Shown: in pieces, positions 1-64,000 of the stretch
Numbering within the stretch: the stretch's first letter is position 1
Layout of the letters: the number at the start of each line of letters is the position of its first letter
Assembly: GCF_020520425.1 (NCBI RefSeq)
Contig: NC_079489.1
Span: 83,334,810 to 83,398,809 of the forward strand
DNA length: 64,000 nucleotides
Reading direction: 5' to 3'
From: Spinacia oleracea
Lineage: Eukaryota; Streptophyta; Magnoliopsida; Caryophyllales; Amaranthaceae
Program-made: the position numbers and the translations under genes
Notes under the pieces: generated by a model
The model's database searches: none
What the model was told of the DNA's origin: nothing
Seen by the model: only the letters and a program-made list of their open reading frames with translations

Positions 1-1482
1 CACTTTCAAAAGTCGCCTAAAGAGAATTCTCCGCCTAAAATAACCAGCAAGTAATCCCAATCAATTTCTAATCATTGGCAACCATAATAAAGCATTCTAA
101 ATGCATCCTAAACATATTTAGAACTTTCCCCAATATCTAAACTTAGACATTTGATTTCCTAGCATCATTGAAATTCGTTGAAAACTTTTTGCAAACATCG
201 TACTTTAAATTTTCAGCAATATAAATTCATTTAAAAGCTTCACCGAGGTCAATCTATGTTCCTAGTATCTCAAAACGACGAATTCAATAATCCATACTCA
301 ACTTACCATGATTAATAATCATAAAAACCTTGAATTTCATACTTTAAACAATCAAAATTAATATTTCAAAGTAATTTGATAATCTGAAAATTAATAACTT
401 TATTATATAATTTGCATAATCTGAAATTTATAATTTAATCACAAAAACCATAACTTTAATTCACGAAAACGTAATTCAAATTAATAAAACCTCATTAAGC
501 CCTAACTTATTTTTAATTAACCAAAACTGAAAATAATTGGTTTATAATATCAACACCCAAATCTGGAAATCATATTCAACAACAAAATTATAAATTTAAT
601 CCAAGAACATCATTTAAATTAACAAACTATAATTAAAATAATTAGTTACTTAGGGTTTAAGAAATAACCAAGAAAGAGGAGAGGAAAAGCTGGGCGGTGC
701 ACGACGCGGTCAGCGGCGGCCGGCTGGGTTGTTGACGTGGCGGCAGCGGTGGTTGCTGTCGCGGGTGGTGCTGTGCGCAAGTCGAACAAGAGGAGGGGAG
801 TGAGGGAGGATGAACAGCAGTGAATCGAAAGAAAAGAAGGGAACGACGAGGAGATGAAGCGGTGGCTTACCGGCGAGGACAGCGACGCGGTCCGGCGGCC
901 TTGGTGGCTGTTCAAGAAGACAAAGCATTAAGGAGGAGAGGAAACGCAAGGAAGAACGAAAACAGGGGAAAAAAGGACGACGAAGGAGAAGGTCGAAGGA
1001 TACTTACCGACGGCGAGGAGACCGGCGGCTGGAGCAACGGCGTGAAGGAGGAGAGCAGCGACGAGGAGAGAGAGAGGATGAGTTCTTGAGGGTTTGAAAA
1101 CTTACGTGAATAGTGAAGGAGGGTTTTGTTTTTCTCTTCCTAGCTTTCACGTGAATTAGAAGAAAGAAGGGGAGGGTTTGAGTTTGGGTTTTAATGTTGG
1201 GCTTTTCAAGTGGGCTAGACTTAGGATTTAGCTTTAATGATTCGAGTCCAAAACTGAATAGGATCGTTTTCTAAATTCAATCAATTTTCGTAATTCAAAT
1301 TCTTTTCAACTTAAAATTCTAAAATCATTTTCGATTTCGTAAATCGTTGAAAATATTAAAATGTAATAAATAAATATACGTTAACTATATATTTATTTCC
1401 AAAATTCATAAATTCTTATTTAAATATATTAAATATACGTTAAAATATATAAATGAAATATATAAAATTACGGGGGATTACA
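1..1482 (-). repeat. Left (3') LTR, partial
   Basis: Matches 7444-8925 throughout, with no difference noticed in the lines compared and no length change. It contains a GC- and purine-rich stretch (about 660-1090) between AT-rich arms. Small open frames in that stretch occur identically in both LTRs and look like LTR sequence, not genes. The inner edge is the ATTACA at 1477-1482. Confidence 0.95.
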
Positions 1483-1500
1483 ATCTACCCCTCTTAAAAG
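1483..1500 (-). other. Polypurine tract of the gypsy-type element
   Basis: On the minus strand the bases just before the 3' LTR read as a purine run (AAGAGGGG followed by TAGAT), the usual plus-strand primer position. It directly abuts the LTR terminus TGTAATCC. Confidence 0.75.
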
Positions 1501-1797
1501 AAGTTTCGTCCCGAAACTTGACACGAAAATTCACATATTTTTCCAAACTTTTCAACTTATTCTTATTGTAGAAGTACTTTGTGCCACTCTTGTGCACTCT
1601 TTTGCCAACTAAGAGTTACTTGTAATATTCAAGAACACATTTTCTTATGCGGAGAATCTATTTCCTTTACATCAACATGTATAAGTTGCTAAAAATGAGC
1701 ATAAAATGCATAAAATACCATAAAAATAGGTAAAAAAAGCGCGAATTTCTATCGCATTCTACCCCCCTTAAAGAAAACGAGTTACGCCCTCGTAACT

Positions 1798-3553
1798 CAT
1801 CTCAGGGAATAACTTTGGATATTTCACCTTCAACGAAGTCTGTCCCCAATACAATATTTTTACGAAAATTATTCCCGCAAGTGGGGCTTTTGCACTTCTT
1901 TCCATAAAATGCTTCAAAATGTGACATCTTAATGCTCGCATGATAACTATTGTTGCACGAAAATTCAATCAAATCTATATGGTGTTCCCAACTGTCTTTT
2001 AAAGTCACTAGTACAGGCTCTCAACGTATCTTCCATGGTTTAGTTAATCCCCTCAGTCTATCCATCAGTCGCAGGGTGAAAGGCAATACTCATTTTCAAT
2101 GTTGTTCCCAAGGTTCAATTGGAACTTTTTGCAAAAATTTTTGACTTTTATGGTCGGTAAGGATCTCAAACGTTTTCATATAAAGGTAATGTCTTCAAAT
2201 CTTCACAGCGAATGCAATAACAATTAGCTCTAGGTTATGGGTAGGGTTATTTGTCTCACAAGGTTTCAACTGACGCGACAACAGGTGCGGATGTCAAACT
2301 CTCTTTTAAGATCTGGAAAGCTTCTTCACATTTCTCACTCTTGAATTTCGATTCCTTTTTCAACAAGTTGCTCATTGGTTTTTCTTTCTTCCAAAAGTCT
2401 TTCACAACCTCCTATAATGGTCATCTAGGCCTAGAAAACTTTAGATACCAGACACGTTCTTGGAATAGGTCACTCACTTACAGCTTGAGTCTTAGCAGGA
2501 TCTACAGAGACTCCTTCTGGTCAACTTTTCCTTTTTACCAAACCTCCTTATGTCTTTCACGGATGTATAACTTTTGGGCTTAACTCTTAGCTCTTTCACC
2601 AATTCATGTATTTCTTTTCATCTTTTCCAGACAACAAATAATTTCTAACGATCCTGGACCACTCAAATCTTCTCTTAAATTTATTCCCTTACGTAACATA
2701 GTTCTCAATCAATTTAGCCCTTCACTTTTCCGTCAATGTCACTTATACACATATGACTTCAAGATTTGTATACTTCATTTAATAAAACTAGATTCTTTTT
2801 AAGCGTCTCCAAAGTAATCCTCAAGATTTCATTATGCTCTTTTCATTCCTTGAATAAATCAGGATACCATCAGTAACATAATAACGAACTTAATTCGGAA
2901 TTCGTAGAAAATCTCATTCATCAAATCCATAATTAATGCAGGTGCATTGGTTAACCCAAAAGACGTTACTCTAAAACCCATAATGACAATGACGAATCCT
3001 AATGAGGTCTTAGACCCTTATCAGCTATTCCCAATTGGTGGTACTTCAAACGCAAATCAGTCTTCGAGAACACACTCGCCCAATTCAATTGATCCAATAT
3101 GTCATCTATCCTAGGCAAGGGATACTTGTTATGGATGGTGTTTAGCTCCCTGAAATCGATGCATAATTCCATACTCTTGTTTTTCTCCTTAACAAACAAC
3201 ACAGGAGCTCCCCACGGTGATGCACTAGGCCTAATATATTCCTTGACCAAACAATTCTTACAACTGTGTCCTAATTAGCTCATTTCAGGAGGTGTCATGC
3301 TATAAGGTTCCTTAGATATAGGTGTCGTTTCAGGATTTAACTCTATAATGAACTCAAAGGCTCTAGCAGGTGACATACTCGCAATTTCACTCGGAAACAC
3401 ATCAATGAATCCATTCACAAAGGTAACATCCTCGATTTTCACTCTAACTTCTTTACTAACCTCTAACACACTATCGAAAAATAGTTCACACTTCTTGTTC
3501 ACCAAGTCCTCACTTGCATTACAGAAATAACTAAAGGTTCTTGGACTTCTCAA
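1798..3553 (-). pseudogene. Decayed pol: protease/RT linker, RT, RNase H and integrase C-terminal fragments
   Basis: Read on the minus strand, 3553-3275 matches the protease-RT linker of plant gypsy pol (FIDVFPSE, then ELNPETTPISKEPY). Positions 3250-2999 match the RT palm start, with [13 protein letters not shown] and CIDFRELN. Further RT pieces follow in changing frames to about 2600. An RNase H-like piece (LTDHKS context) lies near 2200. Positions 2100-1798 match the integrase C-terminal part, with the motif HPQTDG and then HASIKMSHFEAFYGKKCKSP. Only about 60 bp separates the RNase H and integrase-tail pieces. The integrase zinc-binding and most catalytic core sequence, some 300 residues in relatives, is therefore missing. 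Multiple stops and frameshifts are present. Nothing here is translatable as an enzyme. Confidence 0.85.
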
Positions 3554-3625
3554 AACATCTATACGAGGTCAATCTTCCAATATGGTTCCTTAAATTTACT
3601 TTCTGAATTTCACAGTACGTCTATC

Positions 3626-4093
3626 TTAGCGTTGTACAAACTTAGCCAATCCCATCCTAAGGTTTATGAATTCTTGTGCCTTTTGTTTTCTCATAAAAAG
3701 AGGATAAAACTTTTTCCTTAAGACGGTAACAAATGAATCCCAATTGAATCTCTCAACAACGCTAAGTCTAACCCCATTTTCTCTCCACCACAAATCAGCT
3801 TCATCTTCCAAGTACAGTGCAACTTGACCCACTCTCATGTTCTCAAGACAGTTCACATCCCCAAACAGTTTCTCAAACTCTCTAACCCAGTTCTCTAGAA
3901 AGGTAGGATCAGCTTGCTTCTTAAAGTATGATGGCTTAACTTTGGTTAGTCTCTCAAACATGTCCCCAGTAGAATCAGGACGCTCAGTTCTCTCTTCAGC
4001 CAGTCTTCCCGCCAAAAGGCGAATAGTAGCAACTAACTCACTATTGCTTGACATTCTAGTGTGCGACCTAAAATTAATTACTCTACGATACAT
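3626..4093 (-). pseudogene. Gag fragment (retrotransposon gag domain)
   Basis: The frame carries the plant retrotransposon gag core: a Phe-Leu-x-x-Trp-Val-Arg-Glu-Phe-Glu-Lys segment, then VALYLEDEADLWW, then a tail ending near FYPLF and a QEF segment. It lacks the zinc knuckle that should follow, and the reading frame closes at 3626. Gag would package the element RNA, and here it is cut short. It lies upstream of the pol fragments in the minus-strand orientation, as expected. Confidence 0.8.
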
Positions 4094-6050
4094 AACTCAT
4101 ATGTCCCCTCTACGAAAGAATTTTAGATTTGATCATAGAGATCGCATCAACAAACACTTATTCAAGAATGTACACCAATAATAGAGCAATCATTGTCACT
4201 CATTCAAGAAAATATCCCTATCAAGGACATAAAATTTGAAAACCAATGAATGGAAGTTCAATCACAACAAATAAGTAATAATATTCCCATTCGCGTGCCC
4301 AAAATAAACTTTTGATCATTTGGATTATCAATAATCTAACTCTATTCCTCAAAAGAATGTTAATAACAATTTCTAAACCATAATAACGCACTTGTCCTCA
4401 AATTAACATAAAGGTTCTACGACACAAACATAAACTATTGTTGTTGAATAACGAAACTCTCAAACTGGAAATGAATACTTTAACTTCTATTGCTAACTCT
4501 ATAAAGGCTTATTATATCCTTGAAGAGAATAAAGAATAACTCAAACTCTTATTGCTTTAACTTTAAACCGTTGCTGATATGCCACTTATTCTTTAAAACA
4601 TAAAAGAACTAACTAACTATTACAACTTCAAATGTTTAAGGCATCTTGCCTACCTATTCTTTCCTTGGAAACTTGTGGAGTAAGATCTAGATCTTCAATA
4701 TTCGTCGAATTCTTCTTCCGAGTATGAGTCTTCTTTCATGTCTTTATCTTGATGAGACTCACTTGCCACCTCACCATCACCTTTAGGTTCCACATCCGAC
4801 TCACTAGGAATCTCAATGGTAGGCTCATGGGCCACTGGGTTAGGGTTATTTGCCTCAACCACTACATTCTCATTCTCCACGGTTACATCATTTCCCTCTA
4901 GATATTTACAACTCTAATAGGTTCTTCTATAACTGCATCCCAAGCATGACTCCATGAGTTTCTACCCTCCTTGAACCCATTTTCTACGACCTCAATAATG
5001 GTGGTCAGGATCTCTACGTCATATCTCTACCTACCATCCCTAGTCCCATACTTAATCAACTTTGGTGTTCCATCATCAGAATGCATGTCTTTAAACCTAT
5101 ATTTGAGTTCTAGGTATGGCATTTTGGTTAGGTAAACAATTAATGATAGTGGCTGCTATGATATCCTTTCTCATTAAGATAGGTTGCCCTTGAACTTTAG
5201 CATAATATTCACATCCAAACACAATTTTCTTCACGTAAATATCAGGGGTTTCTATATCAAGTTTCTCGAAGGATCCTATGTTGGTATACTTGGAAAGAAA
5301 CATTTTATTCCTGAAATAAACAATTCAAGGTCTCACTAACGATTTTCCAGCCAAATCATAAACAAAGTTCAATAATGCAATAAGTTTGGTGGAAGCAAAC
5401 AATTCTTTATGCACATTTAAATGTAACATTAAACAATTAGCATACGCACGTACATAACAATCAATTTCTTATGCTAGCATTGACTAGCTACTAATGCACA
5501 TATAATTCTATCTTATATGCCCTTCTTATACTACCCATCTCTCATAAACTAAAGCATTGAAATAGTTTAAATAACAAATTAAAAGGACGATAATATAATA
5601 AAATTATAACATAGAATAAAAATATAAAATAAATAAAGTAAAATAAATTAAGGAAATGCGTAGCGAATAAATTCGAAAATAAAGTTATTAATTCGAAGAA
5701 GATTTATATATATATATTTTTTTTTTTTAAATAACGAATTCTAACTCTTGAAACAATTTAAAAAAAAAATTGAACTTCTAAAAAAAAAATTGTACTCCTT
5801 TTTTTGAATAATAATTAATAAGAAAAAGAATAAAAATTTCGAAAGTCAATTTAATTCGAATAAATAATTTGATTTCGAACTTAAATAAGAAATATTATAT
5901 ACTTTCAAACAAGATAAAAGGAGATCTGCCCCCCCAAAAAAAAAGTACCAATTTTTGAACACTATAATACGTAGAATCTCGATTTTTAAGAAATTTATTT
6001 TAAATAACTAGATAGTTAGGCGCCTAAAAATTTATTAAAGTAAAACCTTA
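4094..6050 (-). other. 5' leader and upstream remnants of the gypsy-type element
   Basis: This stretch between the primer site and the gag core contains two short minus-strand open frames. One (4880-4695) is very acidic, with many Glu and Asp. The other (5303-5097) begins MFLSKYTNIG. I recognise neither; they may be leftovers of a longer gag N-terminus or an extra leader ORF. The part around 5560-6000 is A/T-rich, with homopolymer runs and no coding signal. Confidence 0.5.
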
Positions 6051-6062
6051 GCTCTGATACCA
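6051..6062 (-). other. Primer binding site, initiator-Met tRNA
   Basis: The minus strand reads TGGTATCAGAGC, complementary to the 3' end of plant initiator tRNA-Met. It lies three bases inside the 5' LTR boundary (6066). This fixes the element as minus strand. Confidence 0.92.
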
Positions 6063-6065
6063 CTT

Positions 6066-8925
6066 TGTAACACCCCGACAATTCTCTCTTTTCTAAAATA
6101 ACCTTTTAATATAAAACATAGAGAATTATCAAGGCATTATCGCCCGTGTGAAAACGTAACGGCTTATTCAGAATTTTGCAGCGGAAAACATAAAACTAAC
6201 TTTAGGTTTATAAATAATCGATTACAGGTTTAGTCTCAAAAATCAACCAACGAAAATAAGGAAATATAAATAGTATGACAAGTTTAAAGTCCATTTAAAC
6301 AAACCCAAGTCAACTTAGCAAATCAAAACTAAATACAAGCTCTCTATTCCCGATCCCAATGATGCAACATCTTCAAACCTGCAGATGGACAATGCTTATT
6401 GATCCTTAGAGACTGCTCACCAAAGATTGGGTCATCACAGGATCAATAAGGCATAGCCATGATCAACATGCACAAGCAAAAGCACGTAATCAGCAAAGCT
6501 GAGTACTACATACTAAATCAATAATAATCCTAACATGATTCTATTAAACGAAACACCCTAACATGATACTAATGAACACAAACAAGGGTAGACAAAACAT
6601 GATAGTTTGACGACCATACTTGACCAGACTAGACTAGGCTAGACTTTTAGCAATAATATTATTTTAGTTGAAATAGACAATGGACCGAGTTGACCATCCA
6701 GAAGTCTTCACTAAGGAAGACGAGGTACGGGCGCGACTCCGTAACCTCAGTGACCTGCGATATCGAGGAACGTTTAAATAAAAATAGGACACGGTGATCA
6801 ATCCGGTCCGAATTAAAGGCCATGGGCTACCACCATGAACCCCAACTCCTGTTTGTCCGTCACTTCAGACGTGCACAGTCTAAAGCTATTGCTATTCAGT
6901 TTCACTTTACATGATTTACAAATTGAGATCCCGTTATGACTCAACCATTACATAAGACAGACAATTCACATTTGTTCACAACTGTTTTTTTTATCTTGGA
7001 ATTAAGTAAGTGATCATAACAGCATCAATCAAGACTCATTCCAACTTAACCAACCTTTCCTTTAACCATGAGCAACCCTTTATATGGGCATAAAGTTTCA
7101 ACTTACTAAACAAGGTCCTCCGCCCTTATAAAGTAGTGAAAAGATAGAAAGGGAACAACAACCAATTGATCCAACCCAATCATATAGAATAATCTAGTGT
7201 CCCCAACCAACATGTTTGTATCAAACATCCATACTAACATGTTACAGTTCTTATAGTGCAAAATAAGTTCAATAAGTTTGTCCAACAGTATTAAACATGC
7301 ACATTCCATATAACCAAGTTTGTCTATAATATCAACATCACCAAGTTCAACAATAATATCAACATGATTTCAACAATTAGCACACATTCCAAGCACGCAG
7401 GTATGTACGTACCTTGTGTAAACAAATTGATAGGCCACTTTAACACTTTCAAAAGTCGCCTAAAGAGAATTCTCCGCCTAAAATAACCAGCAAGTAATCC
7501 CAATCAATTTCTAATCATTGGCAACCATAATAAAGCATTCTAAATGCATCCTAAACATATTTAGAACTTTCCCCAATATCTAAACTTAGACATTTGATTT
7601 CCTAGCATCATTGAAATTCGTTGAAAACTTTTTGCAAACATCGTACTTTAAATTTTCAGCAATATAAATTCATTTAAAAGCTTCACCGAGGTCAATCTAT
7701 GTTCCTAGTATCTCAAAACGACGAATTCAATAATCCATACTCAACTTACCATGATTAATAATCATAAAAACCTTGAATTTCATACTTTAAACAATCAAAA
7801 TTAATATTTCAAAGTAATTTGATAATCTGAAAATTAATAACTTTATTATATAATTTGCATAATCTGAAATTTATAATTTAATCACAAAAACCATAACTTT
7901 AATTCACGAAAACGTAATTCAAATTAATAAAACCTCATTAAGCCCTAACTTATTTTTAATTAACCAAAACTGAAAATAATTGGTTTATAATATCAACACC
8001 CAAATCTGGAAATCATATTCAACAACAAAATTATAAATTTAATCCAAGAACATCATTTAAATTAACAAACTATAATTAAAATAATTAGTTACTTAGGGTT
8101 TAAGAAATAACCAAGAAAGAGGAGAGGAAAAGCTGGGCGGTGCACGACGCGGTCAGCGGCGGCCGGCTGGGTTGTTGACGTGGCGGCAGCGGTGGTTGCT
8201 GTCGCGGGTGGTGCTGTGCGCAAGTCGAACAAGAGGAGGGGAGTGAGGGAGGATGAACAGCAGTGAATCGAAAGAAAAGAAGGGAACGACGAGGAGATGA
8301 AGCGGTGGCTTACCGGCGAGGACAGCGACGCGGTCCGGCGGCCTTGGTGGCTGTTCAAGAAGACAAAGCATTAAGGAGGAGAGGAAACGCAAGGAAGAAC
8401 GAAAACAGGGGAAAAAAGGACGACGAAGGAGAAGGTCGAAGGATACTTACCGACGGCGAGGAGACCGGCGGCTGGAGCAACGGCGTGAAGGAGGAGAGCA
8501 GCGACGAGGAGAGAGAGAGGATGAGTTCTTGAGGGTTTGAAAACTTACGTGAATAGTGAAGGAGGGTTTTGTTTTTCTCTTCCTAGCTTTCACGTGAATT
8601 AGAAGAAAGAAGGGGAGGGTTTGAGTTTGGGTTTTAATGTTGGGCTTTTCAAGTGGGCTAGACTTAGGATTTAGCTTTAATGATTCGAGTCCAAAACTGA
8701 ATAGGATCGTTTTCTAAATTCAATCAATTTTCGTAATTCAAATTCTTTTCAACTTAAAATTCTAAAATCATTTTCGATTTCGTAAATCGTTGAAAATATT
8801 AAAATGTAATAAATAAATATACGTTAACTATATATTTATTTCCAAAATTCATAAATTCTTATTTAAATATATTAAATATACGTTAAAATATATAAATGAA
8901 ATATATAAAATTACGGGGGATTACA
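6066..8925 (-). repeat. Right (5') LTR, complete, 2,860 bp
   Basis: Bounded by near-inverted termini TGTAACACCCCG and CGGGGGATTACA. The last 1,482 bases match the left LTR. It ends directly against the NAC exon (GAA codon at 8928-8926). Confidence 0.93.
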
Positions 8926-10354
8926 TTCGCTCTGTGCGACTTGTGGAGGATCAAAGAGTGGAACCCATTCTTCCTCAACGAATTGGTTTTCGTTCCACGG
9001 TCCGTTGTAGTAAAGCTTGCAGATGACATATTTGTGATGATCGTGTCCAACGTCATCACCGGTAATGGAATACTCTTTCATCCTCCATTGCGTATGTTCT
9101 TCACCCCATTTGAAATAGAAGTTTTTTACTTCTCCGACAATTGTTCCCAAATGAAACACATATTTTGTCGCTCCAGAACCTTTCCATTGACCATCCCTAG
9201 TCAATCTCTTACGTTCTTCTCCTCTTGGTACAAAAAAAAACCACAAATTGCCCCTTGAGTCCAACGGTGATAGGCTTGGCAGTTCCCACGGCTCGTAGTT
9301 GTAGAAATCCACTTGAGTAATAGCTTCCCAACCATACGGTTTTCCTGTGATCTTTCTTTTGAGGTACCACTGAACTAGTTCCTCGTCTGTTGGGTTGAAT
9401 CGAAAACCCGGTCCAAACGGCTGTACATTTGTTGTAGCATTTGTTTAACAAAAGGGTAGCAAGATGACTCACAATGGGATGCAATTAGTTGTAAAATGTG
9501 ATGCAAGCAGATTTAATGGTTGAACTATATAATGTGTATAAAATGAGATGTTTGTGAGATTACCATAGAGTGTCATGTACACATATGTTCGTTTTTTGAT
9601 ACATTTGTATTTAACATTTGTTCGTTTTTTTATTAACCAACTTATTATTATAGTTGTCACCAATTTCACATGTTGTTTTTACTTTGAAAGCAATTATAAA
9701 ATGAGGGGCAATTAATTAATTTCTGAAATGGAACACATATTATCCATTAATCTCGATTAAATCTAATTACAATTTTAGCAAATTCATATGTGAAGTAGAA
9801 CCAGTTTTGCCGAATGAAATTGTCCAGATCTGAATTAGTTGTTCATAATGTAAACATGGAATCCCAATTTTTAGTCAAACCCTAATTAGTTTTAAACATT
9901 TAATGGATGAATTATACTTTGTAGTTACCAAAATTGAACATGTGACCTCTTAATTCTTTTGGATTGTTGTAAGAAACAAGACAAAAAACACCAACATTAA
10001 CTTAGTACAACTCGAACAGCAATACGATTAGCAAAAATAAGACCACCATTTACAACACCATCACCATCGCCAACACCCACACCAACACCAACACCAACAC
10101 TAACACCCATCACAAACAACCACCAACAACACCAAGCACTTCCAATTTCGTGACCAAAACAACTTCTTTCGTGACCAACAACACCAAGCACAACCACAAT
10201 TTCGTTATCAAAAGAACTTAAAATAGGATTTAAGTACAACATAATTAGTATACAATAATCGAAACACACAAAGGAAGGGTTGGATCCATACCACGATTGG
10301 CCCCAAATTGTAATTCGCCATCTCTGGAAGCTCGGGTTGGTGTTGGTGTTCCAT
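8926..10354 (-). pseudogene. NAC-domain transcription factor gene, 3' end cut off by the LTR element
   Basis: Join of 10354-10292 (21 codons, start MEHQHQPELP) and 9420-8926 (165 codons). The intron runs from GTATGG to TGTACAG and is phase 0. The second exon carries a NAC DNA-binding domain: GPGFRFNPTDEELV near residues 24-37, KPYGWEAI, DFYNYEPWELP, a Trp-Phe-Phe-Phe-Val-Pro-Arg segment, WKGSG and KYVICKLYYN. NAC proteins bind DNA as dimers and activate through a C-terminal region. Here coding runs into the LTR after residue 186, gains four codons (CNPP) and stops, so the C-terminal region is lost or lies beyond the retrotransposon, outside the window. The DNA-binding part looks intact, so a truncated protein is possible. 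The domain is divergent: the usual GYWKATG motif is GQWKGSG. The intron holds an ACACCA-type microsatellite near 10050-10110. Confidence 0.82.
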
Positions 10355-11113
10355 GATTTCACTCAAATTTGGGCGTCTTTGGTTTGTGGAGAGAGAGAGG
10401 AAATGATGGTTTTTTTTGAGCTTTGTGAAATGAGTTTGTGAGGTGTGTGATGTAAGAATGAGTGTAGTGTGATTAAATGTAAAAGGAAAATGAACTTAGT
10501 TTTTGCATGTAAAGTAGTCTGAATTTTGAGACAGGTATGGTAGTATGGGGAAGACAAAGGTTGATGTGATTGCCTTGTTGACTTTTTTACTCCATAAATT
10601 ATAAATGTAAATTATTTATTTGTGTATATGCTTTTAAAAAAAGTTATCCGTTTTTAATTTGTCTCTCTTATTTTTAATTTTAGTCGTGTATGGAAAATTA
10701 TTCATCCATTACCAATAAAAAGTTCCAAAATACGCAAGTGTAAGAGTTAATTTTATCGACAGAAGGTACATTGTGGGTGTCATCATTACCCTTATTTCTT
10801 CCCCAAATTTGAACTGCGTGATTATTTTTAGTTATTCTTTTACGAAATTTGACATTGTGGTTACTTTAATATCAAATGATGTTGAAATTATATTTTACTG
10901 TGACCTATTTAGTTGACGTCATATTAATTTGACCCTTACATGCATGTTAATGAAACAGAAAACGTTGTTTAATAAAATATACTTTTACAAGCATATGAAT
11001 CCGCATATGGGATATGTAAGAAAAATTATTGGGTTATTGCAAAAACTAGGGTCCAAAATTTTTACTACGTGTTCATAAAACCCTTAGTCGCGGTATACTT
11101 CAAGGTCGTTGCC
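10355..11113. other. Intergenic, upstream region of the NAC gene
   Basis: A/T-rich. On the minus strand it contains the NAC promoter. The segment 10530-10585 (AGACAAAGGTTGATGTGATT, then CTTGTTGAC on the plus strand) resembles 12180-12220 upstream of the next gene. No other coding signal was seen. Confidence 0.5.
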
Positions 11114-12032
11114 CTACCAAGTATCATCCATTACTTCGTCACAATGTAATATTTTAATCATGACAAATTCTCTCCATTTTTTGCAAACTTTAGCTATTTC
11201 CATTGCCTCCGTAGACGTGAAACGTGGAAATATCAATCTCCCCATAATGTTTTCATCGAATAGTGCCCAATGTTGTTCTCGTTTCAGCTGCAATGTTATT
11301 ATTTTAATTTAAAATAAAGTTAGTAATCATCTCCTAATATCCATCAGTAAATTGCAAAACCAGAAGCTGAATAGTACAATTTAGGATAATTACTACTTTT
11401 TGGACAACTATATGACTATATACATAAATTGATCATCTCCTTTAATGTCCACTCGAACGTTTGCAGTAGATAACTCCATCTTAGTTCATGTAATTAAATA
11501 TTTAAAAATACACAAAATTATACACACAAACATGTAGAATAATTTTCCCAAATTACAACCCCTTTGTAATGAAATTTAGTTTAACGACTCCATTTTACAA
11601 TTTACCAATTACACCTACATTATTTCGATTTTGTGTAGGAAACAAAATAATTTTAAACAAGACTTGAAGTGTAAATCGTAGTATTAAACAATCACTCCCC
11701 CAATTTTTTGATTGATTATTCACAAAATTAGTAAATCAACAACAACATTAGCAATTGAGCATTCTTTTTATTTAAATTTCGCAACTAACACCACAATCCA
11801 CAACAAATTAAATTATTAATTCCAGATCTAGCTTTAACAATCAATTAACATCCAAGGGGTCATCAATAGTTACGAAATAATTTCATTTCAAATGTTAAAA
11901 TAATAGAATTAATTCCTACATAATTACTGTATAGACATGAAATAAAGAATTGAGAGGTACGCTTCTTACCAATTCCAAACCAAGTTGTGTTGGTAGCTGT
12001 TGTTCCCCATCTTGTTGTTGTTGATTTTCCAT
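11114..12032 (-). CDS. Small F-box-like protein (78 aa), two exons
   Basis: Join of 12032-11970 and 11287-11114, with a GTAAGA...TTGCAG intron of 682 bp in phase 0. Exon 1 is 21 Gln-rich codons (MENQQQQDGE). Exon 2 encodes LFDENIMGRLIF, then a VCKKWREFV segment. This matches the spacing of an F-box: a helix with Ile-x-x-Arg-Leu, then Val-Cys-Lys-x-Trp-Arg. F-box proteins normally link SCF ubiquitin ligases to targets through a C-terminal recognition domain, and this protein ends only about 16 residues after the motif. The LPxD/E start of typical F-boxes is not obvious. The frame is open with clean splice sites, so it looks maintained. It shares the 63-bp first-exon layout with the neighbouring NAC gene. 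The F-box assignment is by eye and moderate. Confidence 0.6.
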
Positions 12033-12694
12033 TCCGTGAAGATGTAGTTTAGGGAGGGTTTTGGAGTTTATTTTTATTGAGAGAGTGATTTTGTGGAGTT
12101 GTGTCTTGGAAGCTTACTTACTTCTTTGTAGTTCTATTAAAGTGATTTTTCTCTTAATTTTTAGACAAGAATGGGAGTGTAAGGGGAGACAACGTATGAT
12201 GTGATAGGTTTGTTGACTATTGGACTACCTTTATTTGTTTTATTTAACCTGTTTTCAATTTATACTAGATATAATACTGGTTGTGTATGTTAAGTTTATT
12301 TTACGGTTTTAAAATATATTGTGTATGTAATAATAATGATGCAATAATTTTTGTACCAACTCCCAAGACGCAGACGCTTGGGTTATTTTTATCGAAATTA
12401 ATGAAGTCGTGCGTGTCTCAATTCTGCTGTAACATTAACTGTATACATTAGTTTTGTTGTAATTGTTAATGGAATTGTAATCCCAAGTACAGCATTTGAG
12501 TTCCATTTCATAATTTATTTGGTTATAATGTACAATAATCTATTATTCATTATTGTAAATTTGAGGACTTCTGTCAATACATACTTTAAGTGAATGGCAC
12601 AAAAAAAAGTTGCGTAGGGAATTTATTTTATTAATTAAACGAACAATAACGTGACGAAGCATTGTAAGGCAAATGTAGAAAACGATTACAATTA
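12033..12694. other. Intergenic
   Basis: Holds the minus-strand upstream region of the F-box-like gene, including a block near 12180-12220 similar to that upstream of the NAC gene. The remainder is A/T-rich with no coding signal. Confidence 0.5.
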
Positions 12695-13168
12695 TCAAAT
12701 CCTAGTGAAATAAATAAGCAAGGCAAAGGCTATCATGAATGCCATCTTGTACATGAATACTTCTGCGTCACGTGCCTTTTCGATTTGGGCAATGAGCATC
12801 TCATTTGCAAGACTTAATCGCACACTCTGTTCCCGCAGATTTGAATTATCTTCTTGAAGTACCTCAACAATGTTGATAATTATGTCGTTCTCCCAAGTGA
12901 AGAAACCACAATTATCGTCCTGCATCCGAATCTAAATCATTACTATCCATCCCATATACTAAAGTAGGCACTGAAAAAAAAAATTAGTGTATTTGATACC
13001 AACCTTCCAATAAGGGCATGAGTAGAACCTTTGTCCAGCGTTCTTGGTGTGTTTACAAAGGTCAAGTTTGGCTTTTTGACCATGGTAGCAAAACAAATTC
13101 TTCACTCTACTCCCACGGGTGTTTCTCGTTGACGGGGATGAGGTTCGGGATTCATAATCTAAAACCAT
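12695..13168 (-). CDS. Small GRF zinc-finger protein with C-terminal membrane helix (129 aa)
   Basis: Join of 13168-13004 (55 codons) and 12919-12695 (74 codons plus stop), phase 0. Spliced, it gives the GRF-type zinc-ribbon order: CYHGQKA near residue 27, GQRFYSCPYWK near 46-55, then DDNCGFFTWEND from 56. The ligands would be Cys27, His29, Cys51 and Cys59. GRF fingers bind single-stranded nucleic acid in several DNA-repair and topoisomerase proteins. After it come a Leu/Glu-rich likely coiled coil (about 75-105) and a hydrophobic helix at the very C-terminus (MAFMIAFALLIYF), suggesting tail anchoring. An in-frame upstream ATG at 13246 would add 26 residues. The acceptor chosen is a GATGCAG at 12920-12922; the nearer acceptor at the T-run leads to an early stop. 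This domain set is common in plant proteins of unknown role. Confidence 0.72.
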
Positions 13169-13246
13169 GCTCTTAATTTTGTGATTTATAGTTTTGTAGT
13201 GGAACTGTTTGGTTTCAAGAGTACTTTGCTGAAGTAGGCAAGCCAT

Positions 13247-13630
13247 ACTTATAGTCCAATAAGTTGGTTTTAGATTTGAAAAAACGGTACATTCTAAATA
13301 TGACCGTTGTTATGTGGATGTTGGTTGGTCTGTCTGAAAATTATATGTTATACTTGGTATAATATTGGACATAAATGGAAAAATAATTCCAATGAGTCCT
13401 CATTCTAATACATATAATTTTACATATTCAGTAAATGTTTATGAATTGTGAAAACATAACAAGGAAAAGAATGAAAACAAATTTATTACAATCACTTATT
13501 GGGATCACAAATTTCCCGCACAATTAAAAAACTGAATGACCTACTGATATTACACTCATGCACAGAATTAAATTAAAAAAAAAATGAAGGATTAAAAAAC
13601 GAAATAATACAAAACCTTAATAGAAAGTAT
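13247..13630. other. Intergenic between GRF and mobile-domain genes
   Basis: A/T-rich sequence holding the minus-strand promoter of the GRF gene and the 3' region of the next gene. No repeats or RNA gene were recognised. Confidence 0.4.
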
Positions 13631-15364
13631 TTATATGTCACCGTACACATAATCCACAACTACCTCGCCGAACCCATAGGAACCATCTGGTCCTTTGTCT
13701 GATTTCAAGACCCTGTCCACGCTTTCTTGGTCCCATAGACGTAGACGACTTGAATTTGGAAATTTTTTTAGGATTCTCGTACTGTACGCCAGTCGATCGA
13801 TGTAGATTATCTGTAAGAACAGAGTAACTGTTTTAACAAATACAATTTAAACAAGTTATCGTACCCTACTAATCAAAATGTTTCAAATGTGGTACTCACG
13901 AGCAAAAGTAGTGTACACCCCCCGTATCCTTCTTTTGAGGAATTGAATTTGTTTCCATATTTGATAAGCCAGTCCAGTACATAACGTCCCCAATTATAAG
14001 TGGATGCTTCGCTCGCTATCTGTAGGACGCTTAGATGCAAAGGGCTTATCCATCCACACTTTTGAGTTGGGCATAAAATGGTTCCTAGTGCGTACAATAA
14101 GAAGTCTCTTTGAAAGGACTCTTTATCAGGCCGGTGACAGACGATTTTACCAAACACTTCAGATTGTGTAACAGCTCCGTACATTGTGTTCTGCTTGTAT
14201 AATCTTTTTATGGTTAGAGCTGTGCTCTTATTTGATAAACTCGGATGCATCAATTCTTTATCGGACGGTATTCCTAACACCCAATGTACCATTTCCTCAT
14301 CAATTGTAACCATGTAGTTGTCCCTAACCTTTAGTTGTAAGGTATTAGGATCAAACCTGGATGTAATCCAGTACCCAAACTTTGGGTCAATATTGAAAAT
14401 CCTAGTGAATAAAAGTTCCTCAAAGCCCATATCAACAATCCACAACTTTTGTTTACCGGATAATTTCCCAAGTAGAATTCCAAATTGACTAAGAGCACAT
14501 CCCATTCTAGGAATCTGTAAGTATTTGAAGTTGTCTTAGTGGGAGAGTTAATCATTTTGATTAAAATCAGACTTTTACATGCATATTTTATAATATCGGG
14601 GTTGTGAAATTAATATCAGGTCGTTGTAAAAAATCTAATTAACGTAGTTGCGTAAAATATGAGTGGTTACCTTCCTCCCGATATGTTCATCCTTAGTGGA
14701 TCCAGTATGCGAATCAGAACTGTCCGAGTCTTTTCCATTTGATTTCTTAGTCTATTAATATTATAATATTTATTAGACATGGAACCAAATATTTCATAGC
14801 ACAATACAATAAAGTAGTGTATGGACAATTAAATGTGACTCACCCTAGGTTTTTTGGTAGATGTTGTTGGGCTGGCCGCAACCTTTCTTTTTGCAGCCCC
14901 TCTCCCTTCTTCTTCAACATCTCGATGTTGAACCACGATTTGAACAAGTGGATTGATTTTTGTGAGTTCAACCAGCTTCACAAAGTCATCCTCATCTTGT
15001 ATTGGCACACCATCCTCGTGAAATCGGTCCATATCTGCAACGAACCAGATCGTATACTCTTTTCGGCATCCTAATTCTTCGATTAGGTGTTCCATATGTG
15101 TAAGGCTTAGACGAATTCTATTACTGATAATCGTCTGTGACAATCCATTCTCATATCCTCTCTTGGGATGGAAAATGAACTTCCCATGATACCAAATGGT
15201 AAGGAATATTATTGTTTTCCAATTGCAAAGCCTGTATCACATTTAATCATAGACTGCTTCAAATCAACCGATCTAATTGAAACGAATCTAATTGAACAAG
15301 TAGAAAATCAATGGTTGACAAAGTGCGGAATAATTTACCTTAAATTTTCCTCCACGGAGAGCAT
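13631..15364 (-). CDS. PB1-like plus plant-mobile-domain (DUF1985-like) protein, 427 aa, five exons
   Basis: Join of 15364-15339, 15231-14844, 14745-14671, 14514-13900 and 13810-13631; all splices are GT-AG and the frame is open throughout. Residues about 9-105 resemble the PB1-like N-terminal domain of Mutator-type proteins (TIWYHGKFIFHPKRGYENG, then a VVQH segment). Residues about 115-163 are a charged, Ser/Asp-rich linker with KRK and KKPR basic patches. Residues 164-427 form a mobile-domain module with TIDEEMVHWVLGIPSD, FQRDFLLYALGTILC and YNWGRYVLDW. The last exon (IIYIDRLAYSTR to VVDYVYGDI) matches exons 6-7 of the divergent Ulp1-like gene at 20282-20560, with the same intron position after Leu-Leu. 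The two genes are therefore paralogous in this module, but this one lacks a protease domain. Function is unknown; in plants such modules are usually transposon-borne. Confidence 0.75.
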
Positions 15365-15683
15365 TCTTCCGTCACCGATTTTGTGTATCTGTGTTTGGTT
15401 TTTGTCGTACAGTTGGGTAGTTATTCAAAAGGAATTGTGTAAAAAGCGGGGTTTCCAAAGGTACATTCAATAATGCGATGCTGACTAGAAAAGCGTGATG
15501 TACGATTAATTAATAATACATACATAATAAAATGCACACAAATAATTTATAATAACTGGTTAACATTGTTAATTCCAACAACACAATGTAATAAAATAGA
15601 AGTTAATACATGAAATACCTTAACTAAATATTACATTAATGATTTAAAAAATGTAGAACATCGTGATTATAACAAGCCACCGA
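15365..15683. other. Intergenic
   Basis: Contains the minus-strand upstream region of the mobile-domain gene. An extra 5' exon cannot be excluded. Nothing else was recognised. Confidence 0.4.
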
Positions 15684-16254
15684 CTATTCGTCGGTCAAGT
15701 CAATGACTTCAATCTTCTTTTGTCTCCCGATCATCATTAAGTATTCATTCTCTTCAATTGGCTCCCTCTTGATTAACCTGTCGTCCGCTTTAGCCACCGA
15801 TATTATACGTTGCCCAGACGAGTTTGGTTCAATACCTTGCCAAGAGTAGTTTTCTAACAAATAGGAGTCCCTTTCATCCATGAAAACCTCGCTAACTTTA
15901 GGAACATAATGTAATTCACTTAGCAATTTCGATATCTCTGAAGGACCTAGACGATTAATCACCACTCTCATGAACATTCTCCACTCGACTTTGAACCTCT
16001 CCTGCTCAATTTCAACAGCCAGGTATTTCGACCATCTTCTGGTGGGTTGAACATCTACAATTTTTAAAACAACATTAGGTTTTGTATTGTTTTGGTTACA
16101 CTAAAGGACCACATTGTTGTTTTGACAAATTTTAAACATTAACAAAATTACCTTTTCCATTCACTGTGATAGTTTGGGATGCACTTCCTCCAGATGATAC
16201 ATTCCTTCCTCTCCTTGTTCGTGGGGTTGACTGGTTGCCAGATTTCTTTGCCAT
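15684..16254 (-). CDS. 157-aa protein with C-terminal SUMO-interacting motif and sumoylation consensus
   Basis: Join of 16254-16152 and 16054-15684 (phase 1, GTAATT...TTGTAG). The N-terminus is basic (MAKKSGNQSTPRTRRGRN), a plausible nuclear signal. The middle (about 36-95) is Arg/Glu-rich and probably helical, with no family I recognise. The C-terminus holds LIKREPIEE, where IKRE at 129-132 fits the psi-K-x-E sumoylation consensus. It ends in EVIDLTDE, where VIDLT at 151-155 plus flanking acids is a textbook SUMO-interacting motif. Both motifs are seen directly; that they work is inference. The neighbouring divergent gene encodes a Ulp1-like (SUMO-protease family) domain, which makes the pairing notable. 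Its promoter faces the 91-bp tandem array. Confidence 0.7.
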
Positions 16255-16793
16255 TGTTGAAAGGAAATGGGTTAGTGGAGTTGGTATCGGTTTTGTGTAT
16301 GTAGTTGATTGCTTGAATGAATATGAGTACACTTTCAAGGGTTGTATTTATATGGCACTTCTTTGACTCACCAAAGACCAAATGTTGGAGAAATGGCGGG
16401 ATTACCTGGCGTAATATGTGGTGCACATATTTGATTTGTCACAACAGAAATTAATTAATAAGTTGTGTAATTTATTTTGTTTGATGAAATCGTTGTGTAT
16501 ATGAGTATGAATGCAAGTTTATTTGTTTTCCCACACTATTAATCACCAAAATAAAGTTTCCCGCCAACACAAAGGGTTGGTCATGCAACCAATCAGCTAA
16601 TGACCCAATCCTTGTAGTAGGCAAGAAGCAGACGAACCAATCCCTGTTTCACCAAACAGTAGTCGGGTCCACCATAGTTGTAACAATAATTTGGTATATA
16701 ATTGTGTATGTGTTTTAAATGTCCTTCGTGTTTGATGGTATATTCCTGTATGCACATTAGTTAAATGAATTGTGTATGTGTTTTAAAGATGTC
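16255..16793. other. Intergenic, promoter side of the SIM-protein gene
   Basis: On the minus strand a TATA-like stretch lies near 16345-16352, about 95 bp upstream of the ATG. No coding signal was seen. It leads directly into the tandem array. Confidence 0.4.
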
Positions 16794-17876
16794 AATTAGG
16801 TGTCATCATCTACTAGGTTATTACGCGTGATGGATGATGGCTCGGGAAACATGAACGGTTATCTCAAATCTTGGTAAGGAGATCAATTAGGTCATCATCT
16901 ACTAGGTTATTACGCGTGATGGATGATGGCTCGGGAAACATGAACGGTTATCTCAAATCTTGGTAAGGAGATCAATTAGGTGTCATCATCTACTAGGTTA
17001 TTACCCGTGATGGATGATGGCTCGGGAAACATGAACGGTTATCTCAAATCTTGGTGAGGAGATCAATTAGGTGTCATCATCTACTAGGTTATTACCCGTG
17101 ATGGATGATGGCTCGGGAAACATGAACGGTTATCTCAAATCTTGGTAAGGAGATCAATTAGGTGTCATCATCTACTAGGTTATTACGCGCGTTGGATGAT
17201 GGCTAGGGAAACATGAACGGTTATCTCAAATATTGGTAAGGAGATCAATTAGGTGTCATCATCTACTAGGTTATTACGCGTGATGGATGATGGCTCGGGA
17301 AACATGAACGGTTATCTCAAATCTTGGTAAGGAGATCAATTAGGTGTCATCATCTACTAGGTTATTACCCGCGATGGATGATGGCTCGGGAAACATGAAC
17401 GGTTATCTCAAATCTTGGTAAGGAGATCAATTAGGTGTCATCATCTACTAGGTTATTACCCGCGATGGATGATGGCTCGGGAAACATGAACGGTTATCTC
17501 AAATCTTGGTAAGGAGATCAATTAGGTGTCATCATCTACTAGGTTATTACGCGCGATGGATGATGGCTAGGGAAACATGAACGGTTATCTCAAATATTGG
17601 TAAGGAGATCAATTAGGTGTCATCATCTACTAGGTTATTACGCGTGATGGATGATGGCTCGGGAAACATGAACGGTTATCTCAAATCTTGGTAAGGAGAT
17701 CAATTAGGTGTCATCAACTACTAGGTTATTACCCGCGATGGATGATGGCTCGGGAAACATGAACGGTTATCTCAAATCTTGGTAAGGAGATCAATTAGGT
17801 GTCATCATCTACTAGGTTATTACCCGCGATGGATGATGGCTCGGGAAACATGAACGGTTATCTCAAATCTTGGTAA
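16794..17876. repeat. 91-bp tandem array, about 12 copies
   Basis: The unit begins GATCAATTAGGTGTCATCAT and repeats every 91 bp; the second copy lacks two bases. Copies differ at only a few sites, mainly in the segment written as ACGCGTG, ACCCGTG, ACCCGCG or ACGCGCG, and at GGCTCGGG or GGCTAGGG. Each unit carries a short inverted pair, CATCATC and GATGATG, about 22 bases apart, able to form a hairpin. The array lies between the minus-strand and plus-strand gene clusters. Low divergence suggests recent expansion or gene conversion. Confidence 0.95.
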
Positions 17877-18538
17877 GTGAAAATTTATACATGAATAGTG
17901 TTTAAAAATTTAGAGGAATATGAATGGTTAATAAAATTTTATACTATTACTTCGACATAAATATGTAATTAATAAATCATTAATACTGACCTTGTTCATT
18001 AGTAATTGACATATTTGTACACATTGTAACATAACCAACAATTTAATTATAATTAATTATTAAGGAGGGTGCACAACTAGGATATTATTTATTTTTTAAT
18101 TTTTTTTTCAACTAAAGTTAATTTGAAAATTGAAAAAGCTAACACCTACTCACCTACATGTCGGACGACATCATTACCATGTTTGACCAATTTGTTTTTC
18201 ATGTGTTGTTTTATTTGGAAATTAAATTCGCCGGTTTAAAAAATTAAAGCTTGGTCTCCCTCAACCATTTACTTAGAAAACCACTACAACACCCAAACTC
18301 TCTCCAAACGCCGACGGCCTCACCCGCGTGAACAGTGAATGTAAGTAAAATTGATCTCATCACTTAAATCCTTATTCTAGATGCACCAATCAATATATTT
18401 GGTATGTGTTCATGTTAAAACATGATTGCATGTGTATTTTGTTTTAAAATTGATTAGTAATTGAAGTTTCAATCAATTAGGGACGACCCTGCTGCACACG
18501 ATTTTGGGGAGGTGGCTTCGATTGCTGCAGCCTATGCC
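17877..18538. other. Promoter and 5' leader region of the Ulp1-like gene
   Basis: A/T-rich. A possible noncoding first exon ends at the donor GTAAGT (18341), with an acceptor at 18465-18466. The downstream exon is open in frame from 18467, but its first in-frame ATG is at 18539. Confidence 0.45.
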
Positions 18539-21500
18539 ATGAATTCAGATTCAATTGATTGCAATACTGGTGAAACAACCCCAGAACAAGAGGAATTGGA
18601 AGCCGATGCCCTCGAAGAAAACGAAAATTGCAGTCCAGAAAACACCGTTGATGGTGGCGCCGGTTCTACTGTTTCCCCACAAGTATGTTACACTTACCAT
18701 CTGTTTCGGTTTAGTAAAAGTTTTTTGTGAGAACCTAAAATAATAATAAGCTAATAAATGTTGGAAAAAGGCAAGGTTAAGTATTCATTTAGAATATAAT
18801 CAAGTAATTACTCTGTTGAACATGATGTAGACCGTTCAAATAGAGAAAAATGAACAAAGGGAAACGGAAGAGATACCCATCTTTCACGACATCGGAGTGT
18901 CTCAGGTATTATCTTTTAAGACATTACTTTTTAAGAAATTGGGTAAAAAGTTGTAAGTAGATGAAAATGAATAATGTTATTTAGTTATAAGAAAACACAC
19001 GCACAATGTTTTTCAAATATGATCCTTTACGGGTATAATGTTGTGCTTTACAATAGGATAAAATTTGGGACGACATAGGCATTGGTGAGCATTCAAGCCC
19101 GGTTCTAAACTTTGAAGACATTGAGGTAAAACAACCGTAATGTCTTACTTAGTTATTTAAAGTTCAAAAGTACTTGATAAAATAAGAGTGGTCAATTGTA
19201 TTAGTGGGTAATGTTACATGTTGCTGCAACTTTTGCTATTGTTAGAATGACATTCTACCTGGACATCAAGAAACCCCACACGATGACCAGTCCGATGATG
19301 TTATCAACCACCCCACAAACGTTGAACCTAATAACGAGCAGATGCCACAAAGGGAAACCGATAGGGTGGTGAAAGATAAACGTCCACACTGGCCTAGGAG
19401 AGGAAGGCCGCCTTTGACGGATGATGAACGGTTGAAGCGTGGGAAGCCTCTTGGAAGGTGGGTTCCGGGTGGCCCAGGAAGGCCACCATTGGGGAAGGGT
19501 CAAAGCAAGGCAGCAAAACCGGTATTTTACTTTTTAAGCTTTATTAGTCTACAACAACAATTCGTAACCATTGCTTGTCGTGTTTGTAACGTGTTTCCAT
19601 AAATGTTTCATTTTGTTCAGCATACGTCGTTAAGGGTTTACCCTCAATTAGTTATAGACGCAGTGAATGCAATGTGTCCAGTAAGAAAAGATTGGGTTGC
19701 GAGTGCGGGGTTTAGGTCCATTCTACAACTTAAGGTAAACAAGGTAGATAGACATTTTATGACTTGGTTAGAAAAGCGGTGGGACTGGAAGGGACAAGTT
19801 CTTCTTATACGTGATGACTACGAGATTACAATTGATGAGGAAATGATATCTTGGATCACTGGCTTACCAATTGGTGACCAAGACTTCAACTCAATGACAT
19901 TAGGGGAAGATGAAATTGTAGAATTCCAAACTGCTTACAACACTCGTAGTGGGATTGATTACACAGAGGTTTACAACAAATGTAGTGTTGAGGTCAATAA
20001 GTTCTGGTTTACAAGGAATTTCTTGTTGTTGACTATGGGAAGTCTATTTTGTATGAACAAGTACAACTTCATAACCCCAAAACTACTGCCATTATTGAAG
20101 AAAGAATACGTTGAGAATCCGGCTACATGGAATTGGTGCGGGTTTGTGTATGAATGGATGACAGGTCGTGGGAAGGAACCAGGAAAAGCTTCTGCGTTTG
20201 TATTATTGGTAAGTTAATAGTTGACTTATCTGTGTTATAACACTGTGGTGAATTATTAATCAGTATTTTGTATGTTGACAGATTGCATACCTGGATCGTA
20301 TCAAGTTTAAAAAAACTGGAAAGTTATGGTGCAAAGAAAAGCCACGCATAGGTGCTTGGACCACCGAGGACATGGACTTGGTCATTGCTACTGATAAAGG
20401 GTCCAACGGCGAGTTTGGAAAAGCGGAGGTAAATTCGTAAAAACACACACATATCTCACATTATCATAGCTGAAAAAAGGAATGAATGCACTAACACACC
20501 AATGTCCTAACACACTAAAAACAGGTGGTTCGGGACGTTGTTTACGGTAAAGACTACCCAATTGGAAAACCAGTTACAATACCACCTTGGATCCATCATC
20601 TAGGAGACAATGTTGTTGGGGAACCCATCATTCCTCCAGATGTGCAAAAGGTCAACTTACGCCAACACAAGGATCAGCAACAACCAAACAAGAAGGTAAA
20701 TTACCTTAACCAGGTAGTATTTTATACAGCCTATTCCAAAATTTTGAAAACATTCACTAATGAAATGTATGAACTTAACCAAATACGTACCGAATGTAGG
20801 GTAAAGTCCCTAATAAAAGGAAGCGTAAAAAAATTGCTAAGAGAACATCCAGTAGAAGTTCCGAGGATGAATACGATACCAACGAAGAAGATGATGAAAC
20901 CCAGTCCGACGATGACATCCACAGAAGGGACTTCGCAAATCAACCGCCGTTGGTTCATCCTAAGCATGCAAGGATTGCTGACACGATACTGGCAAAAAAC
21001 AAAAAAGCACCTCAAGTTCTTTTCAAATGCGGGGGACATTCACTGACTCGTGGTTTGTTGTATTCCTCTTTTACGATTCCAGGAGAAATAAATCTCCAGG
21101 TATGTGTTGTCAAATTATGTGCGTTTTCATAACATATTGGCCACGATATTCTGTCTCGGAAACATAATGGTAATTTCCACTTACAGATTATGGATGCTTG
21201 GTGTGCTACTTTGAACATGGACATCTTAACGAACCCTGGAAATAAATCATACGTGATCCACCCAACGCTTTTGGTAAGTGTATTACAAGCGTTGATGTTA
21301 TTGCAGGTGGATTAAGAATAACAATAATGACCATTTTCTTGTAGAGTGATATAATGGAAATTGACATAAAATCAAACACGTATATGGAGTTGGAGGTGCA
21401 GAAGGTGAATGAAATAAAGAAAGACTTCGCAAACAACTTTGTTTGGAATGAAATCAAAGAGGTAAAATATCCATTTTATGTCGTTCATATATTCACGCTA

Positions 21501-22157
21501 TTTGGCCTAATCATAATTCAGCTTAAACCCACTTGAAATGCAGTTGTATATACCCCTTTTCCTTGGTGACAATTGGTTAGTGATTAACATATCCGGTGGA
21601 AGAAGAGAGCTGAGGTTATTTGACCCAAGGATAAAGCCACATACAGCTGAATCTGCTGTCCGTTTACTAGGCCTCAAGATTGTACGTCCTCTATAATTTT
21701 TATTTGTTAGTTGAAATGATAAATCGAATTGTGAATCATGCGTCCTGAAACTTTTTGTGATGTACACCAGGCTAGCATAATTGGGCAGATTCCACCCCAA
21801 CCCACCGAGAACGACGTGTGGTCATCGTTTTCAAAAGGCGATATCAAATTTGTTGTTAGAAACAATCCGTCCGCGAAAATCGGTACGGACTGTGGCTTGT
21901 TGTGCATGCTCCACTTGTTGTCTGTCCTGGAGAATGTGCAAGATATGATGAAGGTAACACAATACTTTGGAATGGCTTTGTTATTAATTAAACAACATAC
22001 AAACGATGATTCAGTTGAATGGTTTGAATTGCAGACTTATTTGGACAACGATAATGGTGTTAGGAAATTCCTACTTGCTCGGTTGGTGGGAAGCCATCAC
22101 AATGAGGTCAAGTCAAATGACGTTTTGAAATTAATTCTAGGCAAATATCCGGCATAA
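18539..22157 (+). CDS. AT-hook / plant-mobile-domain / Ulp1-like (C48) protein, 805 aa, 13 exons
   Basis: Join of 18539-18682, 18831-18905, 19057-19125, 19246-19521, 19621-20208, 20282-20428, 20525-20695, 20800-21099, 21187-21273, 21345-21461, 21544-21681, 21771-21953 and 22035-22157. Every exon is a multiple of three and every intron phase 0. Order: acidic N-terminus; two AT-hook-like cores (RRGRPPL near 147-153, GPGRPPLGK near 172-180) for minor-groove DNA binding; a mobile-domain/DUF1985-like module at 189-480 (TIDEEMISWITGLPIGD); a nuclear signal KRKRKKIAKR near 496-505 and an acidic run; then a Ulp1-type cysteine-protease fold. In that fold the usual His-Trp is Asn668-Trp669 (GDNWLVI), Asp685 sits in LFDPR, and Cys745 in TDCGLLC. 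Ulp1 enzymes cut SUMO, and loss of His would leave binding without cleavage. Similar transposon-borne ULP genes (KAONASHI) are known in Arabidopsis. Confidence 0.8.
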
Positions 22158-22302
22158 GTTTCGTTCCAAATTCCTACTACAACAATGATTTCTTTAGAAT
22201 TTGGGTGGATTAATATTACGATGTGATCATATTGTATTCAGTCACATTCAGATTGTTACATTATTCAGAATATTTTTCTCTTAATCCCCCGGAATATGTA
22301 AT

Positions 22303-23100
22303 TCATGCATCAACAACTCCCTTTTCGGTTATTTTAAACCTACATACATTTAACTCTAGCGTAGATGATAACAAGATACTTATCATTCTTACGTAACTTT
22401 GGTCTGCGGAATTAGTTGATTTTGATAAGAATAACCTTGTTCCTATATTCCGAGTCCATCCGTTGCCCAGAGCAGGCCGAACCTTCCTTCCGGAGGACAT
22501 CATGAAATGTGTAGAGGAATCGGAATCAGTTGGAAACACATCAATAACATTATTGACCACTAGGACGGCAACATTGTATTGGGATGCAATGGACTTCAAA
22601 CCGTATCCAATTGCACGAAGCAATTGTGTTCGTGACTCTAGCCCTTGAGCCGTGTTCTCAAAATGGCTAGTGCAAATACTTGCAATAGAGTCTATAACAA
22701 CTAACCTGACATGCCTGCATGTGTTGTGCGACTGTTTAATCAACTTTACAACCCAGTCAAGTACGTCAGGTAACTCATACGGTGATTCAACCTGTTTGGT
22801 TGTTATATGATCACAGGGGTTGTCATTGGGATCAAGAGAGGTCTCTAAAATGAAGGGTATTAGAGAAGTTAACCTTCGAATTGGAAAAGGTCCAATTGAG
22901 TGTATATAAATGGTTGCCCCATACATTCCACCCACAGACGGAGGTAATTGACATGCAATACTAGTTTGAAGGCAAAGTTGTGTCTTACCGGTCGCATTCT
23001 CCCCGCATAATTCAGTCACTTCACCAACACTTATTCCACCTTGCAAAATACTATCAATAGAATCGCACTTCGTTGTAATTTTTGGATGATTTGCTGACAT
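22303..23100 (-). CDS. XRCC3-like RecA/RAD51-family ATPase, intronless, 265 aa
   Basis: Single open frame from ATG at 23100. It has a RAD51-paralog ATPase core: Walker A GENATGKTQ (residues about 33-41), followed by LCLQTSIACQLPPSVGG, a serine/proline loop with IYIHSIGPFPIRRL, and Walker B LVVIDSIA (about 132-139). The LPPSVGG and FPIRRL signatures point to XRCC3 among RAD51 paralogs. XRCC3 with RAD51C acts in homologous recombination and resolution of strand-exchange intermediates in the nucleus. The protein is short, lacking about 40 N-terminal residues of typical XRCC3 before the ATPase core, but it reaches the usual C-terminal ITxxGV ending. It is convergent with the Ulp1-like gene, with a 145-bp gap. 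Absence of introns suggests retrocopying or capture by a mobile element. Whether it is active is unknown. Confidence 0.8.
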   Translation of the reverse strand: MSANHPKITTKCDSIDSILQGGISVGEVTELCGENATGKTQLCLQTSIACQLPPSVGGMYGATIYIHSIGPFPIRRLTSLIPFILETSLDPNDNPCDHITTKQVESPYELPDVLDWVVKLIKQSHNTCRHVRLVVIDSIASICTSHFENTAQGLESRTQLLRAIGYGLKSIASQYNVAVLVVNNVIDVFPTDSDSSTHFMMSSGRKVRPALGNGWTRNIGTRLFLSKSTNSADQSYVRMISILLSSTLELNVCRFKITEKGVVDA

Positions 23101-23800
23101 TCTTTTACTTTAATTTACTTTTACACTAAACAACCATTAATATATATACAAGTTGTATTGTGCTACACTAAACTTGGATGTCAACAAGAAGATTAATTAT
23201 GTCACTCAAACTCATACAAACTACACAGAAACTTAAACAATTATTTCTACAATTTGAAAATTACTAACAAAATACCACAAATAAAGACGCCAACATTTTC
23301 AACAACAAATGTGAACAAAATAAATGTAAAAATATTCCATTGTAGTAAATTTTATTTAATTAATTAATCGTTGTATGCGTGTCAACGACCTGTAATTAAA
23401 GACGGTATTCTAATTACTTTTATCAGCACGTGGAGCATTAAGTCACACTATTACTATATTCTGGACGCAAATGAGGCAATGGCTTCGGCCTCACGTCACA
23501 ATGGTTACTGCCTTAACATAGAGCATTTCTTCCCCTTTGGTCTGAGGTTCGATACCTGGTAGCAGCGGCATTATGCATATTAACCTTCCCCCCACCCCCC
23601 CTAACCCGCACACTTTTTTTTGTAGCTTTTCCCCATACTATTTTGATGTCAAATTCAGTTCAACGCTTTGCGTTTATTTAAAGTTAAAAATTAGATTAAA
23701 TTTAAAAAGTACCAATAAACAAACTTCAAATGACAATCTAGCGCAAAAATTCCATACAGATAATACGGTACCCAATTCATTATAACATTGATAAAAACAA
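23101..23800. other. Intergenic between XRCC3-like and FAR1-type genes
   Basis: A/T-rich. The part 23461-23560 is less A/T-rich and includes a GGTTCGATACC resembling a pol III B box, but no cloverleaf or clear A box was made out. A C-rich run lies at 23585-23602. No gene was identified. Confidence 0.35.
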
Positions 23801-26553
23801 CTACATGGTCAATCTTCCTCCAAGTCTTGTGTTCCATTCAAAGGTAACATAATCAAAAGTTTGAGATATATCTTCGGACAAATTTATTTGAGATGATTCA
23901 GGAATGTCTTCTAAAACAGGTCCAATGGATGAAGAATATAAACGGGCATCCTGAACGTTGTTCGCATGCTCTTGCCTTGCCCGGTAGCTAGGAATATGGC
24001 CATAAGTAGACCTTATGAGTTCCTACAATTAATTACCGTAACTTGTATGAATTATAAGTCGTAATAAAAAATAAACATTCAAATAAAAAAAAAAAAACAA
24101 TTTTACATTACCTCGTTCGCTGCAATCTCAGCGTGATTACATGCTTGGTTCTTCTTTGATTTGTCGTAAATTGAATACGGTCCTTTCTTAGACCGCCCAA
24201 CATGCCTCTTATCAATGGGGGTTTTAATGGCACCATCCTCAGCAGGTTGAGATGCCCTCTTTAGGGCACGTTCATTACACTCCCTCGGTCGTAGCCTACG
24301 ACGACCAAATACGTTACGTGCTTCGGGATCCCACCAACAAATAGACTGATCACCTCCTTCACCAGTCTTTCTTATACCAACTGCATCCTCCATTTTCAGC
24401 CTAAGACTATCAGTGCCTTCCGTATATAACTTGTAGGCAGCTTCATTGCGCATGGCTAATTCTTTCAAATAATTATGCCTTTGGGAAAGCTCTTTAGCTT
24501 TGGCTAACGTTGCGGTTTCTTCAGGATCATAGTATGAAACCCTAACACTCTCATACGACCTAACTTGCTTCGTCCATCTATCTAGTATATATTTCTCCGG
24601 TATAAATTGGAAATCCTCCACATCCATTTCTTTGAGTATGTGCCTACATAAAATACCCCTAAATTCAAACAACTGACATGAGCAACTGACTTCCCCCTTA
24701 ACCTTATCTACTTTAACAACGTAACTTTTGAACCTTTTCCTCCAATGAGGGGAGGTGAGTTTCTCATCTGCTCTATACAATACAAGTGACCCTATTGCAT
24801 TGGTTTTGGTTACGTTCGTATGGGTTAAACCTTTACGCTCATTCACAACCGCAGCAAACATCTCATTGGTGTATACAGTATGCAACACATACTCAGCTAA
24901 CACACTCTTGTCCACATCAAGTTTAGGAGGCTTATCTATACTATTATGATTATCCTTCGACTCTTCCTCTGCCTTTATCTTCATACAGAACTCGTAGTTT
25001 TTAATGAACTGCGTTAATCCACAATCTAAGTTTACATGAATTTTGAATGTGCGATTCATACCTTCACTTCGTTGCGTAGAGGACATTCCAGCCCAAAATT
25101 TACCTCTATTGTACGCTGGTGCCCATTGCCGACGTTTATCATACGCATCCAGCATCCAACCCTGACGTTGATTATATTTGTCCATCACAAGACACCAAGC
25201 CTCATCAAACTCCTCGGGATCGAGCATGTCATGAACGGCGGTTCTAATTAGCGTGTCGATGCTTTTCCATTCATCGAGCTTGCCGAGATTGCGAGAGGCA
25301 TTTTGTAGCATGTGCCACAAACAAAGCCTATGAGGAACCCAAGGGAAAACTATGCTTATCGCTCTACCTATTGCCTTGTCTTGATCGGTTATAATTCCCT
25401 TAGGAGGCTTTCCCATGCACTTAAGCCATTCCTCAAAGACCCAAACAAAACTCGGAGTGTCTTCGTGTGAGATTAAAGCGGCAGCAAAAACAATTGACCT
25501 CCCATGGTGGTTGACGCCAACAAACGGGGCAAATGGCATACGATACCTAGTTAATTCAGTAATTATTACTGTGTGAAGTAGGATGGAAAAACAATATCAA
25601 GTTTACTATTATCGCATGCATACAAAATAACATTACAATAACATGCACTACCACATGCACAATTAATTCAATTTCAAGAAGACTAAACTAAATAACCCAT
25701 AAAACAAACAACCACAGTTATGTAATAGAAACAAATAAATAATAAAATAACATACCTGTTGCTAGAAAAGGTGGTGTCGAAACTGATCACATCCCCGAAA
25801 TATTTGCAACTTCCTCTACTACGCGCGTCGGACCAGAATGCGTTCTTTAAAATACCCTCTTCATCTCGTTCTATAGAACTATAAAAATCGCCATTCAGAT
25901 CTCGTTGTGCTTTAAAATACTCTTCAAGTGCAACAGCATCCCCTTTCTCAAACATGGTTTTACGACGTTCAACAGCTATGGCGTTCCTCAAATCTTTTTT
26001 GTTGAACGTCATATTATCAAAACCACCCTTTTCAATCAATTGCGTGCCAAAGTTTCTACTAATGCTAACACCGGCACGTTCATTTATCATTACCCTATCA
26101 AAGGTAGCACTACCGATGCTTCTATAGTTAACCATCATCCTACTATTTTCGGGCAATAGAGGATGATTATGCACCAAATCACAACTAATAACTACAAACT
26201 CTCCGTTTTTCTCTTTACCATAAAAAAAACGTTGCAACCAGTAACATTAGACCCGACACTAGATTTCACGCCACCTTTCTTACACTTTAATCTGATCATC
26301 TCCATCGTATGAGGCCTAGCCTCAAGCTCACCAATACCAACTCTACTAACACCCTTATCCTGTACTCCTTCTTAATCTTACTACATATTACAAACAACTC
26401 AAAACCAGTCATGTACGCATAACGATTGCAAAATTCAAAAAACTCACTACCGGACTCAAAACACATTCCTGGACAAGGGGTGGTTGGCGTAGTTGAATTC
26501 ACAATAGTTCCTTCTCCGACGTCAGGTTCAACATTAAGGTCTATACTAACCAT
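23801..26553 (-). pseudogene. FAR1/FRS-type Mutator-like transposase with two 1-nt frameshifts
   Basis: Join of 26553-25756, 25546-24112 and 24022-23801; splices are clean (TAGCAACAG/GTATGT, then CTAG/GTATCG). Exon 1 starts MVSIDLNVEPD and carries a FAR1 DNA-binding region (FEFCNRYAYMTGFELF, then DLVHNHPL). Exon 2 holds the MULE transposase core: first Asp in FDTTF at the exon 1 end, MPFAPFVGVNHHG, second Asp in IITDQDKAIG, CLWHM, and the Glu of TQRSEGMN. A SWIM zinc finger (CSCQLFEFRGILCRHIL) follows. Exon 3 is a 73-residue tail. In exon 1 the frame slips twice, near KIKKE (about 26350) and in the T-run near 26225. Each looks like a 1-nt deletion, and adding two bases restores the phase needed at the splice. 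Exons 2-3 are fully open. It could be recent decay or homopolymer sequencing error. A domesticated FRS gene is the alternative. Confidence 0.78.
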
Positions 26554-29047
<2,494 letters not shown>

Positions 29048-31626
29048 GTTTAAGCAATATTGCAATGATTGAGGATAGATTAAGATTAAGAGCTTCTAAG
29101 TATAGTATTGGTTGAGAGAGGATCGATATTCTTGATATCACTAACTTATTTTAGGTGTTCTAGTTCTTAATACCGGAATTTTGGTTTGGTTGATTTAATA
29201 ATGTTTAGTTGATTTGTTTGGATATTAAGGTTTGAGTGGTCGTATAATGTTTGTTTACAAGTGGTTTACTTTGTTATTGTTTGTTTCTCTTGTTTTGGAC
29301 CTTTATTTTTAATTAAGAAAGTCCTCGACGCAGCAGCATCAACCCACATATAGCAGCATTAAGAAAGTTCTCCTACCGCATCCTCTTTGATGGAATTGAA
29401 TTTCGTTCCTTTCTCCCATCTTTCGCCCTTAATTCTTCACCTTAATCTTCGTTCAATCTGTGAGCTTGACGGTAATTGGATATGAGATTGAATTAACTAT
29501 TCTGATTTAGGGGGCTGGTACTCCGTATGCCGCTATGCGACACTAATTTATGTCGTTCATCTCTCCTTTTATCTTTTGTTTCTTCCCTTCCATTGATAAA
29601 ATCTCCATTTATGCCGTCATCTTTTACCGTCGCCGCCGCCGCCATACCCGCACTAACACCGGCTTTCTCAGCCTCACCGACCAACTGTTGCGACCCCTGA
29701 CCGTTTATGTTGCCGTCGACCTCAAGAAAAAAAGAAAAAAACTTGAGACTGATTTCGTTTAAACGATTAAATTGGTAAATTAACACACCAGAATTCTGAT
29801 ATAATGTTTTAACAATACATTTTCCTAAGTACGATATATACGTAGTACTTAAAAGGCGTTAACATTACCTCAAAAAAAAAAAAAAAAAAAATGTTAACAC
29901 GCCACTTAAAATACACTATTGTTTAAACGAGTAATTAGAAAATTAACACCCGAACAATAATATGTTTTTCCAAATCAAATTATGTTTAATTTGGCATTTA
30001 AATATAGACTTTTGTCATTCATGTTACTTAAAAACTTCTATTAAAGATGGCACTGGGCTGGCCGTCCCAAAGCACGACATGAAAAAAACATGATCTGGCA
30101 CGGGCATGCCACAATAAACAACGTCATAAAGGAAAAATTTCAGAAATAAATAAGGAAAACTTTGCCAGATCATAACAAATTACTGAACTAATGAAACAAC
30201 AACTAACAACCGACAAAAAGCCAAAATTAAAAAGGGAATTTTTTTTACCAAATACTTAATTACAGTTAACTTAACCCACCAAAATCGGAGCCAGAAATTA
30301 AAATGGAATTTTATTTTACCAAATACATACAACCAACTAACCCACCGTAATGACACAAAAAAAATTAAAAAAAATTAAAAAAAGTCAAAAAGTCAATCAA
30401 TTAACGGTAACTTTTGTGTAAGACCGCCTTACGGGAAAGACCACTTTGATTGTTTAACTAATTGGTTTCATTTCTTAACTAATTAGTTTTAGTTCTTAAC
30501 TTATTAGTTTCATTGTTTAACTAATTAGTTTCAGTGCTTAACTAATTAGTTTCAGTGCTTAACTAATTAGTTGCAGTGCTTAACTAATTTATGACACTAA
30601 GGTGATCTTTTGTGTAAGACCGCCTTACATAAAAGTTTGTAATCAACTAACCCTTAATTTTCTCCTCCATAATGTACGTTTGTTAATGTTAAATTGTTAA
30701 TAACTTGGAAAACGATGATAAAATCCTTTATTTATCTACATTTTAATTCATAACCCCTTAATTCTCTCCATTTTAATTCATTAAAAAAAAAATATGCTGC
30801 AGTCCAAATGGTGGAATGGCGCTCAATGCTGCAGTCCAAATAATCCACTCAACGGCGTTCTTTCTCTACTCGCAATCAAAACCTAATTTCCGAAATCATT
30901 TTTTTCAATTTCTCTAAGAAAAAAGTCAATCGATTTTTGAAATCATTTTTTTCAATTTCTCTAAGACACACACTACTTATATGTTAATTTTCTTTACTTT
31001 AGTACTACAATTTAGATTTTTTGTCGTATAATATGTGTATTATATTGTTTAACTATGTAAATGCTAGAGACTATATCTAATTTTTCTTCACATGAACTTT
31101 TTGAACAGTTTTTCTAGCCATAACGCGATTGTTAGTTTTTATATAACCTCGCACGCATAGCATGCATATAAGACTAGTAAAGCATAATCAAGCACAAGCA
31201 TGATATCGTGAGCCATGGGCACCATTTTTTGGAAAAAGAAATGGGCCGACACAACCTGTCACGTCGAAGCACATGGAATACTATAATTACCCTTATTAGC
31301 CATAGAAGGATAAACGCAACCATAACCAATATATTTTTGGAAATGTTTCAACTTTGTTTTTGTTAAGGTGAAATATAAATAATATTCCAGGATAAGAGAA
31401 AATCAGACAACAATATGGTTGGACTTAGCCCTTGTTCTTTGGGGTTGATATGAACTTAACTTAATTAAATAATAAATAATTAAAAATTAAAAATTAAAAA
31501 TTAAAAATTAAAAATTAAAAATTAATTAATTAAAAATAGATAAAAAAAATTAATAATAAATTAATTATTAATAATTAATAATCCGTAAATAATTAATAAA
31601 TAATAATAAAAATGATAAATAATAAA
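29048..31626. other. Intergenic with minisatellites and low-complexity DNA
   Basis: No credible gene. It holds an A-run near 29870-29891, a minisatellite at 30449-30600, a 26-bp tandem duplication (AAATCATTTTTTTCAATTTC units at about 30891 and 30939), and AT-rich simple repeats at 31440-31625 including an (AAATT)n-like run at about 31468-31525. Confidence 0.55.
30413..30627. repeat. Minisatellite bounded by two copies of a TTTGTGTAAGACCGCCTTAC motif
   Basis: Units of about 21-22 bp containing TTAACTAATTAGTTTCAGTG repeat six to seven times (30449-30600). The direct copies TTTTGTGTAAGACCGCCTTAC lie at about 30413 and 30607. Each copy holds an inverted pair, GTAAG and CTTAC. This could be the remains of a MITE expanded by slippage. 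Confidence 0.6.
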
Positions 31627-32116
31627 TCTATACTAATATATTAAAAGGCGTTTTGAAGAACGTATACGTGTCACGTAGACCTCTCCTTATTACGCCACGT
31701 CACCACTAATTAGCATCATGACATGTCATTACAACAAGAAACATCTAATAAGGATCGAACACAAGACCTCTTTGTTAAAAATTACACTTCTTACCATCTT
31801 AACCAAATACAACTTATGTAATATCTTTCTATATAAGCAAATATATTCTTTTTACAATAAACATTACATGAATAAAAGTGAATGCAAAAAAGGAAATGAT
31901 TATTTAATTTATAAATGTACAGTTATTAATTTGAAGAAAAGGATCCGGCTTTGTTTAGATTTTTGGATGTGGGGTTTTACATCTGGGAGGTTGTTGATCG
32001 GCCACTAATCTTATGTCACCACCGTAATTTGATTGATTACATCATCTCTACGTGAACATAATTAAAAAAACCCCGAATAAAAGTCAAAACCCGGGATAAC
32101 GCCAGGGCTACACACT
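31627..32116 (+). mobile_element. Non-autonomous Helitron, 490 bp
   Basis: Starts TCTATACTAATATATTAAAAG (5' TC with the plant Helitron start motif) and ends CACACTAG (CTRR). It lies between host A (31626) and T (32117), the expected AT target. An imperfect hairpin (CCCGGG ATAACG CCAGGG) sits 11 nt before the CTAG. No rep/helicase coding is present, so it would move only with help from an autonomous element. A 96-codon open frame inside is not similar to anything I know. Confidence 0.82.
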
Positions 32117-32686
32117 AGTTAATAGTAAAAATAAGTTATACGAAGTATATTATAATAATAAATAATAGTAATAATAGTAATAATAATACTTCATATAAAT
32201 AACAAAAATAACACGGAGTACGTTGAAATGTTGAATTGAATTGCATTCACCGGTTCTCCTGTAAATGGATCATCCGGAACCACAAGAATCCTTAGTTCGA
32301 ATTGGATTCCAAACTTATCACCCTGAATCTCTTCGTATCTTTTTTGGTATTTATTAAATGTATCAATTTTTTTTAATCATTTTTATTGTTCTTATTCCTC
32401 CTTTTTTCGGATGATGGATCATTTTATCCTAAAGATTTCATTTCAATTGGAATTTGGTAACTTAACTAAATGCTCCTGAATTGAACTGAAGTGTCAAATA
32501 AAGCCTAAAACTGCAATTAAACCAAAAAAAACAAAAACAGAGCCTTAGTGGAAAGGGAAGGCAAGTGAGGATGGATACTTGGTTAGAGAAGAGGCCGGAT
32601 CGAGATCGTATTTATCGGTATAGAGTACGTGTAAAATTCGGGTCTTGGGGTTTTTATTTTAAATATCATGTTGCAATATCTATATA
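32117..32686. other. Intergenic
   Basis: Contains short AT-rich repeats (TAATAATAG units near 32160-32190) and otherwise unique-looking sequence. No gene was identified. Confidence 0.35.
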
Positions 32687-33012
32687 CTCCCTCCGTCCCT
32701 TAATACTCGCACCGATTTGACCGGTGCGAAGGTTAAGACACTTGAATTGACTTATTAATTTAATGGGTGTTAGTTGATAGTGGAGTATTTTTTTTAATAT
32801 AGTTAGTGGAAAATGTGTAAGGGATGAGGAGTAGTGAGTGGGGATGTGAATTTTTAAATGATTTCTTGTAGGGAGTAAGGGTGTAGGTGGGTTAGTAGGT
32901 AAGTGTGAGAAATAATATAATATTGGTAAAGATTTCCATTTATAGAAGCGGTGCAAATATTAAGGGACGACCCGAAAAGGAGAGCGGTGCGAGTATTAAG
33001 GGGCAGAGGGAG
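32687..33012. mobile_element. Stowaway-type (Mariner) MITE, 326 bp
   Basis: Terminal inverted repeats CTCCCTCCGTCCCTTAATAC (32687) and its reverse complement near 32984-33012 (GAGTATTAAGGGGCAGAGGGAG, one mismatch region), flanked by TA on both sides. CTCCCTCCGT is the classic Stowaway terminus. Confidence 0.9.
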
Positions 33013-33106
33013 TAAATATATTAAAAAGTTGTTTCTAAACATGTTCACGTGCCATATGGCACTCACTTTTGTCTTCTTTTTTTTTGGTTAAATGCGAGTG
33101 ACTAAC

Positions 33107-33916
33107 ATTAATTTAGGAAGTTACCATAGTTTGTTACATCAGGATTAGCATTCCCATGATCAATGTTTATGGGTAAGCTAATGGTAGCATCATTGCTCTC
33201 ATACACATGTTTAAACAAATCCTTTGGGGGGTTAAGGGGTACAGGCCCAACATGTATGGAATTAGAAATCCTAGCATTCCTAGCCACATGGTTCGCCTCT
33301 TTGACTTGTTCCTGAGGTACATTCCGTAGCACGTCTAGCTCTATCTTTTGCAGGGACTCCCTACACAATGAATACACATTAGTGAGTCTGTCCTTCGGTG
33401 AGTTCCGGTCATTGATGCTCAACACCACTCTTTGACAGTCCACCAAAATGGTAAGATCTTTCCAGGAGTTTTGAAGGAACCATTTGATGCAGTGGAAGAT
33501 GGCGATATTTCTGCAGTAAGTGGATTAGTTGCTGTAGTATGGCCCGCCATGCCCGCGAGCCATTGGTGATTTTGTAACCTGCATATAGCTGCATAACCCA
33601 CAGATAGAGAGTTTTGGCAGGAAAAAGCATCTACTTGGACATAAAAGCAAGAATTTACTAAATCCAGAGGCTTAGAGGAAGGCCTGGTGGTATTGTTCTG
33701 CCTAGAATTTATCATTTCTTTTGACAACATTTGGTTCCTTTTCCAAACTCCCGCAATAGGTTTTGATTCTTTTTTAAAGACCCACAGGTTCCTCCTAAGC
33801 CAAATGGACCAGGGAGAGTTAATAAAGAGAGCAGGCCACGAGTGGAAACAATATCATCTAGGTCAGTCCTTTTCAGATTATAGACTACCCAATCCTCGAA
33901 AGGAGAGTGGTTGTTT
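33107..33916 (-). pseudogene. LINE fragment: zf-RVT end and RNase H-like (RVT_3) domain
   Basis: Minus strand, frameshifted. Positions 33916-33780 resemble the zf-RVT region (SPWSIWLRRNLWVF). Positions 33680-33420 start the RNase H-like domain (VQVDAFSCQNSLSVGYAAICR, with the usual Asp-Ala). After a frameshift near 33430-33540, 33440-33260 continues with LVDCQRVV and VKEANHVARNAR, the helix bearing the Asn-x-x-Ala-x-x-x-Ala motif. This order is typical of the C-terminus of plant L1-type retrotransposon ORF2. No reverse transcriptase is adjacent. Confidence 0.75.
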
Positions 33917-34201
33917 GTGAGCCATAAGCATATATTTCTACGTTACTCCGACACTTCGTCTGACGGCGTGTGTCGGTGTCGACAAGACCCGACACTCGAC
34001 ACGTGTCCGGAGAGGTGTCGACACCGGTGTCGAAAAAGAGTCGGGAATTCAGTGTCGGAATCGGGTGGAGAAAAGAAAGGAGTACAAAAATTCAAATTTT
34101 GTCATTCAAAATGTATACAACATATAAATCGTCTTACCCAAACCTATGGCACTGGATCTTGAAGATTTTGAAACCCTAGATCTAGCAATTGGAGGCCGGG
34201 G

Positions 34202-35599
34202 TGTTAGGTTATGATACATATGACAAAACATAAATCATGCGGAAAACCTTAATGCCAGGAAACATATTATTTACACATAATCATTTAGCATAATTCAGAT
34301 GCATACACTTTGTAGCGTGCCCTCCCTAGCTGCGCCCGAACCGAACAAGAACAAGTCTTTAGGACTCCAAGTGTCGTCCCACCGTAGATAGTCCACAGCA
34401 CGTCCGGATCCGCCTTAAGCTTGACCAACTAGAATCGCCCTTAAGGTTCTAAGAATTTTCGGCTAATAGGCTACAAGTGTTTGGTTGATTTTGTTCCAAA
34501 ATCTTACCTTTGAATACTTCAATCCTCGATGTAAATATGTGACTCTAGGCACCTATTTATAGAGTTTATGGAAAGGAATTATAATCCTATTAGGATACTA
34601 ATTAGTTTAATTAGAATTTCATTAAAACTCTTTTAAACTAATTCTATCTTTATTAGGATTAGGATTTAATCAATGAACGAATTCCATCAGCTTTAGGATT
34701 CGTATCGAACACAAACGTTGCACGACCACGAGCGTACCGCACAGCCCGCGCAGGCCTTGCGGCCCACACGAGCAGGCGCTGCTCGCAGCCCACGAGCGTC
34801 AGCCCGCGCGCGCGCCTTGGCCTTTGCTGGGCCTGGCCTTGCGCTGGGCCTGGCGTGGCCTTGGCTGCGTTTGTGTTGGGCGCTTGGCTTGCTGGACGCG
34901 GGCCTGGCTTCGTGATGGGCCTTCGTCTAGCAAGTCTCGACCGATGCTAATTCGTACGATACGCTTCCGATTAAATTCTCGATTCCGGAATTCATTTCCG
35001 ATACGAACAATATTTAATATTTCCGATTCCGGAATTAATTTCCGTTTCGAACGAATATTTAATATTTTCGTTTCCGGAATTATTTTCCGATTTCGATAAT
35101 ATTTCCGATTCTGACAATATTTCCGTTTCCGGCAATATTTCCGATTCCGGCAATATTTCCATTTCCAATAATATTTTCCGATACGTACCATGATTCCGTT
35201 TCCGGCAACATCTACGACTTGGATAATATTTATATTTCCGAAACGATCCATATTTCCGTTTCCGGCAATATCATCGTTTCCGGAGTATTCACTTGCTTGC
35301 CTTTGACGATCTCAGCTCCCACTGAAACCAAGATCCGTCGATTCCGAATATCCATAGATGGAGTATTTAATGCCATTAAATACTTGATCCGTTTACGTAC
35401 TATTTGTGTGACCCTACGGGTTCAGTCAAGAGTAAGTTGTGGATTAATATCATTAATTCCACTTGAACTGAAGCGGCCTCTAGCTAGGCATTCAGCTCAC
35501 TTGATCTCACTGAATTATTAACTTGTTAATTAATACTGAACCGCATTTATTAGACTTAACATTATATGCATACTTGGACCAAGGGCATTATTTCCTTCA
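34202..35599 (-). repeat. Left (3') LTR of the copia-like element
   Basis: 1,398 bp. Contains a GC-rich block (about 34720-34930, runs of GCG/GGCC) and a tandem region of TTTCCG, TTCCGGCAATA-type units (34960-35290). The same order occurs in the right LTR and, inverted, in the LTR at 59999-61350. Confidence 0.92.
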
Positions 35600-35612
35600 G
35601 TCTCCCACTTGT
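35600..35612 (-). other. Polypurine tract of the copia-like element
   Basis: The minus strand reads AAGTGGGAGAC immediately before the LTR start TGAAGGAAATAATG. Confidence 0.75.
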
Positions 35613-37807
35613 CCTTAGGGACAAGTGTGCATTTCCTAATTCCTTTGTCGCTCGATGCTTGCTCTTGAACATAAGGTAAGAGTTGTCATCCTTATTATGT
35701 CCAGAGGTGTTTCTCGGTTTCAGATTTCAACTGATCAAACAAACAGATAATCATAGCCTATGATTCATCTGAGCACGACCATGCATTTTACAGTTTCTAG
35801 CTCTCCGAGTGGCCTTGTACAACTTTCAGCATCTCATCCCGATTTATGGGAGGACAATCCCAATCTTGCGATCTTGATATTAGACTTCGTTTGATAGGTG
35901 ATTACCTGAGCGTTGCCTTTATAGCCTCCTTTTACGGTGCGACGGTTGGTCAACGTCAAAGTAAGCAATTCTCAAACAAGTAATCTCAAATCACTCAGGT
36001 ATTGAGGATTTAGTGTCTAATAATTTTAATGAAATTTTACTTATGACAGATTTTCATCTCTTACAGTAAAGTTTCATAGGTCTGTCCGATACTAGTCTTC
36101 CCAAAGTAAGTATCTATGCAAATGATTACGACATTGCCATGTCCACATAGTTCAAGAAACAGAAGTACTAGTCATCTTGCATTCTAGTCGTCTAACGTTT
36201 TCTATGCGTCCATCTTTATAGAAAACTCCGACCAGGGACCATTTTCAACTTTTGACATTCAAGTTCACTTGATAGACATTTCTTAGTCACAGGACTGGTC
36301 CTGACAGTCTATCTTGAATATATCGTCAAATTGAAGGGACTCATCATTTAATACTAAACCAAGATTAAATTGAATATGAAAATACATTTCATATATGATA
36401 AATGTTCAACCCCAATGTTTTACAACCATGGACCTTAAACCCATCTTTAAAACAGTTCATGGAATTTCAAAGCTATGCTTGATTTCCAGTGCTACAATGT
36501 GAGTGTTGCTTCTCACTTGTTGCATAGGTTTAGTTATCATGCTTTGCCAATCTTAATATCCTTTTCATCGAATGTTCTTCGAGATATGATTTGAGTTTGT
36601 TTATTATGTGATCTAGTCTTTCTTACTTCGATAGTGGTTCTACGCATTTTGCAATGAAGAACTATCAAGTCAGCATACATGTGATCCACCCAAGTTCAGT
36701 GAAGAACTCTTTAACGTAAACAACCCTGTTTTATCGCTTCTTAGGCAATAAGTACTTTTACTTCAACTGTATAGGTTGCTAGTGATGTTTTGGTTGGATT
36801 TACTTATCCAAGCAGTTCACAGATATGTGGAAGACTTTCCAGCTGTATCTTAGAACATAGAAATTAATATTTAATTTCCCACGCAACAACTCATGGTCTC
36901 CAATCCATGTTGCCATTTTCAAAGCACGATGCTCTATAGCTCGTCCTTGTTAATGGTAAACTCCAAAGGGATCTTGCTTGATCCTTTTCCAGTGTTTATG
37001 CGTGAAGCATCAATATTTATCATATCTTTATTTCCTTGAATCAAGAACTAATCTATGTACCTTTTCAAGTACCATAAGTTTTTCTTGATCTCAATCTAGT
37101 TGATCCTTACTTAGATCAATAGATATTGGTATATGTTCGTCATGCCTAAAGTCATACGATACGTTTTTGGCGATCCTCGTATTATATCATACATGATAAA
37201 TTCTTTTGCAGAATAATTCTCAATTGAATTCTATTTATGTAACTTTAGCTCATCTAGTTTCAGTAGATACTAAATCCAGCTAAATTCTTTGACATATAAT
37301 ATAGGTTAAGAATCTCACTTAGATCCTTTGATGTTTAACTTAGTAAATTCTTATACATAGTTCAAACATTCTTTACTTAGATTTATTCACATGGGTCGAA
37401 TATCTCCGATGGAGTCTTTCGTGTTTGATTTAGTAAATTCCATTACTTTATCTAAAACAATATTATAAGATCTTTGTAAATAGATCTTAATACCCAGTAT
37501 GTACTAAGTTTCGCCATGGTCCATCATAGATGAATAATTTCAAATCTAAGTCATTAGCATTTGAATGTTATTTCACAATAGAGAGATATGTGTGTGATAC
37601 ACATAGGACCAATTAAGTTTTACGTACTCCCACTAAACTTCTTATATATCTATAAGAATCATGTACATTTTATGAATCTAAAATACTTATTAGCTTCACT
37701 AAAATACAGTTCTAATTCCCAATTGCTTGCTTAAATCTGTACTTAGATTTCATAATCTAGCTTTCCTTTTTCAAGCGTTTGTTTGGATCCACAAATCGTA
37801 TGACATG

Positions 37808-38068
37808 TCATGTACATAGTTTCTTCCAACATTTGATTGAGGAATACGTTTTGTCATCCAATTGCCATATGTACCAATATGCAATCATTGCTTGAATTAT
37901 AGACTTGAGCATTATGATTATGCATGAGGTTTCAACACAATCCATGTCATGAATTTGCTTGTAACCTTTAGCAACTAATCTAGCTTTGTGTGTGAACACA
38001 ATTCCATGTTGGATGGTTTTTATCCTTAAAACCAATTTGCAACCAATTGGTGTAAACCATTCTTGCAA
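37808..38068 (-). pseudogene. Reverse transcriptase remnant, copia type
   Basis: The frame matches the N-terminal part of copia RT: a GCKLVLRIKT segment, THKARLVAKGY (canonical Lys-Ala-Arg-Leu-Val-Ala-Lys-Gly), then a Leu-Lys-Ser-Ile segment and IWQLDDKT at the first catalytic-Asp region. Only about 86 codons are open and the rest of pol is not recognisable. It is in the element's orientation, and it identifies the element as copia. Confidence 0.8.
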
Positions 38069-38793
38069 ATCAACAAAATTTCAATTTTGTCATCAAAACA
38101 TTGGTTATGTTTTATGGTCTTTAACCATCTAAAACATTTGAGTCTATACATGGCCTCTAACCATTTTAGGGAATCTACATTTCGTCATAACTTTGTTACA
38201 AGTCACAAACTCATTAATCTACATGATAATAGTTAGACTGCAAGTTGTAGGTTTCTTCACTATCTAATAGAAGAATCTCATAGTTTCATTGACCTGAACT
38301 CTATGTTTCTTCACTATCTAATAGAAGAATCTCATAGTTTCAGTGACTTGAACTCTATGCCTACTTGGGTATAGAACATCAAACAATAGAATATCAATAG
38401 GCACTTTGAGAGTCCTTTGAATATTCTGTTCTCCTTGAAGCACTTGTAAAGTCTTCTAAGAGATGTCTATTCTTTAAAGCCACTTCTAAAGTCCTTAAAG
38501 AATACGTGTTCGGATTTTCTAAAGAACTTCGAAAAGCCTCCGGAATGTCCGTCTATGTTTGTTGTTCGCCTCGAATACTTTCGAGGTCTATTTTCTCCCA
38601 CTTGTCATTTTGAAAACGAATCTCCAAAAGGACATTATTTCGAGCAAACAAACATTATGTTCTCAAAAATTCGTGGTAGAAACAATACCCTTGTGTCTCA
38701 TTTGAATAAATCACAATGAAACATATATCTATACTTGGGCCTTAGTTTGTTGAATAACAAACACTAAGCTCCCACTGAGTTTCGCAACTCTTT

Positions 38794-38794
<1 letters not shown>

Positions 38795-38841
<47 letters not shown>
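38795..38841. repeat. (AT)n microsatellite
   Basis: About 23 AT dinucleotides in a row inside the copia-like element. Confidence 0.95.
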
Positions 38842-38845
<4 letters not shown>

Positions 38846-41800
38846 GAAAAGATATTCTGAAATTACTTTTCAATAGCTTTGACGAATTTGGTTTAGTTTG
38901 GTGGTAGTTGAGCATTTTGTTTTTAGAAATTATAGGATAAGTCTTTATGATTCATCATTGATCGAATCAAGTACTAATTGACTTCGATCATTCCAACGTA
39001 GATATTTCATATCTTATGGATTATCATTGATGATCATATTTGGTCTTAAAGTAATCATCAAAATGATCTAACCTAGATCTTTATGATTTCTTGCCAAGTG
39101 GGATTTATACTTCTGAATCTTTGAATTAGCCAAACAGATTCAAACTTATATCACTTTGAGTAAATAAACCAATATTCACTCAAATCTAGGTGAAATAATA
39201 AAGTCATAAAATCTCTTTCTTTAGCTTTGAACTCTATCGTCTAGGCGTTCTAACAATAGTTCATACCTTTTGTTACTTTCAACAAGTAAGACTAGCTTGT
39301 CTTGAATTGATCTAGAAATCAATCAACTTTCAAAAGTCCATCAAAATAGAGCTTATGAATGTTAACTTATTGATATGGTCTAAGCAACAATGCCAAAGAT
39401 TAGTGGAACTCAAATCAAGGGTTTGATTTGAACCTAGTAAAGTTTTTATTGTTAAAGAGTTGTTTGTTTTAATCAAGCATATTGACTCAACCCGTAAATG
39501 ACCATTTCATTCAAATAAACAAACAAACATTGTTTTTGTTCTTCTGAATGTGAGTCTTTCTGTGTTTGAAAACAGAAATTTAGGTATGCTGATTGTGGAA
39601 CAAAATAGCCATTAAGTTCCAGCCTTTGAAATGACTTAAAACAAACTAGATGACCCTACAAATAATGTAGCATTGCCATGCTTCATTTCCTACTTGTAGG
39701 CCATTAGTGTAGCCTAGCTTCCATTGTTTGAGTTATTACCGAAGTAAGAACCTCAGGCGGTATATGATACCAAGGAAGTTTGATTGCTAGGTCACTTCTC
39801 TTTAAACATAAACTTATAGGTAGAAACGGGATCGTAAATTCCTTTCATTTGTTCGTTGTTTTTCCTATTTCTTGTACCCTTTCTTATAGTCTTAAGAATT
39901 GAATTCTTCAGTGTTGACTTTTATACTTTGTTTAGACATGTCCAATGTCACCAACAAGGTTCTTTACCATTTTAATTTATGTTGAATATTTTGTTTCAAC
40001 TAGATGATCTTACCAGAAGCTTCTAAAGTTCTCTAAGCATCGATCTATTCGAATGTCTAGGGACTAGACTCATTCGAGAAATAAATGGACAAAGAAATTA
40101 GGTTGTTAACCATTGGTAAAGCTGAGCGTTTAAACTCAATGCTTTATGATCTCAAAATTACATTGTATTTTGAATTCACAAGCACCAATCGGTTTGCCAT
40201 CCGACTTTGATACTCGAAAACAACCATAAAAGTCGATATAAGAAACGTACATTTTAAATTGCTCACTTTCTCTCATTTCCGTGAATCGTTCTTGGATTCA
40301 CTACCAATCGAGGAAATTTACTGTTACCTTTCTAAAAGGATTTATTGCAGTAAAAGATATTTAATTATAAACAATAATTAAAACATACATTGAAGCATGC
40401 AAAGTCTAAACATTTATCATGAATAATAACTTGAAATTAAAGTAATCATTTTATTCGAATTTATTGTTCTGGCAGGTGTGAATAAAATGATTCCAAGACC
40501 CTAAAACCATTGAAGAATTAAGCACATTATGTATTTTGACTCAATTCTAAAATATTTTAGGTAAGCAAAAGCCTTTTGCTAATAGTCTAGAAACTACTCT
40601 TGGTTGATAGGTACGTCTAAGAACTTTATTGGGTAAACCTATCAAATTTTCCACGACATAAAAGGACTCCTTACTTATATCGTCGAGTTTCACCAAAACT
40701 AACATGTACTCACAATTATTTGTGTACCTTACCCCTTTAGGATCAATAAGTAACACCTCGCTGAGCGTAAAACTATTACTAGATTGATGTAAAGGTTATC
40801 CAAGTAAGTGTTATTTTGGCATGGCACCTTTTAACTCAATTTTAAGTTTGGAACTTAAGGCTCTTACTATGTTGGTTAGATTTTAAGTGAACTAAAATCC
40901 TTAATCATGCAACATAATCAAGCCACAATCTCATGCATAATTAAGACATATTTAAGAGCAATAAATAACTTAAAGCATGCATAAGATAAATGTGATCTAG
41001 TATGGCCCGACTTCATCTTGAAGCTTCAACTTCAAAGTCCGTCTTGAAAATGGTTGGAAACTTCGTCTTAAATTTCACCGTGGGAGGCGCCATTTTCTTC
41101 AAACAGGATCAGCTATAATTAAACTAATTACAACTATTTGATGGTACGCAGACCATATTTGAATTGAAAAAACAAACTTTGGTGCATTAGACCAATTACA
41201 TTCAAATTAATGGTACTCAGACCATATTTTCTATCTTATTTGGGCCATACTAGTCACTTCATAACCTGCAAAACAGTACATATACAATATATATACCATT
41301 CACCCAATCATTATCATGAATGGCCCACATAGCTGGTTAGTAAAACACATTGTATGCATCACACAAATATTTGCAGCAATTAATCAAGGGTACCAATAAT
41401 CTACCAATTATTCAGTCCTTATTAATTCTAATCAAGTTGTTTTAACCTTAAAGGATTGTAGACCTAATCAAGAGTTTATGACTAAAAATGCTCCCACTCA
41501 AACCAATAACTTTGTATGCTTTACTAATTTTAAACATAAAAATGTATTTCTAGTCTAACCGGAAACATACAAGTTTAATTAAAATTTAAAGCTCATATAA
41601 AATTATAATCGAATCCATTTATTTAATTTATTTTTCAGTTGAATTAAATAAATTTAAATTAATTCAAGGTTTAATTTTAGTAAAATAATTAGTATAAATT
41701 AAAATTTATAATAATTATAATATTCAAAATTAAAATCCGAGAAAACAATTTAAATTAATTAATTTTAAAATTAATTAAAATTATTTCTGAACTGAAAATT

Positions 41801-42965
41801 CAAATTAAAATTCAAAACGACTCAATCGTAACACGACGAGGCACTTGGGCTTGCGCCCAAGCCCCATCGAGTGCACGACTGATCGCACGACCATGGCACA
41901 ATGCAGCAACAGCTACACGCAAGGGATGCACCGCTCGCTAGGCGCGAGTAATCTCTCGTGGCGAGGCAGCGCTCGTTGGTGCGCGGAGCAGTGCTCGCTG
42001 GGCGACCCAGCTAGCGCTCTCCCGCGCGCGCGCCTCGACTTGTGCCACGCCCCATCGCCCACCGCCCATGTACACAGCACACACGCCCAGGCAGCCTCGC
42101 CTCGCGCGAGCGCCATGCTCGGTTGCTCGCTGCATTCGTACCGCACGGGCGACGAGCTCCCTTGCTCGTCGTCGCGTGCCCGCACTATACAACACCCCTT
42201 AAGGGTAACACGTAGCTTCCATTGCTTTGTGCGTGCAACATTTATGGGCGTTTTTCATAAAAATTTAAAATTTTTAATTCAAAATTAATGACCAATTAAT
42301 AAAACATATTAATTTCATAATTTTAGGGCGAAAAAATCGAAAATTTATTAATCAAATAATTTCCGATTAACATGGATTCAAATCTAGGTCATAAAAATTT
42401 AAAATTTAACATAAATTAACAATTTTTATGGTGGTTTTTAATCATGGATACCTAATTAAATTATTAATTAATTATGAAAATCAAATCAATTCTAAATTAT
42501 TCGAATTTCAACAAATTAATCATAATTACAAATTAGGTTGTATAATTAACAAGTCTAGGCATTCAAAGTTGTTAAACATATACTGTAGGTCAATCAAAAA
42601 CTCAAGATTTATCAACAAGAATCGCAAATATTCAATTTAACATCTTAAATTTACAAACTTTTGCGTTCGAAAAACTTAAACCTCCGAAAAGTCATAGTTA
42701 GGCTTCGAATTTGGGAATTCTGGGTTCGGCCGAAAAAAATTATTTTTGTCAAAATTTTAGAATGTTTTTTACATGCGAAATTGACACAAAAATCACTCGA
42801 TTTGGTTGAGTAACGAATATTCTGCCGAAAACCTGCGTACATATAATTAAATAAAGGCAATTTGCAATTAATTAACAATTACGAAAATTAATCACCCCTT
42901 TTAATTCTTTGCAAATTTGTAAAATTTAACCATGTCATGCAATTTAGATTATGAAAATAATAAGA

Positions 42966-42979
42966 GGCTTCTGATACCA
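42966..42979 (-). other. Primer binding site of the copia-like element
   Basis: The minus strand reads TGGTATCAGAAGCC, close to the initiator-Met tRNA 3' end complement, one base inside the LTR. Confidence 0.85.
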
Positions 42980-42980
42980 C

Positions 42981-44363
42981 TGTTAGGTTATGATAAAAAA
43001 ACATAAATCATGCGGAAAACCTTAATGCCAGGAAACATATTATTTACACATAATCATTTAGCATAATTCAGATGCATACACTTTGTAGCGTGCCCTCCCT
43101 AGCTGCGCCTGAACCGAACAAGAACAAGTCTTTAGGACTCCAAGTGTCGTCCCTCCGTAGATAGTCCACAGCACGTCCGGATCCGCCTTAAGCTTGACCA
43201 ACTAGAATCGCCCTTAAGGTTCTGAGAATTTTCGGCTAATAGGCTACAAGTGTTTGGTTGATTTTGTTACAAAATCTTACCTTTGAATACTTCAATCCTC
43301 GATGTAAATATGTGACCCTAGGCACCTATTTATAAAGTTTATGGAAAGGAATTATAATCCTATTAGGATACTAATTAGTTTAATTAGAATTTCATTAAAA
43401 CTCTTTTAAACTAATTCTATCTTTATTAGGATTAGGATTTAATCAATGAACGAATTCTATCAGCTTTAGGATTCGTATCGAACACAAACGTTGCACGACC
43501 ACGAGCGTGCCGCGCAACCCGCGCAGGCCTTGCGGCCCACACGAGCAGGCACTGCTCGCAGCCCACGAGCGTCAGCCCGCGCGCGCGCGCCTTGGCCTTT
43601 GCTGGGCCTGGCCTTGCGCTGGGCCTGGCGTGGCCTTGGCTGCGTTTGTGTTGGGCGCTTGGCTTGCTGGACGCGGGCCTGGCTTCGTGCTCGGCCTTCG
43701 TCTAGCAAGTCTCGTCCGATGCTAATTCGTACGATACGCTTCCGATTAAATTATCGATTCCGGAATTCATTTCCGATACGAACAATATTTAATATTTTCG
43801 ATTCCGGAATTAATTTCCGTTTCGAACGAATATTTAATATTTCCGTTTCCGGAATTATTTTCCGATTTCGATAATATTTCCGATTCTGACAATATTTCCG
43901 TTTCCGGCAATATTTCCGATTCCGGCAATATTTCCATTTCCAATAATATTTTCCGATACGTACCATGTTTCCGTTTCCGGCAACATCTACGACTTGGATA
44001 ATATTTATATTTCCGATACGATCCATATTTCCGTTTCCGGCGATATCATCGTTTCTGGAGTATGCCTTTGACGATCTCAGCTCCCACTGAAACCAAGATC
44101 CGCCGATTCCGAATATCCATAGATGGAGTATTTTATGCCATTAAATACTTGATCCGTTTACGTACTATTTGTGTGACCCTACGGGTTCAGTCAAGAGTAA
44201 GTTGTGGATTAATATCATTAATTCCACTTGACTGAAGCGGCCTCTAGCTAGGCATTCAGCTCACTTGATCTCACTGAATTATTAACTTGTTAATTAATAC
44301 TGAACCGCATTTATTAGACTTAACATTATATGCATACTTGGACCAAGGGCATTATTTCCTTCA
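42981..44363 (-). repeat. Right (5') LTR of the copia-like element
   Basis: 1,383 bp, collinear with the left LTR. Differences include a shortened AAAAAAACATAA near its start and a missing ACTTGCTTGCC-like segment near 44065. Confidence 0.92.
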
Positions 44364-45049
44364 CGGGGAAGGCGGGAGAAGAAAAAATATATTAGGGCTT
44401 TTGTTGGTGAAGAAAAATCGAGCAACATGCACTCTTTTATTCTTGTTTTCATCGATAATTCACTGCTTGTATCAGCCATGGCTATGGCTTGGCGTCTTCT
44501 TCCTTCTTCCCGTTAGTTTTTCCGTTTTGTGCGAGTGGTGGTTGACGTACTGGTTGGGCTTTGTACTTCTTTTTTTCTTTTGTTTTAATAATAATAAACT
44601 GGTTGTGGGTTTTTTGGGAAGTGGGAATACCCGCGTGATATTTTTACCCAAAAAATCTCAACTTTCAACTTTCAGCTTTTCTGATTTTTATTTATTATTA
44701 TTATTTACTTTTTAATTTTTTTAACTTTTAAATCCTTTAGGACTGTTCAACTTTATCCATTTTTAAACCCTTTTATATATTAATCTTCTATCGCATTTTT
44801 TATTTTTATTTTAACTTTTATTAATCTTTTTATCTTCAATATATTTTATTTAATAACTATTTTTTTTTTATAAAAAGGGTTGTTTTTTTACCCGACACTT
44901 TATAAGGGACCCGTGTCTAAAAAATAAGTCAAGACACTCCTTTGACCGTGTCGGAGTGTCGGTAAATATTTGGATCGGAGTGTCAGATACTCCGACACCC
45001 GTGTCCGACACAACACCGACACCCGTGTCTGAGCAACATAGATATATTT

Positions 45050-45150
45050 AAATATTTAGACTACCCAATCCTGGAAAGGAGTGGTCCTTTTCACTTTTGT
45101 CATTCACATACGTATATTTAAATATTTAGAGCCATAAGCATATATTTTTT
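45050..45150. repeat. Imperfect duplicate of the sequence left of the hAT-like element
   Basis: Contains AGACTACCCAATCCTGGAAAG and GAGCCATAAGCATATATTT in the same order as 33875-33937. It is therefore a direct repeat of about 70-90 bp beyond the 8-bp target duplication. A short TATATTTAAATATTTAGA unit is itself repeated (45044 and 45114). Confidence 0.7.
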
Positions 45151-45514
45151 TAAAAAAAACAGGAATATGATTTCTACAGTTTTGAACCCACGATCTTAAA
45201 GAGTATTTCAGAAAGAAACAAAACTTAATAAGTTGTTGTAAAACCCGTTTCTATTGTCTAAAGTTCAGATGGGATTATTGATAAGTACTACGTACAGCTT
45301 TGTTTTCCAGACCATTTCAAATTTTCAATGGGAAGTTTAATTGCTGGTAACTTAAGACAAATCACATAGTCATCTTCATCTTTCAACAAAATCAAAGTTG
45401 GATAACTTAGACCAAGTCAAATACTCCATGTCTCTTTGATATATACATCGAATTTATAAGGCAACTATTATCCCAAAATCAAACTGCAATCATCCAAGAG
45501 TCAAGACTAGGAAA

Positions 45515-47937
45515 ATGTACACAACCAGACGCTTGTCTCTTTACATGAATACCCCAGAAGCCATTTCATTACCACCAGAAGGTCCGAATTCTGGTTATCT
45601 AGTACTTCGAGATGAAGAATCCACACCAACCTATATTTTTGGGTTAATCAAGGGATCATCTATCAACGATCTGCCTTTTCCTCAGAATAAGCGCCTCTCC
45701 ATCAGATACAAAAGCGGCGTTGGAAAAAACTCTCACACTTCTTTTGATGAGGTTTACTTGATTCCTGTCATCAACCAGCCACTTTCATCCAACCGATATT
45801 ATGCAATCAAAGCAGATGGGAATAGCAAAGGGTAAACACTCATCTTAAAACATCTATCCCTTACTACAATAAATTTACGATTTTCTCATATATATTATTT
45901 TTTTCCAATTTGGTAACAGGGAAGTATACGCAAGCTCAAGAGAACAAGACATGGGAATCAGCTGTTTCTGCATCCCAACCATCCGAGATGTAAAACCAAG
46001 ACCAGCTTTTAATCCGCATGACATATATCAGCAGTTTGATTTCTCTGTAAAAGAAAATTTCCTCAGCGGAAACAGCTTCTATACTAAGGGGGTGTTTGGT
46101 ATGAAGAATGTTAGAGCCGGAAACGGAATCAAGTAATGGTTTAGGTTACAACTTGTTTGGTATGGGATGTTGGTAACAGTTACCGTTTTCGGAGAGTAAT
46201 TAATCCCCTTACTTTGTTTCTGCTGTAAACCTTACAGTAACCATTTCCATTCCCCCTCAAACAATTGTTTGCCGCCTCCATTTCTCTCCCTCTCCTTCTC
46301 TCCCCCTCTCTCTGTTGAATTTCGATCCGATCTCACAAGTGATTCGCTTCATCTTCATCGATTTTCGGATCAATTAACATCGGGTTCTTCGCAATTTCAT
46401 TCACAACGGTAGCATTTATCGACTATTCTTCGCAATTTCGTTGATTATTGTTTCATTTTTTGATTTATTAGGTAGTAATCTAGGAAAATTTCTGCATTTT
46501 GAGAAGCTGTGAGCTATGATTTGATAAATTAATCATACTTTTTGGATTTTGGCGATTAATCTTTAAAGATGAGTGCAGCACCTTTGTCTTCATCTTCTTC
46601 ATTTTGACACTAATCTTTAAAGATGAGTGCACCTTTGTCTTCATCTTCTTCATTTTGGCGATTAATCAAAAATCTCAAATTCAACTACTACAACTGTTAA
46701 TACTCCCACAATCGGCTTACATTTATCAAACACATAATCAATCGGTTATTTTGGAGTTTTTAGTTGTTGGGATTATTTTGGGGTTTTTTAGTTGCTGGGA
46801 TTATTTTTGGGTTTTTTAGTTGCCGAGTTTATTTGGGGTTTTTTAGTTGCTGGGATTATTGTTTGACCTTGAAATGTTGATATCTTTAGCTAATTTGTTG
46901 GGTAGTAGTTCAAGTATGTTATTCCTTTACCTTGAAATGTTGATATTTTATAACAGCAGCAAGAGTAGTATTTTTATGCCAAACAACATGATTTTATAAC
47001 CAGCATCAGTAGTTTCTTTTGATTTATTCTTTTCTATTGTACATGTATGATGTAGAACATAACACTACAAAATTTATTCCTTTCCTTATTACTTACCAAA
47101 CATCAAGTAAGGAAAATGTATATAAGCGATTCCTTTCCTACGATATACCAAACAACCCATAATAGTAATACTTAACCTTACCCTTTCCCCTTCTTATTTG
47201 TTTTCATTCCACTCCCTTTCCAACATTCATACCAAACACCCCCTAAATCCGTAGCACAGGATGGTCATCCTCCCTATTTTTTACGCAACAAAGGTTGGCA
47301 TATGGACTCCAAGTCTCTCAAAAATTTGAACATGGGAGACGCTCAAGGTGTTGACTCTTCTCTTAGAGCTCAACTTCCAGACTTTATGTCATCTCAAGAA
47401 TGTTCAAAGTCTGTGGTTGTTGGCAAGTGGTATTGCCCTTTTATGTTCATCAAAGAAGGGAGGGTAAAGGATCAAATAAAGAATTCCCTGTTCTATGTGA
47501 TGACACTTGAGCAACGATGGGAGCGGATTTTTACTGTGGAGAGGAGCTACGGTCAGGAAAAGACTATGACAATCGATATCGATGTGGTGGTTCCAACAGA
47601 AATTGTAAGTATTGCAGGACATCAGCTAGAAGCGCAAGAAATAACTGAAGCCAGAGGAATGGTTTGGTACAAGGCAGCAGAAACAGAAAATCCGTTGGGG
47701 GTGAGCTCGCTGATTGTAGAAAGAATGATGTGGGAAGAAGGAAGAGTTGGATGGGTTAAACACAAGGAAAACTGGATCAGAGTGGTTAAACAAGAGAAAT
47801 ATCAAGGAATAGAAGATTGGAAAACTTATGGTTGCTATTTGCTTGTTGAAAGTTTTGTTCTCAAGAGGAATGATGGGAGCATAGTGCTAACATATGATTT
47901 CAGGCACACTCATCAGATAAGAAGCAAATGGGAGTGA
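45515..47937 (+). pseudogene. DUF1262-family gene A, split by a Harbinger-type element
   Basis: Exon 1 is 45515-45831 (start MYTTRRLSLYMNTPEAI). Exon 2 starts at 45920 and is interrupted at 46087. It resumes at 47247 and runs to the stop at 47937. The protein follows the DUF1262 pattern: an N-terminal PPEGPNSGYLVLRDEE, CFCIP, KGWHMDSK, VVVGKWYCPF, EQRWERIF, and the C-terminal TYDFRHTHQIRSKWE. As it stands, exon 2 reads into the element and stops at 46136. Setting aside the element plus one TAA copy leaves the reading phase continuous, so the gene was intact before insertion. It would have been 391 aa, against 394 in the neighbour. No function is established for DUF1262, and no signal peptide or membrane segment was seen. 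Splicing the element out as an intron is conceivable but untested. Confidence 0.88.
46088..47243. mobile_element. PIF/Harbinger-type (Tourist-like) element, 1,156 bp
   Basis: Perfect inverted termini GGGGGTGTTTGGTATGAA at both ends, flanked by TAA (46085-46087 and 47244-47246), the 3-bp duplication of PIF/Harbinger. There is no transposase ORF. It holds two internal tandem duplications: ATCTTTAAAGATGAGTGCA-type units near 46558-46660 and TTTTTTAGTTGCTGGGATTA-type units near 46755-46862. Subterminal copies of TTTGGTATG occur at both ends. Confidence 0.92.
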
Positions 47938-48990
47938 TTTTTCTAGACAGAGGTAAAACCAATCTTCCTGCAGTTCTGTTCATTTCTGCATAATCCTATA
48001 TTAACATACACTATACTATACAGTATATTAGCAAATGGGAACGGTTGTATTTATCTTTATAATTAGTAAATTATACTTATATTGTAAATTTGTAATTACA
48101 TTTCAGAAAAAACAAACAGTTGTAATATTGTACTGTATCTTGTTATTCAAATAAATTCATTTATTTGTGTATTACTTACTAGTGGTAAATTAAAGGACAT
48201 TGAAATACTTTGCATTTTGCTTGAGTTTAAACAGATTCAGCGTGTATTTAAGCTTCCAATCAACAAGTCGTTTGATCAATAAGGTTTGAATCAAGTAATC
48301 AATTACTTTCTATGGCGTAAATATGTACTTACAGCCAACAGGGTAAGTATCACAGACAACTATCGTAGTTCAAAGAAATGTTTATAATCAAATAAAATCA
48401 TCTGCTTTTAAGAAAATTTTAATATTTCCTTGAAAGAAGGTTTTATTAGAGAAAGTGTCTTTTTCACCAATCATACAAGTCATTGGCTCATGAAATTGGA
48501 GTAGATCAGCTGCTGGAGATTGTAGCATTTAAAAAGTCGTCAAAATATCTTAAACTTTCTATGCTAACCATTTTCCTATGTTAAGATCACCTGCAGGCAC
48601 CATCAGTGAAGTTTACATAGCAAGTTGGTCAAACTAACCAAATCAAGAGGCCATTTCCCTGAGATGGAAATTGTTCACCACCTCTTACTATTTTAATAAA
48701 CATTAACATAATAAAAATTTATTCCCTGGAAAATGGACATGTCTTTGCACACAAAAACAGAAAAAAAATGGACGTGTACAGCCTCGAGGCAACGGCACTC
48801 CCACATAAGTCATAACCACCCTCCAAAAATAAGTATGTAAGCTCAAGCATCTGATCAACAATAAAGTGCAGAGTCAAGAAAGTTTCATAAACCAAAAATA
48901 TCAGGTAACAAGGATGTTTATAGTAAGCTTTGTGGTCCGACTCAAAAAGTTTCATGGGGAAAAGGTGTGGAGAACAGATACATGGTGCCT
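47938..48990. other. Intergenic
   Basis: 3' region of DUF1262 gene A, then A/T-rich sequence. No gene or repeat with recognisable ends was seen. Confidence 0.4.
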
Positions 48991-49640
48991 AAGCATAGGT
49001 TCACCCTATGATTAACTATATGCAAAACAGACTCAAAATTAACTAGAAGCAGGTTATGCAACATTGGAGTTTTTGATACAGATAAATGCACTATCTATGA
49101 CTCTGTGAGAACCACGTTGAAACTGGTAACCACATTTTCTTTGAATGTGATTATTGTAGACTACTGAGATCTTTAAAAGGTGAATCGTGAATCAATGGCT
49201 CGAGATTCAAAGCAGGGCTAGATCAGAAGAGCTTGTAAAGGTGCTTGCAGGAAGTAGATTGCATATGCTGCTAATCTGCTATTGCTTGTATAGTTCAGAA
49301 ATATGGAAGGTCAGGAATACTACTCTGTGGGACAAGAGGGTTACACAAATACATAAAGTTTACCAGGAAGTCAAATACATAGTTAAACATAGAGCCACAA
49401 CTGTAGTTAGAAAGTATGTAAGTAAAAAGTTATAGGAATTGGTTTGATTTCTTTGTGTTTAAGGTAGTATTATTAGTGTTGTAATTCGTTGTATTTTAGG
49501 CTTGTATTTAGTCTAGTTTGTTCCTATACTTCGGGTGTTTGAGGGAGGTCCTTCCTAGAAGGTCCGCCCTTGTACCTAAAGTTTGTAGGTTGTAACCAAT
49601 TGTTGAGCAATATACTTTTTACCTTACCAAAAACTATATT
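48991..49640 (+). pseudogene. LINE 3' fragment with zf-RVT domain
   Basis: Plus-strand pieces in shifting frames. SRLCNIGVFD and ENHVETGNHIFFECDYC (about 49045-49155) match the zinc-binding zf-RVT region at the end of plant LINE ORF2. This is followed by an 82-codon open frame (49187-49435) with SSEIWKVRNTTLW, the usual segment after it. A 3' tail with GTAGGTTGTAACCA and a short ACCAAAAA end follows. It is degenerate and lacks reverse transcriptase. Confidence 0.65.
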
Positions 49641-50531
49641 CAAGTATATAAAAAGTGGAGATATCTATATGTAGTTGTACATTGGTTTAGTTCTTTGTTA
49701 GAACAAGTTTTAGTTGTAGGCTTGTGGCTTTGTTTAGTTTGTTTTAGTTCTTTAGTTTTGGTCTTTCTATTTCGTTTGGCTAATGCTCATCCTGCACAAT
49801 TTCTACGGAATCCAATCTGAACATCTCACGTGCACTAGTAACGAATATTCCCTCCATCCGAAAATTAATAAGAACACTAATCTCATGACGTGAGTCTATG
49901 ACTGATGTTTCGGCAATTAAGAAATTCTATTAAATTTACAATTTCTTGGTTGATTATCACAGATTCACAGATTAGAGAAATACGAGGCACAACTATGATG
50001 CTAATCACGATGGTTAGTTAATGTAATTGACAATATTCAAATGAAACATTAGACTGAAGGTCAGCAGCCATCCATCTTTGAATATTCTGTAACATGCAAG
50101 CTGGTCAAACACTCCAAGTAATATCAAGAAAAATATCTCAGAAAGATGCAGGAAACTGCTAAGAGCTGTATTATATGTGAAAAGAGCAAAGACTTGGCTT
50201 GTGTGCGAATCTCCAAATCCTATCCTAACAGGTAGCGACCATAACTATAGTAGTTTCCCAAAATTCAGAATGATGTACTCTCTCCATCCAAAATTAATAG
50301 TCACATAAACTATTTACGACAATCATTCAAAGTAAAGTTGCTGGATAACTTACTTGTTACATTCTCGTAGTCGTCATCAAGTACGAGTATTTATATTATT
50401 TTATATTGTAACAAGTCAACCAAGACATTTAGGCAACAAAAAAAGAATAGACCAACTGTTATCCCCAAATAATCAATGTACAAATAGACAGCAATTGAAG
50501 GCACCTGGTTACTGAGAATTGAAGGCAGAAA
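49641..50531. other. Intergenic, upstream of DUF1262 gene B
   Basis: Holds two Stowaway-like terminus matches in the same orientation (TTCCCTCCATCCGAAAATTA at 49851 and TCTCTCCATCCAAAATTAAT at 50280). They do not form a TIR pair. The rest is presumably the promoter of gene B. Confidence 0.4.
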
Positions 50532-51796
50532 ATGTACACCACCAGACCTTTATCTCTTTACAAGAACTCTCCGGAGGCCATCTCATTGCTTCCGGAAGGT
50601 CGAAATTCTGGTTACTTGGTTCTTCAAGATGAAGAATCAACACCAACCTGTTGTTTTGGCATGTGCAAGGATCCATCTATCAAAGATCTACCATTTCCTC
50701 AAAACAAACGCCTCTCCATCGAATATGAGGTGCAGACAGGTGAAAATAGCAGCTATCACTCTTATGATGAGGTCTACTTGATTCCTGTCATCAACCAGCC
50801 ACTCTCATCCAACCTGTATTATGCAATCAAAGCAGATGGAAAGCGGAAAGGGTAAATGCAAAGCTTCGGAAAGCCCATACAAAAATCAGCTTTAAATTGG
50901 TAAATTTCTGACATGTTTAATTTGATGACAGGGAAGCATATGCAAGCTCAAAAGAACAAGACATGGGAACCTGCTGTTTCTGCATCCCATGCATCAAAGA
51001 TGTTAAACCAAGATCCTTTGACCCAAATGACATATATCAGCAATTCGAGTTCTCTGTAACAAAAACCTTCCTAATCAGTAACATGATTGTAGCTAAATCT
51101 GTAGCAGCTGATGGGCACCCTCCTCAGTTCTTACGCAGAAAAGGATGGCAGATGAATGCCAAGTCTCCAAAAGGTTTCACCCTTGGAGAGGCTCGAGGTC
51201 TAGACGCTTCTCTTCGCACTCATCTTCCAGACTTCAACTTCACATCACCTCAAGAATGTTCGAAATTTGTGGTTGTTGGTAAGTGGTACTGCCCTTTTAT
51301 ATTCATCAAAGAAGGGACGGAGAAGGATCAAATAAAAAATACAGCGTTCTATGAGATGACTCTTGAGCAAAGATGGGAGCCGATATTTGCTGCTGAGAAG
51401 AGTTACAGTCACGGAAAGGTAGTGAAAGTCGATGTTGTGGTTCCAACAGAAATTGTAAAAATCGCAGGTCAGGAAGCTGCGCGAGAAGAGAGAAACAATG
51501 ATAGAGGGGTGGTATGGTTCAAGACTATAGATGGAAGAAGAACTGTAGAACAAGTGGGGCTGAGCTCATTGATTATAGAAAGAATGATGTGGGAACAAGA
51601 AAGAGTAGGATGGGTTAAACACAAAGATAAGCGCATCAGGGTGGTTAAAGATGAGGGATATGAAGGAATCGGAGAGTGGAAAACTTTTGGTTGCTATTTG
51701 CTAGTCGAAAGTTTTGTTCTTAAGAGGAATGATGGAAGCATCATACTAACATATGATTTCAGGCACACTCATCAGATAAGAAGCAAATGGGAGTGA
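50532..51796 (+). CDS. DUF1262-family protein, gene B, intact (394 aa)
   Basis: Join of 50532-50851 and 50932-51796 (phase 2 intron, GGTAAATG...TGACAG). The start MYTTRPLSLYKNSPEAI is the family's usual N-terminus. Conserved blocks follow: NSGYLVLQDEEST, DEVYLIPVINQPLSSN, an EQDMG-x-CCFCIPCIKDVKP Cys-rich patch (about 111-130), RRKGWQMNAKS, VVVGKWYCPFIFIKEGT, RMMWEQERVGWV and a C-terminal ILTYDFRHTHQIRSKWE. The length and intron site equal those of gene A, 5 kb upstream in the same orientation, so they are tandem duplicates. The family is plant-specific and of unknown biochemical role. No membrane segment or targeting signal is evident. It is probably the only functional copy in this window. 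Confidence 0.92.
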
Positions 51797-52984
51797 TATC
51801 AATGTGTCCTACGTTTTCTACAGACATGTAACTTTGTTTTCCTGCGGTCCTCCCATTATGTATAATCCTTTATGATGTTGGTTATTGCTCCAAATTTTAC
51901 AATGGTTTATGTAATAGCTAAACTAAAGTATGTTGAAATTACTTTGTATTGTGTTTGAGAAATAAAACAGATTAAATATCATATCACAATCTTTCAGTCA
52001 TTATGAATCTATAAATAAATCCAATGAAAATTAACAAATGTGCTGATAGCAAGTTCGGATGATAGCAATTTCAAATAGGAAATATATATAATTATATAAA
52101 TGTCAAATAGCAGTTGATAAAACTTGTATAAAAAGAAGGGCAAAAAAAAATTGCTGCAGCCAGAATTATAGCCGTGAATCTAAGATTTGAAAGATTTAAC
52201 AAATTTGCTACTGCTGTACTGCACAATAATATTATATCAACAATGTCTATAATTCTATATGACAGTATGAAACCACTAAAAGACCCTAAAATATTATATA
52301 AGGCTATATTTTCGGGCTGAGGGAGTACAGAATTCTTAAGAGCCTGAGGAGAGAATCACGAAGCCTTACAAGATTTTAGCTGGTTAAACACAGAAGACAA
52401 ACATCTTAACAGAAAAATATGCAACACATATATGATATTCATAAAAAGGTGGTCTTTCTCCTAGAATGGCATACTGAAGATTAAAGAAACTCAACCACCA
52501 TGACAGGAGTCTTGAAGCAGGACTGGATATGACAAACTTAGCTTTTACAATTTTAAGTTACCACCTGAAACTAGACATTGTCCAAAATAGATGAATGGAA
52601 CGCCTTAGTTGTACTTGTAAATTTGAAGTATTATCTTAACTAGACCTAGCTAGTCCAAAATAAATATGAAAAAGTAAACAAACATAAGTATATATCTAGG
52701 AGTCTAGGATCATATGATTCATATATGAACCTCGAATCTGCAAATCTAATGAGAATTTGACCAAGGTGCTATTACAAGTTTACAACAGAAGTGGTTAGAA
52801 ATTATGGAATAATGTCGCCTATGAAGATAGGAGGAACTTTACTTAAACTGAATGGTTAAAAACTAATAGTGGGGAAAGATAGAAGATATCTTGGGGTAAT
52901 TTTTATTATACAACCAGTTGTACCTTGCAAGATACAACCTAAGCTAATTGTTTTGCTCATTTGAAAATATAGCCTCGGTTGTAC
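51797..52984. other. Intergenic
   Basis: 3' region of gene B followed by A/T-rich sequence. Nothing recognisable was seen until the eroded third copy. Confidence 0.4.
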
Positions 52985-53240
52985 TTTGCATAAACCACTT
53001 GAGTGGAGTAGACTAATTATAGAAATAATGTAAGGGAACAAGAGAAAGCTGGATGGTTTCAGGGGCATGCAACTGGTAAGGGTGATTAACGAGGTAAGAG
53101 GCAGTAGTGTTTAAACATGAAAATATTACAGTTGTTTTTTGATGGTAGAAAGATTTGTCATGAAAAGTATAGGCATAACATCAGCTCTAAATGATTTCAA
53201 CTTTCAAGCATACCCATATAAGTATTAAGTAACTTGGAGG
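52985..53240 (+). pseudogene. Eroded third DUF1262 copy (3' end only)
   Basis: The DNA ACTAATTATAGAAATAATGT, then GGGAACAAGAGAAAGCTGGA, aligns with gene B's ...TTGATTATAGAAAGAATGATG... region. In shifting frames it gives LIIEIM, GNKRKLDGF, VERFVMK and LNDFNFQAYPYKY, corresponding to the gene B segments LIIERMM, EQERVGW, VESFVLK and LTYDFRHTHQI. Stops and indels are present. The preceding 1 kb shows no clear matching 5' part. Confidence 0.65.
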
Positions 53241-54722
53241 CACAACAAAGAGCTGAACCGAGGAGTGTTTAGACAACAACTAGAACTTCAACAAAATCAC
53301 ATAGTTTACATTGTCTACCATACCTTCCTAGTTTCAAATTAAAGAACCTTTGCTGATCCTGTAGATTCACTATATAGTGGCTTTTTATTATAACAGACTG
53401 CATTAAAAGGGCTCATCAGACTGCATGCATTTGATTATTTATTTACTGTGAACTGTCAAGTGTGAAGTAACTCTAGTCACCACATTCGGACCAACGATCT
53501 AACAACATTACCTCTCTGTTATAGTAGGGATAAGGCTACATACACAAAGCATCTCCTTAACCTTCCCTAAGTGGGAGCCTCTTTAGAGGCATAGGAGAAA
53601 TGTTGATTTCAATGATGAATATTAGGTAGCTAAATTCTTATTTAGTCGTCCTTGTCAAATGTTAAAAGTTGTAACATTTGTAGTCACATACCGCCCGTGG
53701 CCCAAGAGCCATGAAACAAGCGCTTAGGAGAAATTCAGAGGACATCCATAGAATTGCTTGTTTCAGAAGTGAAAATCTTAAGCTTTTCAGTAAATCTATT
53801 AGGAATTGTACTGTAAATATAATTCAGGAGTTTTGTATTATGTAAAGTTTCCTAATGTTATTAGGTTTAGGAGTTCGTGTGGTGTTAGATTTGTGTACAT
53901 TGTATTATATATACGTTATATCAATATACGAAAAGCCTAAGCCGTTTACTCCTAACCTCGTGTCTCTTATCAAAATCCTACAAAAAACACAATGGCTCTT
54001 CTAAAGAGAACAAAAAATCCTAACTACTCCGTATTTCTTAAGAGTGAGCTCACTCACTTGCATCGATCATACATCCCCTACAAGGTTCAATACATAATCT
54101 CATCAGTCATAACAATTAACAAAGAACACAAATGAGTTTCTACAAAGCTCCATATTGATTCTCCAGCTGTTTGGTGTAATAACATACATTTTGACGCTTG
54201 TAAATCTTGAAACAGCTGTTTGGTCTAATTGAGATAACTAATTAGAGGTTTATCACTGGAAATTCTTTAATCACAGAAGTATAATAACACAAATTTCAAG
54301 CAAATTTGACAAATAAAACTATGAAATGGAAGGGGATTATATAAAATCAAGTAACTGCAGCGCATATATATAAACTAATCTAGAAAATTCACCTCATTGA
54401 ACGTTGTTGAGCCTTCACTGCATTGATAAAGTTTCGATTGCCGCCGTTCACGGTGGTAACCTTCCTCAAATGAAGACACTTTTTTTTTCTGGTGAAATCA
54501 AATGAAGAAATTAATCTGTCGTGTTCTTGCTCTATGTCTATGGTTTTCGACATTAAAAATCTAGTGCTTTCTATTCAACTTATGGAACCGTTCCTGAGTT
54601 AGGTTATGTTCTTTAGAATTGAATTGAATTGAATTCAATTGAATGAATGTTTCTGAACTGAATTGAACAGAACTGAACTGAATTGAATGCTCTCGAACTG
54701 AACTGAACTTAACAGAATATTA
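53241..54722. other. Intergenic with possible old LTR fragment and GAATTGAATT repeats
   Basis: Positions 53770-53970 have an LTR-like composition (AATTGTACTGTAAATATAAT, then a TATATATA stretch and TAAGCCG), but no boundaries were found. Positions 54615-54720 consist of variants of GAATTGAATT and GAACTGAACT in tandem. No gene was identified. Confidence 0.35.
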
Positions 54723-55040
54723 CTCCCTCCATTCCTAAATGTTATTCCCGTTTCTATTTTGGGCATTCCCATATGTTATTCCCGTTTCTATTTTTGGACA
54801 TGACTTTTTACCATAAATTTCCCCACCATTCATTATTTAATTCAACTCCACTTTTATGATTTGTTATTACTTTATTAAAAATATCTTCTCTCTCCTTCAT
54901 TACTTTATTACTTTCTTTCACTACTTTATTACTTTCTCTTACACTCAATCATTACTCTTACGCCCAATCATTACAAGATTCTATTTTCTTAATTTTCACC
55001 CCAAACCTCAAGTGAGAAGAACAAAAAGGAATAGAAAGAG
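54723..55040. mobile_element. Stowaway-like MITE, 318 bp
   Basis: CTCCCTCCATTCCTAAATGT at the left and an imperfect inverted copy at the right (GGAATAGAAAGAG), both flanked by TA. The left end repeats TGTTATTCCCGTTTCTATTT twice (54740-54800). The right terminus is more diverged, so it is probably an old copy. Confidence 0.65.
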
Positions 55041-55383
55041 TACAAAATAAATAATAAGTAATAAGTAATAAGTAATAAATAATAAATAATAACGAGTTAA
55101 TTACAAAATAACAATAAAAAATGTTAATTAATAACTAAAGAATAATTAATAATTAATAACTAAATAACTATATAATAAATAATAATAATCTGTAATTGAT
55201 TACTAAATAATTATAATAAATGATAAATATTCATATTAATAATAATTCATAATTAATAACTAATAACCAAATAATTAGTAACTAATAATCCGTATTAATT
55301 AATAAAAATAATAATAAATTATAAATAATAAATTACATTAATTAATATTAAATAATTAGTTATAAATAACAATAATAATATAA
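55041..55383. repeat. AT-rich low-complexity tract
   Basis: Made of AATAAT and AATAAGTAATAAG-like units. No coding potential. Confidence 0.8.
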
Positions 55384-56355
55384 ATTGTTGTGGGATCTTT
55401 TACGGTGATGACGTGTCACGCGTTCCTCGGAGGTATCAAGTATGAGCTGGCGCGAACCTCTGGCAACCTACAAAACAAGAATATGCCCGTAGGAATATTC
55501 CCTCTGATGCTTAAGTAAGTATAAGCTAGAGAGAAAAGTAATTTGTAGAGAGAAGGCATAGCAAAGATAGTTTTAGGTTGGTGGATGTGAATTGAATACC
55601 CTTTTACCTAGGGATCTGCACTATTTATAGTGCTAGGGTTTCTTGGGAACTGGTCTTGCATGATTGGATGTTTTGCAAGATCAGGACACGTGTCCTGCTA
55701 TATTTGGGGACTTGATTTAGACCTGATGGGCCTCTTAGGCATTTGGGCTTCTTGGGAAATAGCGAAATGGGCTCCTCCTGAGCAAATGGATCTCATGACC
55801 TACTGATGGGTCTTGGCCCTGCGTGTGCATGCGAGTTTATGAGACAATTCGAGGTGTGCCTGCTGATGGGCCTTTGGGCCTTCTTTCTGGGTTTTCATGG
55901 TACAGCCAGGTGGCGTTCTTTTAGGCCACATCATTTGCCCCTCGAGGAGGATGCCCCTCGCCCATGTGGGATATGCTGCTTGACCGGATGGAGTGCCACG
56001 TGTGGTTGCTTTCCAGAGCTTAGTTTCCCCCTTTAAAACCTTCAGAAATCTCTCATTTTCCTTTTGTTATTTCAAAGCGATTTTTGTAGAGAGAGAAAGC
56101 GAATTCTGCTTGCCAAAGGTCTGTCTGCGCTTGCATTGGGTGTTCTTGGATTCTTGTTCAGTGTTCTTGGAGCTTTGGACGATTTGCCTAGACTTTCCAT
56201 CAGTTTGATCATTCTTTGGTAAGTTCTTTATCAAACTCTTGTTTTCTGCATGTTTATGGATTTTCTTTTCTTGATGTTATGGTTTCTTGGGGAGGCGTCT
56301 TGTTAGTTGCGATGCTCTTTCTTTCTTTTTGCTAAAGTCAGACGTCCTGTTCCCT
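55384..56355 (+). other. Upstream region and leader of the Transposase_28-type gene
   Basis: More G/C-rich than its surroundings. A TATTTATAG at about 55622 could be a core promoter. The start TTGTTGTGGGATC near 55384 could be an LTR edge, but no second copy was seen in the window. Confidence 0.35.
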
Positions 56356-57891
56356 ATGAAGGACGGCATGGCTCGAATTAGGCAAACAGCCATAGTGGGT
56401 GCATGGGCAGCGCCGCGAGAGAGGGACAACAGGGTTCCTTTTTCGAGCCCGTCCCAGGGAAATAGGGGTGGAGTCAGCTCCTCCCGTCATTCAGGAGACG
56501 GGACAGTAAGGGCGGCACGTTCTTCAAGGAGAAGAAAAAGCGTGGCTCGTCGTCCTCGCGTTCCGCGTGAGGATTTTGAGGATGACTCCTCTAGTTCCTC
56601 TGACGAGGAGTTTGCAAAAAACCTTCCTCCTATGGTTCGGGGGAGAGAAGATGTCGATTTTCTTCCTTCTGACATCTTTCCCAGCATGAAATGGCTGAGG
56701 TATCTGAGGGAGCAGGGACGTGACTTCGAGCGCTTCTTACTCCTGCCTCAAGGCTTTAGTTTTAGGAGCCCTCGGCCCCATAATTCTGTAGACCAACTCT
56801 CTCTGGGAGAGGTCGCCGTCTATACGGCTGCTTTTAGATTGGGTCTTAGGTTTCCCTTGCATCCGTTTGTGATGGAAGTCCTGGAGGTATATAATATTGG
56901 CCTTGCTCAGCTGACCCCTAACCCTTGGGCAAACGTCTTTGGGTTTATTGCCAAGTGTGCTCTGAGCGGCATCACTCTTTCTTTTCCCGCTTTCCTCAGG
57001 CTTGTAGATATTGCCCCTTCCTCTCGTTCTCCCCAGGGATGGTTCACCCTCTATAGCCGTCAAGGATATAAAACAGTAGTGGGTAAGACCTCTAGCTGGG
57101 TTTGGTGGAGGAAAAAGTGGTCTGTTATCCGAATGGAGGACCTCACCCTTTCAAGGCGTCTTTCTAGGTGGAACCAGAGTCCCCGCTATTTGTCTAGGGG
57201 TGACGCCTACCCCCGCCTTTTGTCAAGGGAGTGGAGGCTCATAAACCCTTATTTCAGGCCGAGATGTATCGGTTGTCTTCGAAGAGTCATGCATGGGTGC
57301 CTAATGCTTGGCTTCCCCATGTGGGTCAATTTACCAACATAGTTTTCCTTGCGGCCGTCGGCCTCTGCCCCTATTTGAGTAGAGGTAGTTCATAGTCTTT
57401 TTACCAAAGCCTTGTTCTCTTTTCTTTTACTAACTCTCTCGGTTTCGTGTAGATTCTGCCATGGATCGTTTATCCCCCGAGGACAAGGGCTTGGTGGATG
57501 TACCTATTTGGTTATCCCAGGTGTATACTGAGGACATTCTCAAGGCCGTGGAGGCCAAGAAGAAGGACTCCTCCAAAAAGTCTGACGAGGGTGCCTCTGG
57601 TGATGTTGCCAAGGTATGTTCTTGTTTACTTTTAATATGCTTCTGCATTCTTCTAAGGTCTAAGCTTGGCTACCTACTTGTTGTATTTTTTAGGAGCCCG
57701 CTTCGTCAGCTTCAAAGAAGCGTCCTGCGTCTTCGACGGTGGCTCCCAAGCCTAAACGGCCCTTTTTCAAGAAGATGAGTACCACCGACGCTGCAACGAA
57801 GCCGTCGCTGGTGAACCTGTCTGCTCCTCTGACTAGGGGAGAAGTTCCACCTTCTCAGGCATCCACTCCTCTTCCTGAGCACAGGGACGCC
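56356..57891 (+). pseudogene. Gypsy-type 'Transposase_28' domain gene, broken
   Basis: The first long exon (ATG 56356) has a basic, Ser-rich N-terminus (RRRKSVARRPRVPRED, then an SSSSSDEE run). A putative gypsy-type domain follows: LSLGEVAVYTAAFRLGLRFP, then HPFVMEVLEVYNIGLAQLTP and GWFTLYSRQGYKTVVG. Near 57140-57240 the conserved frame shifts and continues with HAWVPNAWLPHVGQFTN up to a donor at about 57384. A second exon (about 57452-57615, MDRLSPEDKGLVDVP) and a third, Lys/Pro/Ser-rich exon (about 57694 onward) follow. The third is cut by a solo LTR at 57892 and seems to resume at 59339. Proteins of this kind are the N-terminal part of some plant gypsy-related elements; their role is unknown. 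Confidence 0.65.
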
Positions 57892-59333
57892 TGTAGACAC
57901 CTACTTTTGTCCCCATTCCCGAAAGGGAAGGTTCGATGATGAGAACATAAATCTCCACTTGGCAACGCATCTCCTATAAAATAACGAATCTCAATCACCC
58001 TTTTCATTTCACCCGAACCTGCTATTTATAGAAACCTGCTAAAAATAGTAACTGCCGTCACGGGTAGTTGCTAAAAGTGGCAAGTCATAAAAGATAGAAA
58101 CCTGTCAGAATTAGGTGTTGCACTCCAACATAAATCCTAAAAGAGATAGAATTTGCAAGAGGAATTCTATTCCTAGTATAATTCGAAAATAAGAGTTACG
58201 TATTAATTAAAATCCTAACGTACCTAGAGTTCGTAACGGGCCCAGACGCATTCCGTCATAAAGTTAATACGCGCTAAAAGACTCGGATAAGTCTCAAAGA
58301 CCCCGTATTCCACGAGTCCAAATCTGACAAGGAAATACGGCCCAGACCCTATTTTCAACGCCTGGCTCTGGGCGCTGAAATTACCTGGGTACGTGTTCTC
58401 TCCTAATTCTTCTTGGATTAGTGCTCTAAAATTCTATTTTTCCACGAACTCTTTTCTATAAATAAAGTCCCGAATTCGACGTGAAAGAACACACAATTCA
58501 TATTCTGAGTATTGACTCCAACCCCTAAGCCTAAGCCTCACGCTGCGAAATTGATCCCGCGTTCTGTCGCAATCGATCCAAAAATCGAACAGAACGTATC
58601 CTGTCCCTTGTAGCTGAAGAACTAAACCCGGAAACTTGAGATTCGTTAAATAAAAGGAGAAATAGCAAAGCCAAAGTGGTTAGTTTTCTGAGAACCGTGA
58701 TGCACCTCTCAAGGGTGCGTCGTAATGTGTCCCTTCACATGATTTAATAGCTTTCCTCGCCCTTTTATAAAACTGTTAAACTATTAATCTGATTGTTCTA
58801 TCACGCCTAACAAAGATAATATCTTGGACAATTGAACTATCATGCTAGGTCCCTTAAATCAATCTAAACAAGATAATCACGATCGATCTAGTATTATGTG
58901 TTGCATATTGCTAAAATCAATTCAGATTAGTTTAATAGTTAACGCATGTCCCTTCAATTATTTATGCTGAGCTAGTAAGGATATCCTGCCTCTGGAGTTA
59001 TCGAAGAGCGAGTACTCCTCTCGGTAGTTACAGTCCCCCGAACCCTCAATCTCTGCCCTGCGGGTGTACGTTGAGCGATCCCCACACCAGGGATCACAAG
59101 GGAACCTATGGCCGTCGTGGTCAAACATAATTGCACTCCCTTTATGTCACGATAACCGGGTTTTGTCAGTTTTTCTCATTGTCGTTAAAAACTGAATGGC
59201 GACTCCTATATTACTAGTCAATTGGGTGTAAACTCACAGGAAATCCAATTACACTTGATTTGACAAAAAGAAACGTCACGCCCACGAGGGACGAGGTCAC
59301 GCATTAGCCTCGTGCTTTTTCGACCCCCTCACA
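57892..59333. repeat. Solo LTR, about 1,442 bp
   Basis: Starts TGTAGACACCTACTTTTGTC and ends CCCCCTCACA, with TG...CA termini. Flanks are ACGCC (57887-57891) and ACTCC (59334-59338), a 5-bp duplication with one change. No internal region or second LTR is present, so it is a product of LTR-LTR recombination. It interrupts the Ser/Pro-rich exon of the Transposase_28-type gene. The orientation is not certain. Confidence 0.75.
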
Positions 59334-59998
59334 ACTCCTCTCCCCAGGTAGGCACCGAAGGAGATTTCGCGGCCAGGGCGGCCGTTGACGAGGTAGCTTC
59401 CGACCAGGCTGATGCTGCTGGAGCTACTACTTCGTCCAGGGAGGTCACAGTGGCGACTTCACTAGGGATAGTGAAGAAAATACTCGTGCTCGTAGGTAAT
59501 CAAAATAGCCGAAGGGTGAAACGATCCTACCCCGCGTTTATTTCCCCATCAAGTTGGGACGACCTGAAAATAAGCATATTAATGTGAACGGACAGAACCG
59601 CATAACGAATCTTGGCTCCCTTGAGATGTTTCATCTCGGGAGTTGGGACTAAGGATACCCATCGCCAACCGGGGGGTGCATACGCTTCGAATGTTGTCCA
59701 CTCGGCACTTTTCGCTAGTCGTACACCTGTCCCAAACCCAATCGCTCGCCCACTAGGTCTCTCTCATTGGTGCATGCCCCCTTGGCTTACATCGTGATTG
59801 GCCTCATGGGCGAAATTCGTCTGTTGAAGGCACTACCTCGACCGGGGCATGTGTTGGATCTGCGATAGAAGCGGTACCAAGCCGGCGCAAATACTACCCA
59901 TAGAAGCCTATCATAAACTACATGACATATTATTATTTTGCCTCATGATGTAATGTTAGTTATGTGAAGCGAATTATGTGATTGTGTGTGACAGATAA
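59334..59998 (+). other. Continuation of the broken gypsy-type gene, then unassigned sequence
   Basis: Positions 59347-59480 are open in frame and Ala/Glu-rich (GTEGDFAARAAVDEV, then GATTSSREVT), matching the composition of the exon before the solo LTR. From about 59490 to 59990 the sequence is GC-balanced without an open frame of note. It may be a retroelement 3' region. Confidence 0.45.
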
Positions 59999-61350
59999 TG
60001 AAGGAAATAATGCCCTTGGTCCAAGTATGCATTCTATGTTAAGTCTAATAAATGCGGTTCAGTATTAATTAACAAGTTAATAATTCAGTGAGATCAAGTG
60101 AGCTGAATGCCTAGCTAGAGGCCGCTTCAGTTCAAGTGGAATTAATGATATTAATCCACAGCTTACTCTTGACTGAACCCGTAGGGTCACACAAATAGTA
60201 CGTAAACGGATCAAGTATTTAATGGCATTAGATACTCCATCTATGGATATTCGGAATCGACGGATCTTGGTTTCAGTGGGAGCTGAGATCGTCACAGGCA
60301 AGAAATGAATACTCCGGAAACGATGATATTGCCGGAAACGGAAATATGGATCGTATCGGAAATATAAATATTATCCAAGTCGTAGATGTTGCCGGAAACG
60401 GAAACATGGTACGTATCGGAAAATATTATCGGAAATGGAAATATTGCCAGAATCGGAAATATTGCCGGAAACGGAAATATTGTCAGAATCGGAAATATTA
60501 TCGGAATCGGAAAATAATTCCGGAAACGGAAATATTAAATATTCCGGAATCGGAAATATTAAATATTGTTCGTATCGGAAATGAATTCCGGAACCGGGAA
60601 TTTAATCGGAAGCGTATCGTACGAATTAGCATCGGACGAGGCCTGCCGGACGAAGGCCCAGCACGAAGTCGGGCCATCGCCCAGCAAGCCAAACGCGCGC
60701 CCAGCCAAGGCAGCGCCCAGGCCCACCGCAAGGCAGGCCCAGCGCGCGCCAAGGCCATGGCACTCGTGGCGTGGGCTGCTGCTCGCACGCACGCGCATAG
60801 GCGGCCCTCGTGGCTGCCGTGTGTGTGTGTGTGTTTGTGTTCATGCACGATTCCTAAAGCTATTAGAATTGATATATGATTAAATTCCTATTCCTAAAAG
60901 GATAAATTAATTAATTAGAGTTCTTATAGGATTCTAAGTTTAATTAATTCGTATCCTACTAGGATTCCAATTCCCTTTCCATAACTCTATAAATACGTAC
61001 CTAGGGTCACATATTTTCAGAGATTAATTCAAGTATTCAAAGTGAGTTTTGAGAGAAAAATTCAGTCATATTTCTTACCTAAGAGTGCCGAAAATTCTAG
61101 TACCTTAAGGGCGATTCTAGTTGGTCAATCTTAAGGCGGATCCGGACGTGCTGTGGACTATCTACGGAGGGACGACACTTGGAGTCCTAAAGACTTGTTC
61201 TTGTTCGGTTCGGGCGCAGCTAGGGAAGGCACGCAACAAAGAGTATGCATCTAAACTATGCTATATGATTATGTGTAAATAATATGTATTCCTGGCTTAA
61301 TGGTTGTTTCCGCATGATTTATGAATTGTCATATGTATCATAACCTAACA
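59999..61350 (+). repeat. 5' LTR of the second copia-like element
   Basis: 1,352 bp with the same GC-rich block (60640-60830) and GGAAATATT/CCGGAAACGG tandem region as the other two LTRs, inverted. A (GT)n run lies at about 60823-60840. Confidence 0.92.
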
Positions 61351-61351
61351 G

Positions 61352-61365
61352 TGGTATCACGAGCC
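61352..61365 (+). other. Primer binding site of the second copia-like element
   Basis: TGGTATCACGAGCC, an initiator-Met-type site with one extra base, one base after the LTR. Confidence 0.82.
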
Positions 61366-64000
61366 CCTTATTATTTTCATAATCTAAATTGCATGAACAT
61401 GGTTAAATATTACAAATTTGCGTTGGAAGATGCAGCAGCAGCGAGCACCATAGCGTGCGATGGCTTGCGATGGAAGATGCAGCAGCTATGCGACGAGCGC
61501 ATGGGCTGCGCGCACATGGCCAGCGATGGCTGTGTGCGTGCGGCCCATGGGAGTGCGATGCGTAGGGTGTTTGCGTTGCGATTAGATCGTTTTGAATGTT
61601 TAATTTGAAATTTTTCAGTTTACGTAATTTTAATTAATTTTAAAATTAATAATTTAAATTATTTTCTTGGATTTTAATTTTGAATATTGTAATTATAATA
61701 AATTTTATTTATTCTAATTATTTTATTAAAATTAAAATCATGAATTAATTTAAATACGACTGAAATTAAATTAAACTTTTTGGATTCAATTATAAATTTA
61801 TATGAGCTTTAAATTTTAATTAATTTTGTATGTTTTCGGTTAGATTTGAAATACATTTTTATGTTTAAAATTAGTAAAGCATATGAATTTATTGGTTTAA
61901 GTGGGAGCCCTTTTAGTCATAAAACTCTTGATTAGGTCTACGAATCCTTAAGGTTAAAACAACTTAATTAGAATTAATAAGGACTGAATAATTGGTAGAT
62001 TATTGGTGCCCTTGATTAATTGCTGCAAATGTTTACGTGATGCATAATGTGTTTTACTAACCAGCTATGTGGGCCATTCATGATAATGAATGGGTGAATG
62101 GTATATATTGTATATGTACTGTTTTGCAGGTTATGAAGTGACTAGTATGGCCCAAATAGGATAGAAAATATGGTCTACGTGCCATTAATTTGAATGTAAT
62201 TGGTCTAAAGTACCAAAGTTATTTTTCAATTCAAATATGGTCTGCGTACCATCAAATAGTTGTAATTAGTTATAGCTTATCCTATTTGAAGAAAATGGTG
62301 CCTCCCACGGAGATTTTCAAGACGGACTTTGAAGTCAAAGCTTCAAGATGAAGTCGGGCCATACTAGATCACATTTATCTTATGCATGTTTTAAGTTATT
62401 TATTGCTTTTAAATATGTCTTAAAATGCATGAGATCAAAAGCTTGATTATGTTGCATGATTAAGGATTTTAGTTCACTTAAAATCTAACCAACATAGTAA
62501 GAGCCTTAAGTTCCAAACTTAAAAATTGAGTTAAAAGGTGCCATGCCAAAACATACACTTGCTTGGATATCCTTTACATCAATCTAGTAATAGTTTTCGC
62601 TCAGCGAGGTGTTACTTATTGGTCCTAAAGGGGCAAGGTACACAAATAATTGTGAGTACATGTTAGTTTTGGTGAAACTCAACGATATAAGTAAGGAGTC
62701 CTTTTATGTCGTGGCAAAATCGATAGGTTTACCTAATAAGTTCTTAGACATACCTATCAACCAAGAATAGTTTCTAGACTATTAGCAAAAGGCTTTTGCT
62801 TACCTAAGATATTTTAGGATTAAGTCGACAAACTGTGCTTAGTTCTTCAATGATTTTAGGATCTTGGAATCATTTTATTCACACCTGCCGGAACACATAA
62901 TTCGAATAAAATGCTAAATGACTTGTTTAAATTGCATGATTGCTTTCATTTTCAAGTTATTATTCATGATAAATGTTTAGACTTTGCATGCTTCAATGTA
63001 TGTTTTAATTATTGTTTATAATTAAATATCTTGCACTGCTGTAAATCCTTTTAGAAAGGTAACAATAAATTTCCTCGATTGGTAGTGAATCCAAGAACGA
63101 TTCACGGAAATGAGAGAAAATGAGCAATTTAAAATGTACGTTTCTTATAGAGACTTTTATGGTTGTTTTCGAGTATCAAAATCGAATGGCAAACCAATTG
63201 GTGCTTGTGAATTCAAAATACACTGTAGTTTTGAGATCATAAAGCATTGAGTTTAATACGCTCAGCTTTACCAATGGTCAACAACCTAGTATCTTTGTCC
63301 ATTTAATTCTCGAATGAGTCTAGTCCCTAGACATTCGAATAGATCGATGCTTAGAGAACTTTAGAAGCTTCTGGTAAGATCATCTAGTTGAAACAAAATA
63401 TTCAACATAAATTAAAATGGTAAGAACCTTGTTGGGATGACATTGGACATGTCTAACAAAGTATAAAAGTCAACACTAAAGAATTCAATTCTTAAGACTA
63501 TAAGAAAGGGTACAAGAAATAGGAAAACAAAGGAACAAATGAAAGGAATTTACAATTCCGTTTCTACCTATAAGTTTATGTTTAAAGAGAAGTGACCTAG
63601 CAATCAAACTTCCTTGGTATCATATACCGCTTGAGGTTTTTACTTCGGTAATAACTCAAACAATGGAAGCTAGGATACACTAATGACCTACAAGTGGGAA
63701 ATGAAGCATGGCAATGCTACATTAGTTGTAGGGTCATCTAGTTTGTTTTAAGTCCTTTCAAAGGCTGGAACTTAATGGCTATTTTGTTCCATAATCAACA
63801 TACCTAAATTTCTGTTTTCAAACACAGAAAGACTCACATTCAAGAAAAACAAAAACAATGTTTGTTTGTTTATTTGAATGAAATGGTCAATTACAGGTTG
63901 AGTCAATATGCTTGATTAAAAATAACAAACTTTAAAGAACTTTACTAAGTTCAAATCAACCCCTTGATTTGAGTTCCACTAATCTTTGGCATTGTTGCTT

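Follow-up and report, generated by a model that had tools for sequence, protein, structure and literature searches.

In Jittery-like Mutator-like elements (MULEs) of grapevine and melon, ULP genes occur downstream of the transposase, as outlined in PMC2528002, and in the VANDAL elements treated in PMC5735166 tandem arrays lie in noncoding DNA beside DUF1985/ULP-type VANC anti-silencing genes. Homology-based repair of the excision gap can raise the copy number of cut-and-paste elements, according to sections of PMC2686159, and plant XRCC3, in the Arabidopsis CX3 complex, is assigned a role in RAD51 loading (PMC5470734). Fungal DNA transposons that carry TET/JBP host-enzyme genes, proposed to serve the element, are described in PMC12730594.

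We analysed a window of 64,000 nucleotides of Spinacia oleracea DNA (contig NC_079489.1, positions 83,334,810 to 83,398,809), for which an earlier note had suggested a giant cargo-carrying MULE with eight genes at 8926..26553. Eight genes do lie between position 8925, where a gypsy 3' LTR ends, and the transposase ATG (26553). Seven could be assembled as gene models with open frames, with GT-AG introns where spliced, and the eighth, the transposase, was mapped with the spinach protein P0001. The features of the region are as follows.

6066..8925, no strand assigned: 3' LTR of a gypsy-type element, left limit from its TG...CA ends; cuts the NAC gene
8926..10354, minus strand: NAC-like gene, exons 8926-9420 and 10292-10354; Pfam NAM 5.6e-29
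11114..12032, minus strand: F-box-like gene, 78 aa, two exons; F-box E 0.042, sub-threshold
12695..13168, minus strand: GRF zinc-finger gene, 129 aa, two exons; PF06839 3.6e-10
13631..15364, minus strand: PB1/PMD-like gene, 429 aa, five exons
15684..16254, minus strand: SIM protein gene, 157 aa, with C-terminal VIDLTDE
16792..17877, no strand assigned: tandem array, 12 copies of 91 bp, 97% matches
18481..22157, plus strand: ULP/PMD-like gene, 805 aa, 13 exons
22303..23100, minus strand: XRCC3-like RAD51 paralogue, 265 aa, intronless, Walker A and B present
23804..26553, minus strand: FAR1-type MULE transposase gene, mapped with spinach P0001, two frameshifts
27560..29047, plus strand: ubiquitin-ribosomal L40 fusion gene; ubiquitin 9.1e-33 and L40e 1.5e-26, Pfam scores for a translation pieced together by eye

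In 8926-27240 the longest stretch without a stop spans 497 codons, whereas 200 Markov resamples reached at most 181. The spliced frames are intact, as had been claimed, except for the transposase, which is broken twice, and the NAC gene, which is cut by the LTR. The domain labels given from the sequence alone held in part: Rad51, NAM, the GRF finger and the MULE transposase are recovered by Pfam, whereas the mobile domain, F-box, FAR1 and Ulp1 are sub-threshold or unmatched. Rfam gave no matches in 8926-30000. The gypsy insertion is a young, later event outside the MULE unit; the repeat copies at 1-1482 and 7444-8925 are identical, with the first mismatch at 1483, and the NAC frame of 188 codons reaches a short way into the LTR, being cut after ...VAQSE. 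The sole NAC match in the composite-query protein search, P0213, is an uncut, near-identical protein (99%) that probably represents the same locus without the gypsy insertion. No diverged NAC relatives were found in the composite-query searches, the first of which considered proteins of about 241-766 aa and so excluded ORFs that cover one exon of the NAC or PB1 gene.

The transposase carries a MULE transposase domain (PF10551, 3e-24; PF00872, 1.1e-4) and is 99% identical to P0001, relative to which its frame is broken at the two points noted above. The FAR1 domain PF03101 is sub-threshold in P0001 (E 0.17), and relatives of the transposase are annotated as FAR1-RELATED SEQUENCE 5-like. Spinach proteins make up 12 of the best 13 of the 120 transposase matches listed, at 56-99% identity and with four of them 818-834 aa long, and at the protein level the spinach relatives among these matches fall on all six chromosome-length contigs seen. 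Five long transposases are 67-84% identical to one another, a range that overlaps the 71-95% found among the six spinach XRCC3-like proteins.

The XRCC3-like protein is matched by Pfam Rad51 (PF08423) at 2.8e-30 and in the PDB by an XRCC3 chain as its best hit (120.6 bits, 5.3e-34); a second XRCC3 chain (9omy_X, 81.7 bits) stands level with RAD51 homolog 2 at 82. Among the 90 protein matches listed, five are spinach relatives (95, 88, 80, 78 and 73% identical) on four chromosome-length contigs, and none of the other 85 exceeds 40% identity over the whole domain. The named non-spinach plant matches in this list are mostly XRCC3, and its named matches include no spinach host XRCC3 besides the five relatives. 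The GKTQ and IDS motifs are kept in all six spinach-type rows. A tree was made of these six with 48 of the 85 other matches, namely those of 270-320 aa within P0126-P0180; in it the spinach-type proteins form one clade (100/100) on a long stem.

Over 257 columns and 45 of the 48 non-spinach tree rows (P0154, P0175 and P0177 were dropped as outlying), 24 of the 88 columns that are at least 90% conserved outside spinach vary within the clade, against 45 of the 88 conserved below 60% (Fisher p 0.0019, with 81 columns of middling conservation excluded). We take the clade to be under constraint because residues conserved in the XRCC3 of other plants change less often within it; the intact frames of the five relatives were not counted as evidence, since protein annotation favours intact frames. 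Function may nevertheless be altered, to judge from the replacement of 31 of the 88 strongly conserved positions in the clade majority. The five dispersed relatives, with a divergence like that of the transposases, argue that the XRCC3-like gene is no stray neighbour. The sharing of a chromosome by relatives of the two genes proves nothing, because transposase relatives occur on all six contigs, and among the matches listed the closest transposase (99%) and the closest XRCC3-like protein (95%) lie on different contigs. Viral contigs contained no confirmed relatives of either gene.

On the left of the block, the F-box-like gene and the NAC gene have homologous promoters and first exons (none of 300 shuffles reached the promoter score). 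When the upstream regions of the eight block genes and the ubiquitin gene were compared in 36 pairs, NAC/F-box was the one pair among the 12 best whose score no shuffle reached (0 of 100). The upstream regions of the PB1/PMD gene and the transposase were equalled by 2 and 7 of 300 shuffles. The PB1-like part has no meaningful Pfam family match, its label coming from the earlier sequence-only reading. The DUF1985/plant mobile domain reaches E 0.055-0.2 in this gene, below the curated Pfam thresholds, and has no Pfam match in the ULP protein; the PMD-like parts of the two genes are paralogous (30% identity over 243 aligned positions, E 1e-35), and a PMD-like part is present in genes on either side of the array. 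The VIDLTDE tail of the 157-aa protein we take to be a SIM. Its two relatives, P0211 and P0212 (75% and 69% identical), keep the tail as VIDLSED and VIDLTDETD, and a PDB search with the SIM profile gave no relevant match. Composite-query searches found no SIM, PB1 or GRF relatives among named spinach proteins. The absence of PB1 and GRF relatives from the size-limited protein sets is weak evidence, because the length windows excluded single-exon ORFs and exons, the second search having considered proteins of about 128-406 aa and excluded single GRF exons.

The 91-bp array, with its 12 copies, sits between the divergent SIM and ULP genes. The ULP/PMD protein carries AT-hook-like motifs and a TDCG motif, and its catalytic His position appears, by eye, to read Asn. 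Peptidase_C48 (PF02902) reaches E 0.013 on a 180-aa piece, below the cut-off; the whole protein and a 315-aa piece gave no Pfam match to the Ulp1 protease, and a PDB search with a fragment gave no relevant match. The published VANC21 and VANC6 motifs have 0 matches in the array. By analogy, the ULP/PMD gene appears to resemble VANC-type silencing-escape factors, with the array as a candidate anti-silencing target.

Local alignment of 26600-27560 with about 8900-26500, in both orientations, returned only AT-rich matches and no convincing terminal repeats. An inverted AT-rich match (18083-18131 / 26651-26697, 41 points), upstream of the ULP and transposase genes, outscores 299 of 300 shuffles when scoring is strict, and 131 of 300 shuffles are as high when scoring is lenient; being unstable to scoring, it is not put forward as a TIR. 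GGGAAA / TTTCCC sites near 27137-27246, weighed as possible termini, had no matching partner of greater length in the block. The ubiquitin-L40 gene is a probable host neighbour bounding the unit on the right, and the left end is possibly beyond the window. The supported core, about 11 kb long (about 15.7-26.6 kb), has the SIM gene at one end and the transposase at the other, and the element probably extends left through the PB1/PMD gene. The earlier note's cargo-carrying MULE is upheld as to a multi-copy transposase family accompanied by XRCC3-like and SIM families, and not as to a single eight-gene unit of more than 17 kb, neither ends nor terminal repeats nor a target duplication having been seen.

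We favour, at a rough probability of 0.55, the reading that Spinacia has a multi-gene MULE lineage of the FAR1/Jittery type carrying an XRCC3-like repair gene, of which the block is one damaged copy, because the transposase is multi-copy, the XRCC3-like and SIM genes look like members of dispersed families, a PMD-like part recurs across the array and the array adjoins a ULP-type gene. Against this reading stand the observation of XRCC3-like, SIM and transposase genes together at a single locus, the lack of visible ends, the sub-threshold or unmatched ULP1, DUF1985 and FAR1 domains and the absence of the VANC21 and VANC6 motifs from the array. It is rather unlikely that at least two separate mobile elements stand side by side, one a MuDR-like unit of about 8.6 kb (about 18.0-26.7 kb) formed by convergent ULP and transposase genes with the XRCC3-like gene between them, the NAC-to-SIM genes being another element or host debris. 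The ULP and transposase genes do point inwards from two sides, as in two-gene MULEs, the inverted match marks out such a unit under strict scoring, and the NAC gene lacks diverged relatives in the protein searches. However, the inverted match is ordinary under lenient scoring, the PMD-like part is common to both sides of the supposed border, and the SIM gene, left of the array, has relatives at transposase-like divergence.

We consider it improbable that the XRCC3-like genes are host retrogenes dispersed in spinach as a family, one member of which came to lie beside the transposase by chance or insertion. The gene is intronless, RefSeq uses the name XRCC3 homolog, and the linkage of XRCC3-like, SIM and transposase genes was observed once, the relatives coming without positions; but the divergence of the five dispersed relatives overlaps that of the transposase family, the clade shows constraint, and the gene has a MULE-type gene on each side, the transposase at a distance of 0.7 kb. 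Still less credible, and very improbable, is a normal cluster of host genes in which a FAR1-related gene has been domesticated; most frames are intact, yet the transposase belongs to a multi-copy family and its frame is broken in this copy, and among the 90 XRCC3-like matches listed those from outside spinach reach at most 40% identity across the full domain.

Under the multi-gene MULE reading, the transposase would move the element, presumably working in other copies of its family and frameshifted here. Domain type and position suggest that the ULP/PMD protein, like the VANC/KIU anti-silencing factors, could bind the adjoining 91-bp array and lift methylation. The XRCC3-like protein would join host RAD51C/RAD51 and favour homologous repair of the excision gap, and in this gap repair the sister chromatid would serve as the template for restoring the large element. 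The SIM protein might conceivably couple the element to SUMO pathways, with the ULP protein possibly a non-cleaving SUMO binder. The fullest form of this scheme, a giant MULE of more than 17 kb whose survival kit comprises a transposase, a VANC-like factor with its array, SUMO-facing proteins, a captured NAC gene and a selected RAD51 paralogue that biases excision repair towards restoring the element, we regard as less likely than not.

Homology repair of the excision gap is a step usually left to the host. If the reading is true, an element carrying an XRCC3-like gene would directly exemplify a transposon that influences the very repair on which its copy number depends. Combined with an anti-silencing gene and its array, such an element would illustrate how accessory modules come together in large plant elements. 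To our knowledge, no other DNA transposon encodes its own recombinational repair factor, and the spinach giant MULE would be the first. An XRCC3-like repair gene and a silencing-escape-like gene beside a transposase would be an unusual toolkit for a Mutator-type element, and spinach genes annotated as DNA repair protein XRCC3 homolog may be transposon genes.

The layout fits known ULP-carrying MULEs. The block shares with the Jittery-like/FAR1-type MULEs of PMC2528002 a transposase with a downstream ULP-like gene, the spinach pair being in opposite orientation; it differs in that terminal repeats were not found, and it has XRCC3-like, GRF, SIM and PB1/PMD genes, which the sections of PMC2528002 consulted do not mention. 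With the KAONASHI/VANDAL non-TIR MULEs, as portrayed in parts of PMC5735166 and PMC13317346, it has in common a putative DUF1985/ULP-type gene, a noncoding tandem array and no clear terminal repeats, and differs by its FAR1-related transposase relatives, its larger number of genes, an array without the known VANC21 and VANC6 motifs and sub-threshold domain matches. The spinach-type proteins have the Rad51 family core and Walker motifs of plant XRCC3, the one in the block with an XRCC3 chain as best PDB match, but differ in domain identity of at most 40%, a long stem, the 31 of 88 replaced positions, and multi-copy, intronless genes. The fungal TET/JBP transposons, so far as PMC12730594 describes them, differ in kingdom, enzyme and transposon groups, and share with the spinach block the carriage of a host enzyme gene.

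The block at 8926-26553, read in the earlier note as a possible giant cargo-carrying Mutator-like element (MULE), was borne out in its gene content: all eight genes were located, and they are split into two groups by a tandem array.

Features of the block and of the adjoining gene, from left to right
Leftmost in block, minus strand: NAC-like gene, truncated by a gypsy LTR
Second from left, minus strand: F-box-like gene
Third from left, minus strand: GRF-finger gene
Fourth from left, minus strand: PB1/PMD-like gene
Fifth from left, last before the array, minus strand: SIM gene
16792-17877, between the SIM and ULP/PMD-like genes: tandem array, 12 copies of a 91-bp unit
Right of array, plus strand: ULP/PMD-like gene, 13 exons
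Right of the ULP/PMD-like gene, minus strand: XRCC3-like gene, intronless
Rightmost in block, minus strand: transposase gene
27560-29047: ubiquitin-L40 fusion gene, starting 1 kb right of the transposase start

The gypsy LTR to the left terminates at 8925, and its element (6066-8925 and 1-1482) sits within the final coding segment of NAC; the insertion is recent, as the LTRs are identical over 1482 comparable bases. By eye, the ubiquitin part of the fusion gene appears canonical and its L40 tail diverged. An AT-rich stretch upstream of the ULP gene (18083-18131) matches one upstream of the transposase gene (26651-26697) in inverted orientation, a match that is unusual under one scoring only. 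Three related repeats (34202-35599, 42981-44363 and 59999-61421; 85-97% alike, two direct, one inverted) contain short tandem repeats of CGGAAATATT type and are probably LTRs. There is also a 2.4-kb inverted repeat pair, 91% alike (39382-41832 and 61575-64000), and an AT-rich stretch at 30402-30635 with a 21-bp tandem array (30454-30589) flanked by two direct repeats.

Among the domains, Rad51, NAM, GRF and MULE transposase were well supported. Ulp1 was weak: a 180-aa piece of the ULP-like protein matched at E 0.013, the full-length protein and a 315-aa piece not at all. DUF1985/PMD, the plant mobile domain, stayed sub-threshold in the PB1/PMD gene and gave no match in the ULP gene. Homology between the PMD-like parts of these two genes is nevertheless clear, at 30% identity (E 1e-35). 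Judged by eye, the active-site motif TDCG is present in the ULP-like protein, but the position expected for the catalytic His appears to hold Asn.

The NAC and F-box-like genes are homologous over promoter and first exon (10292-10804 and 11970-12482; 166 points versus 115 for the best of 300 shuffles), the first exon being 63 bp in both and the downstream domains differing. This suggests an internal duplication and, because promoter and exon are common to both, supports treating the two genes as one group, without a tie to the transposase. The NAC search gave a sole match, the near-identical, uncut protein P0213 from read assemblies. The SIM protein has two relatives (75% and 69%), only from read assemblies, and the VIDL tail is present in all three. 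PB1 and GRF pieces matched no relatives in protein searches, which are weak tests here.

Over 96% of the query, the transposase matches the spinach relative P0001 at 99% identity; against P0001 its frame has two breaks. Spinach proteins are 12 of the 13 top matches among those listed, which places the source in S. oleracea or a near relative. Five long copies are 67-84% identical to one another, a spread similar to that of the XRCC3-like sequences (71-95% among six rows).

The XRCC3-like gene is the key to the reading. Among 90 matches, spinach contributes five proteins annotated as XRCC3 homolog (95, 88, 80, 78 and 73%), spread over four chromosome-length contigs; the best other match over the whole domain reaches 40%, and two short ones (45% and 42%) span only 16% and 15% of the query length. 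The host plant XRCC3 gene would be expected to contain introns. In a tree of 54 rows, midpoint-rooted for drawing only, the spinach-type sequences, six in all, group in a single clade (support 100/100) whose stem measures 2.23 changes per column, and this long stem and single clade argue against a typical plant XRCC3 having been copied recently. Walker motifs are retained. The top PDB match is an XRCC3 chain (120.6 bits), a second XRCC3 chain (81.7 bits) being level with RAD51 homolog 2 (82). Columns at least 90% conserved in the 45 non-spinach rows vary inside the clade less often (24/88) than those below 60% (45/88; Fisher p 0.0019), and the clade is therefore under constraint after the copies spread. 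Counting against this, the clade majority has another residue at 31 of these 88 well-conserved columns, and its function may therefore have changed.

XRCC3 and RAD51C help to load RAD51 onto chromosomes (PMC5470734), and homology repair of gaps is described as an additional amplification route for DNA transposons (PMC2686159). Combining these with the reports on VANC, the anti-silencing proteins of VANDAL/KAONASHI MULEs, we prefer a role in which the element-borne XRCC3-like factor would favour homology repair of transposon gaps; alternatively, it could compete with host XRCC3. Among the open-licence papers listed, we recognised no description of a transposon-borne XRCC3, and a term count in a giant-transposon review (PMC6431247) gave 0 mentions of RAD51 and RecA. 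From the figures available in a spinach repeat survey (PMC6337768), long MULEs were probably missed there, because its 167 MULE-MuDR elements total just 49,524 bases.

Jittery-like MULEs carrying ULP are already known (PMC2528002), as are VANC genes bearing ULP (PMC13317346). In the noncoding DNA of their own elements, VANC proteins, which contain DUF1985, are reported to bind short motifs of tandem arrays and to cause loss of methylation (PMC5735166). The ULP/PMD gene of the block, with its array, matches the VANC/VANDAL pattern; the published VANC motifs themselves, sought in the 91-bp array, were absent from it.
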